64,000 nucleotides of DNA from Friedmanniella luteola (lineage in GTDB: Bacteria > Actinomycetota > Actinomycetes > Propionibacteriales > Propionibacteriaceae), in assembly GCF_900105065.1 (NCBI RefSeq), contig NZ_LT629749.1, forward strand, positions 2,232,001 to 2,296,000, written 5' to 3'. Each line of letters begins with the position of its first letter. The stretch's first letter is position 1. Of this stretch, positions 1 to 64,000 are shown in pieces. The notes below the pieces were generated by a model that did no database searches, was not told where the DNA came from, and saw only the letters and a list, made by a program, of their open reading frames with translations. Made by a program: the position numbers and the translations under genes.

Positions 1-42
1 GGGGCGTCGGGGCGGGGGTGACCTCTGCGGGCGGGGCAGGGG

Positions 43-1668
43 TCAGGGGCGTCGACACGGAGGAAGTTTACCCAGCGCCGCCGGGTCGGAGTGGATCACG
101 CGACCGGCCCCCAGCGTGGCGACGCAGCGCGGCAGCGGGTCCCCGGCGTGCAGCCGCGGCAGCCCGGACGCCGGGTCCAGCAGCTCGGCGGGCACGTCCC
201 AGACGGCCACGTCGGCCGGCCGGCCCAGGGCCAGCACCCCGGCGGCGTCGTCCCGGGCCGCGCGGTGCGCCCCGCGGGTCGCGGCGTCGAAGGCGACGGC
301 CAGCGGCAGCCGCTGGTCGGGGCGGACGTGCTGGACGGCGGCGCGGACCGTCGCCCAGCCGGCCAGCGGGGTGACCGGCGCGTCGGTGCCGAGGGCCAGC
401 GCGACACCCGCCCGGTGGAGGTCCCCGAACGGGTTCATGGTGGCGGCGCGGCGACCGAGCCGCTGCTCGTAGAGCTCCCCCGGCCCGCCCCAGGCCGCGT
501 CGAAGGCGGGCTGGACGCTGGCGACCACCCCGAGCTCGGCCAGGGTGGCCAGGTCCTCCGCCGCCACCATCTCGAGGTGCTCGAGCCGGTGCCGGGCCGC
601 GCGGACGGCGTCGGCGCCGAGGAGGTCCGCGGCACGGCGCAGTCCCGCGACGGCGGAGGCGACGGCCTGGTCGCCGATGCAGTGGAAGCCGGCCTGCAGA
701 CCGGCCCGGGTGCAGGCGACGAGGTGGGCGGTGATCTGGTCGTCGTCGAGGTAGCGGACGCCCTGGGTGTCGGCGTCGGCGTAGGGGGCGTGCAGGGCGG
801 CGGTGTGCGAGCCGATGGCCCCGTCGACGCACAGGTCGCCGGCCAGCCCGACGGCGCCGACGGCCCGGGCGGCGGCCAGCGACTCCGCGTCGGCCAGCGC
901 GCCCCAGTAGGTGACGGCGCGCACGCCGACGGCGGCCGCCTCCTCGGCCACCCGCACGAGGTCGGCCAGCGGGCCGAGGTGCGGCCCACCCAGCTCGTGC
1001 ACCGAGGCGACGCCCTGCGCGGCGGCCCCGGTGAGAGCCGTGCGGACGGCGGCCCGCCGCTCGGCGTCGGTGAACAGCCGGTCCATCGCCCCCCGGCAGG
1101 CGTGGTGGGCGTCCTGGGTCAGCCAGCCCTCCGGCGTGGCACCGGGCAGCCCGTCGAGGACCGGGAGCCGCTCCAGCAGACCGCTGGACACCAGGGCCGA
1201 GTGGACGTCGACGCGGGCCAGGTAGACGGCGACGCCGGGGGCGGCGCGGTCCAGCTCCGCCCGCGTGGGCGGCACCGGCTCCGGCCAGGCCCGCTCGTCC
1301 CAGCCCTGCCCGACGACCACCCGGATCCCCGGCCGGGCCCGGACGTGGGCCGCGACCCGCTCCAGCACGTCGGTCCGGCTGACGGCGTCGTGCAGGTCGA
1401 GGCCGTCGGCGACCTGGCCCACCTGGACGCAGTGCACGTGGGCGTCGACGAAGGCGGGGGTCACCAGCCGGCCCCCGAGGTCGACCTCGAGCGCGCCGGA
1501 GCCGGCAGCGCGGGCCGCGTCGTCGCCGCCGACGTGGACGACCCGCCCGCCCTGCAGCACCAGCGCGGTGGCACCCGGGACGGCGGGGCTGACGACGCGA
1601 CCGCCGGTGAGGACCAGCGGCGCGTCGTGCTCGGGTGCGGGCCGGACGGGGCCCGGGTGGGTGCTCAG
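43..1668 (-). CDS. Amidohydrolase, YtcJ-like metal-dependent hydrolase
   Basis: The protein has the layout of the amidohydrolase-3/YtcJ family. It starts with a small beta-sandwich strand (LTGGRVV), followed by the metal-binding motif VDAHVHC about 70 residues in. A later FHCIGDQAV and HRLEHLEM supply His ligands, and LGTDAPVTP supplies the catalytic Asp. The substrate cannot be told; relatives hydrolyse amide or ester bonds. The start is unresolved. The reading frame is open back through the Lrp gene but holds no ATG or GTG upstream of the conserved LVLTGGRVV stretch. The first conventional start, GTG at 1560, would remove that strand. The limit given is a CTG at the stop of the upstream regulator, so translational coupling to it is possible. 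About 541 residues from there. Confidence 0.85.
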   Translation of the reverse strand: MSTHPGPVRPAPEHDAPLVLTGGRVVSPAVPGATALVLQGGRVVHVGGDDAARAAGSGALEVDLGGRLVTPAFVDAHVHCVQVGQVADGLDLHDAVSRTDVLERVAAHVRARPGIRVVVGQGWDERAWPEPVPPTRAELDRAAPGVAVYLARVDVHSALVSSGLLERLPVLDGLPGATPEGWLTQDAHHACRGAMDRLFTDAERRAAVRTALTGAAAQGVASVHELGGPHLGPLADLVRVAEEAAAVGVRAVTYWGALADAESLAAARAVGAVGLAGDLCVDGAIGSHTAALHAPYADADTQGVRYLDDDQITAHLVACTRAGLQAGFHCIGDQAVASAVAGLRRAADLLGADAVRAARHRLEHLEMVAAEDLATLAELGVVASVQPAFDAAWGGPGELYEQRLGRRAATMNPFGDLHRAGVALALGTDAPVTPLAGWATVRAAVQHVRPDQRLPLAVAFDAATRGAHRAARDDAAGVLALGRPADVAVWDVPAELLDPASGLPRLHAGDPLPRCVATLGAGRVIHSDPAALGKLPPCRRP

Positions 1669-2102
1669 ATCTGCGGTCGGTCCTCGTACGGCACCGACAG
1701 CACGGTGGTGGTGTGGGTGGAGACCTTGCCGTCGGCCCGGATGCGGGCCAGCAGCGACTCCAGGTGGCTCATCGTCGGCACCTGCACCTTGAGCAGGTAG
1801 CTCGGCTCGCCGGCCACCGAGTAGCAGGAGAGGATCTCCTCGATGTGCTGCAGCCGCTCGGGCGCGTCGTCGGGCTGGCTGGGGTCGAACGGCTTGATCG
1901 CGACGAACGCGGTGACCATCAGGCCCAGCTCGGCGGCGTCCAGCACCGCGCGGTAGCTCTTGATCACCCCGCGCTGCTCCAGCCGGCGGACCCGCTGCTG
2001 CGCGGCGGAGGTGGAGAGGCCGGTCTCCTTGCCGATGTCGGTGTAGGACATCCGCCCCTCGCGCGCCAGCAGCGCGAGGATGCGTCGGTCCAGCTTCTCC
2101 AT
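1665..2102 (-). CDS. Lrp/AsnC-family transcriptional regulator
   Basis: A 145-residue protein of normal Lrp/AsnC length. The N-terminal winged HTH covers residues 3-60 (LDRRILALLAREGRMSY, then TGLSTSAAQQRVRRLEQRG). The C-terminal alpha-beta RAM/ligand domain covers about 65-140, with the GEPSYLLKV strand typical of the family. Such proteins form octamer-like assemblies that sense amino acids. The gene is divergent from the exonuclease gene at 2129, and the 26-nt gap must hold both promoters. It immediately precedes the amidohydrolase, which it may regulate; that is inference from adjacency. Confidence 0.93.
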   Translation of the reverse strand: MEKLDRRILALLAREGRMSYTDIGKETGLSTSAAQQRVRRLEQRGVIKSYRAVLDAAELGLMVTAFVAIKPFDPSQPDDAPERLQHIEEILSCYSVAGEPSYLLKVQVPTMSHLESLLARIRADGKVSTHTTTVLSVPYEDRPQI

Positions 2103-2128
2103 GGCCGTATCGTGCCAGGATTGCCTGC

Positions 2129-3085
2129 GTGACCGCGCAGCGACTGCTACTTCTGGACACGGCCTCGCTGTACTTCCGGGCCTTCTACGGGGTGCCCGAC
2201 TCGTTGCGGACGCCGGACGGCCGGCCGGTCAACGCCGTCCGCGGGCTGCTCGACTTCATCGCCCACCTGGTGACCACCTACCAGCCCACCCACCTGGCCT
2301 GCTGCTGGGACAACGACTGGCGCCCGGAGTGGCGGGTCGAGCTGATCCCCTCCTACAAGGCGCACCGGGTCGCGGGCGGCGGGGACACCGTCGTCGCCGA
2401 GATGGCGACGACCATCCCCGGCGAGGCCGCACCCGACGCCCTGGCTGCCCAGGTGCCGATGATCCTCGACGTGCTAGCCGCCCTCGGCCTCGCCGTCGTC
2501 GGCCAGGACCACTACGAGGCCGACGACGTCATCGGCACCCTGGCGAGCACCGCGCCGATGGCCACCGACGTGGTGACCGGGGACCGGGACCTGTTCCAGC
2601 TGGTCGACGACGCCAAGCCCGTCCGCATCCTCTACATCGCCCGCGGCGTCGGGAAGCACGAGGTCGTCGACGAGGCCTGGATCCGGGCGAAGTACGGCAT
2701 CGCCGCCTCGGCCTACGTGGACTACGCCACCCTGCGCGGCGACGCCTCCGACGGGCTGCCGGGCGTCTCCGGGATCGGGGAGAAGACGGCCGCGTCGCTG
2801 CTGACCAGCTACGGCGACCTGCACGGCATCCTCGAGGCCTCCAGCCGCAAGGACAGCCCGGTCTCGGGCGGTGTCCGCTCCAAGCTGGGCGCGGCGATCG
2901 ACTACCTCGCCGTCGCGCCCACGGTGGTGTCCGTCGCCCGCGACCTCGACCTCGGCGTCGGCTGGGACGACCTCGCCCTGCCGGCCGCGCCGGCGCACCC
3001 GCGGACCTTCGCCCGGCTGACCGAGGACCTGGGCCTCAGCGGCAGCGCGGCGCGGGTGCTGGCCGCCCTGTTCCGTGAGGCCTGA
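2129..3085 (+). CDS. Stand-alone 5'-3' exonuclease (PolA N-terminal-like FEN domain)
   Basis: 318 residues matching the 5' nuclease domain of DNA polymerase I without the polymerase. The metal-binding acidic residues are visible in order: LLLDTASLYFRAF near the N terminus, YEADDVIGT, VTGDRDLFQL, and DYATLRGDASDGLPGVSGIG. The last motif enters the helix-hairpin-helix that grips DNA. Proteins of this type process flaps or RNA primers. The start is GTG. Its last codons overlap the downstream PabB-PabC fusion by 11 nt, so the two are probably co-transcribed. The link between a flap nuclease and folate synthesis looks like operon convenience rather than a shared function. Confidence 0.93.
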   Translation: MTAQRLLLLDTASLYFRAFYGVPDSLRTPDGRPVNAVRGLLDFIAHLVTTYQPTHLACCWDNDWRPEWRVELIPSYKAHRVAGGGDTVVAEMATTIPGEAAPDALAAQVPMILDVLAALGLAVVGQDHYEADDVIGTLASTAPMATDVVTGDRDLFQLVDDAKPVRILYIARGVGKHEVVDEAWIRAKYGIAASAYVDYATLRGDASDGLPGVSGIGEKTAASLLTSYGDLHGILEASSRKDSPVSGGVRSKLGAAIDYLAVAPTVVSVARDLDLGVGWDDLALPAAPAHPRTFARLTEDLGLSGSAARVLAALFREA

Positions 3086-5150
3086 GCCGCTCGACCCGGG
3101 CACCTGGACGGCGCGCCCCGCCGCCGTCGCGCTCGCCGGCGGCTGCCCGCCGTCCCGGCTGGTGGCCCGGCTGCGGGCGGCGGACCGGCCCGCGGTGCTG
3201 AGCGGCGACTGGTTCGGCGGCGGCGTGCTCGTGCTGCGGCGCCCGCTGCTCGTCCGGGAGCCGGCGGACGCCGCCGACGGGTTCGACGACCTGGTGCGGC
3301 TGCCCGCGGTCACCGCGCCACCGCTTGGCGGGCCCGACGTCCTGGGCGGCGGCTGGGTGACGACGCTCGGCTTCAGCCCGGGCACCACCGTGCTCGCGTT
3401 CCACGGGTCGCTGCTGCGCTGGCGGGTGAAGGCCGGCTGGACCTTCGAGACCCTGGGCCTGCCCGGGCACGAGGAGGCGGACGCCGCCGAGCTGGAGGCC
3501 TGGCGGGCGGACTTGGCTGCGGCCGAGGACGACGGGGACGACGGCGGGCGCGGGGCCGCCGCGCCGGACCTGGGTGTCGTCGGGACCCGGGAGCCGCCGG
3601 AGGTCGCCCGGGACCGTCACCTCGCCGCGGTCGAGGACGCCGTCGGCCGGATCCGGCGCGGGGACTTCTACCAGGTGAACCTGGGCACCCGGGGGCACGG
3701 CCGGTACGCCGGCGAGCCGGCGCGGCTCTTCGCCCGGGTCGTCGAGCGCCTCCAGCCGGACCGGGCGGCCCTGGTCACCGGGCCCGGCGGGCGGGCGCTG
3801 GCCTGCTTCAGCCCGGAGGTGTTCTGGACGCTGCACGACGGGCGGGTGACCAGCTCCCCCATCAAGGGGACGGCCCCCCGCCGGGCGGGCGAGACGGACT
3901 CCCCCGCACTGCGCGGCTCGGCCAAGGACGCCGCCGAGAACGTCATGATCGTCGACCTCGTCCGGCACGACCTCGCCCAGGTCAGCGAGCCCGGCAGCGT
4001 GGCGGTCCCCGAGCTGCTCGCCCTGCGCCCGCACCCCGGCGTCTGGCACCTCGTCTCCACCGTCACGTCCCGGCTGGCGCCCGGCGTCGACGTCGCCGAC
4101 CTGCTGCGGGCGACCTTCCCGCCTGGCTCGGTGACCGGTGCCCCCAAGACGGCCGCCCTCGCCGCCCTGCCCGCCCTGGAGCCGGTGCCCCGCGGCGCCC
4201 ACACCGGGGCCGTCGGCCTGGTCACCCCGGCCCGAGGCACCGAGCTGGCGGTCACCATCCGCTCCTTCGAGCTGGCCGACGGAGGGCTGGAGCTGGGGGT
4301 GGGTGGCGGCATCACCACCGACTCGGTGCCGGTCCTCGAGTGGTACGAGTGCTGGCACAAGGCGGCTCCGCTGGTCGAGGCGGCCGGTGGGCGGCTGGAC
4401 CCGGCCCTGCCGCGGTCCCCGGTGCCGCCGACCCCCGGGCAGCGGGCGTCCGGGGTGTTCGAGTCGGTCCTGGCGGTGCGCGGGCGGCCACTCCGGCTGG
4501 CCGCGCACCTGGCCCGGCTCGACCTCTCCACCCGGGAGCTCTACGGCCAGGGGCTGCCGGCCGACCTGCCCGACCGGGTGCAGCTGGCTCTGGCTGAGGT
4601 CGAGGTCGAGGCGCGAGCCGCCGTGCGGGTGGCGGTGCGGCCCGCCGTCGACGGATCCTCTGACCGTCGACCGGAGGTCGAGATCACCGTGCGGCCGTTG
4701 GGCGCCCGGCTGGAGCGGTGCACCTTGCGCCGGGCGGAGCGGCCCGCGGTGTCCTGGCGGCACAAGTGGGTCGACCGGGCCGCCCTGTCCGCCGCGGAGG
4801 TGGCGGTCGCCCCGGCCCTGCCCTACTTCGTCGGTGAGCCGGCCACCGGGGTGACCGAGTCCTCGCGCGGCAACCTGTTCGCCCGCGGGCCGGACGGGGT
4901 CTGGCGGACGCCGCCGCTGGACGAGCACCTGCTCCCCGGGGTGACCCGCCGGGAGGTGCTCGACCTGCTGGCCGACCTCGGCGAGCAGGTCCGGGTCGCG
5001 CGCCTCGTCCCGGCCGACCTGCAGGCGGCCGACGCCGTGGTCTGGACCAGCAGCCTGAGCGGGGTGGTCGCCGTCACCGCCGTCGACGGCCGGCCGTTGC
5101 CCGCGCCGCCGGCCCTGGTCGCGACGCTCAACCGGCGGCTCGGGGTGTGA
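3075..5150 (+). CDS. pabB: Aminodeoxychorismate synthase component I fused to aminodeoxychorismate lyase
   Basis: A two-domain protein of 691 residues. Residues about 1-440 are a PabB/anthranilate synthase I-type chorismate-binding domain, with RRGDFYQVNL, SPIKGTAPR, ENVMIVDLVRHDL and FPPGSVTGAPK. Residues about 450-690 are a fold-type IV PLP domain (PabC-like), starting GVFESVLAVRGRPL, with a candidate Schiff-base lysine in SWRHKWVDR and the GVTESSRGNLF motif. Together they would turn chorismate into 4-amino-4-deoxychorismate and then p-aminobenzoate for folate; a PabA glutaminase must be encoded elsewhere. The GTG start lies inside the end of the exonuclease gene. Upstream of the dehydroquinase gene, this makes a small chorismate group. 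Confidence 0.92.
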   Translation: MRPEPLDPGTWTARPAAVALAGGCPPSRLVARLRAADRPAVLSGDWFGGGVLVLRRPLLVREPADAADGFDDLVRLPAVTAPPLGGPDVLGGGWVTTLGFSPGTTVLAFHGSLLRWRVKAGWTFETLGLPGHEEADAAELEAWRADLAAAEDDGDDGGRGAAAPDLGVVGTREPPEVARDRHLAAVEDAVGRIRRGDFYQVNLGTRGHGRYAGEPARLFARVVERLQPDRAALVTGPGGRALACFSPEVFWTLHDGRVTSSPIKGTAPRRAGETDSPALRGSAKDAAENVMIVDLVRHDLAQVSEPGSVAVPELLALRPHPGVWHLVSTVTSRLAPGVDVADLLRATFPPGSVTGAPKTAALAALPALEPVPRGAHTGAVGLVTPARGTELAVTIRSFELADGGLELGVGGGITTDSVPVLEWYECWHKAAPLVEAAGGRLDPALPRSPVPPTPGQRASGVFESVLAVRGRPLRLAAHLARLDLSTRELYGQGLPADLPDRVQLALAEVEVEARAAVRVAVRPAVDGSSDRRPEVEITVRPLGARLERCTLRRAERPAVSWRHKWVDRAALSAAEVAVAPALPYFVGEPATGVTESSRGNLFARGPDGVWRTPPLDEHLLPGVTRREVLDLLADLGEQVRVARLVPADLQAADAVVWTSSLSGVVAVTAVDGRPLPAPPALVATLNRRLGV

Positions 5151-5188
5151 CGCCGGGCCGACCCGCGCCGACGTGGCACGATGCGGGC

Positions 5189-5665
5189 ATGACAGCGGCG
5201 GGCATCAGAGCGGCGCTGGTCCTCAACGGGCCGAACCTCAACCTGCTGGGCACGCGCGAACCCGGCGTCTACGGCCACGCGACGCTCGCCGACGTCGAGG
5301 CGGACTGCCAGGCCGCCGGCCTCGAGCTGGGCCTGGCGGTCGAGTGCCGGCAGACGAACCTCGAGGGCGAGCTGGTGGAGTGGGTGCAGGAGGTCGGCCG
5401 CCGCCAGGCCGAGGGCGAGCTGCTCGGCGCGGTGCTCAACGCCGGCGCGTACACCCACACCAGCATCGCCCTGCGGGACGCCGTCGCCGGCTCCGGCGCG
5501 CGGGTGGTCGAGCTGCACATCTCCAACGTGCACCGCCGGGAGGAGTTCCGGCAGCACTCCTACCTCTCCCCCGTCGCCGCCGGCGTGATCGTCGGTCTCG
5601 GCGTCGCCGGCTACCCGCTCGCGCTGCGGGCGCTCACCCTGCTCGCGGCGCAGGACCTGCGCTGA
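5189..5665 (+). CDS. aroQ: Type II 3-dehydroquinate dehydratase
   Basis: A 158-residue protein of normal type II dehydroquinase length. Diagnostic motifs are NGPNLNLLGTREPGVYG near the N terminus (holding the catalytic Tyr and Arg), QTNLEGELVEWVQ, LNAGAYTHTSIALRDA and VELHISNVHRREEFR (catalytic His). It dehydrates 3-dehydroquinate to 3-dehydroshikimate in the shikimate pathway and works as a dodecamer. The ATG at 5189 is preferred over an in-frame upstream GTG because the conserved core begins right after it. It follows the PabB-PabC fusion by 38 nt, so the operon supplies and uses chorismate precursors. Confidence 0.96.
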   Translation: MTAAGIRAALVLNGPNLNLLGTREPGVYGHATLADVEADCQAAGLELGLAVECRQTNLEGELVEWVQEVGRRQAEGELLGAVLNAGAYTHTSIALRDAVAGSGARVVELHISNVHRREEFRQHSYLSPVAAGVIVGLGVAGYPLALRALTLLAAQDLR

Positions 5666-5711
5666 GAGCGCGGCCTGAGCCGACCACCGCCGCCTGAGCC
5701 GCCCACCGCCG

Positions 5712-5746
5712 CCTGAGCCCGTCGAAGGCTCGTCGACGAGCTCAGG
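5712..5746. repeat. Hairpin of the CCTGAGC/TCGACG intergenic type
   Basis: Arms CCTGAGC (5712-5718) and GCTCAGG (5740-5746) pair perfectly. After one mismatch, CGTCGA (5720-5725) pairs with TCGACG (5733-5738), leaving a 7-nt loop. Partial copies of the left arm (GCCGCCTGAGCC) precede it at about 5675-5717. It lies between the convergent ends of aroQ and the phosphotransferase gene, so it may act as a two-way terminator. It also resembles a scattered REP-like element. Confidence 0.7.
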
Positions 5747-5788
5747 GCGCGGAGGGACGGCGTCGCAGGACGCAGGAGGGACGGCGTC

Positions 5789-8700
5789 TCAGGAGGTGGT
5801 GAGCCGGTGCGCCGCGGCCTCGGCGCTCGCGTAGCGGCCGTCGACGACATCCCGTGCCGCGGTCAGGAACCCCTCGGCGTCCTGACCGGGCGCGAACTCG
5901 CCCAGGTAGTAGACCCGGGTCTCACGACGGACCGCGGCCTTCGGGTCGCTGACCAGGAGCTCGTCCAGGACCGTCTCGAGGTTGGACAGGTCCTCGCGCA
6001 GCACGTAGGCGGCCCGCGCCGCGGGCGCCTCGACCAGCAGCTGCTCGGGCGTCCGGCCCACGGACACCATGGCGAACGGCTTCTCCGAGCGCAGGTAGTC
6101 CGAGACGACGGCGGACACGTCCGCGACCATCGCGTCGGAGAGGTTGAAGCAGTCCTCGACGCTCAGCCCGGACTCCGCCGCCGGCCCCCACAGGTGCTGG
6201 CGCCCCGTCCGCTCCCGGTCGGCGTCCAGCAGGGCGCCGATGGAGGCGATCACCGCCCGGCACTCCGGGTAGCGGTAGTTGAAGGGGTGCGCGCGGAAGA
6301 CCACCCGGCAGCCCCGGGCCAGCAGCGCGGCGACGACCTGCTCGCCCACCGGCAGCGAGAACACCCGGCTGTCGGCGTACGGGCCCTGCCAGGTCGGCGC
6401 GTACAGCACGGTCGGCGGCTGCTGCTCCGCCACCGGTCCGCGGGCCGCCTCGATCTGCTCGACCTGCGGACGCCCCACCACCAGGAACTTCTCCTCCGGG
6501 ATGTGCACCCCGTGCCGCGCGTAGCGGTCGATGCCCGCCTGGCCGGCGGCGAAGATCAGGTCGTAGATGGCGTGCACCGGGTTGTAGCAGGCCGGCTTCT
6601 CGGAGTCGCCGTGGTTGAGCCAGACGTGGGTCAGCTCGCGCCGCTCGATGAAGTGGGTGTTCCGGACCGCGTTGTTGACGTAGAACGCCGACGTCATCGA
6701 CGGCACGATGACGTCCTCCAGGCTCCGCAGCGTGGGCCGGTGGACCACCGGGACCACCACGCCCTGCTCCTCGCAGAGCTGGGCGACCTGGCGGAGCATC
6801 GGCAGCGTGCGGGTGATGACGACGAAGCGCCGGCCGGTCCGCACGAAGTACGGCAGCCACATCCCCAGCTGGTAGGCGGCGCCGACCGTCGAGGCGAAGT
6901 AGACGGCGAACTCCGGCGCCCAGGCCTCCAGGGCCCCGCGCAGCCGCTCCTCGCCGCGGCTGACCTCCACCGCGCGACGGAGCGCCTGCACCAGCACGAG
7001 GGCGACGGCCCCCAGCAGCACGGCCGTGACCACCAGCAGGACCACCTCGAGCGACGGGCGCGCACCCGGCCACGCCCGCGCCACCGGTCCGAGCAGCACC
7101 AGGGCCACCAGCACGGTGCCGACCCAGGCCCGCGCCGGCCACTCCCGGGGCAGCAGCTCGCGGACCGGTCGGACCGCCGCGGGCAGGTGCACCGCCTGGA
7201 GCCCGAAGCCGCCCCAGCACGCCTCGACGGTCCGCTCGGCCACCAGCCCGACAGCCAGCACGAGCAGCGCCGCGACCACCGGCCAGCCGACGCCGTCCGC
7301 GCCCGCCACGACGACCAGCGTCGCCAGCAGCAGGGCGCGGACCACGGGAGCACGGTCGGAGAGGCGGAGCCGGGCGTCCGTCCGGCCGCGTCGGGCGGAC
7401 ACCACCTGCAGCACGACGGCCAGCAGGGCCAGCCCCGCCGGCAGCCACGCCGGGCCGTCCAGCACCGCGGTCAGCAGCGCGACGAGCGCCACGCCGACGG
7501 CCACCAGGCCCAGCCCGACGCCGAGCAGCAGCCCGCTGTAGCGGCGCAGGCCGGCCGCCGCCCGGGACTGCTCGACCTCGTCCTCGGCTCCGGGGCGGGC
7601 GTCCTCGGCGCCCGGCGCCTCCTCGGCCTCGACGTCGCCGCGGTCCTCGGTCTCCTGGTCCGCACGGGACTGCCGCGCGACGTGGCGGACGGCGTCGACG
7701 AAGGCGTCGGCGTAGTGCTCGGCCGGGAAGTCGCCCAGGTAGTCCGCGCGGAGCGCCAGCCGCTGCTCGCGGAGCGGGTCGGGGCCCAGCATCGCGGTGA
7801 GCTGGCCGTCGAGGTCGGCGAGGTCGCCCCGCACCACGTAGGAGGCGGCGGCGACCGGGAACTCGGCCAGGAACTCCGGCGGCTCGGCGGGCACGGCCAC
7901 CATGGCGAAGGGCTTGCCCGAGAAGAGGTAGTCCACGACCACGCTGGACACGTCCGACACCATCGCGTCGGAGACGTTGATGCAGTCGAGGATGCCCCGC
8001 TCGGACTCCGCCGCCGCCCCCCACAGGTGGGCCCGGCCGGTGCGCCGGGCGTCCGCGGCGAGCAGGTCGTGGATGCGCCCGATCACCGCGGCGTCGTCGG
8101 CGAAGTCGTAGCTGAACGGGTGCGGTCGGAAGACGACGGTCGCCCCGCGGTCCAGCAACGCCTGCACGATGCGCTCCCCGCCGGGCAGCGAGTAGAGCAT
8201 CGTCTCCTCGACGTGCCCCCGCCAGGTGGGGGCGTAGAGCACCACCGGCTCGGTGACGGCGCTGATCGGCCGGTCGACCTGGTGGACGTCCTCCACCTGG
8301 GGCCGGCCGACGACGCGGAACTTCTCGGCCGGGATCCGGACGCCGTGCGCGGCGTACCGGCGGGCTGCGGCCGGTCCCGCGGCGAAGACCGCGTCGTACA
8401 TGGCGTGCGTCGGGTTGTAGGACGGTGGCTTGTCCGAGTCGCCGTGGCCCAGGTAGATGTGCGTCAGGTGCTGGAAGCGCACCATGGCGCCGTTGCCGGA
8501 GGACGCGTTGACGTAGAACGCCGCCTTCAGCGACGGCCCGACCAGCGCCTCGAGGTCGGCGGTGCTGCGGGCCTCCACCACCGGCACGTCGGTCTGCTCG
8601 GCCAGCGCCGCCGCCGGCACGGCGTTCCGGGTGACGACGAGGAAGCGGAGCCCGGCGCGCTGCAGGTAGGGCAGCCACATGAGGACCTGGTAGGAGGCGT

Positions 8701-9373
8701 CGTCCGGGCGGGAGGTGTAGACGACGAACTCCGGTGCGTAGTCGGCGACGGCCTGCGGGACCAGGGTGCGCCGCTGCCGGGCGGCCAGCACCTTCGCGCG
8801 GCCGGTGACCGCGAGCACCACGAAGGGCACCGCCGCCGCCACCGTGCAGCCGAGCCACCACCAGGGGCTGAGCCCCAGCAGCGCGACGACGACGCCCGCC
8901 GCGACGGCGACCGACGCGGTGACCACGGCCAGCGGGCCGACCGGGGGTGAGGTCGGGGCGGCGGGGAGGCCGGGCAGCCGGACGGCGAGCGGGACCGTGA
9001 ACCGGGCGGCCCGCGCGAGCACCGGCTCCACCGTGAGGCAGCCGAGCAGGACCCCGGCACCCGCGACGGCGGCGACGACCTCCGCGGGACCGTCGGCTCG
9101 CAGGGCGAGCAGGGCGCCGAGCACGGCGGGCGGCACCGCGCGCACGGCCATCAGCTGCCCGAGCGGGCTCCAGCCCGCGGCCCGGCCGCGCGCCAGCAGC
9201 GCGATGCGCAGGGTGACGGCCAGCACGGCCCCCAGCACGGCCAGCGCGCCGGCGGCCTCGCCCGCGCGGTCCAGCAGCAGGCCGCCCACGCCGGAGACGG
9301 CGGCCAGCACGTCGAGCAGCAGCTCGCGCGCCCGTCGTCGGCCGGGGGAGATCTCGTCGGGGTCCACCGTCAC
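5789..9373 (-). CDS. Tandem-domain CDP-glycerol/ribitol phosphotransferase, paralogue B
   Basis: 1194 residues with two TagB/TagF-like (Glyphos_transf) domains. Several hydrophobic segments (about 1-200) precede domain A, which has YLGHGDSDKP near 308, VVLYAPTWRGH, VVFRPHPFSY near 417 and DAMVSDVSSVVVDYLFSGKP. An acidic linker (about 565-600) and more membrane segments lead to domain B, with WLNHGDSEKP near 919, a variant VVFRAHPFNY near 1029 and DAMVADVSAVVSDYL. In TagF the two His motifs (HGD and RPHP) are catalytic. The family moves glycerol- or ribitol-phosphate from a CDP donor onto a growing polymer at the membrane. The GTG start overlaps the stop of paralogue A by 4 nt. The specific donor is inferred from the CDP-ribitol synthase at 19056. 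Confidence 0.88.
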   Translation of the reverse strand: MTVDPDEISPGRRRARELLLDVLAAVSGVGGLLLDRAGEAAGALAVLGAVLAVTLRIALLARGRAAGWSPLGQLMAVRAVPPAVLGALLALRADGPAEVVAAVAGAGVLLGCLTVEPVLARAARFTVPLAVRLPGLPAAPTSPPVGPLAVVTASVAVAAGVVVALLGLSPWWWLGCTVAAAVPFVVLAVTGRAKVLAARQRRTLVPQAVADYAPEFVVYTSRPDDASYQVLMWLPYLQRAGLRFLVVTRNAVPAAALAEQTDVPVVEARSTADLEALVGPSLKAAFYVNASSGNGAMVRFQHLTHIYLGHGDSDKPPSYNPTHAMYDAVFAAGPAAARRYAAHGVRIPAEKFRVVGRPQVEDVHQVDRPISAVTEPVVLYAPTWRGHVEETMLYSLPGGERIVQALLDRGATVVFRPHPFSYDFADDAAVIGRIHDLLAADARRTGRAHLWGAAAESERGILDCINVSDAMVSDVSSVVVDYLFSGKPFAMVAVPAEPPEFLAEFPVAAASYVVRGDLADLDGQLTAMLGPDPLREQRLALRADYLGDFPAEHYADAFVDAVRHVARQSRADQETEDRGDVEAEEAPGAEDARPGAEDEVEQSRAAAGLRRYSGLLLGVGLGLVAVGVALVALLTAVLDGPAWLPAGLALLAVVLQVVSARRGRTDARLRLSDRAPVVRALLLATLVVVAGADGVGWPVVAALLVLAVGLVAERTVEACWGGFGLQAVHLPAAVRPVRELLPREWPARAWVGTVLVALVLLGPVARAWPGARPSLEVVLLVVTAVLLGAVALVLVQALRRAVEVSRGEERLRGALEAWAPEFAVYFASTVGAAYQLGMWLPYFVRTGRRFVVITRTLPMLRQVAQLCEEQGVVVPVVHRPTLRSLEDVIVPSMTSAFYVNNAVRNTHFIERRELTHVWLNHGDSEKPACYNPVHAIYDLIFAAGQAGIDRYARHGVHIPEEKFLVVGRPQVEQIEAARGPVAEQQPPTVLYAPTWQGPYADSRVFSLPVGEQVVAALLARGCRVVFRAHPFNYRYPECRAVIASIGALLDADRERTGRQHLWGPAAESGLSVEDCFNLSDAMVADVSAVVSDYLRSEKPFAMVSVGRTPEQLLVEAPAARAAYVLREDLSNLETVLDELLVSDPKAAVRRETRVYYLGEFAPGQDAEGFLTAARDVVDGRYASAEAAAHRLTTS

Positions 9374-12300
9374 TCCCCCGTGCTCAGGGTGGCGGCCTGC
9401 CGCCGCTCGGACGGTGAGCGCGCGTCGATGACGCCGCGGGCGGCGTCGAGGAAGCCGTCGGCGTAGCGGTCCGCCGGGAAGTCGCCCAGGTAGTAGGTCC
9501 GGGTCTCGGCCCGCACGGCGGCCAGCGGGTCGGCGCCGAGCAGGTCGGCCACCACCGCGTCGAGGTTCGACAGGTCCTCGAGCAGCACGTAGGCGGCGCG
9601 GGCCGCGGGCGCCACCTCCACCAGCTGCTCCGGGGTGCGGCCGACGGCCACGATGGCCAGCGGCTTGCCGGAGTGCAGGTAGTCGGTGACCATGGCCGAC
9701 ACGTCGCTGATCATGGCGTCGGAGGCGTTGAAGCAGTCCTCCACCGACATGGCCCGCTCGGCGGCCGAGCCGTAGACGTGCTCGACCCCGGTCTCGCGGC
9801 GGTGCCGCGCCAGCAGCCGGTTCACCTTCTTGATCATGGTCACGCAGGCCGGGAAGCGGTAGTTGGTCGGGTGCGGCCGGAAGACCACCCGCACCCCCGC
9901 ATCCAGCAGGTGCTGGACCACCGGGACCGCGACGGGCAGCGAGAAGAGCCGGGTGTCGGCGTAGGGGCCCTGCCAGGTGGGCGCGTAGAGCACCGTCGGC
10001 CGTTCGACCGTGCTCACGGGGCCGGCGGCGGGCTGGACCCCCTCCACCTGCGGCCGGCCGACGACGCGGAACTTCTCCTCGGGGATGTGCACCCCGTGCC
10101 GGGCGTAGCGGTCGATGCCCGCCTGGCCGGCGGTGAAGATCAGGTCGTAGATGGCGTGCACCGGGTTGTAGCAGGCCGGCTTCTCGGAGTCGCCGTGGTT
10201 GAGCCAGACGTGGGTCAGCTCGCGCCGCTCGATGAAGTGGGTGTTCCGGGCGGCGTTGTTGACGTAGAAGGCGGTGGTCATCGACGGCACGATCACCTCC
10301 TGCAGCCCGGCCAGCGTCGGCCGCAGGATGACGGGCGCGTCGACGCCGTTGCGGCTGAGCGCCCGGCTGAGCTCGGTGAGGGTGTCCGCCGACCGGGTGA
10401 CGACGACGAACGGCCGGCCGATCCGCGCGAAGTAGGGCGCCCACATGCCCACCTGGTAGCCGGCGCCGACCGTGCCCGCGAAGTAGACGGCGAACTCGGG
10501 CGCCAGGGCGGTCAGCTCGTCCCGCAGCCGGTGCTCGGCCCCGACCACCCGGGCCGCCCGTCCCAGGGCCCGCACCGCCACCACCACGAAGAGGGTGAAG
10601 ACGAGGACGGCGACGGCCACCAGCAGACCCGCGGGCACCGGGACCAGCACGGCGAGCAGCGCCAGCAGCACGGCGACCGATCCCGCGAGCGGGAGCAGCC
10701 CGCGCGGCACGCCCTCCGCCACCTGGGTGCGCATCGCCGGGAAGTTGCGGACCTGCAGCCCCAACCGGCCCCAGGCCCGCTGCACCCCGGACTCGCCCAC
10801 CACGGCGACGGCGAGCAGCACGAGCACGACGAGCGCCGCCGGCGCCGGCAGCCGTCCCGGCGGTGCGGCGACCGCGGCGGCGCAGAGCAGGACGACGCGG
10901 ACGCCCCGGGCCTCCCCCATCAGCCGCGGCCAGCGCTTGCGGCGGTGGACGGAGGCCGAGACCGAGCCGTAGACCGTGGTCAGCGCGGCCACGCCGAGCA
11001 GCACCGGCAGCAACCGGGGCGCGCCGACGAGCGCGGTCGCGAGCGCCAGCAGGGCCAGCACGGCCGCCGCCTGGCTCCACCGGCGTGGCTGGACCAGCCG
11101 GCGGCGGAGCTTGCGCAGCCGACGCCGGGTCCGCGAGCGCGGCCGGCGCGCCGGCGTCCGGACCGGACCGGCGGCGGGCGACCCGCCGCCGGGCACGGGC
11201 AGCATCTCGTCGTCGGCCGGGCTGTCGTCGGCCCCTGCGCCGGAGGCGCCGGCCAGAGCGTCGTCGCCGGTGTCGTCCACGTCCGAGCGGAGCCGCCCGC
11301 CGCTGGCCACCGCGTCGACGGCCGCCACGAAGGCGGAGGCGTAGCCCTCGGCGGGGAACGGGCCGAGGTAGTCCACCCGCTGCGCGCGGCGGACCTCCGC
11401 GAGCGGGTCCTCGCCGAGCATCGTGGTGAGGGCGGGGCCGAGATCGGCGAGGTCGCCGGGGACCACGTACGCCGCCCGGGCCACCGGGTAGGCGGCGCGG
11501 AAGGCCTGCGGTTCCGTCGGCACCGCGACCATGGCGTAGGGCTTGCCGGAGAAGAGGTAGTCGGAGACGACGCTGGAGACGTCGGAGACGAGGGCGTCGG
11601 AGAGGTTGAAGCAGGCGACGACGCTGCGCTCGGTCTCCGCCTCGGCGCCCCACAGGTGGGGTCGGCCGGTGCGTCCGCGGTCCTCGGCGAGCAGCCGGTG
11701 GATCCGCTCGATCACGGCGGCGTCGGCGGGGAAGCCGTGGCTGAACGGGTGCGGACGGAAGACGACGGTCGCGCCGGCCGCGAGCAGACCCCGGACGACG
11801 CCCTCGCCGACGGGCAGCGAGGACAGCGAGGTCTCCTCGACGTGGCCGCGCCAGGTGGGCGCGTACAGCACGACCGGGGACGCCCCGGCCGGCCGGGACC
11901 CCGCGGTCTCGATGGTCTCGACCTGCGGCCGGCCGACGACGACGAACTTCTCGTCGGGGATCGCGATGCCGTGCTCGGCGTACCGCCGGACGGCCGCGGG
12001 TCCGGCGCAGAAGATCCGGTCGTACATGGCGTGGGTGGGGTTGTACGACGTCGGCTTGTCGGAGTCGCCGTGACCCAGGAACACGTGGGTCAGCTGCTGG
12101 TAGCGGACGAAGACGCCGTTGCCGGAGGAGGCGTTCGGGTAGAAGGCGGCCCGCAGCGACGGCACCACCAGCACGTCGAGGTCGGCGGGGCCGCGCGCCT
12201 CCACGACCGGCACGTCGACGAGCTCGGCGAGCGCCCGTGCGCTGGCGCTGCTCCGGGCGATGACGATGCAGCGCCGGCCGGTGCGCTGCAGGTACGGGAG

Positions 12301-13002
12301 CCACATGGTCACCTGGTGCACGCCGTCCGCGCCCGGCCAGGAGGTGTAGAGGGCGATCTCGGGCTGCAGGTCGGCGATGGCCCGCGGCAGCTCCCGCTCG
12401 TGGCGCCGGAGGGCGGCCGCGCGGCGGGCGTTGTCCCGGGCCACCCGCACGCGGCCGGCCGCGGCCAGCACGGCGGCGAGCGCCCACCACCAGGCGGGCA
12501 GGCCGAGGGCCCCCACGGCCAGGCCCGCCGCCACCGCGCCGAGATCGGCGAGGAGCACCTGACGGCTGAGGTCGGCGGGCACCGGGGTGGTCGGGACGCC
12601 GGGCAGGTGCGCGACCACCGGCACCTTGAGCTGGGAGCCGGGGCGCAGGTACGGCTCGTAGAGGACGGCCCCCACCAGGACGACACCGCCCAGCGCGGCG
12701 CCGACGGCGTGCTGGGGCTGCAGCAGCGCGAGCGTGCTGGCCAGCCCGGCCCCGATCAGCGCGCGCTGCCCCAGCTGGCTGGTGAGCAGGTCGAGGCGGG
12801 GGCTCTGGCGCCGCATGGTCACGGCGCGGCCGGTGGCGGCCAGCAGGGCCAGGGCCAGCAGCGCGAGGCTCCACCGGGAGCCGTCGAGCGCGAGGGAGAT
12901 CCCGGTGGCGGCCAGCGCGGTGGTGCCGAGGTCGGCGCCCAGCTTGCGCAGCCGGCTCGCGGTGCCGAGGTCGCGTGGTCCGCGGCTCAACCTGTCTCCC
13001 AT
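9370..13002 (-). CDS. Tandem-domain CDP-glycerol/ribitol phosphotransferase, paralogue A
   Basis: 1210 residues, collinear with paralogue B. After an N-terminal membrane region come domain A (FLGHGDSDKP near 308, VVFRPHPFSH near 417, DALVSDVSSVVSDYLFSGKP), a charged Arg-rich linker (about 600-640), further hydrophobic segments and domain B (WLNHGDSEKP near 934, VVFRPHPTNYRF near 1042, DAMISDVSAMVTDYL). All four catalytic-type His motifs are intact here. The ATG at 13002 is preferred; the frame stays open further upstream, but that part is Pro/Arg-rich and lacks family features. A and B are products of a whole-gene duplication following an internal one. A acts with the two GT2 genes upstream on the same strand. 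Confidence 0.88.
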   Translation of the reverse strand: MGDRLSRGPRDLGTASRLRKLGADLGTTALAATGISLALDGSRWSLALLALALLAATGRAVTMRRQSPRLDLLTSQLGQRALIGAGLASTLALLQPQHAVGAALGGVVLVGAVLYEPYLRPGSQLKVPVVAHLPGVPTTPVPADLSRQVLLADLGAVAAGLAVGALGLPAWWWALAAVLAAAGRVRVARDNARRAAALRRHERELPRAIADLQPEIALYTSWPGADGVHQVTMWLPYLQRTGRRCIVIARSSASARALAELVDVPVVEARGPADLDVLVVPSLRAAFYPNASSGNGVFVRYQQLTHVFLGHGDSDKPTSYNPTHAMYDRIFCAGPAAVRRYAEHGIAIPDEKFVVVGRPQVETIETAGSRPAGASPVVLYAPTWRGHVEETSLSSLPVGEGVVRGLLAAGATVVFRPHPFSHGFPADAAVIERIHRLLAEDRGRTGRPHLWGAEAETERSVVACFNLSDALVSDVSSVVSDYLFSGKPYAMVAVPTEPQAFRAAYPVARAAYVVPGDLADLGPALTTMLGEDPLAEVRRAQRVDYLGPFPAEGYASAFVAAVDAVASGGRLRSDVDDTGDDALAGASGAGADDSPADDEMLPVPGGGSPAAGPVRTPARRPRSRTRRRLRKLRRRLVQPRRWSQAAAVLALLALATALVGAPRLLPVLLGVAALTTVYGSVSASVHRRKRWPRLMGEARGVRVVLLCAAAVAAPPGRLPAPAALVVLVLLAVAVVGESGVQRAWGRLGLQVRNFPAMRTQVAEGVPRGLLPLAGSVAVLLALLAVLVPVPAGLLVAVAVLVFTLFVVVAVRALGRAARVVGAEHRLRDELTALAPEFAVYFAGTVGAGYQVGMWAPYFARIGRPFVVVTRSADTLTELSRALSRNGVDAPVILRPTLAGLQEVIVPSMTTAFYVNNAARNTHFIERRELTHVWLNHGDSEKPACYNPVHAIYDLIFTAGQAGIDRYARHGVHIPEEKFRVVGRPQVEGVQPAAGPVSTVERPTVLYAPTWQGPYADTRLFSLPVAVPVVQHLLDAGVRVVFRPHPTNYRFPACVTMIKKVNRLLARHRRETGVEHVYGSAAERAMSVEDCFNASDAMISDVSAMVTDYLHSGKPLAIVAVGRTPEQLVEVAPAARAAYVLLEDLSNLDAVVADLLGADPLAAVRAETRTYYLGDFPADRYADGFLDAARGVIDARSPSERRQAATLSTGE

Positions 13003-13038
13003 CACCAGTGCGCAGCGCCTCGCGGTCGTGCGGTCGTC

Positions 13039-13061
13039 GGGGCGTCCGACGCCCCAGGATA
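13039..13061 (-). promoter_or_regulatory. Candidate -10 and hairpin upstream of phosphotransferase A
   Basis: On the minus strand a TATCCT box (13061-13056) is followed directly by a perfect 7-bp hairpin, GGGGCGT/ACGCCCC with a 3-nt loop (13055-13039). The hairpin would sit at or near the transcription start, so it could be an operator or a leader structure. No convincing -35 is visible. Confidence 0.35.
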
Positions 13062-13139
13062 TAGCCGCCTCCGGGGCCGCTCCCCGGACGTCGACCCCCG
13101 TCGCGTGTTGGCGGCGGACGGGCGGGGCCTGCTCCCGGA

Positions 13140-14891
13140 CTAGTCGGCGCGCCGTCGGGACGAGCGGGCGAGGACGGCCCGGGTCCGGCGCAGCACGGCT
13201 CCCGCCAGCCGCCGACCGCGCCCGCGGGGCGTCGGGGCGGCCGTCGGGTCCGCCGTCGACGGAGCGGGCGGCGGAGCGGGCGGCGGGTCGGGCGGCGGGT
13301 CGGGCTCGGTCACCGGCGGGCGCCCTCGGTCCGCGTCCACCTGCGCCGACGCCCGGCGCGCCTCCTCCTCCCGGCGCGCCGCGGCCGCCCGCTTCCACTC
13401 GGGCGGCTCGTGGCGCCGGCCGACCGCGACGGTGAGGCCGCGCCGCCCCTGCGTGTAGTAGAGGGCGACCGGCTGCCCGCCGAGCGGAGCGCCGCGGTCG
13501 AGCGCGGCGTCGTCACCCCTCCACTGCGGGGGGAGCTCCAGCCGGACCCGGCGACGCAGGCCCAGGCCCGTCAGCTCGACGTAGAAGTCCCAGCGCCCGG
13601 GTCCGAGCGGCTGGCCGGCCGCGAGCCGCGTGAGGTCGACCTCGCTCTCGAACTCCCAGCGGAGGCCGTCGGCGGTGCTGACCACCGGGACGTTCCAGCG
13701 CTCGTTCGACGTCCGCTCGAGGGCGTACAGCACGAGCTTCGCCGCCCCCAGCGCGCGGGCGAGCTGCTCCGGCGGGAGGTCCCCCACCAGGCCCGCCACG
13801 GTGCCGGGGCTCGCGTCGAGGTCGTCCCCGCGGACCACCCCGAGGCGCGCCCGGCCCGCCAGGACCAGGGTGCCGGCGGACCAGCGGGCGGTCAGCAGCT
13901 CGCACCGCCCGGTCCACCGGGTCTCCTCCCGGGCGAGGTCGAGCAGCCGCTGGAGGTCGCCGGCGATCAGCGCCTCGCCGGCCGCGCGGGTGGCGAGCGG
14001 GAGCAGCGCCACGACGCCGGGCCCGAAGTAGGCCGCGGCGGTGCGGTGCGCCGCCGAGAAGAGGTTGCTCAGCTCCGGCTCCGTGCGCTTCAGCAGGCTC
14101 CCCCCGGAGTGCCGCTTGACCATCTCCGTCTGCAGCCAGCGCCGGAAGATGCGGTCGCGGAGCGGCCCGGGCTCGGTGTGCGCGACCACGACGTCGAGGG
14201 CCTCGCGCAGGTTGGCGAAGTAGGCGTCCCAGTCCACCGCGTGGTACGCGGCGTTCGCGCCGTCGTCACGCCGGATGTGGTAGTAGCACGTGTAGTCCGC
14301 GTACACGGCGATGCTGCTCGCCAGCAGGTAGGCCGTGACCACGAACAGGTGGTCCTCCAACCTCCGCCGACCCTCGGGGAACCGCAGGCCGTGCTGGTCG
14401 AGGAAGGCCTTGCGGAAGAGCTTGTGCGGGGTCAGGCTGTCGATGATCGTCGAGTCCGCGAGGGTGACGTGCGGGCGGGTCCGGGCGAACAGGTTGTGCG
14501 GGACGGCGCGGCCGATGCCGGCCATCTTCCCGATCAGCACGTCGGCGTCGTGCTCGACGGCGTAGGCGTGCATGCGGACGAGCGCTTCGGCCCCCAGCCA
14601 GTCGTCGTGGTCGCAGAAGAAGACGAAATCGCCGCGGGCGGCGTCGATGCCGACGTTGCGCGGCTTCCCGGGCCAGCCGGAGTTCTCCTGGTGGATCACC
14701 CGCAGGTGCGGGTGGTCCTGCGCCACCCGGTCGAGCAGCGCCGGCGTCGCGTCGGTCGACCCGTCGTCGACGAAGATCGCCTCGAACTCGTCGTCCGGCA
14801 TCGTCTGCGCCAGCAGCCCGTCGATGCAGGCCTGCACGTAGGGGCCCGGGTTGTAGACCGGGATGATGACGCTCACCTTCACCGCGACCAC
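13140..14891 (-). CDS. GT2 glycosyltransferase with C-terminal accessory domain
   Basis: 583 residues. The N-terminal GT-A domain (about 5-230) has VSVIIPVYNPG, the nucleotide-binding VDDGS, a DxD-type metal site in FFCDHDDW, and RRLEDHLF, where the catalytic base is expected. A helical segment and a beta-sandwich-like region (LGPGRWDFYVEL) follow. The tail is Pro-rich then strongly basic, suiting membrane contact. The build recalls staphylococcal TarS/TarP, which glycosylate ribitol-phosphate wall teichoic acid; that role is inference from architecture and neighbours. The GTG start lies 1 nt after the stop of the next GT2 gene. Confidence 0.85.
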   Translation of the reverse strand: MVAVKVSVIIPVYNPGPYVQACIDGLLAQTMPDDEFEAIFVDDGSTDATPALLDRVAQDHPHLRVIHQENSGWPGKPRNVGIDAARGDFVFFCDHDDWLGAEALVRMHAYAVEHDADVLIGKMAGIGRAVPHNLFARTRPHVTLADSTIIDSLTPHKLFRKAFLDQHGLRFPEGRRRLEDHLFVVTAYLLASSIAVYADYTCYYHIRRDDGANAAYHAVDWDAYFANLREALDVVVAHTEPGPLRDRIFRRWLQTEMVKRHSGGSLLKRTEPELSNLFSAAHRTAAAYFGPGVVALLPLATRAAGEALIAGDLQRLLDLAREETRWTGRCELLTARWSAGTLVLAGRARLGVVRGDDLDASPGTVAGLVGDLPPEQLARALGAAKLVLYALERTSNERWNVPVVSTADGLRWEFESEVDLTRLAAGQPLGPGRWDFYVELTGLGLRRRVRLELPPQWRGDDAALDRGAPLGGQPVALYYTQGRRGLTVAVGRRHEPPEWKRAAAARREEEARRASAQVDADRGRPPVTEPDPPPDPPPAPPPAPSTADPTAAPTPRGRGRRLAGAVLRRTRAVLARSSRRRAD

Positions 14892-14892
14892 T

Positions 14893-16521
14893 CTACGGTC
14901 GGACCGCTCCGGGGCCGGGATCTCCCCCGGCCACGCTGTGCGCCTCGACGGAGCACCTCGCGGGTCGCAGGTCGGCGCCGGTGGCGCGCACCCTGATGCT
15001 CAGGTTCCCGAGCTGCGTGGTGTACAGCTCGGGGCCGGTCGCCGGCCGGGCGGGGACCCCCTGCGCGGGGACCGCCACCCGGCGCGTGACCCGGCGGCCC
15101 AGCGCGTCGAGCTCCGCGCTCACGTCGACGACGACCGGGCCGGTCGCCCCCGGGAGCGCGCGCAGCTCCTCGCCGTCGAGCCGGGCCACGCCGGAGAACA
15201 CCAGGCGGTCGCCGACGCCGTCCACGGGGACGAGGCGCGGGGCGCCGGCCGCGCAGACCGAGTGGTCCTCCGGTGCGTCCCTGCGCCGCACCAGGAGGTG
15301 GAGCCGGGCGGCCAGGAGGTCGGCCGTGACGTCGATCGCCGATCGCGGCAGGGCGCCCAGGTCGAGGGGCGGGACCCAGACCACGGAGTCCCCCGCCCGA
15401 CGGAAGAGGACCGGTGAGCCGTCGCCGTAGCGGAGCTCCATCGAGAAGCGCACCGCCGCGGCACCCTCCTCGTACCACACCTGCTCGGCGAGGACCGTCG
15501 CGGTCAGCCCGGCCTCCGCCTCGGCCAGCGCGAGCAGCAGGTCCAGCCGTTGCTCGCGCACCAGGTGCGCGCGGACCCGCATGGAGAACTCGAGGTGGTC
15601 GACGGTCTCCGGGGTGAACCGGGCCACCGCCACGGCGTGCACCTCGCGGAACACCTGCTCCCGCCGCGCCGACGAGTAGCCCAGCATCGCCCGGCCGCTC
15701 AGGTGCATCAGCACCTTCTTGCCCAGCCAGTAGGCCTTGATCCGGTCCCGGCGCTCGCCGGGCTCGGTGTGCCGGTCGACCACGTCCAGCACCGCGTTGA
15801 CGGCCGTGGCGAAGTACGCGTGCGGGTCGAAACGCTCCGACGACGCGCTGACGACGCCCGCGCGCCGGGTCCAGTGGTAGTACGCGTAGTCGGCGTAGAT
15901 GGAGATGCGCTCGGCGGCGAAGAAGGCCTGGACGTTGAACTGGTGGTCCTCCAGCCGCACCTTGCCGGGCGGGAACCGGATCCTGTGGCTCTCCAGCATG
16001 GCCCGGCGGTAGATCTTGTGCGGGGTCAGCAGCTGGACCACGGGGTCCTCGTCCAGCCGGGCGTCCGGGATCGTGCGGCGGAAGACGAAACGGCCGATGG
16101 AGCGCCCCACGCCCACCTCCCGGGCGATGACGACATCGCTCCGGTGCTCCACCGCGAAGGCGTGCACCAGCTCGAGCCCCCGGGGGCCGAGGTAGTCGTC
16201 GTGGTCGACGAAGGCCACGTACTCCCCCCGTGCGGCCCCCAGACCCACGTTGCGGGGCGTGCCGGGCCACCCCGAGTTCGGGATGTGGTGGACGACGAAG
16301 TTGCCGTGGGTCCCCGCCAGGGCGTCCAACCGCTCAGCGGTGCCGTCGGTGGACCCGTCGTCGACGAACACGACCTCGAAGTCCGCGGCGGGCATGCTCT
16401 GGCCCTCGAGGGAGCGCACCAGCTCGTCGAGCGCCTCGCCGGTGTTGAAGACCGGGACGACGACGCTGATCTTCGGCCCACTCGGTCGCGGGGCCCGTCG
16501 GAGCCGGCTCAGCAGTCGCAC
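14893..16521 (-). CDS. GT2 glycosyltransferase, paralogue of the downstream enzyme
   Basis: 542 residues. The GT-A domain (about 15-245) keeps ISVVVPVFNTG, VDDGSTDGT, the metal motif VDHDDY and VRLEDHQF. The C-terminal half is all-beta accessory sequence. NSGWPGTPRNVGLGAARG is shared almost exactly with the 583-residue neighbour, so these are recent paralogues. A GGAGGAGG ribosome-binding site precedes the GTG start. It likely adds a sugar to the phosphate polymer built by the tandem phosphotransferases; the sugar donor cannot be told. Confidence 0.85.
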   Translation of the reverse strand: MRLLSRLRRAPRPSGPKISVVVPVFNTGEALDELVRSLEGQSMPAADFEVVFVDDGSTDGTAERLDALAGTHGNFVVHHIPNSGWPGTPRNVGLGAARGEYVAFVDHDDYLGPRGLELVHAFAVEHRSDVVIAREVGVGRSIGRFVFRRTIPDARLDEDPVVQLLTPHKIYRRAMLESHRIRFPPGKVRLEDHQFNVQAFFAAERISIYADYAYYHWTRRAGVVSASSERFDPHAYFATAVNAVLDVVDRHTEPGERRDRIKAYWLGKKVLMHLSGRAMLGYSSARREQVFREVHAVAVARFTPETVDHLEFSMRVRAHLVREQRLDLLLALAEAEAGLTATVLAEQVWYEEGAAAVRFSMELRYGDGSPVLFRRAGDSVVWVPPLDLGALPRSAIDVTADLLAARLHLLVRRRDAPEDHSVCAAGAPRLVPVDGVGDRLVFSGVARLDGEELRALPGATGPVVVDVSAELDALGRRVTRRVAVPAQGVPARPATGPELYTTQLGNLSIRVRATGADLRPARCSVEAHSVAGGDPGPGAVRP

Positions 16522-16585
16522 CCGGCTCCTCCTCCGCCTGATCGACCCTCCCGGAGTGCCCGGACCGGCTGCCGTCCTCCCGCGT

Positions 16586-17341
16586 TCAGGCGACCGCGAC
16601 GAAACCGGTGCCGAACTGCTCGCGGACGAGCGGTCGCAGGGACGCGGCGAGCGACCCGGCGGAGACGGTGGCCGGCTGCTGGGCGAGCAGCTCCAGCAGA
16701 CCGGAGCCGAGGAAGCGCGCGGGCGCGACGACGCTGCGCCGGTCCAGGATCTCCCCCGGGACGGGCTGGGGGTCGGGACGGCGGAACTCGGCGAGGATCT
16801 CGTCGAAGCGGTCGACGAGCACGTCGTTCTCCGGGTCGAGCCCGACGACCGCCAGCAGACCCGTCGGCCGGGTGTCGAGGGGGATGACGACCAGATCGGG
16901 CCGGTAGAGCTCGAGGACCTGGAGCACGCCGAACACGTCCCCCGTCCACTGGTGCGTGTGGCGCTCGCGGGCCGCCTCCGCGATGCTGCGCGGGAGCACG
17001 TCGTCGAAGACGATCATCCCGCGGGCCGAGGAGTGGCGCTCGGCGAAGATGAAGTCCCGCAGGGCGAACTCGAACAGGTGGAGCCCGTCGATGAAGCTCA
17101 GCTCGAACGGCTCGCCACCGGTGGCCGCGAGCGGGTCGGGCCGGCTGAAGTACTCGTCGCTCGTCGTGCGGAACAGGGCGACGTCACCGTCCAGCTCGGC
17201 GTGGATGGCGTAGGCGGGGTCGATGCCCACCGCCCGGCAGCGCGCCAGGGCGAGGCTGTTCCCGTTCCGGACGCCGATCTCGAGGTAGGCCGACGGGGCC
17301 AGCCGCGCGTGCACGGTCCGCAGGAAGTCGAGGTAGAGCAT
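16586..17341 (-). CDS. Class I SAM-dependent methyltransferase-like protein
   Basis: 251 residues. AYLEIGVRNGNSLALA matches the glycine-rich SAM motif I of the Methyltransf_24-type families, and LSFIDGLHLFEFALRDF plus MIVFDDVLP match the acidic post-motifs. These families modify saccharides, among other substrates. Position at the head of the minus-strand operon and back-to-back with the plus-strand arm suggests a role in polymer capping or decoration, but nothing in the sequence fixes the substrate. Confidence 0.75.
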   Translation of the reverse strand: MLYLDFLRTVHARLAPSAYLEIGVRNGNSLALARCRAVGIDPAYAIHAELDGDVALFRTTSDEYFSRPDPLAATGGEPFELSFIDGLHLFEFALRDFIFAERHSSARGMIVFDDVLPRSIAEAARERHTHQWTGDVFGVLQVLELYRPDLVVIPLDTRPTGLLAVVGLDPENDVLVDRFDEILAEFRRPDPQPVPGEILDRRSVVAPARFLGSGLLELLAQQPATVSAGSLAASLRPLVREQFGTGFVAVA

Positions 17342-17346
17342 GGCTC

Positions 17347-17352
17347 ACACTA
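17347..17352 (-). promoter_or_regulatory. -10 box for a leaderless methyltransferase transcript
   Basis: TAGTGT on the minus strand ends 5 nt before the ATG at 17341 with no Shine-Dalgarno between them, the geometry of a leaderless actinobacterial promoter. Confidence 0.4.
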
Positions 17353-17410
17353 ACCAGCCGGCCCTCGCGGGGCCGTGGAGCGTCCTCCCGCCCCCACCCG
17401 TGTCGGCCGC

Positions 17411-17416
17411 TATCCT
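17411..17416 (+). promoter_or_regulatory. Candidate -10 for the plus-strand polymer genes
   Basis: TATCCT within CCGCTATCCTGCGAC, 45 nt before the ATG at 17462. A similar TATCCT box serves phosphotransferase A at 13061. The AGGAGG at 17449-17454 is the ribosome-binding site that decides the start. Confidence 0.4.
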
Positions 17417-17461
17417 GCGACGACCTGGGCCCGACCACGGGTCCTCGCAGGAGGGGTTGGC

Positions 17462-18985
17462 ATGCCGCCGGAGCTGAGCTTGGTCGTGGACACCGTGGCA
17501 GCACCCGACCCGGGCGAGCTCGTGCGCTCGATCGACGAGTCGACCCTGCCGGCCGCGCGCTTCGAGCTCCTGCTGCGGGTGGGCGGCGCCGCGGAGGCGA
17601 TCGAGGGTCCCTGGCAGCGTCTCGCGAGCCGGCGACCCAACGTGCGCGTCGTCGCCCCCGGGCAGCCGGGGACCGGGGACCCCGAGGGGGACTACGTGCT
17701 GGCGCTGCGGGCGGATCAGCGGCTGTTCCCCGACGCCCTGACCCGGCTGCTCGACCTGGCCCTGGCGCACGACCTCGACGCGGTCGCGGCTCGCGAGGTG
17801 GCACCGGGCGCGGCGCTCGACGCCCTCCTCGTGGAGGACGCGGTCGACGCGGGTGCGGCGGCGGACCGGCTCCTCGCCGGGCCCGTGGTTCTGCGTCGCC
17901 GCGCCAGCACGGACGGCGGTGGTGCGGCGCGGGTCGGGGTGCTGGCGAGCTATCCGGCGACCTGGCGCGCCGGTCCCGAGGGCTCCCCCGCCGGAGCCGT
18001 CACCGTGGTGGTCGCGCCGCCGGCGGCGCGCTGGCAGGGGTCGGCGTTGGAGCTGGAGCTCGCGGGGCAGGTGGAGGCGGTCCACGCGACGGCGCTGCGG
18101 CCCGTCGTCCTCCTCCACCAGCTGGAGACCGCGCTCAGCTACGTGCTGCCCGGCGCGGCCGACGACGTGGTCCTCGAGGACGGGAGCGCACGGTGGGCCA
18201 CCACGAGGTCGATCGACCTCCGGGTGGCGGCGGCCGGGTCACCCCTGCCGCCCGGGGAGTGGCAGGTCGAGGTGGCGCTCGTCGGGGCCGACGAGTGCTC
18301 CGCCGCCGTCGCCGTCCCGGAGGTGTCGCTCCCGGTCGCGCTGGTGGACGGGCAGGTCGTGGTGGTGGCGGGCCCGGGCCTCGTCCTGGACGTCGGTCCC
18401 ACCCGACGTGCGTGCCCCCAGCTCCCCGGCCCGGAGGCCGCCACGATCACGGAGTCGGCCGCGGGCTGCCGCCTGGACGTCGCGCTGGACGGCTGGCACG
18501 TGCTGGGCGAGGAGCCGCGGTCCGCCACCATCGCGCTGGACCGGCTGCGTCTGCCGGCCCGGGTCGTCCCCTCGAGGGGTTCGGCCACGCTGACCGCCTT
18601 CATCAGCGGCCTGGCCGGCACCTATCCCCTGTCGCTGCAGCTGGGCCGGGCGCCGATGCAGCCCACCGGGTTGGCCGTGGTCATCAGCGGGGACGGCGCC
18701 GTCACTGTCACCGTCGCCCCGCCGAAGCCCGCGCCGGCGAGCAAGCCCGCCGCGGCCGCCCGGCCCGGGACGTCGGCCGAGCCGAAGCCCAAGCCCAAGC
18801 CGAAGCCGAAGCCCCAGCCGAAGCCGGTCCCGACCAGGCGTCCGGCGCCGCAGCCGGCCGCCGGACCGGTGGCCCGGCTGCGGAGGGCGGTGCCCCGCTC
18901 CCTGGAACCGCAGGTCCACCGGCTCGCGGAGGTCCCGCTGCTCCGCCGGACCTACCGGCGCCTGACGGGTCTCGGGGGCCGCTGA
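17462..18985 (+). CDS. Degenerate GT2-like protein, probably catalytically inactive
   Basis: 507 residues. The first ~120 residues align by eye with the two GT2 enzymes on the other strand: PGELVRSIDESTLPAARFEL against ALDELVRSLEGQSMPAADFE, then GDYVLALRADQRLFPDALTRL against GEYVAFVDHDDYLGPRGLEL. The VDDGS motif has become LRVGGA, the DHDD metal site RADQ, and the LEDH segment is missing. It keeps an accessory beta domain (LPPGEWQVEVALVG matches LGPGRWDFYVELTG). Next come a Lys-Pro repeat (about 420-445) and a basic tail. It is likely a scaffold or regulator of the active GT2s. A strong AGGAGG fixes the ATG. Confidence 0.75.
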   Translation: MPPELSLVVDTVAAPDPGELVRSIDESTLPAARFELLLRVGGAAEAIEGPWQRLASRRPNVRVVAPGQPGTGDPEGDYVLALRADQRLFPDALTRLLDLALAHDLDAVAAREVAPGAALDALLVEDAVDAGAAADRLLAGPVVLRRRASTDGGGAARVGVLASYPATWRAGPEGSPAGAVTVVVAPPAARWQGSALELELAGQVEAVHATALRPVVLLHQLETALSYVLPGAADDVVLEDGSARWATTRSIDLRVAAAGSPLPPGEWQVEVALVGADECSAAVAVPEVSLPVALVDGQVVVVAGPGLVLDVGPTRRACPQLPGPEAATITESAAGCRLDVALDGWHVLGEEPRSATIALDRLRLPARVVPSRGSATLTAFISGLAGTYPLSLQLGRAPMQPTGLAVVISGDGAVTVTVAPPKPAPASKPAAAARPGTSAEPKPKPKPKPKPQPKPVPTRRPAPQPAAGPVARLRRAVPRSLEPQVHRLAEVPLLRRTYRRLTGLGGR

Positions 18986-19042
18986 CCCCGGTGCCGCCGC
19001 CTCCCGGCGCGGCGTCGGCGGAGCCAGGGGGTCCCGCCAGGC

Positions 19043-19048
19043 TAGGGT
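19043..19048 (+). promoter_or_regulatory. -10 box for a leaderless CDP-ribitol synthase transcript
   Basis: TAGGGT ends 7 nt before the GTG at 19056, with no Shine-Dalgarno in between. The gene may therefore be expressed independently of the upstream GT2-like gene. Confidence 0.45.
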
Positions 19049-19055
19049 CTCTCCG

Positions 19056-20465
19056 GTGACACCTCTACGCAACGTCGCGGTCGTGCTGGCGGGCGGGACG
19101 GGGACCCGGGTCGGGTTGAGCATCCCGAAGCAGCTGATCAAGATCGCCGGCAAGCCGATCATCGAGCACACCATCGCGGCCATGCAGCAGTCCCCGCTCG
19201 TCGACGAGATCCTCGTCCTGATGGCCCCGGGCTACCTCGACGAGGTGCGGGCCATCGTCCGCGGCGGTGCCTACGACAAGGTCACCCAGATCCTCGAAGG
19301 TGCCGGCACCCGCAACGACACGACGGCCACGGCGCTCGCCGCGCTCGGGGACCAGGAGTGCAACGTGCTGCTGCACGACGCCGTCCGCCCGCTGGTCTCG
19401 CAGACGATCATCGCGGCCAACGTCGCGGCGCTCCAGCACCACCGGGCCGTCGACACCGCCATCCCCTCGGCCGACACCGTCATCCAGGTCCGGGAGGCGT
19501 CGGAGACGATCGCCGACGTGCTGCCCCGGCACCTGCTGCGCCGGGGCCAGACCCCGCAGTCCTTCCGGCTGTCGACCATCCGCGAGGCCTACGCGCTCGC
19601 CGCCCAGGACCCCGACTTCACCGCCACCGACGACTGCACCGTCGTGCTGCGCTACCTGCCCGAGGTCGACATCGCCGTCGTGCCCGGCCACGAGCGGAAC
19701 ATGAAGGTCACGGAGCCGATCGACGTCTACATCGCCGACAAGCTCTTCCAGCTGACGTCGGCCGACGTCCCGGAGGCGCTGACCGACGAGCAGTACCGGG
19801 CCGGCCTGGAGGGCCGGACGGTCGTGGTCTTCGGCGGCTCGTACGGCATCGGCGCCGACATCGCCGCCCTCGCCCGCCGCTGGGGTGCCGAGGTGCGGAC
19901 GTTCTCCCGGTCCAGCACCGGCACCCACGTCGAGCGCCGGGCCGAGGTGGCCGCCGTGGCCGCGCAGGTGCTGGCGGAGACCGGCCGGATCGACTTCGTG
20001 GTCAACACCGCCGGGGTGCTCCCCCGCGGCGAGCTGACCGAGACCAGCGAGGAGACGATCTACGCCTCCACCGACGTCAACTACCTGGCCCCGATCTTCA
20101 TCGCCCAGGAGTTCCAGCCGCACCTGGCCGCCAGCCACGGGTCGCTGCTGCTGTTCACGTCGTCCTCCTACACCCGCGGGCGCTCCGGCTACTCGCTGTA
20201 CTCCTCCGCCAAGGCCGCCGTCGTCAACCTCACCCAGGCCCTGGCCGACGAGTGGGCCGGCAGCGGCATCCGGGTCAACTGCGTCAACCCCGAGCGGACG
20301 TCGACGCCGATGCGCACCAAGGCCTTCGGCGAGGAGCCGGCGGGGACGCTGCTGACCTCCGAGGCCGTGGCCCGCCAGTCCCTGGACGTGCTGCTCTCCG
20401 GGCAGACGGGGCACGTGATCGACATCCGCCGTGAGGACGGGCCGGCCGCCATCGCCAACGGCTGA
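19056..20465 (+). CDS. Bifunctional cytidylyltransferase/SDR, Bcs1/Acs1-like (CDP-ribitol synthesis)
   Basis: 469 residues, close to Haemophilus Acs1/Bcs1 (about 474). Residues 1-230 are an IspD/TarI-type cytidylyltransferase, with VVLAGGTGTRVG, IPKQLIKIAGKPI, LLHDAVRPLVS and TDDCTVV. Residues about 250-465 are a short-chain reductase, with FGGSYGIGADIA, NTAGVLPRGELTE and the catalytic YSLYSSAK (YxxxK). In the known enzymes the SDR half reduces ribulose-5-phosphate to ribitol-5-phosphate and the other half makes CDP-ribitol. This is the best clue that the locus makes a ribitol-phosphate polymer. The GTG lies 7 nt after a -10 box. Confidence 0.88.
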   Translation: MTPLRNVAVVLAGGTGTRVGLSIPKQLIKIAGKPIIEHTIAAMQQSPLVDEILVLMAPGYLDEVRAIVRGGAYDKVTQILEGAGTRNDTTATALAALGDQECNVLLHDAVRPLVSQTIIAANVAALQHHRAVDTAIPSADTVIQVREASETIADVLPRHLLRRGQTPQSFRLSTIREAYALAAQDPDFTATDDCTVVLRYLPEVDIAVVPGHERNMKVTEPIDVYIADKLFQLTSADVPEALTDEQYRAGLEGRTVVVFGGSYGIGADIAALARRWGAEVRTFSRSSTGTHVERRAEVAAVAAQVLAETGRIDFVVNTAGVLPRGELTETSEETIYASTDVNYLAPIFIAQEFQPHLAASHGSLLLFTSSSYTRGRSGYSLYSSAKAAVVNLTQALADEWAGSGIRVNCVNPERTSTPMRTKAFGEEPAGTLLTSEAVARQSLDVLLSGQTGHVIDIRREDGPAAIANG

Positions 20466-20537
20466 CCGGGCCGTCCGCTGGATCCGGGTGTGGCGGGGGC
20501 GTGGCGTGGCGGGTCGCCGGCCCGGCCCGGCCCCCTC

Positions 20538-20543
20538 TACAGT
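20538..20543 (+). promoter_or_regulatory. Candidate -10 for the pyruvyltransferase/GT8 gene
   Basis: TACAGT lies 38 nt before the ATG at 20582. ACGAGGAGC at about 20567-20575 serves as the ribosome-binding site. No clear -35. Confidence 0.35.
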
Positions 20544-20581
20544 GCGAGCACACCCGCCGCTGCACCACGAGGAGCACCCGC

Positions 20582-23212
20582 ATGCCCAGCCTGGCGCGAC
20601 GTCTCGCCCGCCGCCACCTCCCGCACCGCGTCCGCCGGGCGGGCCTCGTGCTCGCCGGGCACGAGCCGGCCGGACCCACCCGGGCCGAGCTGCGGGCCGC
20701 CGCGCAGCAGGCCACCGCCGAGAAGGTGGCCACGGCGGTGGCCTCGGCCGAGCGCCGCGCCGCCAGGGCGCGGAAGGCGGCCGGGCCGGCGCCGCAGCCG
20801 CTGGCCGACACCGTGCGCCGCGGCGGCAGCCTCGACGAGGCGGTGACCGCCGAGGTCGTCCACCTGCTGGCCGCGGGCGACCCCGACGCGGCCGTCGCCC
20901 TCGGCACCGGGCTGCTCCGGACGCCGGCCACGGCGGCGAGCGGCGACCTCGCGGTCGGGCTGACGGCGGCGTCCCGGGGCGACCACGCCCTGGCCTGGTC
21001 CCGGCTGAGCCGCCTGGACCCGCAGGTCTGGAGCCGCCACGCCGCCCGGGCCTGGTGCGTCAGCGGGCTCGACCAGGACCCCGCGGCCACGCTGCGCCAG
21101 ATCACCGCCCTGGTGGCCGACCGCCCGGACTGGGTGCCGACCCGCACCTGGCTGGAGCTGCTGGGTCCCGTCTTCGGCCGGGGCGAGCAGGAGCTGGCCC
21201 GCTCGCTGCACGCGGTGCTCGACCAGCGGGTGGGTGCCGGCGACGGCGTCGAGCGGGACCTCGTGGTGCAGCGGGACTGGCTGCGCCGCTGGATCGCGGC
21301 GGAGCCGGGTGGGCACCTGGCACCCGCCCCGCCCGAGGGCTCGGTCGCGTTCGCGATCATGGACTACGACCACCCGGGCCGCAGCCGCGCGTCGGCCAAC
21401 ATCGGCGACCACGTGCAGAGCCTCGCCTCGCTCGGCCACCTCGTCCGGCACCAGGACCTCGAGTTCGAGGGTGCGCAGGACCTCGTCGACCTCGTCGGCC
21501 AGCTGCGGGGGCGGGTCCGGCCCGAGCTGGCCCGCACCGGCGTCCGGGGGCGGGTGCAGCTGCTGCAGGTCGACCGCGACGCGTCGGAGTACGCCACCGT
21601 GCCCGCCGGCACCTGGACCCTGGCCTTCGGCTGGTTCATGCACGCGATCTTCGAGAGCCGCTTCGGCTTCCCGCTGCACCCGGGGCTGCGGCCGCTGTTC
21701 GTGTCCTTCCACGCCAGCAAGCGGGACCTGCTGGTGCCGGAGGCCATCGAGCACCTCCGCCGCTACGCCCCGATCGGCTGCCGGGACTGGACGACGGTGG
21801 ACCTCCTGCTGTCCGCCGGGGTGCCCGCCTTCTTCTCGGGGTGCATGACCACCACCGTCCGCACCGTCTTCCCGGCCCAGGTGGAGCGGCCCGCCGCGGA
21901 CGCCCCGGTGGGCTACGTCGACATGCCCGCCGCCGCGGTGCCGGCCGGAGCGGTCACCTACGCCCACAGCAGCGACAAGATCCGCTTCCGCAGCTTCGCG
22001 CGCAACGTCGGCGACGCCGTGTCGCTGCTGGAGACCTACCGGCGCCGCCACCCCGCGATGGTGACCAGCCGGCTGCACTGCTACCTGCCGGTGCGCGCAC
22101 TGGACGTGCCCGTCGACTTCCAGCCGAAGAACCGCTCCGACCCCCGCTTCGCCGGCCTCATCGACATCACCGACGACGAGTTCGCCGCCATCCAGGAGCG
22201 CATCGACACCCGCCTGGAGCTGGTCCTCGGCGCGGCGCTGGGCGGCGCCGCCGAGGAGGACGTCTATGCGCTCTGGCGGGAGGTCAACGCCGCCGACGTC
22301 GCCCTCGCCGAGCAGCGCCGCGCGGCCCGGCACCCGCTGCCGGCCCCCCGCTCCGACCTCGCCGCCGAGCTGGCGCCCGTTCTCGACGGGCTGCCCGACG
22401 CCCCCGTCGACGCCCCCGTCGACGCCGTCGCGGTGGTGGTCCACGTCGGCCGGGACCGCGCCGCGGCGGTGTGCGTGCTGCTGGCCTCGGTGGCCGCGCA
22501 CACCGCGCGGCCGGTCCGGTTCCTCCTGCTGACCCAGCACCCGGACGAGCTGGACGCCGGGGCGCTCGTCGCGGCCCTGCCCGGGCACACCGTCGACGTC
22601 GTCGACACCCGCACCGTCGGGGGCGACCTGCGGGCGGCGGGGCGGAAGCTGCCCGCGGCCGACGTGGACGCGCTGCTGCTGCCCCACCTGCTGCCCGGAT
22701 CGGCCCGGGCGGTCGTGCTGCCGGTCGACGCGGTCGTCGAGGCCGACGTCGCCGAGCTGGCCGAGCTGGACCTCGACGGCCGTCTCCTGGCCGCGGCCCA
22801 GCCCGCCGGTACCGGCTCGGCCAGCGGCTTCGCCGTCCTCAACACGGCGGCCAACCGGCTGGGCGACCAGACCGTCCCGGCCGCCGAGCTGCGGCGCCGG
22901 GCCTACGGCCGGCACGCCTTCGACTTCGAGGCCTTCGACGTGTCCGTGCTGGTCGTCGACCTCGACGCCTGGCGCGCCCACGAGGTGCTGGGCGAGCAGC
23001 TCAGCTGGGTCGAGGAGTTCGGCCTCGGGTTCCGCGAGCTGCTGCACCTGGCCGTCGGCCCCGACCGGGCGGTGCTGCCGCCGCGGTGGCACCGGGTCCC
23101 CGGCCGCGACGTCGTCGACCACGATGTCGCCCTGCTGCACTGGGCCGGCCGGACCAAACCCTGGTCGCCCGACCTCGCGCCCGAGCAGGACCGGTGGTGG
23201 GCCCACCGGTGA
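20582..23212 (+). CDS. Polysaccharide pyruvyltransferase-like and GT8-like fusion protein
   Basis: 876 residues. A basic, helical N terminus (1-230) precedes a domain at about 255-530 with pyruvyltransferase-family marks: SANIGDHVQSLA, FVSFHASKRDLL, IGCRDWTTVDLL, PAFFSGCMTTT and MVTSRLHCYLPV. A GT8-like domain (about 615-870) follows, with VVVHVGRDRAAAVCVLLAS, FDVSVLVVDLDAWRAH and the closing HWAGRTKPW. In GT8 enzymes the metal-binding DxD precedes the V-x-x-D stretch; here the site reads LPVDAVVEADV, so the first Asp is Pro. The GT8 half may thus be inactive or metal-independent. Attachment of pyruvyl ketals or sugars to the polymer is a plausible role. Confidence 0.78.
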   Translation: MPSLARRLARRHLPHRVRRAGLVLAGHEPAGPTRAELRAAAQQATAEKVATAVASAERRAARARKAAGPAPQPLADTVRRGGSLDEAVTAEVVHLLAAGDPDAAVALGTGLLRTPATAASGDLAVGLTAASRGDHALAWSRLSRLDPQVWSRHAARAWCVSGLDQDPAATLRQITALVADRPDWVPTRTWLELLGPVFGRGEQELARSLHAVLDQRVGAGDGVERDLVVQRDWLRRWIAAEPGGHLAPAPPEGSVAFAIMDYDHPGRSRASANIGDHVQSLASLGHLVRHQDLEFEGAQDLVDLVGQLRGRVRPELARTGVRGRVQLLQVDRDASEYATVPAGTWTLAFGWFMHAIFESRFGFPLHPGLRPLFVSFHASKRDLLVPEAIEHLRRYAPIGCRDWTTVDLLLSAGVPAFFSGCMTTTVRTVFPAQVERPAADAPVGYVDMPAAAVPAGAVTYAHSSDKIRFRSFARNVGDAVSLLETYRRRHPAMVTSRLHCYLPVRALDVPVDFQPKNRSDPRFAGLIDITDDEFAAIQERIDTRLELVLGAALGGAAEEDVYALWREVNAADVALAEQRRAARHPLPAPRSDLAAELAPVLDGLPDAPVDAPVDAVAVVVHVGRDRAAAVCVLLASVAAHTARPVRFLLLTQHPDELDAGALVAALPGHTVDVVDTRTVGGDLRAAGRKLPAADVDALLLPHLLPGSARAVVLPVDAVVEADVAELAELDLDGRLLAAAQPAGTGSASGFAVLNTAANRLGDQTVPAAELRRRAYGRHAFDFEAFDVSVLVVDLDAWRAHEVLGEQLSWVEEFGLGFRELLHLAVGPDRAVLPPRWHRVPGRDVVDHDVALLHWAGRTKPWSPDLAPEQDRWWAHR

Positions 23213-23224
23213 CGGTCCGGACGC

Positions 23225-23262
23225 ACCGGACCCGGAGCGGCCGCAGCCGCTCCGGGTCCGGT
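23225..23262. terminator. 17-bp hairpin between convergent genes
   Basis: ACCGGACCCGGAGCGGC (23225-23241) pairs perfectly with GCCGCTCCGGGTCCGGT (23246-23262) around a CGCA loop. It sits in the 66-nt gap where the polymer locus (plus) meets the secreted nuclease (minus), so it can stop transcription in both directions. There is no T-run, as is common in high-GC actinobacteria. Confidence 0.8.
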
Positions 23263-23278
23263 CAGGACGTGCGCGGGG

Positions 23279-24643
23279 TCAGAGGACCAGGTCGCTGACG
23301 ATCAGGTTGTGGTCGGACGGCCGGGCCGCGTTGGTGGGCCGCATGACGTTGGCGAAGCGCTTCGCGCCCTTGCTGCCCTTGACCATGATGACGTCGATCC
23401 GCGAGCCGAAGCCGGTCGCCCCGGGCGAGAGGTGCGCGTCGAAGTGGTTGACCGTCGAGTACTGGAAGTTGACCCGGGTCTGGGCGCCGGCGGTGTCGAA
23501 GAAGCCGGAGGAGACCAGGTGGTCGTGGGCGGCGTAGCCACCCTTGTTGTTCTGCCAGCTGTTGATGTCGCCGGCGAGGACGACCTTGTCGTGGGTGGTG
23601 TTGACCCGGGCGAGCCGGGCGGTGACGGTCTTGATCTGGCGGGAGCGGAGGCCCTCGTAGACGTGCTCCTTGGCCAGGTTGCTGCTGTGCCGGTGGTCCA
23701 GGTGCACCGAGGCGACCCAGAACCGGGCGCCGGTGCGGCGGTCCTGGAAGCGGGCGTAGGCGGCGCTGCGGATGGCGCTCCGCGAGTCGCTGGAGAGCTT
23801 GGGCAGGTCCACCGAGCAGCTGCTGCTGTAGTTGCGCTTGCCGGTCTTCTCGGCGCACCGGCTGATCAGGGTGTAGCGGCTGGTGTCGTAGAGGATCCGG
23901 GTCCCCTGGCTGCCGTGCTTGACGCCCGGCTTGATGTAGGGGTTCTGCCGGACGAGGCGGTACTTGGGGGCGCCGACGCTGCGCATGGCGTTGACCAGGC
24001 TCGTCGTCTGCCGGACGGAGCCGGTCGTGCTCTTGTTCTTGCCGTCGGCCCGGCCGGGGCTGAGCTCCTGCACGGCGACGATGCCGGGGTTCTGGCCACG
24101 GATCTCGCGGGCGACGGCGGTGGCGCGGCGCAGCCACTGGCGGCTGCCGCCGAGCTTGGCGGACCGGACGTTGAAGGACGCCATCCGCAGGGCGCTGCCC
24201 GAGGCCTTGGGGGCGGCCGGCCTGGGCAGCACGGCCTGCAGGTAGGGGTAGGCCCGGGTGGCGGAGCCGTTGACCGCCCAGAGGCGGAAGTACAGGTGGT
24301 TGGCCGAGCCGATCGGGGCACCGGCGGAGGCGGCCTGCGCCGCGCTCATCGTCCAGGAGCGCCGCGACCCGCTGATGGTGAAGACCTTGGCGTGGCGGCC
24401 GCTGCTGGGCAGCGACGAGGACCTGGCCTTGCTGAAGCTGGTGAGGCCGGTCTCGATCTTGAAGGCCTTGGTGTTCTTGCCGGCGGTCGCCCAGCGGAAG
24501 GTGACCTGGCCCGCGCCCGGGCCGGGGGTGGCCTTCACGCTGGTGATCTTGGAGGGGGTGGCGGCAGCTTCCGCGGGTGCCGTGGCCAGGAGGCCTCCGA
24601 CGAGGGCGAGAGCGGCGGCGGCGGCCGAGAGCTTGCTGAGCAC
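23279..24643 (-). CDS. Secreted endonuclease/exonuclease/phosphatase-family protein with FN3-like domain
   Basis: 454 residues from a GTG at 24643, chosen for its GAGGAG ribosome-binding site and the signal peptide it opens (SKLSAAAAALALVGGLLATA, cleavage near APAEA). Residues about 35-135 look like a fibronectin type III domain (VTFRWATAGKNTKAFKIE, LYFRLWAVNG). The rest is an EEP fold: MASFNVRSAKLG, IVAVQELSPG (metal Glu), VASVHLDHRHSS, VVLAGDINSW (Asp/Asn pair), RIDVIMVKG and the closing SDHNLIVSDL. It is exported and cleaves nucleic acid or a phosphodiester; DNase I-like activity is the simplest reading, and phosphate scavenging is possible. Confidence 0.88.
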   Translation of the reverse strand: MLSKLSAAAAALALVGGLLATAPAEAAATPSKITSVKATPGPGAGQVTFRWATAGKNTKAFKIETGLTSFSKARSSSLPSSGRHAKVFTISGSRRSWTMSAAQAASAGAPIGSANHLYFRLWAVNGSATRAYPYLQAVLPRPAAPKASGSALRMASFNVRSAKLGGSRQWLRRATAVAREIRGQNPGIVAVQELSPGRADGKNKSTTGSVRQTTSLVNAMRSVGAPKYRLVRQNPYIKPGVKHGSQGTRILYDTSRYTLISRCAEKTGKRNYSSSCSVDLPKLSSDSRSAIRSAAYARFQDRRTGARFWVASVHLDHRHSSNLAKEHVYEGLRSRQIKTVTARLARVNTTHDKVVLAGDINSWQNNKGGYAAHDHLVSSGFFDTAGAQTRVNFQYSTVNHFDAHLSPGATGFGSRIDVIMVKGSKGAKRFANVMRPTNAARPSDHNLIVSDLVL

Positions 24644-24875
24644 GGGATCTCCTCGGGCTGAGAACTGAGGACAGGGAATTGCTGGAGAATGCCCTGTGGT
24701 CGACCCTGCCGATCCCCGACGGTGGAGAGGTCTGGGTAGAACACTATGGTCCGCAATTCGCCGCCACAAATGCCCTTGGACCCCCGGGACCGGGACATCT
24801 GCTCCTCCGACCCGGGGACAAGGTCCCGGGCGCGCCTGCGGAACCGTGATCGGACTGTGATCGGATCGTGCTGCG

Positions 24876-24891
24876 TGTGAGGTAGATCACC
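24876..24891. promoter_or_regulatory. Crp/FNR-like palindrome
   Basis: TGTGAGGTAGATCACC has perfect GTGA-N6-TCAC arms and differs from the Crp consensus TGTGA-N6-TCACA only in the last base. It lies 233 nt upstream of the secreted nuclease start, so it may act on a distal promoter of that gene. Confidence 0.4.
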
Positions 24892-25038
24892 ACCTTCGTG
24901 GCCCCTGAGGACGGTTGAGAACGACCCTGACGGGTTACGACAGCGTTTCGAGACCGGCCCGTGACGGCTCCGTGACCCGGACCGACCGGTCCGCGACCGG
25001 GCTACCGGGACCACCGGGGTGCCCGGTCCAGAAATGCA

Positions 25039-25082
25039 GAATTCCCGCCCAGCGGCCACCCGAGGGCGCTGAACGGGAATTC
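25039..25082. terminator. Two-step hairpin downstream of the DUF2231 gene
   Basis: GAATTCCCG (25039-25047) pairs with CGGGAATTC (25074-25082). Inside a 2-by-2 internal loop, CAGCG (25050-25054) pairs with CGCTG (25067-25071). It begins 24 nt past the DUF2231 stop. There is no T-run. Confidence 0.55.
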
Positions 25083-25105
25083 CCGGCATATTCTCGGGCG
25101 GTCGA

Positions 25106-25621
25106 TCAGCCGCCGGTGGAGGAATAGGTCTGGGTGCCCGAGGGGTTCCAGACGGCGGTCGCGCCGAGGTCGCCCACGCGGTAGACCCAGAAGGCGGCCA
25201 CCGCCGCGACCACCAGGAGCAGGGCCAGCAGGACGAGGTCGCGGCCCCGGCTCCCCCGCCGCTCCGGGGTCCCACCGACCCGCCCGACCAGGACGGCCGA
25301 GGCGACCGCCAGCACCGCGAGCCCGATGGTGATCAGGAACAGCTGCTCCGCCAGCTCACCGTGCCGGATGATCAGGGTGGCGGCCTCGCCGCCCAGCGCC
25401 TCGCTCTGCAGCATCGCCCGCTGCAGCTCCTCGCCGCTCTCCTTGGCCAGGAAGACGGCGGCCAGGGACCCGACGCCGGCCAGGGCCAGCGGCCAGCGGG
25501 CCCAGTTCCGGGTGCGCGGGTAGGCGAAGAGGATCGCCAGCAGCAGCGTCACGGGCAGTCCCAGCACGGCGGCGTGCAGGACGAGGGGGTGCAGGGGCAG
25601 GTCGCCGACCGAGCTGAACAC
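25106..25621 (-). CDS. DUF2231-like integral membrane protein
   Basis: 171 residues starting at a GTG with GAAGGAGAT upstream. The N terminus SVGDLPLHPLVLHAAVLGLP matches the LHP-x-x-H signature of DUF2231 membrane proteins. Four hydrophobic helices are visible (about 12-35, 45-62, 95-118 and 130-150), ending in a polar Ser/Thr-rich tail. Function unknown; relatives often sit near redox or haem genes, which is not the case here. The upstream region has a TTGACGCGTCAA palindrome. Confidence 0.75.
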   Translation of the reverse strand: MFSSVGDLPLHPLVLHAAVLGLPVTLLLAILFAYPRTRNWARWPLALAGVGSLAAVFLAKESGEELQRAMLQSEALGGEAATLIIRHGELAEQLFLITIGLAVLAVASAVLVGRVGGTPERRGSRGRDLVLLALLLVVAAVAAFWVYRVGDLGATAVWNPSGTQTYSSTGG

Positions 25622-25702
25622 GAGATCTCCTTCGTCAGGGCACGCGGAGCCGCTCACCCGGCTCCCATCCCTCTTGACGAGGGCGGGGGGCCGAAAGTTC
25701 GC

Positions 25703-25714
25703 TTGACGCGTCAA
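25703..25714. promoter_or_regulatory. TTGACGCGTCAA palindrome upstream of the DUF2231 gene
   Basis: A perfect 12-bp palindrome 82 nt upstream of the GTG. It is flanked by two further TTGAC copies (near 25675 and 25718), so either an operator cluster or overlapping -35 elements. Found only here in what I checked. Confidence 0.4.
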
Positions 25715-25769
25715 CCTTGACACGGATCCGGCGACGCCGTTGGCCCGACACCGGATTCCGGGGCCCGGC

Positions 25770-26396
25770 TCAGCCGGCGACGGCGGCCGCCGCCGTGCGC
25801 AGGTCCGCCACCAGACCGGCGAACGCCTCGGCCTGCTCGGGTCCGGCCTGCGTGCGCAGCACCGCCGAGGGGTGCAGGGTGGCCAGCACCGGGCGGGGGC
25901 CGAACGGCGGCGGCAGCTCGAGCACGGTGCCGCGCTGCTGGGTGATCCGGAAGGCCGGACCGAGCATCGCCTTGGCGGCCGTGGCCCCGAGCGCGACGAC
26001 CATCCGCGGGTCCACCTCGGCGACCTCCGCCTCCAGCCAGGGCCGGCACGCCCTGATGTGGGTGGCCTGCGGCGTGGCGTGGATCCGCCGCTTGCCCTGC
26101 TCGGTGAACCGGAAGTGCTTGACGGCGTTGGTGACGTAGAGGTCGGCGACCGTGATCCCGGCCTCGGCGAGCGCGCGCTGCAGGAGCTGACCGGCGGGAC
26201 CGACGAACGGGATCCCGCGGCGGTCCTCCTGGTCCCCCGGCTGCTCGCCGACCAGCATCACCGGACCCCGGGGGTTGCCGGCGGAGAACACCACCTGCGT
26301 CGCCGGCTCCCAGAGCTCGCAGCCACGGCACTCCGTCGCCGCCCGGCGCAGCTCGCCGATCCCGGCCCCCGCGGGCACCCAGGTCTCAGCGCTCAT
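25770..26396 (-). CDS. udgX: Uracil-DNA glycosylase UdgX
   Basis: 208 residues. The diagnostic KRRIH segment (K102-H106) is the insert unique to UdgX, whose His bonds covalently to the abasic sugar after uracil removal. Other family marks are VMLVGEQPGDQEDRRG (motif A, with Gln-Asp), FVGPAGQLL, LYVTNAVKHF and TLHPSAVLR. Cysteines at 23, 26 and 117 would bind the Fe-S cluster. It excises uracil from DNA in the cytoplasm and stays attached. ATG with a -10 box 6 nt upstream and no ribosome-binding site, so probably leaderless. Confidence 0.95.
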   Translation of the reverse strand: MSAETWVPAGAGIGELRRAATECRGCELWEPATQVVFSAGNPRGPVMLVGEQPGDQEDRRGIPFVGPAGQLLQRALAEAGITVADLYVTNAVKHFRFTEQGKRRIHATPQATHIRACRPWLEAEVAEVDPRMVVALGATAAKAMLGPAFRITQQRGTVLELPPPFGPRPVLATLHPSAVLRTQAGPEQAEAFAGLVADLRTAAAAVAG

Positions 26397-26402
26397 GGCG
26401 CC

Positions 26403-26408
26403 ACCGTA
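26403..26408 (-). promoter_or_regulatory. -10 box for leaderless udgX
   Basis: TACGGT on the minus strand, then 6 nt (GGCGCC), then the ATG of udgX at 26396. No Shine-Dalgarno in the gap. Confidence 0.5.
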
Positions 26409-26417
26409 GTGGCCCGC

Positions 26418-28358
26418 TCAACGGCCGGCTTCGGTCGCCCCCGCCCACGACCCGGTGTCGGTCGGCTCCTGCAGCGCCTCCAGCCGGATGACGTGCATGA
26501 CGGCGTTGATGAGGGCCAGGTGGGTGAAGGCCTGCGGGAAGTTGCCCAGGTGCTGGCCGGTGTGCGGGTCGATCTCCTCGCCGTACAGCTCCAGCGGGCC
26601 GGCGAAGGACAGCAGCTTCGCGCAGAGCTTGCGGGCCCGGTGGTACTCCCCGATCTCGCACAGCGCCGAGACGAGCCAGAAGGAGCAGATGGTGAAGCTG
26701 CCCTCCTCGCCGCTGAACCCGTCGTCGGTCTCCTCGACGCGGTAGCGCAGGACGAGGCCGTGCACCGTCAGCTCGTCGGCGATGGCCAGCACGGTGGCGC
26801 GGATCCGCTGGTCGTCGGGCGGCAGGAAGCGCAGCAGCGGGGCCAGCAGCAGCGACGCGTCCAGCGCTTTCGTCCCGTAGTGCTGGGTGAGCACGCCCCG
26901 CTCGTCGACGCCGTTGGCCAGGATGTCGTCCTTGATCTCCTGGGCGGCCAGCTCCCACTCCGCGGCCTTGCCCGTCTCGCCCGTCTCGCGGGCCAGCTTG
27001 GCGCCCCGGTCGACGGCGACCCAGCACATGATCTTGGAGGAGGTGAAGTGCTGCAGCTCTCCGCGCACCTCCCAGATCCCGGCGTCGGGCTCGCGCCAGT
27101 GCTTGAGGGCCTGGCTGACCTGCTTGTCGAGGATGGGCCAGATGCGGCCGTCGAGGTGGTCGGCCGCCTTGGAGTGCAGGTAGACCGAGTCCAGCAGCGC
27201 GCCCCAGACGTCGTGCTGCTGCTGGGCGTAGGCGGCGTTGCCGATCCGGACGGGCCGCGACGCCGCGTAGCCGGGCAGGTGGTCGAGCTCCTGCTCGGCC
27301 AGCTCGCGCTCGCCGCCGATCCCGTACATGATCTGCAGCTCCTCGTCCCGGCTCGCGATGTCGGCGATGAAGGAGAAGAAGTCCACGGCCTCCCAGTCGA
27401 AGCCGAGGGAGTACATGCCCCACAGCGCGAACGTGGCGTCCCGGATCCAGGTGTACCGGTAGTCGTAGTTGCGGTTCCCACCCGGCGTCTCCGGCAGGGA
27501 GGCGCTGCCCGCGGCGGCGATGGCCCCGGTCGGGGTGTAGGTGAGGCCCTTCAAGGTCAGGGCGCTGCGCTGCAGGTAGCTGCGCCAGGGGTGGTCGGGG
27601 AAGTCGCCGCGCGCCAGCCAGTGCTGCCAGTGGTGGGCCGTCCAGACCTGCCGCCGGTAGGCCTCGGCGAAGTCCATGGGGGGCTCGACGCCGCCCCAGC
27701 TCAGGGCGATGTAGCGGACGTCGCCCTCCTTCAGCAGCGTCCGGGCGCCGACCCGGCCGCCCTCGAAGCCCAGCCGGAGGTCGGAGGTGAGGTGGAGCTC
27801 CAGGTCCGATCCCTCGGCCCGGCCGACGCCCTGGTGGTAGCCGTGCTCGGTGTAGCTCCACGCCACCTGCGAGCGGCCGTAGTCCAGCACCGGCTCGCAG
27901 TCCACGATGGTCTGCACCTCTCCCGAGACGCACCGGATGGTCCGCAGCAGGACGTGCTCGGCCTCGTAGTCGACCGGCGTCCGCTGGTGGGTGTGCGAGC
28001 GGCTGTCCTCGTGCCGCCAGGGGCCGATCAGCAGGGCGTCGCGGACGATGATCCAGCCGGTCGGGGTGCCCCAGCTGGTCTCCAGGATCATCGTGCCGGG
28101 CAGGTAGCGGCGGTCGCCCGGCACGGTGATCTCGTCGGGCGCGACGCGGAACGAGCCGGCGAGCTTGCCCAGGATGTGCCCGAAGGCACTGGGCGAGTCG
28201 AAGCGCGGCAGGCACATCCAGTCGATGCTGCCGCCGGGCGAGACCAGCGCCGACACCTCGCCGTCGCTCAGGAACCCGTAGTCGCCGATGGGCACCGAGC
28301 GGGTGTGCGCGGGCTTGCTGGCGACGTCGACGCGGAGCTTGGTCCTCTTCTTGGCCAT
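26418..28358 (-). CDS. GH15-family trehalase/glucoamylase-like hydrolase
   Basis: 646 residues, the size of mycobacterial GH15 trehalases. The N-terminal beta-sandwich (about 20-260) opens IGDYGFLSDGEVSALVSPGG and SIDWMCLPRFDSPSAFG. The (alpha/alpha)6 barrel carries GNRNYDYRYTWIRDA, the family's active-site signature, and EEGSFTICSFWLVSAL near the C terminus, where the catalytic Glu lies. Trehalose is the likeliest substrate by similarity; other alpha-glucosides are possible. No signal peptide, so cytoplasmic. It lies 50 nt downstream of the coiled-coil protein gene and 21 nt before udgX. Confidence 0.88.
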   Translation of the reverse strand: MAKKRTKLRVDVASKPAHTRSVPIGDYGFLSDGEVSALVSPGGSIDWMCLPRFDSPSAFGHILGKLAGSFRVAPDEITVPGDRRYLPGTMILETSWGTPTGWIIVRDALLIGPWRHEDSRSHTHQRTPVDYEAEHVLLRTIRCVSGEVQTIVDCEPVLDYGRSQVAWSYTEHGYHQGVGRAEGSDLELHLTSDLRLGFEGGRVGARTLLKEGDVRYIALSWGGVEPPMDFAEAYRRQVWTAHHWQHWLARGDFPDHPWRSYLQRSALTLKGLTYTPTGAIAAAGSASLPETPGGNRNYDYRYTWIRDATFALWGMYSLGFDWEAVDFFSFIADIASRDEELQIMYGIGGERELAEQELDHLPGYAASRPVRIGNAAYAQQQHDVWGALLDSVYLHSKAADHLDGRIWPILDKQVSQALKHWREPDAGIWEVRGELQHFTSSKIMCWVAVDRGAKLARETGETGKAAEWELAAQEIKDDILANGVDERGVLTQHYGTKALDASLLLAPLLRFLPPDDQRIRATVLAIADELTVHGLVLRYRVEETDDGFSGEEGSFTICSFWLVSALCEIGEYHRARKLCAKLLSFAGPLELYGEEIDPHTGQHLGNFPQAFTHLALINAVMHVIRLEALQEPTDTGSWAGATEAGR

Positions 28359-28408
28359 GGGGTGAGCATGGTGCCCCGCCGACGGCGGGGCAAGGACCCG
28401 TGGGCCGA

Positions 28409-30574
28409 TCAGCGCCCGAGGCTGCGGCCCAGCTCTCGGGCCTCCCGGCTCGCCGCCCGGGCACCGCGCAGGTCGCCGCCCCGCATCCGCAGCCCGGCCA
28501 GCTCGGAGAGCACCTGCTGCAGGAGCGGGCCGTGGACTCCGGGGTTCTCGGCCGCGCGGGGCCGGAGCAGCTCGGCCAGCCGCTCCGCCGCGGCCCGGGT
28601 GGTGCGCCGGTCCCCGCCAGTCCTGGCCTGCTGCCAGGCCTGGCGGGCCAGGTCGAGCGGGTCCGCCAGGGCAGGGTCCGGCGCGGTGCTCGGTGCCGGC
28701 GCCGGGCCGGGGGCGGGTCCGGGCTGCGGTGCCGGGTCTGGCTGCGCGGCCGCGGTGGGCTCCGGGTCGGACGCGAGATCGACGGTCGGCGCGGGGGCCG
28801 GGGTCCGCTCGGGTGCGCGGGTCGGCTCGGGTGCGGGGGCCGGCTCCGGAGCCGGGGTCCGGGCCGCGCTGGCGGCGCTCTCCGGCACCGGCTCACCGGT
28901 CGCCGCTGCCTCGGCGGCGGCCTCCTCCGCAGCCTTGCGCTCGGCCTCCAGCCGGTAGGTCTCCAGCCGCTCCTCGCGGCGGCGCTTGGTCTCCTGCCGC
29001 TCGTCCTCCTCCGCCGCCGCCCGACGAGCCTCCTCGGCCTCCTGCGCGGCGATCCGGGCGAGCCGAGCCCGCTCCTCCGCCTCGGCCGCCTGCCGCGCCT
29101 GCTCGCGCTCCTCCTGCTCACGCCGGGCCGCATCGGCCCTGGCCAGGGCGGACCGCTCCTCCTCGCGCCGGTGCGCCTCGGCCCGCTCGGCCGCGAGCCA
29201 CGCCGCGGTGTCCTCCCCCGCCGTCACCTCGGCCGGCACGGACGACGGTGCGGTGGCCGGAGCCACCCGGTCCCAGAGGGTCGTGTCGAGCGCCGACCAG
29301 CGGACGGGTGCCCGGCCACGGCTCACCACGCCCCGGGCGCGCTCGACCAGGTGCCCGGCGCCCGCGGGGTCGAGCTGCTGGACGAGCCCGGCGAGCGCGC
29401 GCTCCGCCGCCTCCGCCGCGCCGGCCTTGCCGGCGGCGCGGTACCCCTCGGCCAGTGCCTGCTGCACGAGCGCGGAGACCGGCTGCGGCTCGGCCGGCAG
29501 CGGCCGCGACCGCAGCAGGGTGGTCGCCTCGTCGGCCCGGTCGGTGCGCAGCAGCACGCGGGCGCGCACCACCGCCGGCCAGGTGGCCTCGGCCGGGGTG
29601 CCCAGTGCGGCCAGGGCATCGGCGGACGTCGCGTCGGCCTCCTCGAGCCGGCCGGCCGCGAGCAGGTCCGCGGCCAGGTCGGCCTGCGCGGTCCCGAGCT
29701 GGCGCGGTGCCCCGGCTCCGAGCCGGTCCCCGAGGCGCTGGAGCAGGTCGACGAGGGCCCGACGCGTGACCAGGCCGAGGTCGAGCTCACCGGTGGCGAC
29801 GAGGCGGTCGGCGAGGTCGCGGTGCAACGCCGGTGCCGGGGCGGCGAGACGGGTGACGAGGGACGGGCTGAGCCCGGCGGGGGCGTCCAGCCGGTCGGCG
29901 ACCAGGGCCGACCAGCGGTCCCGGGCGCTGTGCAGGGTGGCCAGCGCCTCGGCCGGCCGGTCGGCCGCCCACCGGACGTCGGCGACCAGCAGGTCGACGT
30001 CCAGCGACAGGAACGCGGTGTCGGGGTCGGTGTCCAGCCCCGCTCCCACCAGCCGGGGCAGGCAGGCGTCGGCCAGGGGACCGGCCGCGGCCACGTCGCC
30101 CCTGGCGAGCAGCCCGCGGGCGGCGCAGAGCAGGGCGCGAACCACCACCTCGGGCTCCAGCGGCAGCTCCAGGCCCAGGGCCGTGAACTGCTCCAGCAGC
30201 TCGTCGAGCGACGCGACCGTCCGGCCTGCGGACTCCGCCAGCCCCAGCCCGGCCTGCACGGAGGCGAGGTGGACGACCGCCGTCAGGTACCGGACGGCGT
30301 CGGAGGCCTGCGTGTAGGCCCCGACCGGTCCGGGGGCGGTGAGCAGCTGCGCCGCCTGCTTGACGGCGTCCTGGGCGTCGACGCCGGCGGCCGCGAACTC
30401 GTGGCCGCGCAGCCGGTGGCCGGTGAGCGCCACCAGGGCGTCCCCCAGCTCGGGCAGCCGCGCCGGGTCCGAGCCCACCCAGCCTCGCAGCCGCTGCACC
30501 GCCGAGGTGAGCTCCTTGCCGCGCTGGGCGTACGGGTCCTTGGCCTGCCGCGGGGCCTTCTGCTTCTGCGCCAT
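28409..30574 (-). CDS. Helical-repeat and coiled-coil protein of unknown function
   Basis: 721 residues; I do not recognise a family. Residues about 15-410 are Ala/Leu-rich helical repeats of TPR type (for example ALATLHSARDRWSALVADRL). Residues about 455-545 form a highly charged Arg/Glu coiled coil (EEERSALARADAARREQEER and onward). About 555-640 is a Pro-Ala-Glu linker, and the last ~75 residues are again helical. There is no signal peptide or membrane segment, so it is a likely cytoplasmic scaffold. The Pro/Ala repeats make the DNA here low in complexity. Confidence 0.8.
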   Translation of the reverse strand: MAQKQKAPRQAKDPYAQRGKELTSAVQRLRGWVGSDPARLPELGDALVALTGHRLRGHEFAAAGVDAQDAVKQAAQLLTAPGPVGAYTQASDAVRYLTAVVHLASVQAGLGLAESAGRTVASLDELLEQFTALGLELPLEPEVVVRALLCAARGLLARGDVAAAGPLADACLPRLVGAGLDTDPDTAFLSLDVDLLVADVRWAADRPAEALATLHSARDRWSALVADRLDAPAGLSPSLVTRLAAPAPALHRDLADRLVATGELDLGLVTRRALVDLLQRLGDRLGAGAPRQLGTAQADLAADLLAAGRLEEADATSADALAALGTPAEATWPAVVRARVLLRTDRADEATTLLRSRPLPAEPQPVSALVQQALAEGYRAAGKAGAAEAAERALAGLVQQLDPAGAGHLVERARGVVSRGRAPVRWSALDTTLWDRVAPATAPSSVPAEVTAGEDTAAWLAAERAEAHRREEERSALARADAARREQEEREQARQAAEAEERARLARIAAQEAEEARRAAAEEDERQETKRRREERLETYRLEAERKAAEEAAAEAAATGEPVPESAASAARTPAPEPAPAPEPTRAPERTPAPAPTVDLASDPEPTAAAQPDPAPQPGPAPGPAPAPSTAPDPALADPLDLARQAWQQARTGGDRRTTRAAAERLAELLRPRAAENPGVHGPLLQQVLSELAGLRMRGGDLRGARAASREARELGRSLGR

Positions 30575-30704
30575 CCTGCCTTCCGTTCGAACGTCCCGAA
30601 CCGCCTCAGGGGCGGCTCCGGGTGCTCCGGCGGGAGCTCGTCAGGTCCCCAGCATGCCCGCACCAGCGCCGACGTCGGCGCGGCCCGTCCGGCCGCCGTG
30701 TCGA

Positions 30705-30735
30705 TTGGGGCTGGCCGCACCCCGTGCAGTAGAGT
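30705..30735 (+). promoter_or_regulatory. tRNA-Pro promoter
   Basis: TAGAGT (30730-30735) as -10, with TTGGGG (30705-30710) as a weak -35 at 19-nt spacing, 38 nt before the tRNA. Confidence 0.45.
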
Positions 30736-30772
30736 CTTCCCTCGTGGTCGCGCCGCTCCGGCGGCCGGCCCG

Positions 30773-30886
<114 letters not shown>

Positions 30887-32113
30887 TCATCCCGCATCGC
30901 CCCCTCCCCGGAGGACCGTGAGGGCGGGCTGCTCCGGACCAACTACGGACCACCAGGCCGAGAAGGCCGTGCCGGCGTCCAGCATCGCCTGCGTGTCGGG
31001 GTGCAGATAGCGGGCCGTGACTGCCGGATCTTGGTGGCCAGCCACGCGTTGCAAGATGTGCAGGTTCACCCCGGCGTCCGCCATCCAGGTCAGCGCGGTG
31101 TGCCGCAGACCATGACGCACCAAGCCAGGCTGACCCAGGTTGGCGACCAGCTGATCCGAGTTGGTCGCATCGCGCAGCGTGGCCGTGGTGATCACTCCCC
31201 CACGAGGTCCCACCAGTAGCCGGTCGTCGTCGCGCCGGCCCGTGGTCAGCCGAACCAGGAGCTCTCGCAGCGGTTCGATGATCGGGACTGTTCGGCGGCG
31301 TCGGCCCTTCGTCTCCTTGGTCACCAGCCCGCCCCGACCGGGATAGGTCTGCCGCGCCACCTGCAGCAGACCTCGGTCGAGGTCGACGTCGCCCACCCGC
31401 AGGCCCGCCACCTCACTGATCCGCAGGGCCGTCGTCGCCAACAAGGTCACCGCGTCACCCCAGGCCTGGTGGTTGCCGGCTTGGATCACCGCGGCGACGA
31501 TCCGCTGCAACGTCGCCACGTCGGGCAGCGCCAGATCGCGCGGCGAACCCGGCTCCGTCGACACGGTGCGCCCGACAGTCCGGCGGCGAGCCCGATCTTT
31601 GGCCGGGTTGCGGGGCAGCAAGCCGTCACGCACGGCCTCGTCGAGCACTAGGACCAGTGCCGACACGGTGTTCTTCACCGTCGAGCGGCCGTACTCGAGC
31701 TCCCACCGGTCGATGGCCCGGTCAACCAGCCCCGCCGTGATCAAGGTGAGCGGAAGATGGCCGAGGGTCGGGACAACGCGCCGGCGAAGACCTGCCGCGT
31801 AGGGGTCGTACGTCGACGTCGGGTCGATCCCACGGGTCCAGCGGTCACCCAGAGCTGCCACGTACTCTCCGAGCGTCTGCGTCGGGTCGACACCGGTCCG
31901 AGCCAGGCTCTGCATCTGCTCGATCCACGTCACCGCCGCCTCCCGACTGGGGTGGGCACGCTTCAGGCTCTCCCGCCGACCCGTGGCCGGGTCCCGCCAA
32001 CGGACGCGGGCCCACCAGGCAGTTCCTCGGGGCGCCTGGACCTCCTCGACGTCGACGGTCAGCTTGACCCCCAGCGGTGGCTTCCTCACTGTCGACCCAC
32101 CCTTGGCACTCAT
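30887..32113 (-). CDS. int: Tyrosine recombinase (integrase)
   Basis: 408 residues. An N-terminal arm-binding region (about 1-75, WWARVRWRDPATGRRESLK) precedes a SAM-like core-binding domain (about 80-180) and the catalytic domain. In the latter are Arg in ALRISEVAGL, HGLRHTALTW (His-x-x-Arg), GHQDP and the nucleophile Tyr in TARYLHP. An AGGAGGGA ribosome-binding site precedes the ATG. It lies 29 nt after rep, giving a rep-int operon. Its stop is 41 nt from tRNA-Pro, as expected for an integrase using that tRNA as attB. No excisionase gene lies between rep and int. Confidence 0.95.
   Translation of the reverse strand: MSAKGGSTVRKPPLGVKLTVDVEEVQAPRGTAWWARVRWRDPATGRRESLKRAHPSREAAVTWIEQMQSLARTGVDPTQTLGEYVAALGDRWTRGIDPTSTYDPYAAGLRRRVVPTLGHLPLTLITAGLVDRAIDRWELEYGRSTVKNTVSALVLVLDEAVRDGLLPRNPAKDRARRRTVGRTVSTEPGSPRDLALPDVATLQRIVAAVIQAGNHQAWGDAVTLLATTALRISEVAGLRVGDVDLDRGLLQVARQTYPGRGGLVTKETKGRRRRTVPIIEPLRELLVRLTTGRRDDDRLLVGPRGGVITTATLRDATNSDQLVANLGQPGLVRHGLRHTALTWMADAGVNLHILQRVAGHQDPAVTARYLHPDTQAMLDAGTAFSAWWSVVGPEQPALTVLRGGGDAG
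30935..30952. repeat. Possible integrase arm-type site, left copy
   Basis: CGGACCAACTACGGACCA, itself a direct repeat of CGGACCA, recurs exactly at 37116-37133. The two copies lie 83 nt inside attL and 85 nt inside attR, a symmetry expected of arm-binding sites. The left copy is inside the integrase coding end. Confidence 0.5.
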
Positions 32114-32142
32114 CCGCTAACTCCCTCCTGTCGCTTCCGTAG

Positions 32143-33687
32143 TCACCGGCGCCTGCTCCGTGCCCTCTCCTGGGCGTACTCGCGGGCGCGTGCGGCGGCA
32201 GCGGTGGGCAGGGCGGTCTCGCCGTCGTCAGCCCAGCCGGAGCCGAGGTAGCACCACCGCCCGACCACGAGAGTGGTCTCTTCCTCGTCGGCAAGGAGGT
32301 CAGCTTCGAGGCTGGCCAAGTCCAGCGGGGTGCCGGTGGCACGGCTGGCAGCTATCCGGGCCTGGGCGCGCTGCCGGGCCCGGCGCAGCTGGCCGAGGGT
32401 GACCGAGTAGCGGCGCGACTTGGTCGCGAAGTGGCCGCGGAACCCGAGCATCCGCCCCCAGTGCCCCAACAGCCGGTACGGGCTGCTCGAATCGCTCAGG
32501 CTGGCGACCTGGGCGCGAAGGTCGAGGTCGGCGATGGTGGTCTGCAGCCGGCGGAGGTGAGCGCTGGTGGTGGCGACGTCGTCGGTGGCGGACTTGGTCG
32601 AGTACTTCGCGAGGTAGCCGGCGACCTGGGCGGCGGTCAGCGCCTGGTCGTCGTCGGGCCGATGCGAGCGGACGACCCGAACGTCGAGCTGACGGCCGAA
32701 CACCAGCCGCCGGGGCACATCGGCGTCGTCGACTCCGGGGACGTGCAGCTGCACCGTCGACGCGGCCTCGGTCACGAGACCGGCCAGGAGCTCGGCCGTC
32801 ACACCTTCGGGTGGGTCACTAATCCCGCCGGGGGTGCGGGGCCCGTCGAGCCGGATCAGGGCGTGGAAGTGGACGGCGCCGCGGCGTTGGAACTCGGCCA
32901 CCTTCGCGTACTGCACCGTCGCCACCTCCGCCAGGCCCGACGCGGGCACGCCGAGGTGGTGGGCCAGCGAGCGGTGGAGGGCGATGGTGAAGCGGCGCCA
33001 CAGGTCGGGGGCGAACCACTGCCACACCACGTGCGAGGCGTAGTCGTAGCAGTCCGCGCACAGCGGCTGCCCCAACAGCCCGGCCGAGCGGGGGCCCTCC
33101 ACCCCCTCCGCGTGCACCACCCCGCAGTGGACGGGGCGGCCGTGGGGGCAGCGACGGGCCGAGTCGCCGGGGTGGCAGCGGCCCGAGGTGTGCACCCGCC
33201 CGAAGGAGGGGGCGGTGAGGGTGGCGAACAGCAGCGGGTGGTCGGCAACCGTCTCGGGGACGGTCTTGCCGCCGGTCACCCCGGCCCGGATCAGGTGGAA
33301 CATGTCCGCGGCGTAGAGGCGGGAGCAGGACGGGCACTCCGACGCCCGCCGGTCCCCGCACCGCACGTGCACCACCCCGAGCGGGTGGTCGGCGCTGGAG
33401 AAGCTCGACAACACCTCACCCGTCGCCGCGTCGACCCGCTCCGACGTCCCCCGGAGACGGACCGGGCGGACGCAGTTCCCGACCCGGGCCAGCGCCTCGG
33501 TCCAGGCGCCGAAGTCCTTCGACACCAGCCGGGCCACCACCAGCCGCGCGACCTCCGGCGACAGGTGGTCCAGCTGCAAGGCGCCACGGTCGGAGCCGCC
33601 CTGCTCGTCGTGACGCCAGCGGTCGTGGTCGAGGTCGCCCGCGGGGTCGGCTTCCAGCTGCGAAAGGTCCACGGGAACGCTCACCAC
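32143..33687 (-). CDS. rep: RepSA-like rolling-circle replication initiator
   Basis: 514 residues. It has zinc-finger-type Cys pairs (ASECPSCSRLYAAD, LCADCYDY), the HUH-type metal motif in RRGAVHFHALIRLDG, and a candidate nucleophile Tyr in QVAGYLAKYSTKS. This order is that of the initiators in pSAM2-type actinomycete elements, which nick a double-strand origin for rolling-circle replication after excision. The GTG start follows a large inverted repeat by 7 nt, which may be the origin or a leader control. It is followed by int 29 nt downstream. Confidence 0.85.
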   Translation of the reverse strand: MVSVPVDLSQLEADPAGDLDHDRWRHDEQGGSDRGALQLDHLSPEVARLVVARLVSKDFGAWTEALARVGNCVRPVRLRGTSERVDAATGEVLSSFSSADHPLGVVHVRCGDRRASECPSCSRLYAADMFHLIRAGVTGGKTVPETVADHPLLFATLTAPSFGRVHTSGRCHPGDSARRCPHGRPVHCGVVHAEGVEGPRSAGLLGQPLCADCYDYASHVVWQWFAPDLWRRFTIALHRSLAHHLGVPASGLAEVATVQYAKVAEFQRRGAVHFHALIRLDGPRTPGGISDPPEGVTAELLAGLVTEAASTVQLHVPGVDDADVPRRLVFGRQLDVRVVRSHRPDDDQALTAAQVAGYLAKYSTKSATDDVATTSAHLRRLQTTIADLDLRAQVASLSDSSSPYRLLGHWGRMLGFRGHFATKSRRYSVTLGQLRRARQRAQARIAASRATGTPLDLASLEADLLADEEETTLVVGRWCYLGSGWADDGETALPTAAAARAREYAQERARSRRR

Positions 33688-33693
33688 CCCGGA

Positions 33694-33737
33694 GGGTGTG
33701 CCGCGCGGCTAGTGCGGACCCGCCGCGCGGCACACCC
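33694..33737. repeat. 16-bp inverted repeat just upstream of rep
   Basis: GGGTGTGCCGCGCGGC (33694-33709) pairs perfectly with GCCGCGCGGCACACCC (33722-33737) around a 12-nt loop. It is 7 nt from the rep start on the minus strand. A double-strand origin nick site or a transcription/translation attenuator are the two likely readings. Confidence 0.8.
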
Positions 33738-34060
33738 GGTCTTGAGGGTGGCCGACTCTCACACCCACACCGTGGGCGCTAAGCCGTCGGTGCAGGGGTC
33801 CGTGACCGCACCGAGACGCAACAAAGGAAGGAAGTGTTGGCAGCCAGCGCAGCAAGTGAAGTGTTTGTGCGGCGAGTGTGCGTCGACCCGTAGGCCAGGG
33901 TGGGGAGCCGACCCCAGGCATTAAGCCGTTGTTTGGTGGCGCGCGTTCAATCTGCTACGAACAGCATGACACACCGCGCTGACAGGACTTCCGGACCACC
34001 AGATGGATCGCCACGCAACACGACGGAGCCGACTTCGTGCCGTCTCGAGCCCATCGCCGG
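33738..34060. other. Gene-poor stretch between rep and the TetR gene
   Basis: No gene is supported. It holds an imperfect hairpin (CGGTGC near 33789 with GCACCG near 33809) and several GTGT/AGTG-rich short repeats around 33830-33885, which could be part of the element's replication or rep promoter region. Confidence 0.5.
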
Positions 34061-34708
34061 CTACTTCTCCAGGAGGACCGCAAACGCATCGGCGGTCAGG
34101 GGCCTCAACCGGTGGAGCACGCCGTTGCGTGCTCGGTCGAAGGCGGCGGGGTCGTCGCGCAACTGAGCCTCCATGGTCGCTGCCGACACCAGCGCACCAA
34201 CTTCGAAGAAGAGCTGATGGGCGTCCGCATCGGAGACCATCTGGCCCTGGCGAACAGCACTTCTCCAGAAGTGACCGAAGAGTCGTTCCCAGCGCAGTCG
34301 GTGGCGGAGGAGCTCGTCACGGACCACGCCGGGTCTGGCGTCGTACTCGACCAGGGCGGTTAAGAAGAAGGACCGGCCGCTGAGCTCCCCGGAACGCATG
34401 AACTCGATCCAGCCGTCGCAGAGCCGCCAGAGCTGGGCAAGCCCGGAACCCGCGCTGGCAGCCGGGACCGCGACCCGCTCGGAATAGAGCGCAGCCGCGA
34501 CCCTGATGACCGCGAGCTGGAGCGATTCCCGGCTCGCGAAGTGCCCGCTGACCCCACTCTTGCTGATCTGCAGGTCGGCCCCCAGGCGGCCGAGCGAGAG
34601 GTGGTCCAGCCCTTCCACCGAGGCGATGTCGACGGCACGAGCCAGGATCAGGCTGCGAGTCCGAGCGCCCCGTACGCGCCGCCCGTCGAGATCCACCGGT
34701 GCAGCCAT
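34061..34708 (-). CDS. TetR-family transcriptional regulator
   Basis: 215 residues. The N-terminal HTH (about 15-62) reads RSLILARAVDIASVEGLDHL then DLQISKSGVSGHFASRESL, a normal TetR helix-turn-helix. The rest is an all-helical ligand domain. CGGAGG precedes the ATG. It is divergent from the SnoaL-like gene, and the shared 122-nt region holds repeated CCGTRC half-sites, so it likely controls itself and the downstream cargo operon. Confidence 0.9.
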   Translation of the reverse strand: MAAPVDLDGRRVRGARTRSLILARAVDIASVEGLDHLSLGRLGADLQISKSGVSGHFASRESLQLAVIRVAAALYSERVAVPAASAGSGLAQLWRLCDGWIEFMRSGELSGRSFFLTALVEYDARPGVVRDELLRHRLRWERLFGHFWRSAVRQGQMVSDADAHQLFFEVGALVSAATMEAQLRDDPAAFDRARNGVLHRLRPLTADAFAVLLEK

Positions 34709-34712
34709 CCTC

Positions 34713-34785
34713 CGACCGTACGACAGGGGTCCCGATCAACGGAACATCACCGTCGGCTACTGTCTTGGTGTACGGACGACCGTGC
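34713..34785. promoter_or_regulatory. Divergent promoter with candidate TetR operators
   Basis: CGACCGTRC occurs at 34713-34721 and 34777-34785. An inverted GTACGG at 34770-34775 makes the second a dyad (GTACGG-ACGA-CCGTGC). TACTGT (34758-34763) is a -10 for the plus-strand gene, putting the dyad at the transcription start, where binding would block expression. Confidence 0.45.
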
Positions 34786-34830
34786 TTTTTTCTGTTGCTC
34801 TCGGCCACACTTGGCACCCACCACGAAAGG

Positions 34831-35265
34831 ATGAGGACGTTGAGCTTGTTCTCCAAGACCAGAGACACGAACCTGGCCGCGCAGACGGCCTTCGGCGAGG
34901 CGGTGAACTCCGGCAGTCTGGCTTTCGATGACCTCGTGGCCGCGGACGCCGTAGACCATGACCCGGCTCCGAACCAGGTGGCCGGACCCGAGGGCTACCG
35001 CGCCATGTTCGGGGAGCTGCGCACCGCCTTCCCCGACCTGAAGGTCGAGGTCGATCACCTCGTGGCCGACGACGACGACGTCGCGTTCGCCTACACCCTG
35101 ACCGGTACCCATGCCGGGCCCTTCGAGGGTTTCCAGCCGACGGGCCGCTCGTTCCGCGTGCGCGGGATGCAGATCAGCCGTTTCTCCGACGGCAAGCTCG
35201 TCGAGCGGTGGGGCAGCAGCGACCAGCTCGGCATCCTCACCCAGCTCGGGCTTCCCACCAGCTGA
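34831..35265 (+). CDS. SnoaL-like/ester cyclase-family protein
   Basis: About 144 residues with the cone-shaped SnoaL/NTF2-like layout: LAFDDLVAADAVDHDP, GYRAMFGELRTAFPDLKVEV, VAFAYTLTGTHAGPFEGF, then GMQISRFSDGKLVERWGSSD. Relatives include polyketide cyclases and many uncharacterised small-molecule enzymes. ATG at 34831 is used, but the purine-rich AAAGG abuts it; a TTG at 34840 with GAGGA upstream is an alternative. First gene of the cargo operon opposite TetR. Confidence 0.85.
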   Translation: MRTLSLFSKTRDTNLAAQTAFGEAVNSGSLAFDDLVAADAVDHDPAPNQVAGPEGYRAMFGELRTAFPDLKVEVDHLVADDDDVAFAYTLTGTHAGPFEGFQPTGRSFRVRGMQISRFSDGKLVERWGSSDQLGILTQLGLPTS

Positions 35266-35300
35266 CCACCCGCTACCGTCCACGCGAACAGGGGACTCCC

Positions 35301-35771
35301 ATGTCTGCAGGATTTCTCCGGGGCGCCGCAGCCGGCGCCGCCGGTACCACCGTGCTGAACGCCGTGACCTACCTCGACATGGTCCTCCGCGGCCGACCCA
35401 GCAGCAGCACGCCCGAGCAGCTCGTCGAGACCGCAGCCGGCAAAGCCGGCGTACGCATCCCCGGCGATGAAGACACCCGGCAGAACCGACTCCAAGGACT
35501 GGGCCCGTTGTCCGGCATCGCGGTCGGCACAGCGGTCGGGGCCGCGGCCGGGATCGTCGGGCATCTCCTGAGCCGCACCGGACGAAGCCTGCCCGCACCG
35601 GTAGCTGTGCTGCTGATCAGCGGCGGCGCCATGGCGGCCTCCGACGTCCCGCTCAAGACGTTCGGCATCAGCGACCCCGGGACCTGGGCGGCGCAGGACT
35701 GGGCCGCCGACGTCGTCCCTCACCTCGCCTACGGACTCGCGACCTACGCGACCCTGAGGAGCATGGGGTGA
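35301..35771 (+). CDS. Small Gly/Ala-rich membrane protein of unknown function
   Basis: 156 residues, not recognised. Hydrophobic segments at about 4-22 (RGAAAGAAGTTVLNAVTY), 72-92 (SGIAVGTAVGAAAGIVGHLL) and 100-118 (PVAVLLISGGAMAASDVP) suggest membrane association. It lies 35 nt after the SnoaL-like gene and its stop overlaps the start of the broken gene at 35768 by 4 nt, so all belong to one operon. Confidence 0.65.
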   Translation: MSAGFLRGAAAGAAGTTVLNAVTYLDMVLRGRPSSSTPEQLVETAAGKAGVRIPGDEDTRQNRLQGLGPLSGIAVGTAVGAAAGIVGHLLSRTGRSLPAPVAVLLISGGAMAASDVPLKTFGISDPGTWAAQDWAADVVPHLAYGLATYATLRSMG

Positions 35772-35923
35772 CCACGACCACGTCCGGCGCCGACCAGCCC
35801 CTCGGCGATCCCGCCGGTGAACTGGAGACGGTGCACCTGTTCACCGGCGGCGCCATGCCGACCGGGTCAGCGTCTCCCACACCGGCCTGATCTTCGTCAA
35901 CTTCCCGAAGTGGGGCCGACCAC
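35768..35923 (+). pseudogene. Fragment of a royal-jelly/SMP-30-like protein
   Basis: Frame 1 from the GTG reads GELETVHLFTGGAMPTG then stops at 35888. Shifting frame near 35863 continues VSVSHTGLIFVNFPKWG, the typical N-terminal stretch of major-royal-jelly-protein/SMP-30-like beta propellers. One lost G in a GGGG run explains the shift. The gene is cut off after the WG and joins the leader of the hydrolase gene. Confidence 0.6.
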
Positions 35924-35951
35924 CAACCACCACCTCGAGAACAGGACACCC

Positions 35952-36757
35952 ATGACCGAGATCACCGCCCACCACGGGCTCTTTAAAGACACCCACCTGC
36001 ACGTCGACGACACCGGCGGCTCTGGCCGACCGGTCGTGCTGGTCCACGGCTGGCCCCTCTCCGGCGAGTCCTGGTCCGAGCAGCCATCACCTATGACCGA
36101 CGCGGCTTCGGACGCAGCGACAAGACGCTCACCGGCTACAGCTACGGCACCCTCACCGAGGACCTCCACGCTTTGCTCACCGAACTCGACCTCACCGACG
36201 TCACCCTGGTCGGCTTCTCCATGGGCGGTGGAGAGGCCGCCCGCTACTTCACCACTTACGGCAACGAGCGGCTCCGCAGCGTCGTCTTCGCCGCGGCGGT
36301 CCCGCCCTACCTGATGAAGACCGGCGACAACCCCGACGGCCCCCTGGAGAAGTCTCAGGCCGCGGAGATAACCGCCCAGCTCACCGCGAACCAGGAGAAG
36401 TTCTACGACCAGTTCACCACCGAGTTCTTTTCCTCCAAGGGCGTTCTCCGGGTCAGCGAGCAGCAGCGCCAGGAGGCGCTCGCCCTCTGCTTGCAGGCCG
36501 ACAAGAAGGCTGCGCTCGCCTGCCTGAACGCCTTCGGAACCACCGACTTCCGCGACGACCTCACGAAAGTGTCGATCCCCACCCTCGTCCTGCACGGCTC
36601 CGCCGACGCCACTGTCCCCTTCGCCGGGTCCGGCGCCCGCACCCACGCCGCCATCCCCGGCAGCCAGCTGCACGTCATCGAGGGCGCCCCGCACGGCTGC
36701 AACGTCAGCCACGCCGAGGAGTTCAACCGGGCACTGATCGACTTCCTCGGCAACTAA
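35952..36757 (+). pseudogene. Broken alpha/beta hydrolase (non-haem haloperoxidase-like)
   Basis: Two frames together give a whole family member. The first reads MTEITAHHGLFKDTHLHVDD and VVLVHGWPLSGESWSEQ. From 36086 the second frame gives ITYDRRGFGRSDK, the nucleophile elbow LVGFSMGGGEA, HGSADATVP with the acid, and GAPHGCN with the His. About ten residues normally lying between SWSEQ and ITYDRR are missing, so a small out-of-frame deletion at about 36084 inactivated it. An internal restart could give only the C-terminal part, without the oxyanion-hole region. Confidence 0.8.
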
Positions 36758-36777
36758 CCGCCCGCCCTCCGCAGTTG

Positions 36778-36809
36778 CCCCGGCACCACCCACCCGACCG
36801 GTGCCGGGG
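36778..36809. terminator. Terminator of the cargo operon
   Basis: CCCCGGCACC (36778-36787) pairs perfectly with GGTGCCGGGG (36800-36809) around a 12-nt loop, 21 nt past the hydrolase stop. Confidence 0.7.
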
Positions 36810-37115
36810 CCCTGGCAGGTTCGCCGACCACCGCAAGACCCCCAAAGCGGTTACGACTTTCCTCACTGGTTCAAGAGCCTCGCTGCGCTCGGCTGCCCGG
36901 CTCCGCGTGTCCTCGCTGCGCTGCGGGCCGCTACGCCGGGCTGACTGCAGAGGGGGCGGAAGTCGGCACGCCCCGCCGACAAGTGTCCGGCCTCCACGAT
37001 GAACCTCAAGGCCGCTACGCGTCGCTACGCGATCGGGCAAGCCCGAGCCTTGACCCCCACCGTTCCGGCCGGATCTGGCAGCTACGGGGCGGCCCGGAGG
37101 AGTGAGCCAGAACGA

Positions 37116-37133
37116 CGGACCAACTACGGACCA
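37116..37133. repeat. Possible integrase arm-type site, right copy
   Basis: Exact copy of the 18-nt CGGACCAACTACGGACCA found at 30935-30952, 85 nt inside attR. Confidence 0.5.
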
Positions 37134-37218
37134 GACCCCCGAGATGCAGCGCACATCAACGGTCACCCACGGACACCAGCGAGAGGTGTCCCAGGCTCAA
37201 AGGCCCGCCCAGCCCGAT

Positions 37219-37300
37219 CTGGGGGTCAAGGGGTCGCAGGTTCAAATCCTGTCAGCCCGACCGACGAGGCTCCGACCAGAACACCTGGTCGGAGCCTTTC
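37219..37300 (+). repeat. attR of the integrated element
   Basis: Second copy of the 82-nt repeat. It holds the 3' part of tRNA-Pro from the anticodon loop plus the duplicated 14-bp terminator stem. The upstream half of the tRNA is absent, so this is a remnant and not a second gene. Distance from attL start is 6414 nt. Confidence 0.9.
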
Positions 37301-37391
37301 CCGTCCCCCCGCGGCCGTCCTCGACCAGGGTCGGTGCCGGCGACCTCGCCCCCTGGCGGGGCCCGTGTCGCCGTCCCCTCGTGGAGCACAG

Positions 37392-38465
37392 TCAGGGCAG
37401 TCGCGGGAGCACCAGCTCCTCGACCATGGCCAGCTGGTCGGCAGGTTCGAGTGGCGGATCCGATGGCCGGGTCGAGATCGCCACGACCAGTTCTCGGGCC
37501 GGCACGACCAGGACGAGCTGGCCGAACCTCCCGACCGCGCTGTAGGCGTCCAGGCCGGCGACGGGAGTCACCCACCACAGGTAGCCGTACCCGTAGTCCT
37601 CCACCGGCAGGTCAGCCTGCCGGCTGGTGGCCAGTGTCACGAAGTCGTCCTCGAGCAGGCGCCGGCCCCCCCGCACTCCACCCTCGCGGTACAACTCCCC
37701 CACCGCCACCAGGTCGCGAGCGGTGAGCTGGAGGCCATATCCTCCGCCGACGAGCCCGTCCCCATCGGTCAGCCAGGCGAAGTCCCCGTTGCCCGCTCCG
37801 CTGAGGAGCAAGCCTCGCGTCGCTGGTTCGGTGTCGATGCCCAACGGCTCGAAGAGCCGCTCGCGGGCGTACGCCAGCGGAGACATCCCGGTGCGCTCGC
37901 GCAGCACCGCCGCGAGCAGATGCGGTCCGCCGTCGTTGTAGTTCACCTCCTGGCCCGGCGATCGCTCGGGCGTCAGTTCCAGCAGGGCCGCGACGTAGCC
38001 CGGGCGTCCGGGGTCGATCCGGTCGACCTGCTCGGGGGTGTGACCGCTCGTCATGGTCAGCAGCTGCCGCACGGTGACCCGTCGGGTCGGCGGACTCATC
38101 AACGACCGCTGTCGGGGAAGCAGCTCGCCCAGGGTCTGGTCCAGGCTGAGTAGGCCGTCACCGGCGGCGATGCCGATCAGCGTGGCGATCACGCTCTTGG
38201 TCACCGAGAAGACGTCGGCCCGCTCCTCGGGCTCGCTGAAGTAGTACCGCTCGGCGACCAGCTCACCGCGGTGACTGACCAGCACGGCACGGGTGTTCAG
38301 CCACGGACCAGTACTGGTCCCCACGAACTGGTCGAGGGCCGAGCCGAGATCGGACGACGAGTGCGTCGGCGAGCCGGTCGGGGGCGGGCCGGGCTTCCTG
38401 GTCCCGCACGCCGGCAGCACCGTCAACAGGATGACCAGGAGCACCGCCGACAGGCGACGTGCCAT
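37392..38465 (-). CDS. Beta-lactamase-like serine hydrolase lipoprotein
   Basis: 357 residues. The N terminus (MARRLSAVLLVILLTVLPAC) is a lipoprotein signal with lipobox LPAC. The class C/EstB-type serine hydrolase domain has SVTKS (Ser-x-x-Lys nucleophile), VNYNDGGPHLL (Tyr-x-Asn motif) and late YGYLWWV. It is probably a membrane-anchored esterase or peptidase rather than an antibiotic-resistance enzyme. GGAGGGG precedes the ATG. It lies just outside attR, so it belongs to the chromosome. Confidence 0.88.
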   Translation of the reverse strand: MARRLSAVLLVILLTVLPACGTRKPGPPPTGSPTHSSSDLGSALDQFVGTSTGPWLNTRAVLVSHRGELVAERYYFSEPEERADVFSVTKSVIATLIGIAAGDGLLSLDQTLGELLPRQRSLMSPPTRRVTVRQLLTMTSGHTPEQVDRIDPGRPGYVAALLELTPERSPGQEVNYNDGGPHLLAAVLRERTGMSPLAYARERLFEPLGIDTEPATRGLLLSGAGNGDFAWLTDGDGLVGGGYGLQLTARDLVAVGELYREGGVRGGRRLLEDDFVTLATSRQADLPVEDYGYGYLWWVTPVAGLDAYSAVGRFGQLVLVVPARELVVAISTRPSDPPLEPADQLAMVEELVLPRLP

Positions 38466-38665
38466 CACGCCCCTCCACCCCCCTCGCGCGACCGACGAGA
38501 AAATCGTCCTCCCCTGGACGGCTTGCTGCCAAGGCGCTGGAGAGGGAGCGGCGCTCCAGCCGGCCGAGGTCCGTCGCGCGGGGTCCGGGCGACCCTCGGC
38601 GCAGGATCCGCGGCTCCTGGTCGAGCGGGATGTTGCGATGGCCGTGGAGGTGACAACCTGAGTCG

Positions 38666-39457
38666 GTGGACGACCGGGAACGACTGCGGACGACGTTCGA
38701 CCAGGCTGCGGACCTGTACCAGGACGCCCGTCCCGACTACCCGCCGCGACTGTTCGACCGGCTGGTCGACGTCGCCGGCCTGCACCGGGGCGATCCCGTG
38801 CTCGAGGTGGGGGCGGGGCCGGGCAAAGCCACCCTGCCGCTGGCACGGCGTGGACTGCGCATCACCGCCCTGGAACCCGGTCCTGCGCTAGCCGCTCAGG
38901 CCCGCCGCAACCTGACCGGCTACCCGGTGGAGGTCGTCGAGTCCCGATTCGAGGACTGGACCGGCCCGCCGGCGGCGTTCGCCGCGGTGGTCGCGGCCAC
39001 GGCCTGGCACTGGGTCGACCCCGACCGCCGGTACCAGCGGGCAGCTGACGCGCTGCGGCCGGGAGGTCACCTCGCCGTGTGGGCCGCGCAGCACGTCTTC
39101 CCGGTCGACGGGGACCCCTTCTTCGCTGACCTGCAGGAGGTGTACGACGGCATCGGCGGAGCTCCCCCTGACGGGGCGCCGCAGCCGGCGCCTGGTGAGC
39201 TCGAGGAGCAGACGGCCGAGATCGAGGAGTCCGGCCGGTTCGACGTCGTCGCTGTCGAGCACCTCGACTGGACCGTCGACTACACCGCCGAGGCCTACCT
39301 CGACCTGCTGCGCACGTTCTCCGGCCACCTGGCCATGGCACCACGGGACCGGGAACACCTGTTCAGCGAGATCCGGCGACGCGTCGTAGGCAGGCCCAGC
39401 GGCACGGTACGCCGCGGCTGGGGAACCGTCCTCCACATCGCCCGAAGACGCTCGTGA
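38666..39457 (+). CDS. Class I SAM-dependent methyltransferase
   Basis: 263 residues. Motif I is VLEVGAGPGKATLPLA. The acidic post-I is ALEPGPALAA, and AWHWVDPDRRYQRAADALRPGG with HLAVWAAQH carry the later motifs of Methyltransf_11/25-type enzymes. The start is GTG at 38666 with no ribosome-binding site; a CAACCT lies 6 nt before it, so it may be leaderless. The substrate is unknown. Confidence 0.85.
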   Translation: MDDRERLRTTFDQAADLYQDARPDYPPRLFDRLVDVAGLHRGDPVLEVGAGPGKATLPLARRGLRITALEPGPALAAQARRNLTGYPVEVVESRFEDWTGPPAAFAAVVAATAWHWVDPDRRYQRAADALRPGGHLAVWAAQHVFPVDGDPFFADLQEVYDGIGGAPPDGAPQPAPGELEEQTAEIEESGRFDVVAVEHLDWTVDYTAEAYLDLLRTFSGHLAMAPRDREHLFSEIRRRVVGRPSGTVRRGWGTVLHIARRRS

Positions 39458-40107
39458 CGACCCGGCGCCGCACCCGGCCCGTCATCGGCAGGGTCCTCGG
39501 CTGACGGTCGGCCACTGCACACGAGCCCTCCCCGGCGGGCCGTCGCTGGCGGCCGTCGGCGATGTCGCGCGGCTGGTGCGAACGCGGCGCGGAGGCCCCG
39601 CGAAGCCCAGGGTGAGCGCCAGGGGGGTCAGAGGATGAGCGTCCACCCGGGCGAGGCTCGCACGCTGGTGGGGTGCGTGGCCGTCGTCACCGGGGCCGGC
39701 CGGTCCTGGTGATCGCCGAAGGACTGGTGCCCTGACCCGACCGAGGCTGGTGCGCGGCGGCTGCTGACGGGCGTCGTCGACGGCTTCCCGACCGGCCAGA
39801 TCCACTCGGCGGCGCTGGCCGGCTGACCCGCGGCTGGCTTACGTCGACGGGGCGCCGCTGGACGACTCGCCGGTGCTGCTGGCCAGGGCACCTGCGACCA
39901 CCCGGCGCGTGTGCCGGCTGGTGAACCTCCCGCCCGGATTCACGCGCACGGCCGCATCGCGCGGTTTCGGTTCTAGCACGCCGGAGCGTCGGCACCGGCG
40001 GCGCTCGGTGCGGTGGCGGCTGCGGGCCGGGACCATGGGAAGGTCAGGTCTGTCGTTGCCCGAGACCCCGCCGCTCGCCGAGAGCCGGCGGCCTCCGAAG
40101 GAGCCCC
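39458..40107. other. 650-nt stretch without an intact gene
   Basis: I see only scraps. On the plus strand near 39637-39712 an ATG opens GEARTLVGCVAVVTGAGR before a stop, resembling the first strand and Gly-rich loop of a short-chain dehydrogenase. The rest has scattered stops in every frame. Probably a decayed region before the deformylase promoter. Confidence 0.45.
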
Positions 40108-40662
40108 ATGGCCATCAGACCGATCCGACTCTTCGGTGACCCGATCCTGCGGCAGAAGGCCACGCCCGTCCTCGACTTCGACAAGGAGCTGCGCGACCTG
40201 GTCCGGGATCTCACCGACACGATGATCGACGCGAACGGCGGCGGCATCGCGGCACCGCAGATCGGCGTGGGCCTGCGCGTGTTCACCTACGTCGTGGAGG
40301 GGGAGATCGGCCACGTGGTCAACCCGCTGGTCGAGGTCGTCGGAGACGACGAGCAGGTCGGTCAGGAAGGCTGCCTCTCGATCCCGGGACTCCCCTTCGA
40401 CTGCCGCCGCCACCTCCGGGTGGTCACCACCGGCTTCACGATGCACGGGGAGCCGTTGCGCGTCGAGGGGCACGGCCGGCTCTCGGTCATCATCGAGCAC
40501 GAGACCGACCACCTCGACGGCATCCTGTTCGTCGACCGGCTCGACCCCCGGACCCGAGAGGCTGCCGAAGCCGCGATCCGCGAGGCCGAGTGGAGCGGTG
40601 GCGTCGTGCCTGAGATCCGCTTGAGCCCGCACGCTCCCCTCCGCGCGGCCCGGCAGCGGTAG
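40108..40662 (+). CDS. def: Peptide deformylase
   Basis: 184 residues. All three family motifs are present: GGGIAAPQ (motif 1), EGCLS (motif 2, Cys metal ligand) and IIEHETDHLDG (motif 3, two His ligands and the catalytic Glu). It removes the N-formyl group from nascent proteins. AAGGAG precedes the ATG. It is alone here, not with fmt, so it may be a second copy; the window cannot tell. Confidence 0.96.
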   Translation: MAIRPIRLFGDPILRQKATPVLDFDKELRDLVRDLTDTMIDANGGGIAAPQIGVGLRVFTYVVEGEIGHVVNPLVEVVGDDEQVGQEGCLSIPGLPFDCRRHLRVVTTGFTMHGEPLRVEGHGRLSVIIEHETDHLDGILFVDRLDPRTREAAEAAIREAEWSGGVVPEIRLSPHAPLRAARQR

Positions 40663-41027
40663 CGGGACCGCTCAACCGCAGCGGTGACCACCTCACACCC
40701 CGCGCTGCGGCCGTGGGCTCCCCTCTCCCGGCGTGCAGGCGGCCTCGTCCGTCTCTCGGTCGAGCAGGGCGATGGAGCGGCCTGGTCGGATCGCGGTCGG
40801 GTGGCGGCGCCCCGGCTGGTCGTCCACGGGGCGGAGGCGGACCCCCGCGGGGTGGGCGAGGAGGCCGGTCGGACGACACTCCGGCCCGACCGCACACCGG
40901 GTTCGGTGATGAGCACAGGCTCGAGGTGTGGGGCACGAACGACGCCAGCCAGGCGAGCGCCTGACGTGCACACCGATCGACTCCCGCCGGCAGGAGAGTC
41001 GAGCGCTCGAGCCCCTTCTCGAGGCTC
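40663..41027. other. 365-nt stretch without a supported gene
   Basis: Reading frames here lack family features. Near 40999-41031 CTCGAGCC and TTCTCGAGG form part of an imperfect hairpin before the end of the reductase gene, possibly a terminator. Confidence 0.4.
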
Positions 41028-42083
41028 CTAGGTGAGCTCGCGGATGACCTGGTCGCTGCAGTCGACGTAGCGGTCGCGCTGCTTCGCGCCGAACGGCCCG
41101 TAGGGGTAGTCGTCGGGCGAGGGGGCGCTCACCTCGTCGAGGCGCTGGGTGGCGGCCCGGTCGAGGACGAGGTCGGCGCCGGCGAGGTTCTCCTCGAGCT
41201 GGTCGAGGTTGCTCGCCGCGATGATCGGGGCCGTCACCGAGGGCTGGTTGGTGACCCAGCTGAGGGCGACCTGGCTGGGGGTGGCGCCGATCGAGGCCGC
41301 GATGGCGCGGACGGCCTCGAGGGTGTCCCAGTTCTGCTGCTCGGCCACGAGCAGCCGCAGCGTGCGGTTGTAGAAGGCGCTGTCCGCCCCCATCCGGGCT
41401 CCGCTGGGCGGCTTCGTGTCCCGCTCGTACTTGCCGGTGAGGAAGCCGCTGGCCAGCGGGGACCAGGGCAGCAGGCCGATGTCGTTGTGCAGCGCCGCGG
41501 GGATGACCTCGTACTCGTTCTCGCGGCAGACGAGGCTGTACTGCTGCTGCAGGGTGACCGGGAGCTGGCACCCCATCGCGGCGGCGGTGGAGAGGGTGAG
41601 CTGCAGCTGCCAGCCGGTGAAGTTGGACAGCCCGATGTAGTGGATCTTGCCGGCACGGACGGCGTCGTCGAGGAAGCCGAGGGTCTCCTCGATCGGGGTG
41701 AGGGGATCCCAGCCGTGCACCTGGTAGGGGTCGACCCGCTCCAGGCCGAGGCGACGCAGCGATGCGCTCAGGGCGCGGTCGAGGTTGCGGCGGCCGGTGC
41801 CGTTCTCGTTGACGTCCGGGCCGGTTCCGAAGCGGGCCTTGGTGGCCAGCACGACGCGGTCGGTGACGTCGGCCGGGCGGCTGGCGAACCAGCGTCCGAG
41901 CAGCTCCTCCGACGTCCCGGCTCCGTAGCCGTTCGCCGTGTCGACGAGGTTGCCACCGGCCTCCACGAAGCGGTCGAGGATGGCCAAGGAGTCGCTCTCC
42001 TCGACCTTGGCGCCGAACTCCATGGCGCCGAGGGCGAGGTTGGACACGCTGGTCCCGGTCCTGGCGAGCTTGCGGTACTTCAT
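41028..42083 (-). CDS. Aldo/keto reductase
   Basis: 351 residues with the AKR barrel and its catalytic tetrad: Asp48 (NLVDTANGYG), Tyr53, Lys82 (LATKAR) and His123 (QVHGWDP). NADPH-site elements are IIAASNLDQLEENL near the C terminus. It reduces aldehydes or ketones in the cytoplasm. The ATG overlaps the SDR stop (ATGA), so the two are translated together as an operon controlled from the divergent XRE gene. Confidence 0.92.
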   Translation of the reverse strand: MKYRKLARTGTSVSNLALGAMEFGAKVEESDSLAILDRFVEAGGNLVDTANGYGAGTSEELLGRWFASRPADVTDRVVLATKARFGTGPDVNENGTGRRNLDRALSASLRRLGLERVDPYQVHGWDPLTPIEETLGFLDDAVRAGKIHYIGLSNFTGWQLQLTLSTAAAMGCQLPVTLQQQYSLVCRENEYEVIPAALHNDIGLLPWSPLASGFLTGKYERDTKPPSGARMGADSAFYNRTLRLLVAEQQNWDTLEAVRAIAASIGATPSQVALSWVTNQPSVTAPIIAASNLDQLEENLAGADLVLDRAATQRLDEVSAPSPDDYPYGPFGAKQRDRYVDCSDQVIRELT

Positions 42084-42982
42084 GCCCTGGTCTCCTGGTG
42101 CGTGAGCCGCTCAGGTGCGGCGGGGTCGTCGTCGTGGTCGAGGTGGGAGGAGAGCTCCCGGTGCGCGTCGGCCTGGACGAGGAGGTCCCGCGCCTTCCGC
42201 TCGACCGCGGCCACGGCGTCGGCGCCGGCGATCCAGCGCTGCGGCGGCTCGTCGAGAGCCATCAGCTGCACGAGCGCGCGGCCGAGCTTGGCGGGGTCGC
42301 CGCCCTGCTGGCCGTTCATCGCCTTCCACGCGGCGATCGTCTGCTCGGTGCGGTCGGCGTAGTCGTCGAGCGAGAGCTCGGGCCAGATCGACGACGCGCC
42401 CTCGACGAGCAGCTCGGTGCGGAAGAAGCCGGGCTCGACGATCGTGGTGGAGATGTTGTACGGGGCGAGGTCGAAGCGCAGCGACTCCATCCAGCCCTCC
42501 AGGGCGAACTTGGAGGCGGCGTAGGCCGCGACGAACTCGCCGCCGATGATCCCGGCTGTCGAGGTGACGGTGACGACCCGGCCGCTGCGCTGGGCCCGCA
42601 TGACCGGGAGCACGGCCCGCGTGACGTTCAGGGGGCCGAAGAAGTTGGTCTCCATCTGGGCCCGGAACTGGGCGTCGCTGATCTCCTCGAAGTAGCCGGC
42701 GTAGAAGTTGCCGGCGTTGTTGACCAGGGTGTCGATCCGGCCGAAACGCTCGACGGCAGCGTCGACGGCGGACGGCGCGGCTGCGGCGTCGGTGATGTCG
42801 AGGGAGAGGGCGAGCAGGTCGTCGTGCTCACCGAGGGCGGCCGTGACCCGGCCGGCGTCGCGGGCGGTGCCGACGACCCGGTGGCCGGCCTCGAGGGCCG
42901 CCGTGGCCAGCTCGATGCCCAGGCCGCGTGCAGCGCCGGTGATGAACCAGACGGCCGGGGTGGTGGGTGTGGTGTCGATCAT
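42080..42982 (-). CDS. Short-chain dehydrogenase/reductase
   Basis: 300 residues from the ATG at 42982, chosen because AGGAAGGCACC precedes it and the Rossmann strand follows. Motifs: FITGAARGLG (cofactor loop), LVNNAGNFY, the Ser in VTSTAGIIGG and the YAASK catalytic pair. TARDAG at the second strand favours NADP(H). The product is unknown. Operon partner of the aldo/keto reductase through a 4-nt overlap. Confidence 0.93.
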   Translation of the reverse strand: MIDTTPTTPAVWFITGAARGLGIELATAALEAGHRVVGTARDAGRVTAALGEHDDLLALSLDITDAAAAPSAVDAAVERFGRIDTLVNNAGNFYAGYFEEISDAQFRAQMETNFFGPLNVTRAVLPVMRAQRSGRVVTVTSTAGIIGGEFVAAYAASKFALEGWMESLRFDLAPYNISTTIVEPGFFRTELLVEGASSIWPELSLDDYADRTEQTIAAWKAMNGQQGGDPAKLGRALVQLMALDEPPQRWIAGADAVAAVERKARDLLVQADAHRELSSHLDHDDDPAAPERLTHQETRA

Positions 42983-43038
42983 GAGTGGTGCCTTCCTGGA
43001 GTGGTGTCCCCCAGTCAAGGCGAGCGACCACGTCGGAG

Positions 43039-43074
43039 GGAGTCACTGCCGAGGGGGTCAATGCCCGTGACTCC
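43039..43074. promoter_or_regulatory. GGAGTCAC/GTGACTCC dyad in the SDR-XRE divergent promoter
   Basis: Arms GGAGTCAC (43039-43046) and GTGACTCC (43067-43074) are perfect inverted repeats 20 nt apart. They sit between the SDR start (42982) and the XRE start (43108), so they are a candidate operator of the XRE protein. Confidence 0.45.
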
Positions 43075-43094
43075 CCGGACTGCGACCGGACATC

Positions 43095-43100
43095 TAGGTT
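43095..43100 (+). promoter_or_regulatory. -10 box for the leaderless XRE gene
   Basis: TAGGTT ends 7 nt before the ATG at 43108, with no Shine-Dalgarno between. Confidence 0.5.
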
Positions 43101-43107
43101 CGACGCC

Positions 43108-44001
43108 ATGGACACCAGGGACGACATCCGGGAGTTCCTGACCTCACGGCGCGAACGCCTGACCCCGGCCGCGGCCGGCCTGCCCGACTTCGGCGGCCGA
43201 AGGCGGGTGAAAGGCCTGCGCCGCGAGGAGGTCGCCCTGCTGGCCGGCATGAGCACCGAGTACTACGTGCGCCTCGAACGCGGGAACGCGGCCGGGGTCT
43301 CCGAGGCGATCCTCGACAGCATCAGCCGCGCCCTGCAGCTCGACGAGGCCGAGCACGCGCACCTCTACCACCTCGTCCGGGCGTCGAACCGGGGCGTTCC
43401 CCCGGCCCGCCGCCGCGGCCCGTCCCGCCCGCAGCGCGTGCGCCCGGGCGTGCAGCAGCTGATCGACACGATGCGCGACGTGCCGGTCTACGTCCAGAAC
43501 GGCCGTCTCGACGCGGTGGCCACGAACCGGCTCGGCGCCGCGTTGTACTCCGAGATGTTCGTGCTGCCCCAGCGGCCTGTGAACGCCGCGCGGTTCACGT
43601 TCCTCGACCCCCGTGCCCGGGCCTTCTACCGGGACTGGACGTCCAACGCGCAGCAGATCGTCGCCCTGCTGCGCGCTGAGGCCGGACGATCGCCGTATGA
43701 CCGGATCCTCACCGACCTGGTCGGCGAGCTGGCCACGCGCAGCGACGAGTTCCGCACCCTGTGGGCCTCCCACGACGTGCGGGTTCACCGCACCGGGACG
43801 AAGCAGATCCACCACCCCGTGGTCGGTGACCTCGACCTCACCTTCGAGGCGATGGACCTCACCTCCGAGCCCGGTCTGCAACTGCTCGCGTTCACGGCCG
43901 CACCAGGCTCCCCGAGCCAGGACGGCCTCCAGCTGCTCGCGGCCTGGGCCGCCACGGCTCGGCTCGAGTCGGACGTCGCTGAGCACCTGCCGCACCCGTG
44001 A
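43108..44001 (+). CDS. XRE-family regulator with MmyB-like ligand domain
   Basis: 297 residues. The N-terminal HTH (about 5-85) has the family's RRVKGLRREEVALLAGMS and TEYYVRLERGNAAGVSEAIL. The C-terminal two thirds is the MmyB-like domain (VYVQNGRLDAVATNRLG, FYRDWTSNAQQIVALLR, HHPVVGDLDL), thought to bind fatty-acid-like ligands. Such genes commonly stand divergent from a dehydrogenase they repress, as here with the SDR-AKR pair. Confidence 0.92.
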   Translation: MDTRDDIREFLTSRRERLTPAAAGLPDFGGRRRVKGLRREEVALLAGMSTEYYVRLERGNAAGVSEAILDSISRALQLDEAEHAHLYHLVRASNRGVPPARRRGPSRPQRVRPGVQQLIDTMRDVPVYVQNGRLDAVATNRLGAALYSEMFVLPQRPVNAARFTFLDPRARAFYRDWTSNAQQIVALLRAEAGRSPYDRILTDLVGELATRSDEFRTLWASHDVRVHRTGTKQIHHPVVGDLDLTFEAMDLTSEPGLQLLAFTAAPGSPSQDGLQLLAAWAATARLESDVAEHLPHP

Positions 44002-44317
44002 CCCTGCCACGCGTCACCCCTTGGTCGACCAGGTCCCCGGGTCCCGGCGGACCGCGGGCGCTCGACGGCGAGCACCAGAGGCCACGGCGGCGCGCTGGGC
44101 GAGCGGGACGCGGTGGCGTGGCCGGGCTGGGCCATCGGCCGCCGTCACCTTCGTGCGCTCTGGCGTGCCGTGCCGGCTTGCGCCAGGGTGGGTGTGGTTC
44201 CCGGGGACCTCGGTTGCGCCGAGCCGACCCGGGCGCCGTCGCCGGCTCCGTGCAGAAGTCACGGATCCGGGGCTCGAGCGGTTGCGGAGCGGACGTGGTC
44301 CGGAGGGGTGTGCCTCG
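44002..44317. other. 316-nt stretch without a supported gene
   Basis: Only Arg-rich frames with no family features. It ends with CGGAGG at 44301-44306, the likely ribosome-binding site of the GGT-like gene, although 11 nt from the GTG. Confidence 0.45.
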
Positions 44318-46000
44318 GTGGCGTTGGAGATCGAGCCGGCCGGCCTGGGACCCGGGCCGAGACCGGCGGCCGTGGCCACGGGGGCGATGGTGGCGACGTC
44401 GCACCCTGCGGTGACCGCCGCGGCGTTGGAGGTCCTCCGCGCAGGGGGCACGGCCATCGACGCGGCCCTGACAGCGATCCCGCTGCAGCAGGTGCTCGAG
44501 CCGCAGCTGTCGACCATCGCCGGCGGGTTCGGGATGCTGATCTGGGACGGGCGACGCAGCCGGAGCACCTATCTCCAGGCTGGCCCCGACCGTCCTCGGG
44601 GCTCGGCCTCCACCGCCGGGCTCCCGGTGACCTCAGGAGCGCGCGTCGCCGTGCCGGGAACTGTGGCGGGGCTGGCCGCAGCGGCGGAGCGCCTGGGGAC
44701 GCGCCCGTGGGCCAGCTACTTCGAGCCGGCGGTGCGGGCTGCTGACGAGGGCTTCGTCATGTACGGCCAGCTCGCCACGGCCATGGCCGCGGCCCGGACC
44801 CACCTGGTCAGCCATCCCTCCGGGGAGCAGCGCTACACACCGGACGGCTACCTGCCGCGGGTGGGGCAGCTGTTCCGGCAGCCCGCGTTGGCGGCCACGT
44901 TGGCTCGGATCGCCGCGCCCGACGGGGCGGAGTGGTTCCAGCGCGGCGCCTTCGCCGAGCACTTCGTCGAGTCGGTGGTCAGCTCCGGCGGAGTGATGAG
45001 CAGGGCCGACCTGGCCGCCTACGCCCCGCGCTGGGAGGAGCCGCTGGCGTACTCCTTCGACGGCCACGACCTGGTGGGACCCCCGCTACCCGACACGGGC
45101 GGGCTGTTCTGCGCCATCGCCCTCGGGCTCGCGGAGCGACTCGCCATCACCGACCTCGGGTGGTGGTTCCACTCCCCGCGAGCGATCGCCCTGGTGAGCC
45201 GGGTACTGGCCGAGGCCGAAGCCCTCACCTGGCGCTTCGGCGCCGACCCGTACGCGGTCGACGTACCCGTCGAGCTGCTGCTGTCCTCGAGCCATCTGGA
45301 CGCCGTGGCCGGCCTCATCGAGCAGACCACCGGCGGCGGCAGGACCGCGAAGGGCCACGCTCCACCGCCGGCGCGGACCGGACGAGGACCCGTCGGCAGC
45401 AACCAGCTGGTGGTGGTCGACCACGCCGGGAACTGGGTCTGCGTCCTGCACACGGGGTACGGCGGTTCGGACTTCGGCACCGGCCTGGTCGTGGACGGCG
45501 TCGGCGTCAACGCGGCGGGCGACTTCCCCGGCCTGAGCGAGGGGCCAGGTCGTCGGGTCATCGCCCCGCTGGCCTCCACCATGGTGCTCGACGACGGTCG
45601 ACCGGAGTTGGCGCTCGGCACCCCCGGCCTCCCACCGCCGTGCATCACGCTGGTGCTCCTCAACCTCCTCGGTCACCGGATGGCCCTGCAGGCTGCGGTC
45701 GAGGCGCCCCGCATCGTCGTCGACGTGGACGGGGCCGGGCCGCCGCAGGTCTGGCGGCGCACCTCGATCGCGGCTGAGGCGCCGATCCCCTCCACGACGC
45801 TCTCCGACCCGGCGGGCCACGACCTGGAGGTGCGCTCGCTGGGCGCCCACCATCCGAGCACCGGCCGGGTGCAGGCGGTCCTGCGTGACCATGGCGGCCG
45901 GTTGCTCGGGGTCACCGACTCGCGCGGCAGCGGTCTTGCCGCCGGCACTCCTGACCCGGCCTCGAGCCGACCGGGACCTGAGGGCCCGGTGACTGCTTGA
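44318..46000 (+). CDS. Gamma-glutamyltranspeptidase-family protein with Ser in place of the nucleophile Thr
   Basis: 560 residues. The large-subunit part has AMVATSHPAVTAAALEVLRA and GGTAIDAAL. The region where GGT cleaves itself normally reads TTHxSVVD; here it is GSNQLVVVDHAGN, so Ser361 replaces the catalytic Thr. The later GGSS oxyanion loop has become GTPGLPPPC. The order and length are those of GGT/acylase Ntn-hydrolases, but no signal peptide is seen. It may be a distant acylase, or may not self-process. GTG start. Confidence 0.78.
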   Translation: MALEIEPAGLGPGPRPAAVATGAMVATSHPAVTAAALEVLRAGGTAIDAALTAIPLQQVLEPQLSTIAGGFGMLIWDGRRSRSTYLQAGPDRPRGSASTAGLPVTSGARVAVPGTVAGLAAAAERLGTRPWASYFEPAVRAADEGFVMYGQLATAMAAARTHLVSHPSGEQRYTPDGYLPRVGQLFRQPALAATLARIAAPDGAEWFQRGAFAEHFVESVVSSGGVMSRADLAAYAPRWEEPLAYSFDGHDLVGPPLPDTGGLFCAIALGLAERLAITDLGWWFHSPRAIALVSRVLAEAEALTWRFGADPYAVDVPVELLLSSSHLDAVAGLIEQTTGGGRTAKGHAPPPARTGRGPVGSNQLVVVDHAGNWVCVLHTGYGGSDFGTGLVVDGVGVNAAGDFPGLSEGPGRRVIAPLASTMVLDDGRPELALGTPGLPPPCITLVLLNLLGHRMALQAAVEAPRIVVDVDGAGPPQVWRRTSIAAEAPIPSTTLSDPAGHDLEVRSLGAHHPSTGRVQAVLRDHGGRLLGVTDSRGSGLAAGTPDPASSRPGPEGPVTA

Positions 46001-46158
46001 TCTCGGTCGAGCGGCGGTGGCCGAGGCGGCGGTGGTGGGGTCCCGACGGCGGGGCTGGGTCGGTGTGCGTCCTGCGCAGCGGCCGGCGACGGCGCAGCAC
46101 GGTCCGGCTGGGCGACCGTCGGCGTTCTCCGGCCCGATGAGGTTGCTCTGACCTCCGG

Positions 46159-46485
46159 TGCCTGGAAACGGGCACACCCACCGGCCGGCACCCGAGGGCT
46201 GGGACCTCGAGGCACCGTTCCACTTCGTCGACGGCGTCGAGGCCGCCGTGGCCAAGGCGCAGGAGCTCGGGTGACCGCGTGGTCGAGGGCGCCGCCGGCG
46301 ACGTCGGTGGCCAGGTGCTGGCCGCGGGACTGGTCGACGAGGTGCGCACGGACGTCGTTCCCGTGGTGCTCGGGTCCGGCAAGCGCTACTTCGGGTCGGT
46401 CCACGCGCACCATCGGCTGGAGGACCCGGACGCGGTGATCCAGGGCGACCGGGTGCTCCACCTGCGCTACCCGGTGCGCCGCTGA
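46159..46485 (+). pseudogene. C-terminal remnant of a RibD-C/dihydrofolate reductase-family gene
   Basis: THRPAPEGWDLEAPFHFVDG, then VEAAVAKAQELG, ends at a stop near 46272. One frame over, it resumes DRVVEGAAGDVGGQVLAAG, then VVPVVLGSGKRYFG and VLHLRYPVRR. The same landmarks are intact in the gene at 56271 (TFHFVDD, AVSPVRLGSGTRLWE). The N-terminal half is missing and a frameshift lies at about 46272. Confidence 0.7.
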
Positions 46486-46585
46486 CCGCCCCCTCCGGCC
46501 CGCTCACCTCCACACCACTGCTCCGACGCGCGTCGGGCCGGCAGGTCACCGCGATGACCCCGGAGCGCCGTCGGGTGGTCACCTC

Positions 46586-46720
46586 TCAGCTGAGCGCGGC
46601 CCTGACGCAGTGCGTCCGGTACGGGAGGTCGACCGTGTCGACGTCGGGGAACCGGGCACCGAGGAACGCCGCCACCTCACCGTCGATCTGCGCCCGCTCC
46701 GCCGTCGAGGCGCTCCCGTA
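46586..46720 (-). pseudogene. C-terminal scrap of a methyltransferase-like gene
   Basis: The minus strand reads AAFLGARFPDVDTVDLPYRT then HCVRAALS and a stop. VxLPYRTxxxRA is a common ending of class I methyltransferases. Nothing upstream continues the gene. Confidence 0.4.
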
Positions 46721-46730
46721 GTCGCTACAC

Positions 46731-46924
46731 GTGGTGCAGCTGGCGGCTCAGGTGGACGAGCTGCGCGCCGGCGGCAGCCGGGTCGAGGCGGTCCTCCCGG
46801 ACAGCGGCTCCGAGCACCTGTTCGGCAAGAACGCGATGGACCTGTCGCTGCGCCGTCCGCTGCCCGGGCCGGTCACGCGCGCGGGACGGTGCTGGGTGAG
46901 CGGCTGGCGACGTTCTGGCGCTGA
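46731..46924 (+). pseudogene. C-terminal scrap of a patatin-like phospholipase gene
   Basis: VDELRAGGSRVEAVLPDSGS, then FGKNAMDLSLRRP, ends in one frame, and SAARAGHARGTVLGERLATF continues in the next frame to a stop at 46922. This is how bacterial patatin-like proteins end. A single-base change near 46858 shifts the frame. Confidence 0.5.
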
Positions 46925-46964
46925 CCCGGACCGTGCGAGCGGCTCGGTGTGTGACGATCACCCG

Positions 46965-47981
46965 GTGACTGCGGTTGAGCGCCCCTCGATGCCGTCGGAG
47001 CCCGCGCTGGAGATGCTGTGGGAGGCCGCTGACCCCCGTGACGCGCTCATGACGCGGTTCGGCTTCCCCGCCGGGGCCGCGGCGGGACGCTGGGTGGCCA
47101 CCGCCCTGGCCGAGCGCTGGGGCGTCCGCGTCGACTCCTGCGAGCGCATCGTGATGAGCGGTCACAACGCGCTGGCCTGGGTCGGCACACCCGGCGCCCG
47201 CCTGATCGCCAAGTGGTCGGTCGTCCCCGAGCGCTTCCCGCGCCTGGCGGGCCTGGCGCGGCTGCTGGTCTGGCTGGAGGGCCGGGGCCTGCCGGTCAGC
47301 GCGCCCGTCGCGACGCCGGAGGGCCACCACCAGGTCGAGCTCGACGGCGCGTCGGTCGGTGTCCAGCGGGAGGTCGCGGGCGATCTCCTGGACACGACGG
47401 ACGAGCGCGAGGTGCGTGCCGCCGGCGCGGTCCTGGCCCGCCTGCACGCTGCTCTCGCCGTCTACCCCGAGGCCGACCGGATTCCCGGCGTCGCCGGGCG
47501 GTCGGCCGGGTTGACGGACGAGCTCACCGGCTGGCTCGACGCCGTCCCGGATCATGTACCGGCCGCGGCGCGGGACGCCCTGCGTCGACTGGTCGCCGAG
47601 GCCCCCGGGGAGCCGTTGCCCGTGCAGCTCGTGCACGGTGACTTTCGGTCCGCGAACGTCCTCTGCGTCGGTCCTGCGGTGGCGGCCGTCCTCGACTTCG
47701 AGGAAGCCCGGCTCGATCACCGCGTCGTCGAGCTCGCGCGATCGGCGGTCCTGCTCGGCACCCGCTTCCGGGACTGGGGACCGGTCTCAGCCGAGGTCCG
47801 CACCTGGTTCCTCGACGGCTACGCGTCCGTGAGCCCGCTGACCCCGACCGAGGCGGCCTGGTGGGACGCTCTCGTCGCCTGGCACTCCGTGGCGATGATG
47901 CCGCGCGACGGGGATCCCACGGGGTGGGGGCCCGCGGCCCTGGCCCAGCTGTCGGAGCCGTGGTCCCAGCTCAGCTCGTGA
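46965..47981 (+). CDS. Aminoglycoside phosphotransferase-family kinase
   Basis: 338 residues with a kinase-like APH fold. LIAKWSVVPERF holds the ATP-binding Lys, VHGDFRSANVL the catalytic Brenner motif, and VLDFEEARLDH the metal Asp. The substrate is unknown; many such proteins phosphorylate small alcohols rather than antibiotics. The GTG follows GACGAT by 6 nt, a weak leaderless arrangement. An ATG eight codons on is an alternative. Confidence 0.8.
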   Translation: MTAVERPSMPSEPALEMLWEAADPRDALMTRFGFPAGAAAGRWVATALAERWGVRVDSCERIVMSGHNALAWVGTPGARLIAKWSVVPERFPRLAGLARLLVWLEGRGLPVSAPVATPEGHHQVELDGASVGVQREVAGDLLDTTDEREVRAAGAVLARLHAALAVYPEADRIPGVAGRSAGLTDELTGWLDAVPDHVPAAARDALRRLVAEAPGEPLPVQLVHGDFRSANVLCVGPAVAAVLDFEEARLDHRVVELARSAVLLGTRFRDWGPVSAEVRTWFLDGYASVSPLTPTEAAWWDALVAWHSVAMMPRDGDPTGWGPAALAQLSEPWSQLSS

Positions 47982-48018
47982 GGACGACCGCCGACCCGTC
48001 GTGGTCGGGTTCGAACAC

Positions 48019-48049
48019 CGGCCGCCCCGGACCACCAGCTCCGGGCGGC
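48019..48049. terminator. Imperfect hairpin between convergent genes
   Basis: GCCGCCCCGG and CCGGGCGGC pair with one bulged C around a 10-nt loop, in the gap between the kinase and FAD-oxidase genes. Approximate limits. Confidence 0.4.
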
Positions 48050-48104
48050 GCCGGAGCCGGCGACCGGGCGGAGCCGTTCCCCCGAAGGCGGCGACGGTGT
48101 CTGC

Positions 48105-49409
48105 CTACACGGTCGCCACGCTCCGGCTCGGCCGGATGTTCTGGTTGAGGTGGAAGACGTTCGCCGGGTCGACGGCGTCCTTCAGCGCCGTCAGCCGGTC
48201 CAGGACGGCAGCGGGGTAGGCGCGGCTCACGCCGGACTCCCCGTCGTCACTGAGGGCGTTCACGTAGGCCCCATGCGCGAACGGCGCGATGCGACCAGCA
48301 CACGCCCGCACCGTCGCCATCCGGTCCGCATCCTGCGCGGGGTCGGTCCAACGGGCGGCACCCATGTACTCGAAGGCCGTCCCGCGGTGCGCGAAAGCCG
48401 TCGCGTCCGCCGGGACGTCGGCGATCGCCCCACCGTGCGTCTGCAGGCTCGCCCCCATCGAGGGGTCGTGCGCCAGCAGCGCCTCGATCGCCGCGTCGGG
48501 CAGGCCGGGGAGGTAGTGGCCCTTCCAGTACCGCCGGAGGGCGTGGCCCTGCGGGGTGTCGCCGCACCGCTGGAGGTCGACGTACGTCTGCTCGACCACG
48601 CGCCGCTCCACGGGTGCGCCGAGGACCTCCAGGCTCCGGGCGAGCTCGCGGCCCCCGTCCGGGTCGCCGACCCAGACGAAGCCGAGGGTCGCGATGCCGC
48701 CCGAGATCGCGGCCGTGTAGGTCGCACGGCGCGGTCCGGCCAGGGCCAGGTCCCGCCAGCACGCCAGCGCCGGAGCGGCGTCCGCCGTCGGGAAGTCCAG
48801 CTCGACGGTCAGCGACCGGGTGCCGGTGGCGTGCAGCCGGAACTCGAACTCCGTCACCACGCCGAAGTTCCCGCCACCGCCGCGCAGGCCCCAGAAGAGC
48901 TCCGGGTTCTCCGCCGGCGACGCGCGCACCACCTCCCCGGCTGCCGTGACGATCTCGAAGGAGAGCACGTTGTCGCAGGCCAGCCCGTGCTGGCGGGCGA
49001 GCCAGCCCATGCCGCCACCCAGCGTGAGACCACCGACGCCGGTGTGCGACACGTTGCCGGCGGTCGTGGCCAGCCCGTGCTGCTGGGTGGCCGCGTCCAG
49101 CGCCCCCAGCAGGGCGCCACCCTGCACCCGGGCCCGCCGCCGCCCCGGGTCGACCCGGACCCCGCCCATCGGCGTCAGGTCGATCATCAGCCCGCCGTCC
49201 GGCACGGCGTGCCCGGCCACACCGTGGCCGCCACACCGCACGCCGACCTCCAGACCGTCCCGCCGGGCCAGGTCGAGCGCGGACACCACGTCGGCCGTCT
49301 CACGGCAGCGGGCGATCAGCGCCGGACGGCGGTCGATCATCGCGTTCCAGACCCGGCGCGCGCCGTCGTAGGCCGGGTCACCCGGTCGCAGGATCTCCAT
49401 CGTCCGCAT
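48105..49409 (-). CDS. FAD-linked oxidase of the berberine-bridge type
   Basis: 434 residues. VGVRCGGHGVAGHAVPDGGL carries the GGH whose His takes the 8-alpha FAD bond. TTAGNVSHTGVGGLTLGGG and FWGLRGGGGNFGVV are PP-loop motifs of the PCMH/VAO FAD domain. The C terminus NVFHLNQNIRP is the BBE signature. Substrate (sugar, alkaloid or polyketide) unknown. ATG at 49409 with GAGGA 9 nt upstream. Confidence 0.9.
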   Translation of the reverse strand: MRTMEILRPGDPAYDGARRVWNAMIDRRPALIARCRETADVVSALDLARRDGLEVGVRCGGHGVAGHAVPDGGLMIDLTPMGGVRVDPGRRRARVQGGALLGALDAATQQHGLATTAGNVSHTGVGGLTLGGGMGWLARQHGLACDNVLSFEIVTAAGEVVRASPAENPELFWGLRGGGGNFGVVTEFEFRLHATGTRSLTVELDFPTADAAPALACWRDLALAGPRRATYTAAISGGIATLGFVWVGDPDGGRELARSLEVLGAPVERRVVEQTYVDLQRCGDTPQGHALRRYWKGHYLPGLPDAAIEALLAHDPSMGASLQTHGGAIADVPADATAFAHRGTAFEYMGAARWTDPAQDADRMATVRACAGRIAPFAHGAYVNALSDDGESGVSRAYPAAVLDRLTALKDAVDPANVFHLNQNIRPSRSVATV

Positions 49410-49911
49410 GCCGCAGGTCCTCTCCCTCGATGCACCGACGACAGACAGACCACGCGTCCTCGGCGGACTCATCGGCCCCTCAGCCGCTACGCGGCGTCGT
49501 CGTGGACCGCCGCGGCTGGACGGTCTCCGTGTGCGGGTCGGATGCTGACGGGGAGGGTCGGCGACGAGGTGGCGGTGGCCGAGCGCCGCTCAGGCAGCCG
49601 CCGACGATCGGCTGACCGGCTGCGCGAGGCGGCCTCGTGGCTGGTGGTCTCGGCCCCTGCCCGGACGGCTGGCGTCTGCCGCGGGCCCTGGGGTTCGTGC
49701 TCGTCCCGGTCCTCCCGGACCGCTGGTCCTCCCTGCCCACGGGGTGAGCCCGAGCAGGCGACACCCCACCGCACGGGTCACCGGTGGCGGGGCAGCCCCC
49801 CTTGGCCCCGGGTGGACACCACGACCGACGGCACGGCCCGCCGGCCAGCCCGATGAGTCCCGGCGCTGCCCGCGGTCCAACCGTCGACCGCCGCGTCAGG
49901 AGGAGGAGCCG
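49410..49911. other. 502-nt stretch without a supported gene
   Basis: Only unrelated frames. It ends in a very strong AGGAGGAGG that serves the gene at 49912. I see no remnant I can name. Confidence 0.45.
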
Positions 49912-50337
49912 ATGGGCGACGAGCAGGAGATCCGCGAGCTGATCGAGCGGTGGGCGGTCGCCGTCCACGCCGGTGACCTGGAGACGGTGCTCGCCGACCA
50001 CGCACCCGACATCGTGATGTTCGACGTCCCGCCGCCGCACCGCGGCGTCCGCGGGATCGAGGCCTACCGCGAGACCTGGCCGGGCTTCTTCGCGTGGCAG
50101 GACGCCGGGGCGGTCTTCGAGATCGACACGCTGGAGGTGACCGTCGCCGCCGACGTGGCGTTCGCCTGGGCCCTGCTGCGGTGCGGCACGGCGACGGAGC
50201 TCGAACGTGAACCCGACGCCCGGCACCGCCTCACCCTCGGTCTGCGCCAGGTCGGCAGCCGGTGGACCGTCACGCACGAGCACCACTCCTTCGCCGACAC
50301 GAGCGCCCCCGCGGACGAGGCGGCGGCCGAGCCCTGA
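49912..50337 (+). CDS. SnoaL/DUF4440-like NTF2-fold protein
   Basis: 141 residues: EQEIRELIERWAVAVHAGDL, ADHAPDIVMFDVPPPHRGVR, VTVAADVAFAWALLRCGT and GSRWTVTHEHHSF, the pattern of ketosteroid isomerase-like proteins. Function unknown. AGGAGGAGG precedes the ATG with good spacing. It converges with the kinase gene at 50398. Confidence 0.85.
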   Translation: MGDEQEIRELIERWAVAVHAGDLETVLADHAPDIVMFDVPPPHRGVRGIEAYRETWPGFFAWQDAGAVFEIDTLEVTVAADVAFAWALLRCGTATELEREPDARHRLTLGLRQVGSRWTVTHEHHSFADTSAPADEAAAEP

Positions 50338-50397
50338 GGAGGCGACCGGCCCTCGACTCGAACGGAGGTCCTCGATCCAGCTGGTCACCCGGAGGGC

Positions 50398-51264
50398 CTA
50401 CCGCGGAGCGACCCGACTGGTCATCGCGTCGAGGGTCGGCCACGGCGGGCCCGCACGCAGCGAGCGGAGGAACTCCTGCCCCCACCGCCGCCGGTCCGGG
50501 AACTCGTCCCCCACCCTCCACCGCCACGCGGCGACCATCGCGAGGACGAGCTGCCGGCAGTCGTCCACGAGCTCGTGGTCGACGTCCCGGTAGTGCTCGC
50601 AGACGGCCGCGGGGACGTGGGCGAGGTCGAACTCGACGGGTCCACGGCAGAGCGTCTCGAAGTCGATGAACAGCGCCCCGTCGGTCGTGCCGAGCAGGTT
50701 GCCCGGGTGCGGTTCACCGTGGAGCAGCTGCTCCACGGCTCCCCGGTCCTCGATCCGCCGGCGCACGGTGCTGAGCGTCCCGCCGAGGAACGCCCGGTCG
50801 GCGTCGCCGAGCTCCGGCGACAGACCCGGGTCGGCGGCGATCTCTTCGGCCTCCGCGATCCGGTCCGTGAACCGCGGGCTCGCCAGGTCCACCTGGCGCA
50901 GGCCGGCGTGCAGCCGCTCCAGGGCCCGGGCGTAGTCAGGGGCGGGGACGTGGGTGGCAACGGGCTCGTGGTAGTCCCACAGCGTCACGTCGAAGCCGTC
51001 GCGGGTGCGCACCGTCGGGTCCACGCGAGGCTCGGGGACGCCCACCGGGCATCCTGCCCCGGCGAGCCGGCGGGCGCGCTCCAGCTCGAGCTGTGCGGCG
51101 ACCTCGCCGGCGTGGGTGACCCGGGCGACGACGTCGCAGGGCGTCAGCCGCAGCGTCAGCTTGTTCGAGTTGTGCAGGACGAGGGCGTCGTCGGCGCGCA
51201 GGTCGAGCTCCGACGCCACGGCGGTCGCCGCCCTGGTCGCGCGGGCCACGTCCGACGTCTGCAT
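50398..51264 (-). CDS. Phosphotransferase-family (APH) kinase
   Basis: 288 residues. LHGEPHPGNLLG is a Brenner motif with Glu in place of the usual Asp (HGExHxxN, as in some APH relatives). ALFIDFETLCRGPVEFDLAH holds the metal Asp. VVARVTHAGEVAAQLELE holds the N-lobe, with Arg where Lys is usual. The substrate is unknown. ATG lies 6 nt after TAGGGT, so leaderless. Confidence 0.83.
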   Translation of the reverse strand: MQTSDVARATRAATAVASELDLRADDALVLHNSNKLTLRLTPCDVVARVTHAGEVAAQLELERARRLAGAGCPVGVPEPRVDPTVRTRDGFDVTLWDYHEPVATHVPAPDYARALERLHAGLRQVDLASPRFTDRIAEAEEIAADPGLSPELGDADRAFLGGTLSTVRRRIEDRGAVEQLLHGEPHPGNLLGTTDGALFIDFETLCRGPVEFDLAHVPAAVCEHYRDVDHELVDDCRQLVLAMVAAWRWRVGDEFPDRRRWGQEFLRSLRAGPPWPTLDAMTSRVAPR

Positions 51265-51270
51265 CCCCCC

Positions 51271-51276
51271 ACCCTA
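51271..51276 (-). promoter_or_regulatory. -10 box for the leaderless kinase gene
   Basis: TAGGGT on the minus strand, then GGGGGG, then the ATG at 51264. Confidence 0.5.
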
Positions 51277-51378
51277 GGCAGGAGGCTCGCGGGACTCGCG
51301 AGGCGCGGTCACTCGCCAGATCGGGGGGTGGGCCTGGGCCCACGACCGCTGGTGGAGTACTGCCCGGGCCGTGGAGCG

Positions 51379-52173
51379 TCAGAGCGGCTTCCGCCCCGTC
51401 GGGTCGACCCCAGCCAGCATCATGCCCTGGCCCAGGGAGTGGTCGTGGGAACGGGTCAGGGGTCGATCGGCCGGGTCGCGGTACTGGACGAGCCAGGTGG
51501 TGCGCGCTTCCGTGCTCACGTTCACCCCGGACCCGTGGATGGTCAGGTAGCTGAAGAAGATGACGTCCCCGGCCTCGGCGGGGACGGCCGTGGCCGAGTC
51601 GAACGGGACGTCGGGCAGGTGGAAGCTGCCCTCGGGGTCGTGCTCGCGGGGCCCGCCGTGGTGGCTGCCGGGCACGACGCGGATGCAGCCCTTCTCCACC
51701 GGCGCGTCGTCGAGGTGGAAGATCGCGGCCCCCACCCGGTGCTCGGTGTGCGGGAAGAAGGGATGGTCCTGGTGCAGGGGAAAGGGGGAGCCGTTCTCCG
51801 GTGGCTTGACGAACAGCTTGGTGTGGTGGAGCTGCACGTTCGGCGTCCCCAGCACCGCGGCGACGACGTCGGTGAACCGCGGGTCCACCAGCAGCCGGGA
51901 GTAGGCCGCGGAGTAGAACTGCGCGTCGTGCAGATGCTGCAGCCTGGTCGCTGCTCCCCCGGACACGCCGGCCGCCGATCCCCAGGTCGGGTCGTCCTGC
52001 ACCGCGAGGGAGGCCAGCAGGCGATGGGTCTCCTGCCGGAGCTCGGCGGCCTCCTCCTTCGAGAGCAGCCCCCGGACCAGGACGAACCCCTGGTCGGCGT
52101 ACGCCTGTGCGTGGTCGGCCAGGTCGGAGGGCAGGGGCCGCTGGGCGACCGCCGTCGTGGACTGGGAGCTCAT
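51379..52173 (-). CDS. Phytanoyl-CoA dioxygenase (PhyH)-family oxygenase
   Basis: 264 residues from the ATG at 52173. FPLHQDHPFF gives the His-x-Asp iron ligands, SYLTIHGSGVNVS the distal His, and TEARTTWLVQYRD the Arg that binds 2-oxoglutarate. It hydroxylates a small molecule using Fe(II), oxygen and 2-oxoglutarate; relatives include ectoine hydroxylase and natural-product enzymes. The product is unknown. Confidence 0.9.
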   Translation of the reverse strand: MSSQSTTAVAQRPLPSDLADHAQAYADQGFVLVRGLLSKEEAAELRQETHRLLASLAVQDDPTWGSAAGVSGGAATRLQHLHDAQFYSAAYSRLLVDPRFTDVVAAVLGTPNVQLHHTKLFVKPPENGSPFPLHQDHPFFPHTEHRVGAAIFHLDDAPVEKGCIRVVPGSHHGGPREHDPEGSFHLPDVPFDSATAVPAEAGDVIFFSYLTIHGSGVNVSTEARTTWLVQYRDPADRPLTRSHDHSLGQGMMLAGVDPTGRKPL

Positions 52174-52302
52174 CGTCGATTCCGTCCCGTTCTGGAGCTG
52201 GTGGTGGCTGGTCGGACGGCCTGGCTCGGCCCTTCCTCGTCCACGATCCAACCGGTTGCCGGGGCCCGGATCAAGGTCCGGTCCGGATCGGGCCGGACCG
52301 CC

Positions 52303-52764
52303 TCAGTCCTGGGCTCCCCCGTCGCGGCGCTGCCGACGTGCGCGCGCGCGAGCATGGGCCGACCGGACCAGGGTGAGGGCCCGCTCCCCGGCGCGCTCCC
52401 CGGGGTTGGTGACGGCCACCCAGCCGAGGTCCCCGTAGACCGGGTGGGCGACCAGGGTGTCGGGTGCCCCGGCCTCGGGCACCCGGTCGGCGTCCTGGCC
52501 GAGCACCGTCGCCATCGCGTCCCGGCCGACGGCGATGTTCAGCCGGAAGGTGCCCGGGCGGTCGAGCCACGGGGCCTCCTCGTCGGGGTAGGCCTTGGTC
52601 ACGACGGTGGCGAAGGGTTGGCCGTTCGGCACCTGGCCGTCCGGTGCGTAGTAGAAGAACGCGTCACCCCAGCTGATCTCCGGTGAGCCGTCCCCTGGCT
52701 GCGGGCGCAGGGTGAGCACGCCCTCGAGTGCGGCCACCTGGTCGATGACCTCGTCGACGTCCAT
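52303..52764 (-). CDS. DUF6194-like hypothetical protein
   Basis: 153 residues: MDVDEVIDQVAALEGVLTL, ISWGDAFFYYAPDGQVPNGQ, PFATVVTKAYPDEEAPWLD and RPGTFRLNIAVGRDA, which I recall as DUF6194. Function unknown. The C-terminal ~20 residues are Arg-rich. ATG at 52764 starts at the conserved core. Confidence 0.7.
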   Translation of the reverse strand: MDVDEVIDQVAALEGVLTLRPQPGDGSPEISWGDAFFYYAPDGQVPNGQPFATVVTKAYPDEEAPWLDRPGTFRLNIAVGRDAMATVLGQDADRVPEAGAPDTLVAHPVYGDLGWVAVTNPGERAGERALTLVRSAHARARARRQRRDGGAQD

Positions 52765-52871
52765 GGGACCCAGCGTGACATCCTTCGGCTCGGGCGGTGG
52801 AGCTCCTGGCTCGTGCCCGGCGGGTCTGCCGCGTCCGCTGTCCACCGACCCACCGACCAGGAGGACGCGTC

Positions 52872-54065
52872 GTGACCACCCCGTTCGCCCGCCGGACCAG
52901 CCGGGTGCAGCCCTCGGCCATCCGCGAGCTGCTGCGCCTGGGCGACGACCCGAGCGTCATCTCCTTCGGCGGCGGCTACCCCGACCCGGCCCACTTCCCG
53001 ACCGCGGAGCTCACCTCGATCTTCACCGATGTCCTGGCCTCAGGGGCGAGGACGCTGCAGTACACCGCCTCCGTCGGGCTCCCGCGGCTCCGCGAGCAGA
53101 TCGCCGCCCGGATGACCCGCGACGGAACGCCCTGCACCGCCGACGACGTCGTCATCACCCACGGCGGCCAGCAGGGCCTCGACCTGACCGGCAAGCTGAT
53201 GATCGACCCCGGCGACGTCATCGCCACCGAGAACCCGACCTTCCTGGGCGCGCTGCTGGCCTTCAACCCCTACGAGCCGGACTACGCGGCCGTCCGCACC
53301 GACGACGACGGGCTCGACCCCGCCCACCTCGACGAGGTCCTCACCCGCCACCCGCGAGCCAAGCTGGTCTACACGGTCCCCGACTTCCAGAACCCGACCG
53401 GGGTCAGCCTCTCCCTCGAACGCCGTCACCAGCTGATCGACGTCGCCAACCGCCACGACGTGGTCGTGCTCGAGGACTCCCCCTACCGCGACCTCCGGTT
53501 CGACGGCGACCGCCTGCCCACCCTGGCCAGCCTCGACACCGAGGGACGCGTCATCCACCTCGGGAGCTTCTCGAAGATCCTCGCCCCCGGCCTGCGCCTC
53601 GGCTGGATGATGGCACCCGGGCCCCTGCTCGACCGGCTCGCCCTGCTCAAGCTGGCCGCCGACACCCAGTCCAGCACCCTCAACATGGCCGCCGTGTCCA
53701 CCTACCTGGAGCGCCACGACCTCGACGCCCAGATCGTCCGCGCCAACGCCTCCTACCGCCGCAAGCGTGACCTGACCCTCGCCACCCTGGACCGGCTGAT
53801 GCCCGCCGACGTCACCTGCACCCGGCCGCGGGGTGGCCTGTTCACGTGGCTCACGTTCCCCGAGGGCTTCGACACCGGCGACTTCATGCGCGACACCCTT
53901 CTGCCGCGAGCGCGCGTCGCCTACGTGCCCGGGGCGACGTTCTTCCCCACCCGCCAGGAGCCCAACCACGCCCGGCTCAGCTACGCCACCCTGCCCGAGG
54001 AGACCCTCGTGCACGGGCTCGGCCTGCTCGCCCACCACTACGCCGCGGCGGCGCGGGCGGGCTGA
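52872..54065 (+). CDS. PLP-dependent aminotransferase (LysN/MocR-type class I)
   Basis: 397 residues of fold type I: ISFGGGYPDPAHFP, LQYTASVGLPRLREQIAARM, ITHGGQQGLDLTGKL, TVPDFQNPTGVSLS (cofactor site), LEDSPYRDLRF, and the Schiff-base Lys in HLGSFSKILAPGLRLGW. No HTH domain, so an enzyme and not a MocR regulator. The 2-aminoadipate aminotransferase group is closest by eye. AGGAGG 7 nt before the GTG. It converges with the RraA-like gene. Confidence 0.9.
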   Translation: MTTPFARRTSRVQPSAIRELLRLGDDPSVISFGGGYPDPAHFPTAELTSIFTDVLASGARTLQYTASVGLPRLREQIAARMTRDGTPCTADDVVITHGGQQGLDLTGKLMIDPGDVIATENPTFLGALLAFNPYEPDYAAVRTDDDGLDPAHLDEVLTRHPRAKLVYTVPDFQNPTGVSLSLERRHQLIDVANRHDVVVLEDSPYRDLRFDGDRLPTLASLDTEGRVIHLGSFSKILAPGLRLGWMMAPGPLLDRLALLKLAADTQSSTLNMAAVSTYLERHDLDAQIVRANASYRRKRDLTLATLDRLMPADVTCTRPRGGLFTWLTFPEGFDTGDFMRDTLLPRARVAYVPGATFFPTRQEPNHARLSYATLPEETLVHGLGLLAHHYAAAARAG

Positions 54066-54087
54066 GGACGCCTCGGGAGCCGTCCCC

Positions 54088-54753
54088 TCACGAGAAGGTG
54101 AGCCCGCTGTCCTCGCCGGCGAGGACCGCGTCCCGGTGCCGGTCGTAGTCCAGGTGGTCGAACAGCGAGGACCCCGCCCGCAGCTGCTCGGCCAGCGCGT
54201 CCTCGCGGTGCTGGATCGCCTCGGCCCGCTCGACCACCGCCGCCATCGCCTCGACCGACCCGACGACCACCCCGTCGTCATCGCCCACCACGAGGTCGCC
54301 CGGCTGCACCTCGACCGGCCCGATCCGCACCGGGACCTGCACCACGGGCGGCTTGCGGGCCCCGAACGCCGTCGGCGCGACACCCCGCGCGAAGACCGGG
54401 AAGCCCAGCTCCCGCAGGGCCCGGCTGTCGCGGCACAGGCCGTCCACCACCAGACCGGCCAGCCCTCGCCGCACCGCCTCCGTGCCGAAGAGCTCGCCCG
54501 CGACCGCGTGCTCGAGCGAGCCCGCCGCCACCACCAGCACGTCGCCCGGACCCGAGGAGCGCAACCCCTCGATCACCGACATCAGGTCCGCCCGTGCCTC
54601 CACCGTCACGGCGCGGCCGACGAACCGCAGCCCGGGACGCAGCGGCCGGATCGACCCCGGCAGCACCCCCGACGCCCCTCCCGCGTCCACCAACGACGTC
54701 GTGTCGACACGACCGAGCCGCTCCAGCAACGACGCCTCATCCGACCCGCTCAC
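54088..54753 (-). CDS. RraA-like/4-hydroxy-4-methyl-2-oxoglutarate aldolase-family protein
   Basis: 221 residues. GRAVTVEARAD, the DGLCRDSRALRELGFPVFAR segment (with the conserved Arg-Asp pair of the aldolases) and PGDLVVGDDDGVVV are family marks. It may be an aldolase or oxaloacetate decarboxylase; RNase E inhibition is the other known role. GTG with AGGAGGACC upstream. It overlaps the end of the broken methyltransferase gene by 4 nt. Confidence 0.88.
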   Translation of the reverse strand: MSGSDEASLLERLGRVDTTSLVDAGGASGVLPGSIRPLRPGLRFVGRAVTVEARADLMSVIEGLRSSGPGDVLVVAAGSLEHAVAGELFGTEAVRRGLAGLVVDGLCRDSRALRELGFPVFARGVAPTAFGARKPPVVQVPVRIGPVEVQPGDLVVGDDDGVVVGSVEAMAAVVERAEAIQHREDALAEQLRAGSSLFDHLDYDRHRDAVLAGEDSGLTFS

Positions 54754-55462
54754 GGTCCTCCTCCTGGTCCCGGCCTGTCCGCTGACGGCTCACCACGACG
54801 AACCGTCTCACGCCTCCTCGTCCGTCGGTCCCGGCGCCGTCCCCACGGGCCGGAGTCCCCGTCGCGCGTCGGCCGGGCCGCGGCCGTGACGACGTAGCGC
54901 TCGTCCTCGACGGGCGCGCCCCAGTAGCGCGCGGCCGTGAGGGGCTCCAGGACGGGCGCGAGTCCCTGCTGGCGCAGGAGGTCGACGGTGAGCCGGCCCG
55001 GTAGACCCGCGCCCGTCGACCAGGGGCCCTCGACCAGGACCAGCCGGCCCCCGGGCCGCAGCAGCCGGACCCACGTCCGCAGCGCGGCGGCCGGGTCGGG
55101 CAGAGCCCACAGCACGTGCCGGCACAGCACGGCGTCGAACGTCGTCGGGGTGAGGGGCGGGGAGGCGGCGTCGCCGGCGAGGAACCGGACGCGGGCCCGT
55201 CCACGCGCCTTCGAGCGGGCGATCTGCAGCATCGCTGCGGAGAAGTCGACGCCGACGACGTCGTGCCCGAGCTCCGACGCGAGGAGCGCGAGCGTCCCCG
55301 TGCCGCACCCGAGGCGACCAGGCGCGAGGGCGGCACCGGGAGGAGCCGGGTCAGGAGCGCGGCCCAGGCCGAGCGGGTCTCGGCGTCGCGCAACCCGTGG
55401 TCCGCCGCCTCGTCGAACGTGGCAGCGGCCTCGTCCCACACGTCCGCAGGGCCCTGGTCCAC
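54750..55462 (-). pseudogene. Class I methyltransferase with a one-base frameshift in motif I
   Basis: From the GTG at 55462: VWDEAAATFDEAADHGLRDA and AWAALLTRLLPVPPSRLV. One frame over from about 55315: LGCGTGTLALLASELGHDVV, GVDFSAAMLQIARSKA, DAVLCRHVLWALP and LLRPGGRLVLVEGP. The expected bridge is SRLV-D-LGCGTG; one base is missing in the Asp codon at about 55315-55316. Everything else is intact, so this is a very recent mutation or a sequencing error. A -10 box lies 6 nt before the GTG. Confidence 0.85.
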
Positions 55463-55468
55463 CGGGCG

Positions 55469-55474
55469 AGGGTA
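55469..55474 (-). promoter_or_regulatory. -10 box for the leaderless methyltransferase gene
   Basis: TACCCT on the minus strand, 6 nt (CGCCCG), then GTG at 55462. Confidence 0.5.
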
Positions 55475-55503
55475 GCGGCCGGTAGCGATGCTGGCGACCG
55501 CGC

Positions 55504-56136
55504 TCAGAGCACCTCGAGCCACGGGTGACCGGGGTGCGCGAGGGTCACCGCCGCCCTCAGCCAGTCCCGGTCGCGCCGCTCCAGGAGGGGCGCCGCGGCG
55601 TCGAAGTCGGCCTGGTCCTGCGGCCGGAGCTGGTGGGCCTTGTGCAGCAGCTGGATCTCCGGCCGGAGGTAGGAGATGCCCTCCCGCGACCAGACGATGT
55701 CCGCCAGCGGCCGGCGGATGCGGCCGTCCCGCTTGAAGGTCCAGGTGGTCGCGGTGGCGGTCATCACGATGATGTCGTACTGCCACGGGTCGGCGCCGCT
55801 GGCCCGCGCCCACACGTTCTCGCAGCTGCCCGGGAGCTCGTCCGCGTCGAGGTCGGCGGGCAGCAGCGGTCGCAGCGAACCCTGGTCGGCGGCCCACAGG
55901 TCCAGCCGACCGCTGAGGTGACGACGCAGGAGGGCGAGCTCCGACCGGGGGACGCTGGGATCGAGGTCGCCGTGAGCGCGCCGGACGCCGGTGAAGGCCT
56001 CGATGGCCCACCCGCCGGCGATCCACCAGCGACCGGGGTAGCCGGCGAACAGCGCCGCAGCGTCGGACGGCGTCCTCGTGTCCCAGGGTCCGTACAGCCG
56101 CTCGATCTCGTCGTGGCTCAGGTCCTGGACGGGCAC
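55504..56136 (-). CDS. Nucleotidyltransferase-fold (aminoglycoside adenylyltransferase-like) protein
   Basis: 210 residues. WWIAGGWAIEAFTGVRRAHG and DLDPSVPRSELALLRRHL resemble the GG-W...H-x-D-x-D active site of the 2''-adenylyltransferase-like family; WTFKRDGRIRRPL and IQLLHKAHQLRPQDQADFDA follow as in relatives. The substrate is unknown and resistance should not be assumed. GTG lies 6 nt after TAGCGT. Confidence 0.78.
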   Translation of the reverse strand: MPVQDLSHDEIERLYGPWDTRTPSDAAALFAGYPGRWWIAGGWAIEAFTGVRRAHGDLDPSVPRSELALLRRHLSGRLDLWAADQGSLRPLLPADLDADELPGSCENVWARASGADPWQYDIIVMTATATTWTFKRDGRIRRPLADIVWSREGISYLRPEIQLLHKAHQLRPQDQADFDAAAPLLERRDRDWLRAAVTLAHPGHPWLEVL

Positions 56137-56142
56137 ACGGGG

Positions 56143-56148
56143 ACGCTA
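56143..56148 (-). promoter_or_regulatory. -10 box for the leaderless nucleotidyltransferase gene
   Basis: TAGCGT on the minus strand, 6 nt (CCCCGT), then GTG at 56136. Confidence 0.5.
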
Positions 56149-56270
56149 CCGCGCGCCTCGCCGGGCAGCGAGGCGGTCGTGGTCCGGAGATCCACCCCTG
56201 ACGCCCGATGAGTCCTCGTCGCCGCACGAGTCAGCACCCCTGCTGGTCCCACCCGATCGAGGAGCTCGTC

Positions 56271-56915
56271 GTGCCCCCACTGCTGCGCGTGCAGAACTTC
56301 ACCGTCTCGTCCGATGGCTACGGCGCTGGCACCGGCCAGTCGCTGGAGCACCCCTTCGGCCACGCCGACCCGGGCGAGCTGATGGCCTGGGCGGGGGCCA
56401 CCGCGAGCTGGTCGCACCGCACCGCACCGGGGGGCACCCGCGGGCTGGACGACCACCTCGTGCGCGACCTCGACCACAACATCGGCGCCGAGATCATGGG
56501 GCGCAACAAGTTCGGACCGCAGCGCGGGCCGTGGACGGACCACACGTGGCAGGGCTGGTGGGGTGACGAGCCGCCCTTCCACACCCCGGTCTTCGTGCTC
56601 ACGCACCACCTGCGGCCGTCGTTCACGCTGGCGGACACCACGTTCCACTTCGTCGACGACGAGCCCGCCGAGGTGCTCACCCGGGCTCGCGCCGCCGCGG
56701 ACGGCCGCGACGTCCGCCTCGGGGGCGGCGCACAGTCCATCCGTGCGTTCCTCGCGGCTGACCTGGTGGACACCCTGCACGTCGCCGTCTCCCCCGTGCG
56801 GCTCGGCTCGGGGACCCGGCTCTGGGAGAGCCCCGACGAGCTCGACGACCGGTTCCACCACGAAGCGGTCCCGAGCTCCAGCGGGGTCGTCCACCACCTG
56901 CTGTGGCGCCGCTGA
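56271..56915 (+). CDS. RibD-C/dihydrofolate reductase-family protein
   Basis: 214 residues from GTG at 56271, which has GAGGAG 6 nt upstream. LRVQNFTVSSDGYGAG, EIMGRNKFGPQRGPW, TPVFVLTHHLRPSFTLADTT, VRLGGGAQSIRAFLAADLVD and VSPVRLGSGTRLWES follow the usual order for this family of NADPH-dependent reductases. The natural substrate is unknown. A decayed relative lies at 46159. Confidence 0.88.
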   Translation: MPPLLRVQNFTVSSDGYGAGTGQSLEHPFGHADPGELMAWAGATASWSHRTAPGGTRGLDDHLVRDLDHNIGAEIMGRNKFGPQRGPWTDHTWQGWWGDEPPFHTPVFVLTHHLRPSFTLADTTFHFVDDEPAEVLTRARAAADGRDVRLGGGAQSIRAFLAADLVDTLHVAVSPVRLGSGTRLWESPDELDDRFHHEAVPSSSGVVHHLLWRR

Positions 56916-56977
56916 CCGGTGCGCGGGTGCGGTGCGGTCCGGACGGGTCGTCGGCTGCGGGCCGTCGGCACGGGGCG

Positions 56978-57754
56978 CTAGACCTGGGACTGGGCGCGGA
57001 CCCGGGGCTGGGCGCGGACCCGGTCGACCACCTCGGACGCGACGTCCCAGATCGCCCGGTGCTGGCGCCGGGACTCCTGGGCGAGCTGCGCGATCGCCTC
57101 CTCGGCCGTGGTGCCCCCGGTGGCCATCAGGATGCCGCGGGCCTGCTCGATGACGGAGTGCGCCCGGATCGCCGACCGCATGTGCGCCGCCTCCTCCGCC
57201 GCCGAGGCGTGACGCGACGCGTTGGCGACCGCCACGGCCGCGAAGCCGGCGAAGGTCTCGGCGAGGGCGTGCGAGGCCGGGGAGAGCGGGCGGAGGCTCG
57301 CCGAGTACAGGTTCAGCGCCCCCGCCGTCCGGTGCGCGATCGGGAGCCCCACGGCCACCACCTGGGTGATGCCCACCCCGGCGGCGACCCGGCGGAACTC
57401 CGGGTACGGGCTGGCCGGGTCGGCGGTGTCGACGGCGATGGTGCTGCCCGTCACCGCGGCGTCCAGGCAGGGGCCGAAGGCCTCCTCGTACTGGCGCTGG
57501 TCGAGGTAGGACGCCAGGGACCCGGCGAACGCCGCCGTGGCGGGTGATCCGTCCTCGATCAGGGTCACCGACACCTCGGTGAGCTCCGGCACCACGCTCC
57601 AGGCCGCCGCCGTCACCCGCTGCAGCACCCGCGTCAGGGAAGCACGGTCCTCGACCTGCAGCATCGGGCCGAGCTCGGCGAGCACCCGCAGGGGCGTCGC
57701 CGGTCGCAGCGGCCCGGCCTGCGGAGCAGCCGGGGTCACTGGAGCGTCATGCAT
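56978..57754 (-). CDS. GAF-ANTAR domain regulator
   Basis: 258 residues. The GAF domain (about 30-180) has EDGSPATAAFAGSLASYLDQ, ITQVVAVGLPIAHRTAGALN and LAETFAGFAAVAVANA. The ANTAR domain (about 190-245) reads SVIEQARGILMATGGTTAEE and AIAQLAQESRRQHRAIWDVA. ANTAR binds paired RNA hairpins to prevent termination. The C terminus repeats RVRAQPRVRAQSQV. The signal and target RNAs are unknown. Confidence 0.93.
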   Translation of the reverse strand: MHDAPVTPAAPQAGPLRPATPLRVLAELGPMLQVEDRASLTRVLQRVTAAAWSVVPELTEVSVTLIEDGSPATAAFAGSLASYLDQRQYEEAFGPCLDAAVTGSTIAVDTADPASPYPEFRRVAAGVGITQVVAVGLPIAHRTAGALNLYSASLRPLSPASHALAETFAGFAAVAVANASRHASAAEEAAHMRSAIRAHSVIEQARGILMATGGTTAEEAIAQLAQESRRQHRAIWDVASEVVDRVRAQPRVRAQSQV

Positions 57755-57952
57755 GGGTCGTCCTCACGCGGTCGTGCCTGCGCACCGAACCGCTGGCGGG
57801 CGGTGAGGCGCTCTGCGTGAGCCGCTTGTCTGACCCAAGGCCGATCGAGCAGCTGACCGGCGCACTACCGTCCCAGGACGGTCACAGGCCCTCACGATAA
57901 GGCCTGCGGTCGCGGGAGCGCTACCACGGCGCCACCGCAGCAACAAGGCTCG

Positions 57953-57977
57953 GACCCCGCAGATCGCCGACGGGGTC
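57953..57977 (-). terminator. Terminator candidate after der
   Basis: GACCCCG (57953-57959) pairs with CGGGGTC (57971-57977), 13 nt past the der stop. Only a weak T-rich tail follows on the minus strand (CCTTGTTG). Confidence 0.45.
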
Positions 57978-57989
57978 AGCGGTCGAGCG

Positions 57990-59342
57990 TCAGGAGCGGT
58001 CCTTGCGCTTCTCCCGCGCCCGCACCTCGACGTGCACCGGGGTGCCGACGAACCCGAACTCCTCGCGCAGCCGGCGCTCGACGAACCGGACGTAGCCCGG
58101 GTCGATCTGGCCGGAGGTGAACAGCACGAAGGTGGGCGGGCCGGCCTGCGCCTGGGTGCCGAACAGGATCCGCGGCTGCTTGCCACTGCGCACCGGGTGC
58201 GGGTGCGCGGCGACGATGCGGCCCAGGAACGCGTTGAGCTTGCCGGTCGAGATCCGGGTCTCCCAGCCGGCGAGCGCCTCCTGGATCGCCGGACCCAGCC
58301 GGTCGACGTGCCGGCCGGTGGTCGCCGAGATGTTGACGTGGGAGGCCCAGCCGAACTGGACGAGGTCGCGCTCGATCTCCCGGTCGAGGTAGCGGCGGCG
58401 CTCCTCGTCGGTGAGGTCCCACTTGTTGAAGGCGACGACGAGGCCGCGACCGGCCTCCTCGACGGAGGTGAGGATGCGCAGGTCCTGCTCGGTGACGGGC
58501 TCGCTCGCGTCGATGACGACGACGCAGACCTCGGCCCGCTCGATGGCGCCGTGGGTGCGCAGCGACGCGTAGTACTCGTGGCCGGACGCCTCCTTGACCC
58601 GTCGGCGGATCCCGGCGGTGTCGATGAAGTTGTAGACCGTGCCGTCCACCTCGACGAGCTCGTCGACCGGGTCGACGGTGGTGCCGGCGACGTTGTCGAC
58701 GACGACCCGCTGCTGCCCGGAGACCTTGTTCAGCAGGCTCGACTTGCCGACGTTGGGCTTGCCGACGATCGCGATGCGGCGCGGACCGCGCTCGGTCTCG
58801 AGCACCTCGCGCGGCGCGTCCGGGATGGCGTCCAGGATCGCGTCGAGCAGGTCGCCGCTCCCCCGGCCGTGCAGGGCCGACACCGGGAACGGCTCACCGA
58901 GCCCGAGGTTCCACATGGACGCCGCCTCGGCCTCCGACCGCTGGTCGTCGACCTTGTTGGCGGCCAGCACGACGGGCTTGCCGCTGCGGCGGAGGATCTG
59001 CACGACGGCCTCGTCGACGTCCTGGGTGCCGACCGTCGCGTCGACGACGAAGAGCACGGCGTCGGCGGAGGCGATGGCCAGCTCGGCCTGCTCGGCGATC
59101 TGCGCCGCCATCCCCTTGGCGTCCGGAGCCCACCCGCCCGTGTCGACGAGGACGAACCGCTTGCCGTTCCAGTCCGCGTCGTAGGAGACGCGGTCCCGGG
59201 TGACGCCGGGGACGTCCTGGACGACGGCCTCGCGGCGGCCGATGATGCGGTTGACGAGGGTCGACTTGCCCACGTTCGGGCGGCCGACGACGGCCACCAC
59301 CGGCAGGATCGGGGCCGCGTCGACGGTCTCGAGGTCGGTCAT
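57990..59342 (-). CDS. der: Ribosome-assembly GTPase Der
   Basis: 450 residues with two GTPase domains and a C-terminal KH-like domain. Domain 1 has [27 protein letters not shown] and NKVD. Domain 2 (from about 190) has [27 protein letters not shown] and NKWD. The KH-like end has [18 protein letters not shown] and [19 protein letters not shown]. It assists 50S subunit assembly. Last gene of the run from pup; 66 nt separate it from the acyltransferase gene. Confidence 0.97.
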
Positions 59343-59408
59343 GTGCTCACTTCAGATCTGCGTCTCCCGACGCGTTGAGAACCCGGGACGAGCGCCGCGG
59401 AGGCCAGC

Positions 59409-60137
59409 TCAGCGCCGGGTGAGGTGCGATTTGGCCCTCGGGGGCCCTGGCAAGGGTAGTCCGGTCAGCGCCTGCGCGGCCACGACGTGCTCCGCGAGGT
59501 GCTGGCGGATGTGCTCGGTCCAGCGGCCGACCTCGGCGCGGCGCCGCGGCCACGGCTCTCGCGGCAGCGTGAACGGCGCCCCGTACACGATGTGGACCGG
59601 GCCGCCGCGCCGCGGCAGCTGGGCGTCGGTGTGGCCGGGTTCACGGGTGCCGAGCAGCGCGACCGGCACCAGCGGCGCCCCGGTGACCATGGCCAGGTAG
59701 GCGGCGCCGCGGTGCGCGTGGGCCACCTCGCCCCCGGTGCGCCGGCCCTCCGGGAACAGCAGCAGGACCTTGCCGGCGCGGAGGACCTGGACGGCCCGGT
59801 CGATGGCCCAGGTGTCGGGCTGGTGGCGGTGCACCGGGATCTGCCCGACGTAGGTCAGCAGGCGCCCCAGAGCGCCGTGGAACAGCTCCGTCTTGGCCAC
59901 GGTGAAGGTCTGGCGGGGGGTGAAGGCGACCACGGCCGGCCCGTCGAGGAAGCCGAGGTGGTTGGCGACCAGGATCGCCGGGCCGCGGCGCGGCAGGTGC
60001 TGGCGACCGTGCACCCGGACGCGCCACCAGGTGCTGAGGACCAGCCTGACCGGGTGCCGGAGCAGGCGCAGCCCCCACTCCTTGGTGGGCGGCAGCTCGT
60101 CGGTGTGGGGCAGGTCGGGGCTGACCCCGGCGATCAC
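59409..60137 (-). CDS. 1-acyl-glycerol-3-phosphate acyltransferase-like (PlsC family)
   Basis: 242 residues. NHLGFLD is the H-x4-D catalytic motif, FPEGRRT motif III, and VTGAPLVPVALLGTRE motif IV. It acylates lysophosphatidate or a related lipid at the membrane. The GTG overlaps the cmk stop by 4 nt. The cmk-plsC-der order is common in actinobacteria. Confidence 0.92.
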   Translation of the reverse strand: MIAGVSPDLPHTDELPPTKEWGLRLLRHPVRLVLSTWWRVRVHGRQHLPRRGPAILVANHLGFLDGPAVVAFTPRQTFTVAKTELFHGALGRLLTYVGQIPVHRHQPDTWAIDRAVQVLRAGKVLLLFPEGRRTGGEVAHAHRGAAYLAMVTGAPLVPVALLGTREPGHTDAQLPRRGGPVHIVYGAPFTLPREPWPRRRAEVGRWTEHIRQHLAEHVVAAQALTGLPLPGPPRAKSHLTRR

Positions 60138-60916
60138 GGTCGTGGCTCGGCCCCGGCCTGACCGGGCGCCAGCGCGCAGATGGCCTCGATCACCTGGGTC
60201 AGGTCGAGGTGGGTGGAGTCGACGACCGTGACCCCCGGTGCGGCGTCGTGGAAGCGGGCGACGGTGGAGTCGTCGGCGTCGCGGCGGATGACCTGGTCGG
60301 TGACCGCGGCCGCGTCCACCGCCGACCCCAGCTCGGCCTGCCGGCGGGCGACCCGGGCCGCCGGGTCGGCGACCAGCAGCACCCGCACCTGGGCGTCGGG
60401 CGCGACCACGGTGGTGATGTCGCGGCCCTCGGCGACGACGCCGGCGGGCGCGTCGGCGATCAGCTGCTGCTGCCGCGCCACCAGGTCCTTGCGCACGTCC
60501 AGGTTGGTGGCGACGGCGCTCACGGCGGCCGAGACCTCCGGCCTGCGGATCGCCTGCGTCACGTCGTGGCCGTTGACGGCGATCGTCGGCCGGGCCGGGT
60601 CGAGCGCGATGTCGAACACGGCGTCGCGGACCAGCTCGGCGACGGCGTCGGTGTCGCTCAGGTCCAGTCCCTCGTGCACGGCCAGCCAGGTGGCCGCCCG
60701 GTACATGGCGCCGGTGTCCAGGAAGGCGAGGCCGAGCCGGTCGGCCACTCCCCGGGCCGTGCTCGACTTGCCGGACCCGCTGGGACCGTCGATGGCGACC
60801 ACGAGCCGCTCCCCGGAGGACGCGGCGGCGCGCGGACCTTGGACTCTGGTTACCTGTGACACGCCTGTCAGCGTACCGGGACCCACCGACAGGCCCCGGG
60901 CGTCGACGGCGCTCAC
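60134..60916 (-). CDS. cmk: Cytidylate kinase
   Basis: 260 residues. After a non-conserved ~35-residue extension come VVAIDGPSGSGKSSTARGVA (P-loop), LAFLDTGAMYRA (CMP site), GVVAEGRDITTVVAPDA and IRRDADDSTVA. It phosphorylates CMP and dCMP. The GTG at 60916 overlaps the tyrA stop by 4 nt. A later GTG could also be the start, since the first residues lack conservation. Confidence 0.95.
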   Translation of the reverse strand: MSAVDARGLSVGPGTLTGVSQVTRVQGPRAAASSGERLVVAIDGPSGSGKSSTARGVADRLGLAFLDTGAMYRAATWLAVHEGLDLSDTDAVAELVRDAVFDIALDPARPTIAVNGHDVTQAIRRPEVSAAVSAVATNLDVRKDLVARQQQLIADAPAGVVAEGRDITTVVAPDAQVRVLLVADPAARVARRQAELGSAVDAAAVTDQVIRRDADDSTVARFHDAAPGVTVVDSTHLDLTQVIEAICALAPGQAGAEPRP

Positions 60917-61986
60917 GCGCCGACCGACCAGCCTCCGGCCACCATGGCGGCGACCAGCTCCTCGGCCTGCTCCGGCTCCACCGACAAGGCGAGATAGCCG
61001 ATCTCGCGGGCCTGGTCGTGCTCGATCGCGATGTCCTCGACGTTGACGCCGGCGGCCCCGACCTCGGCGAACAGCCGGCCCAGCGCACCGGGCGTGTCGG
61101 GGATCTCGACGACCACCTGGCGGTAGGTGGCGGGCGCGGCGCCGTGCTTGCCCGGGATGCGCTGGATGCCGGCGACGCCACGGGCCAGCTGGTCGTGGAG
61201 CTCATCGCTGGCGGTGCCGGACTCGAGCGCGCTGATGAGCCCGGCCAGCTCGTCGGAGACGGTCCGGAGCTCGGCCAGCACGGCGCTGGCGTTGGCGCTG
61301 AGGATCTGCTGCCACAGGCCGGGGTCGCTGCCGGCGATCCGGGTGACGTCGCGCAGTCCCTGGCCGGCGAGGAGCAGGTCCGCGGGTGGGACGGCGGTCA
61401 GGTGGCCGGCCATCAGCACCGACATCAGGTGCGGCAGGTGGGACACCCGGGCGACGGCGGCGTCGTGGTCGTCGACGTCCATCACCACCTCGCGGGCCCG
61501 GCAGGCCCGGACCAGGGCGAGCACCTGCTCGACCGACTCCGCGCGCGAGCGGCGGTGGGGGGCGACCACCCAGGTGCGCCCGTCGAAGAGGTCGGCCCTT
61601 GCGGTCACCGGCCCGGAGTGCTGGGAGCCGGCCATCGGGTGCGAGCCCACGTACCGGCTGAGGTCCACGTCGCGCTCCCAGAGAGCGCCCAGCACGCCCG
61701 CCTTGACGGAGCCGACGTCGGTGACGGTGGCCCGCGGGTAGGTCCGCAGGCTCGCCAGCACGACGTCGGCGATCGCAGCCGGCGGCACGGCCACGACGAC
61801 CAGGTCGACGACCTCGGGGTCGGCCTCGTCCAGCAGCCCCGCACCCAGCCCCGCCGCGACCCGGGCGTGGCTGCTCGTCCGGTCCTGCAGGTGCACGGTG
61901 TGGCCGGCGCCGGTGAGGGCCAGTGCCAGGCTGGCACCGATCAGGCCGGTGCCGATGACGACGACGGTCTGGTGCTCCCCGGTCAC
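60913..61986 (-). CDS. tyrA: Prephenate dehydrogenase with C-terminal ACT domain
   Basis: 357 residues. [20 protein letters not shown] is the NAD(P) site, [11 protein letters not shown] and [12 protein letters not shown] the prephenate site (catalytic His), and [14 protein letters not shown] the helical dimer domain. From about 285, [20 protein letters not shown] is an ACT domain for feedback by tyrosine or similar. It makes 4-hydroxyphenylpyruvate. The GTG overlaps the prcA stop by 4 nt, an unusual link to the proteasome. Confidence 0.95.
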
Positions 61987-62816
61987 GGGGTCGGCTGCGG
62001 GCCGCCGGTCGACGGTGCGGTGCCAGCGTCCCCGGTCGGCAGCTCGGTCTCGGGCAGCGGTTCCGGGGCCAGCTGCGGCGGCACCTCGTGGCCGGGGTCG
62101 GCGGCGCCACCCTCACCGCGCAGCAGCTCGGCCAGCCGCTCGCCCTCCAGGCGCCGGAACTTGCGGGGCAGTGCGCGGTTGCGGTCGAGGATCGCGACCT
62201 CCAGCGCCTCGACCCCGAGCTCGCGCGCCGGGGCGTTCGGCCCCCCGTCGGCGGCGAGCGCGCCGACGGCGAGCCGGGCGGCGTCGACCAGGCTGAGGTC
62301 GGGCCGGAAGGCGCTCCGGACGGCCTCGGTGATCACGTCGGCCGAGCCGCCCATCACGGCGTAGTCGGTCTCGTCGGCGACCGATCCGTCGTAGGTGAGC
62401 CGGTAGATCTGGTCGAGCTGGTCGGTGGCGCCCAGCTCGGCGACGATGATCTCGACCTCGTACGGCTTCTCACCGCCGGAGGAGAAGATGGTGCCCAGCA
62501 GCTGGGCGTAGGCGTTGGCGAGGCCGCGCCCGGTCACGTCGGTGCGGTCGTAGCTGTAGCCGCGCAGGTCGGCGTAGCGGATGCCGGCGGTGCGCAGGTT
62601 CTCGAACTCGTTGTACCGGCCGACGGCCGCGAAGCCGATCCGGTCGTAGATCTCGCTGACCTTGTGCAGGGCCTGCGAGCGGTTCTCGGCGACGAAGAGG
62701 ATGCCGTCGGCGTAGTGCATGACCACCACCGAGCGACCACGGCCGATGCCCTTGCGGGCGAAGTCGGCGCGGTCCTTCATCTGCTGCTCGGGCGCGACGT
62801 AGAAAGGCGTGCTCAT
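61983..62816 (-). CDS. prcA: Proteasome alpha subunit
   Basis: 277 residues. [20 protein letters not shown] and [15 protein letters not shown] are the actinobacterial PrcA N terminus (gate and H0 helix). [40 protein letters not shown] and [12 protein letters not shown] follow. The C-terminal ~45 residues are Pro/Glu-rich. It forms the outer rings of the 20S core. It lies 56 nt after prcB and overlaps tyrA by 4 nt. Confidence 0.97.
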
Positions 62817-62872
62817 GCGGAGGTTCCGATCGGGCTCGGGGTGGGCGGGCTCAGGTCAGCGGGGCGTCGGCG

Positions 62873-63709
62873 TCAGGTCAGGGAGGCGGCGGGACCGTCC
62901 GGACGTTCCCGGCGGCTGGCGACGATCCGCTCGACCAGTCCCTCGATCTGGGCCTCGCTGACCCGCTGGACGCCGTCGGCCGTGGCGACCAGGACGACGG
63001 GGAAGATCCGGCGCGCCAGGTCGGGGCCGCCCGTGGCGGAGTCGTCGTCGGCGGCGTCGTAGAGCGCCTGCAGCAGCGCCAGCGTCACCGAGCCGGCGTC
63101 CAGGTCGGGACGGTACAGCTTCTTCAGCGCGCCGCGGGCGAAGACCGAGCCCGAGCCGACGGAGAAGAAGGCGTGCTCCTCGTAGCGGCCGCCGGTGGCG
63201 TCGTAGGAGAAGATCCGGCCCTCGCGGGTCGCGACGTCGTAGCCGGCGAACAGGGGCACGACGACCAGGCCCTGCATCGCGAGCCCGAGGTTCTGCCGGA
63301 TCATCGTGGCGAGCCGGTTCGCCTTGCCGACCAGGGAGAGCGGGGCGCCCTCGATCTTCTCGTAGTGCTCGAGCTCGACCTGGAACAACCCGACCATCTC
63401 CACGGCGATGCCCGCCGCGCCGGCGATGCCGACGACGGAGAACTCGTCGGCCGGGAAGACCTTCTCGATGTCGCGCTGGGCGATGACGTTGCCCATGGTG
63501 GCGCGCCGGTCACCGGCGACGACGACGCCCCCGGGGAAGGTCGCGGCGACGATCGTGGTGCCGTGCGGGGCCAGGTCGGCCACGCCCGCCGACACGGCGC
63601 GGCTGCTGGGGAGGACGTTCGGGGCGACCTGCGCGGCGAAGTCGGCGAAGGACGACGTGCCCGTGCGCAGGAACTCGGCGGACAGGTCGGGGGTGGGCCG
63701 GAAGGTCAC
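62873..63709 (-). CDS. prcB: Proteasome beta subunit
   Basis: 278 residues. A 50-residue propeptide ends in PHG, then the catalytic Thr51 in [20 protein letters not shown]. Lys in [11 protein letters not shown] and the [18 protein letters not shown] motif complete the Ntn-hydrolase core. It is the proteolytic ring of the Pup-dependent proteasome. The start overlaps the pup stop by 4 nt, ensuring coupled synthesis. Confidence 0.97.
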
Positions 63710-63906
63710 TGGCCGCCCTTCTGGACGAACGAGCGGACGAACTCCTCGGCGTTGACCTCGAGCACGCCGTCGATCTCGTCCAGCAGGGAGTCGACCTCGG
63801 AGTCGAGCTCGGCCTTGTGGGCGGTGTCGGCGGGCGCCAGCTCCTCCTCGAGCTCGCTGTCCTCCGTGCGCCGCGTGCGGCGGGCGCTCTGCTCTGACTC
63901 AGCCAT
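63706..63906 (-). CDS. pup: Prokaryotic ubiquitin-like protein Pup
   Basis: 66 residues, the normal Pup length. It is acidic and disordered, with a coiled-coil segment ([20 protein letters not shown]) that binds the proteasomal ATPase and the end [11 protein letters not shown]. The terminal Gln must be deamidated by Dop before ligation by PafA; both would lie outside this window. GGGAG precedes the ATG. Confidence 0.98.
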
Positions 63907-63977
63907 CGGTGCTCCCTGGTGTCGACTCGCCCACGACCGTGCCGGGCGTCGCAGCCCGTCGTGCGTCGAGTGGTGCC

Positions 63978-63983
63978 AGCCTA
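63978..63983 (-). promoter_or_regulatory. Candidate -10 for pup-prcB-prcA
   Basis: TAGGCT on the minus strand lies 71 nt upstream of the pup ATG. The leader contains a small CGGGC/GCCCG hairpin. If active, it would separate pup from any upstream dop gene. Confidence 0.35.
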
Positions 63984-64000
63984 ACCACCCGCGCTGACAG

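Follow-up and report, generated by a model that had tools for sequence, protein, structure and literature searches.

The window, a 64,000-nucleotide stretch of the Friedmanniella luteola genome (contig NZ_LT629749.1, positions 2,232,001 to 2,296,000), encodes two adjacent paralogous proteins, P1 and P2, each of which holds two TagF-like catalytic domains, A and B, in one chain. With a probability of roughly 0.5, we take them to be bicatalytic, membrane-anchored alditol-phosphate transferases for a ribitol-phosphate-type wall polymer, in which domains A and B would do different steps. The two genes and their parts are:

9370..13002, minus strand: P1, two-domain TagF-like protein, 1210 aa, ATG at 13002 (open reading frame and Pfam)
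12391..13002, minus strand: P1 membrane block before domain A (hydropathy; family model of the block)
11278..12390, minus strand: P1 domain A with GHGDSDKP, YAPTW, RPHP and SDVSS (profile score, motifs, identity)
10501..11277, minus strand: P1 linker and second membrane block (hydropathy; hhalign of A-block and B-block)
9373..10500, minus strand: P1 domain B with NHGDSEKP, YAPTW, RPHP and SDVSA (profile score, motifs, identity)
5789..9373, minus strand: P2, paralogue of P1, 1194 aa, GTG at 9373 (open reading frame and Pfam)
8777..9373, minus strand: P2 first membrane block, six predicted helices (AlphaFold2 model; family model of the block)
7658..8776, minus strand: P2 domain A with H310, K315, H418, D474, S476, S477 and D481 (profile score, conservation, structural alignment)
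6902..7657, minus strand: P2 linker and second membrane block, six predicted helices (AlphaFold2 model; hhalign)
5792..6901, minus strand: P2 domain B with H921, K926, H1029, D1085, S1087 and D1092 (profile score, conservation, structural alignment)

On the minus strand, the stop codon of P1 ends at 9370 and the P2 reading frame ends at 5789. At the junction GAGTGACG, the P2 start overlaps the P1 stop by 4 bp in the sequence GTGA. The two proteins are 55% identical over 1105 columns. A sequence-only reading of this DNA had described four TagF-like domains in two tandem proteins of about 1200 residues, each with an A-type and a B-type domain, and our profile searches bear this out. PF04464 matches two stretches per protein rather than one (whole-protein E-values of 5e-18 for P1 and 1.7e-20 for P2), and each of the four domains scored separately in the genome search obtains 30.5-41.9 bits at a cut-off of 22.1, with the match limited in all four to about profile positions 179-291. 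No family besides PF04464 is found in P1 and P2 in a Pfam search up to E 10. The TarL equivalog NF041713 gives 11 bits for P2 against a curated cut-off of 1000 and does not match P1. The GHGDSDKP motif of domain A is located at residue 310 in P1 and 309 in P2, and its RPHP motif at residue 416 in both; in domain B, NHGDSEKP is at residues 935 and 920 and R[PA]HP at residues 1042 and 1027, respectively. A and B belong to the same family, with 48-49% identity between them, while the two A domains share 67%.

In the AlphaFold2 model of P2 (pLDDT 81.4, pTM 0.78), both halves are predicted to adopt a GT-B fold resembling that of TagF and TarL. The A half superposes on TagF with Z 18.4 over 326 residues and on the TarL-CDP-ribitol structure with Z 18.3 over 295 residues; the B half superposes on TagF with Z 18.8 over 324 residues. 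These structural alignments have 12-15% identity, and generic GT-B enzymes reach nearly equal Z. The best Foldseek matches of the model are Cps3D, Bcs3, TarL and TagF. Structure comparison alone gave matches, as PDB sequence searches with single proteins or with a four-domain profile returned nothing significant. Hydropathy and the AlphaFold2 model predict a separate six-helix membrane block ahead of every catalytic domain, in agreement with the separate membrane segments proposed earlier. The A-block and B-block are related to each other (hhalign E 5.6e-15). Thus, the membrane block is repeated along with the catalytic domain, and the repeated unit of about 600 aa is more than the catalytic domain alone. 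The five best fold matches of the block are CDP-alcohol phosphatidyltransferases (Z about 10; Foldseek E about 3 or worse), and a Z of about 10 is commonplace among helical bundles. An identity as such an enzyme is rejected: the DxxDGxxA...GxxxD signature is present in 0 of 143 membrane blocks, and profile similarity to the genome's own CDP-alcohol phosphatidyltransferases is lacking (hhalign E 0.21).

In the family alignment, the HG, K, RxH, D and S residues are kept in 25/25 A domains and 24/24 genuine B domains. These include the HG and RxHP histidines, which are equivalent to H444 and H584 of TagF, and the lysine at H+5, which corresponds to K101 of CroT. The WHGTP motif of the characterised polymerases TagF, TarL and CgoT is absent; A and B domains read L[GN]HGDS[DE]K. 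At 15 positions, mostly in active-site loops or beside the HGDS, APTW, RPHP and SDVS motifs, A and B differ diagnostically, and in B an Ala replaces the second Ser of SDVSS. All four domains evolve under purifying selection, with Ka/Ks values against the sister species of 0.20 and 0.14 for A and 0.21 and 0.09 for B. Both catalytic units of each fusion protein are apparently functional.

A search of other genomes for the same architecture finds the fusion in more than 20 further loci, with relatives in Microlunatus, Friedmanniella, Mumia, Arthrobacter, Brevibacterium and Sanguibacter; the plasmid collection contributes one distant match only. In all fusion loci the A domains (GHGDSDKP) form one clade and the B domains (NHGDSEKP) another, with support of 96-99 and 99-100, and each is an old clade. 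In the domain tree P1-A pairs with P2-A and P1-B with P2-B, just as the whole-gene duplication suggested earlier predicts. The internal duplication that was thought to precede it fares worse. In the free tree B joins single-domain paralogues (support 96) and not A, and a single clade of A and B is disfavoured yet not rejected (AU p=0.06). The joining of two existing paralogues fits the data at least as well as an internal duplication.

The neighbouring genes are:

13140..14876, minus strand: GT2 glycosyltransferase with TarS linker domain, upstream of P1 on the same strand (Pfam)
14893..16521, minus strand: second GT2 glycosyltransferase with TarS linker domain (Pfam)
16586..17341, minus strand: Methyltransf_24-like methyltransferase, conserved in the sister locus L102 (Pfam)
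19056..20465, plus strand: fusion of an IspD-type cytidylyltransferase and an SDR, candidate CDP-ribitol synthase (Pfam, PDB matches, linkage)
20501..23212, plus strand: 903-aa protein with C-terminal GT8 and weak polysaccharide-pyruvyltransferase similarity mid-chain (Pfam)

The IspD-SDR gene at 19056-20465 is the strongest clue to the donor. Its best PDB matches are ribitol-5-phosphate cytidylyltransferases (E 1e-29), and it scores 145.7 bits against the corresponding NCBIfam model, below the cut-off of 166 bits. In a sample of 346 genomes of the class, IspD-SDR occurs in 8/8 genomes with a strong domain match versus 60/346 overall, and an HG[DE]S-type transferase lies within about 8 kb of 14/20 IspD-SDR loci across the class. 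In Brevibacterium and Mumia the fusion gene is directly downstream of IspD-SDR. Related lineages that lack the fusion have a pair of separate one-domain transferases next to IspD-SDR. Co-occurrence is not strict, as IspD-SDR is present in 4/5 fusion-free genus members; since three genus members have it at the same genomic position and no fusion gene, the link is not obligatory. No TagA (PF03808) is detected in the genome, thus the standard TagO/TagA/TagB start is unlikely.

In our preferred reading, each half of P1 and P2 would be one unit, in which the six-helix membrane block anchors a GT-B domain of TagF/TarL type on the cytoplasmic side. CDP-ribitol supplied by the neighbouring IspD-SDR fusion is the most likely donor. 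Following the residue roles proposed for TagF and CroT (PMC10299916, PMC11666461), the HGDS histidine (H310 and H921 in P2) would act as the base in each active site, and the RxHP histidine and HGxxxK lysine would hold the pyrophosphate. CMP would be released as ribitol phosphate is added to the end at which a lipid-linked wall polymer grows. Since A and B carry different fixed residues around intact active sites, we infer different consecutive steps, for example a first-unit (primase-like) and a chain-extending transfer, or transfer to two acceptor positions. Because A and B are covalently joined, the acceptor would be retained between the two sites, and the two TarS-linker GT2 enzymes may then glycosylate the chain. 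Donor, division of labour and polymer are inferred rather than observed. To be noted, HGDS replaces HGTP here, and G or N, not W, precedes HG; these substitutions count against the reading, as does the ability of TagF-like folds to transfer hexose phosphate as well (PMC5974469).

Somewhat unlikely, although the best placed of the alternatives, is that both sites run the same chain-extending reaction, and that fusion and then gene duplication only raise activity or processivity. The identical catalytic set of A and B and their 48-49% identity are consistent with it, and in genus members with one fusion gene a single-domain transferase, which usually adjoins, could prime. However, the 15 fixed differences are kept across several families, and in fusion-free lineages the two separate single-domain transferases that flank the same IspD-SDR gene are divergent rather than near-copies. 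It is unlikely that the activated alditol is mannitol or another alditol instead of ribitol, giving for example a mannitol teichoic acid. Mannitol teichoic acids, the genes for which were said to be unassigned (PMC10918830), are known in Brevibacterium, a genus that has the operon of IspD-SDR and fusion gene; but the cytidylyltransferase half best matches ribitol-5-phosphate enzymes, and the reductase here is a classical SDR (PF00106), while in the CDP-glucitol/mannitol pairs described so far it belongs to PF01370. Slightly less probable still is the use of two donors, with alditol phosphate transferred at one site and either hexose phosphate or a different alditol phosphate at the other, to give an alternating copolymer. 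TagF-like domains transfer glycerol or hexose phosphate, the hexose-phosphate transferases have QHG and not WHG, and fixed differences such as G versus N before HG are near the active sites. Against this, G/N at this position also varies among single-domain relatives, no sequence feature assigning a hexose donor is found, and IspD-SDR is the sole activated-alditol gene seen in the cluster; the data examined hold no evidence for a second donor. An alternating polymer would be compatible with two non-identical active sites, but we regard it as equally doubtful that one membrane protein with twelve helices and two such sites makes an alditol-phosphate polymer that alternates or has two linkages, with one type of unit added at one site and the next at the other. 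It is very improbable that one domain is catalytically dead and acts as a scaffold or acceptor-binding module: pseudo-enzyme halves are frequent in duplicated enzymes and B has the Ala in SDVSS, but no genuine B domain lacks either histidine, the lysine, the first serine or the aspartates, and the constraint on B is about the same as that on A.

To our knowledge, most enzymes of wall teichoic acid synthesis in Actinomycetota have yet to be assigned. The proteins described here mark out a separate branch of HGDS type within the TagF superfamily, which gene order ties, in many actinobacteria, to an enzyme resembling CDP-ribitol synthase. Within this branch, the conserved two-site fusion allows one to probe directly how consecutive alditol-phosphate transfers are shared between sites. 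Should the two sites prove to have different donors or linkages, the fusion would also offer a compact tool for defined teichoic-acid polymers.

Among open-licence papers, and hence as weak evidence of absence, we found none naming two TagF-like domains per chain. Bcs3 of H. influenzae b and Cps3D/Cps7D of A. pleuropneumoniae resemble P1 and P2 in having several fused catalytic domains, one of them TagF-like, in about 1100-1200 aa. In the Gram-negative capsule polymerases, the TagF-like domain is fused to a glycosyltransferase domain of the GT-A or GT-B type (PMC5974469). Such a partner is absent in P1 and P2, whose catalytic parts are both PF04464; in Bcs3/Cps the partner is either a glycosyltransferase or the combination of a phosphatase and a ribose-5-phosphate transferase, and here it is another TagF-like domain. 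In the literature examined, Bcs3, Cps3D and Cps7D are not described as having repeated six-helix membrane blocks like those of P1 and P2. The Bcs3 pathway includes the CDP-ribitol synthase Bcs1, for which IspD-SDR is the candidate counterpart in our locus. By domain make-up it is like the bifunctional Acs1/Bcs1, with an IspD-type cytidylyltransferase and an SDR in one chain, but it is an actinobacterial form. In the TarB/TarF/TarK and TarL sets, at least two PF04464 enzymes act successively on one chain, as may be the case here, but as separate polypeptides, whereas the sites of P1 and P2 are fused and the host genome is without detectable TagA. With the glycerol-phosphate polymerase TagF and the ribitol-phosphate polymerase TarL, P1 and P2 share the GT-B domain, the two catalytic histidines and the SS/D region, and with TarL also the proposed donor CDP-ribitol. 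TagF and TarL are peripheral membrane proteins with HGTP in place of HGDS. Like TagB they have one catalytic domain per chain, as the sequence-only reading rightly stressed, whereas P1 and P2 have two, each with a six-helix membrane block. Since the known relatives hold one unit per protein, the double-unit fusion arranges an enzyme of known kind in a new way.

P1 and P2, two adjacent genes of the Friedmanniella luteola genome (4.7 Mb, single contig), encode paralogous proteins, and each carries two TagF-like domains. The GC content of the window is 74%. The genes of the cluster are as follows.

Genes around P1 and P2
5789-9373, minus strand: P2, 1194 aa
9370-13002, minus strand: P1, 1210 aa
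13140-14876, minus strand, upstream of P1: GT2 glycosyltransferase with TarS linker domain (Pfam)
14893-16521, minus strand, upstream of P1: second GT2 glycosyltransferase with TarS linker domain (Pfam)
Upstream of P1, minus strand: methyltransferase (Pfam)
17375-18985, plus strand, divergent from P1/P2: 536-aa protein
19056-20465, plus strand, divergent from P1/P2: IspD-SDR, a fused IspD-type cytidylyltransferase and SDR reductase, candidate CDP-ribitol synthase
20501-23212, plus strand, divergent from P1/P2: 903-aa GT8 protein

Pfam matches PF04464 to two stretches in both P1 and P2, and a profile search of the genome finds four separate places with 30.5-41.9 bits each against a cut-off of 22.1. 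The four TagF-like domains in two proteins proposed by the sequence-only reading are thus confirmed, with its motif positions at most 2 residues off. The N-terminal domain A (GHGDSDKP) and the C-terminal domain B (NHGDSEKP) both keep the base histidine, the lysine at +5, the RxHP histidine, the first serine and the aspartates, whose roles are known from the catalytic set of TagF and CroT (PMC11666461, PMC10299916). Fifteen positions are fixed differently between A and B, mostly adjoining the active-site motifs. Ka/Ks against the orthologues in the sister species is 0.20 for A and 0.21 for B of P1, and 0.14 and 0.09 for those of P2; purifying selection acts on each of the four. Because of this selection and the 15 fixed differences, the A and B sites are probably both active and not interchangeable.

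An AlphaFold2 model of P2, built on 23 full-length homologues (pLDDT 81.4, pTM 0.78), shows six membrane helices in each half, the sixth continuing into a GT-B domain. Judging by the positive charges, the catalytic domains would face the cytoplasm. In structure comparison, the A half of the model matches TagF with Z 18.4 and CDP-ribitol-bound TarL with Z 18.3, and the B half matches TagF with Z 18.8. Generic GT-B enzymes reach up to Z 17, so the fold alone is insufficient, and at the sequence level it is the Pfam matches and motifs that single out TagF. The membrane blocks of A and B are homologous (hhalign E 5.6e-15), so each repeat comprises a membrane block together with its catalytic domain. 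No Pfam family matches the block. The closest matches to its fold are CDP-alcohol phosphatidyltransferases (Z about 10), but their signature occurs in 0 of 143 blocks and profile similarity is absent; we treat this likeness as a common helical arrangement.

P1 and P2 are 55% identical across 1105 columns. In domain trees the A domains form one clade (support 99 and 96) and the genuine B domains another (99 and 100); L041_5445, labelled B in the first tree, proved to be a separate, weak single-domain relative and was excluded from the second. Between P1 and P2, like domains group together (A with A, B with B), so the two genes arose by a later whole-gene duplication, as had been suggested. The internal duplication suggested to precede it fares worse: B joins single-domain paralogues in the free tree (96), and forcing A and B into one group lowers the log-likelihood by 18 units (AU p 0.06), which disfavours such a group but does not reject it. 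P2 starts within the P1 stop codon (GTGA overlap), so both are probably translated together. P1, P2 and the main neighbours are all kept in identical order in the sister species. The two-domain protein is found in 15 of 20 genus genomes by our own count and at 23 loci of the genome collection (L025-L047), spanning Microlunatus, Friedmanniella, Mumia, Arthrobacter, Brevibacterium, Sanguibacter and a Micrococcales strain; in a class-wide sample, only 4 of 346 genomes have strong domains of this type side by side. The cluster lies within 2129-28358, between a 5'-3' exonuclease gene and a gene at 26418-28358. Three genus members (loci L099, L100 and L101, with exonuclease and transporter identities taken from L101) have only IspD-SDR and at most a transporter-like gene between relatives of both flanking genes, suggesting that the whole cassette was gained or lost at a fixed genomic place. 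Within the window, 30887-33687 (minus strand) holds a phage-type integrase, with lower third-position GC, and then a replication-initiator-like protein (both by eye), possibly an integrated element.

The IspD half of 19056-20465 best matches ribitol-5-phosphate cytidylyltransferases (E 1e-29), and the H. influenzae CDP-ribitol synthase likewise joins IspD to an SDR. In five Brevibacterium and three Mumia loci IspD-SDR is the gene immediately upstream of the fusion gene, and in five further loci the two lie no more than 8 kb apart. In the class sample it is present in 8/8 genomes with a strong domain match against 60/346 overall (chance about 5e-7, hypergeometric by hand, assuming independent genomes, which they are not). 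An HG[DE]S-type transferase lies within about 8 kb of 14 of 20 IspD-SDR loci sampled across the class, usually adjoining. At Propionicimonas-, Jonesia- and Cellulomonadaceae-like loci IspD-SDR is accompanied by two single-domain transferases encoded separately; this unfused counterpart of A and B supports two distinct transferases acting in a single pathway. The linkage has exceptions, since three genus genomes (G001, G005 and G010) keep IspD-SDR at the equivalent place without the fusion gene. In two loci from a different family of the class, IspD-SDR is followed directly by a single-domain HHGDSDKAPS transferase (L120 9243-11039, L121 9247-10968) that shares about 50% identity with P1 over the matched stretch; this simpler system may be easier to test.

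We infer the donor, the order of steps and the product as follows. IspD-SDR would supply CDP-ribitol to two cytoplasmic sites, which the two six-helix blocks would tether to the membrane. Each site would transfer ribitol phosphate to a lipid-linked acceptor with release of CMP, A and B probably carrying out different consecutive steps, and the GT2/TarS-linker enzymes would decorate the chain afterwards. The 903-aa protein has a C-terminal GT8 domain, and its middle weakly resembles polysaccharide pyruvyl transferase, with a score below the cut-off; both parts are reminiscent of wall-polymer modification. The 536-aa protein has no confident family assignment; it starts like a degenerate GT2 domain (by eye), followed by a Pro/Lys-rich tail, and a 54% identical copy occupies the equivalent place in the sister species. 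The genome encodes four LCP ligases and several PF04464 enzymes. TagA/WecG proteins (PF03808) are absent from it by profile search, so the polymer would have to start from a unit unlike that of Bacillus/Staphylococcus. Some 36 kb ahead of the window (G000:C1:2192906-2196435; L010 8907-12436), genes for a mannitol dehydrogenase, a HAD phosphatase and a canonical WHGTP-type TagF-like transferase form an apparent operon, which may feed a second wall polymer.

By their profile matches P1 and P2 are members of the PF04464 superfamily. They are not TagF or TarL orthologues, since WHGTP is missing from both and neither is recognised by the TarL equivalog model. No capsule polymerase with two TagF-like domains was found in the open-licence literature; the TagF-like capsule polymerases described there combine one such domain with a glycosyltransferase, or with phosphatase and ribose-5-phosphate transferase domains. 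Characterised enzymes carry an HGTP motif with a tryptophan before HG, whereas A and B carry HGDS, preceded by G in A and N in B.
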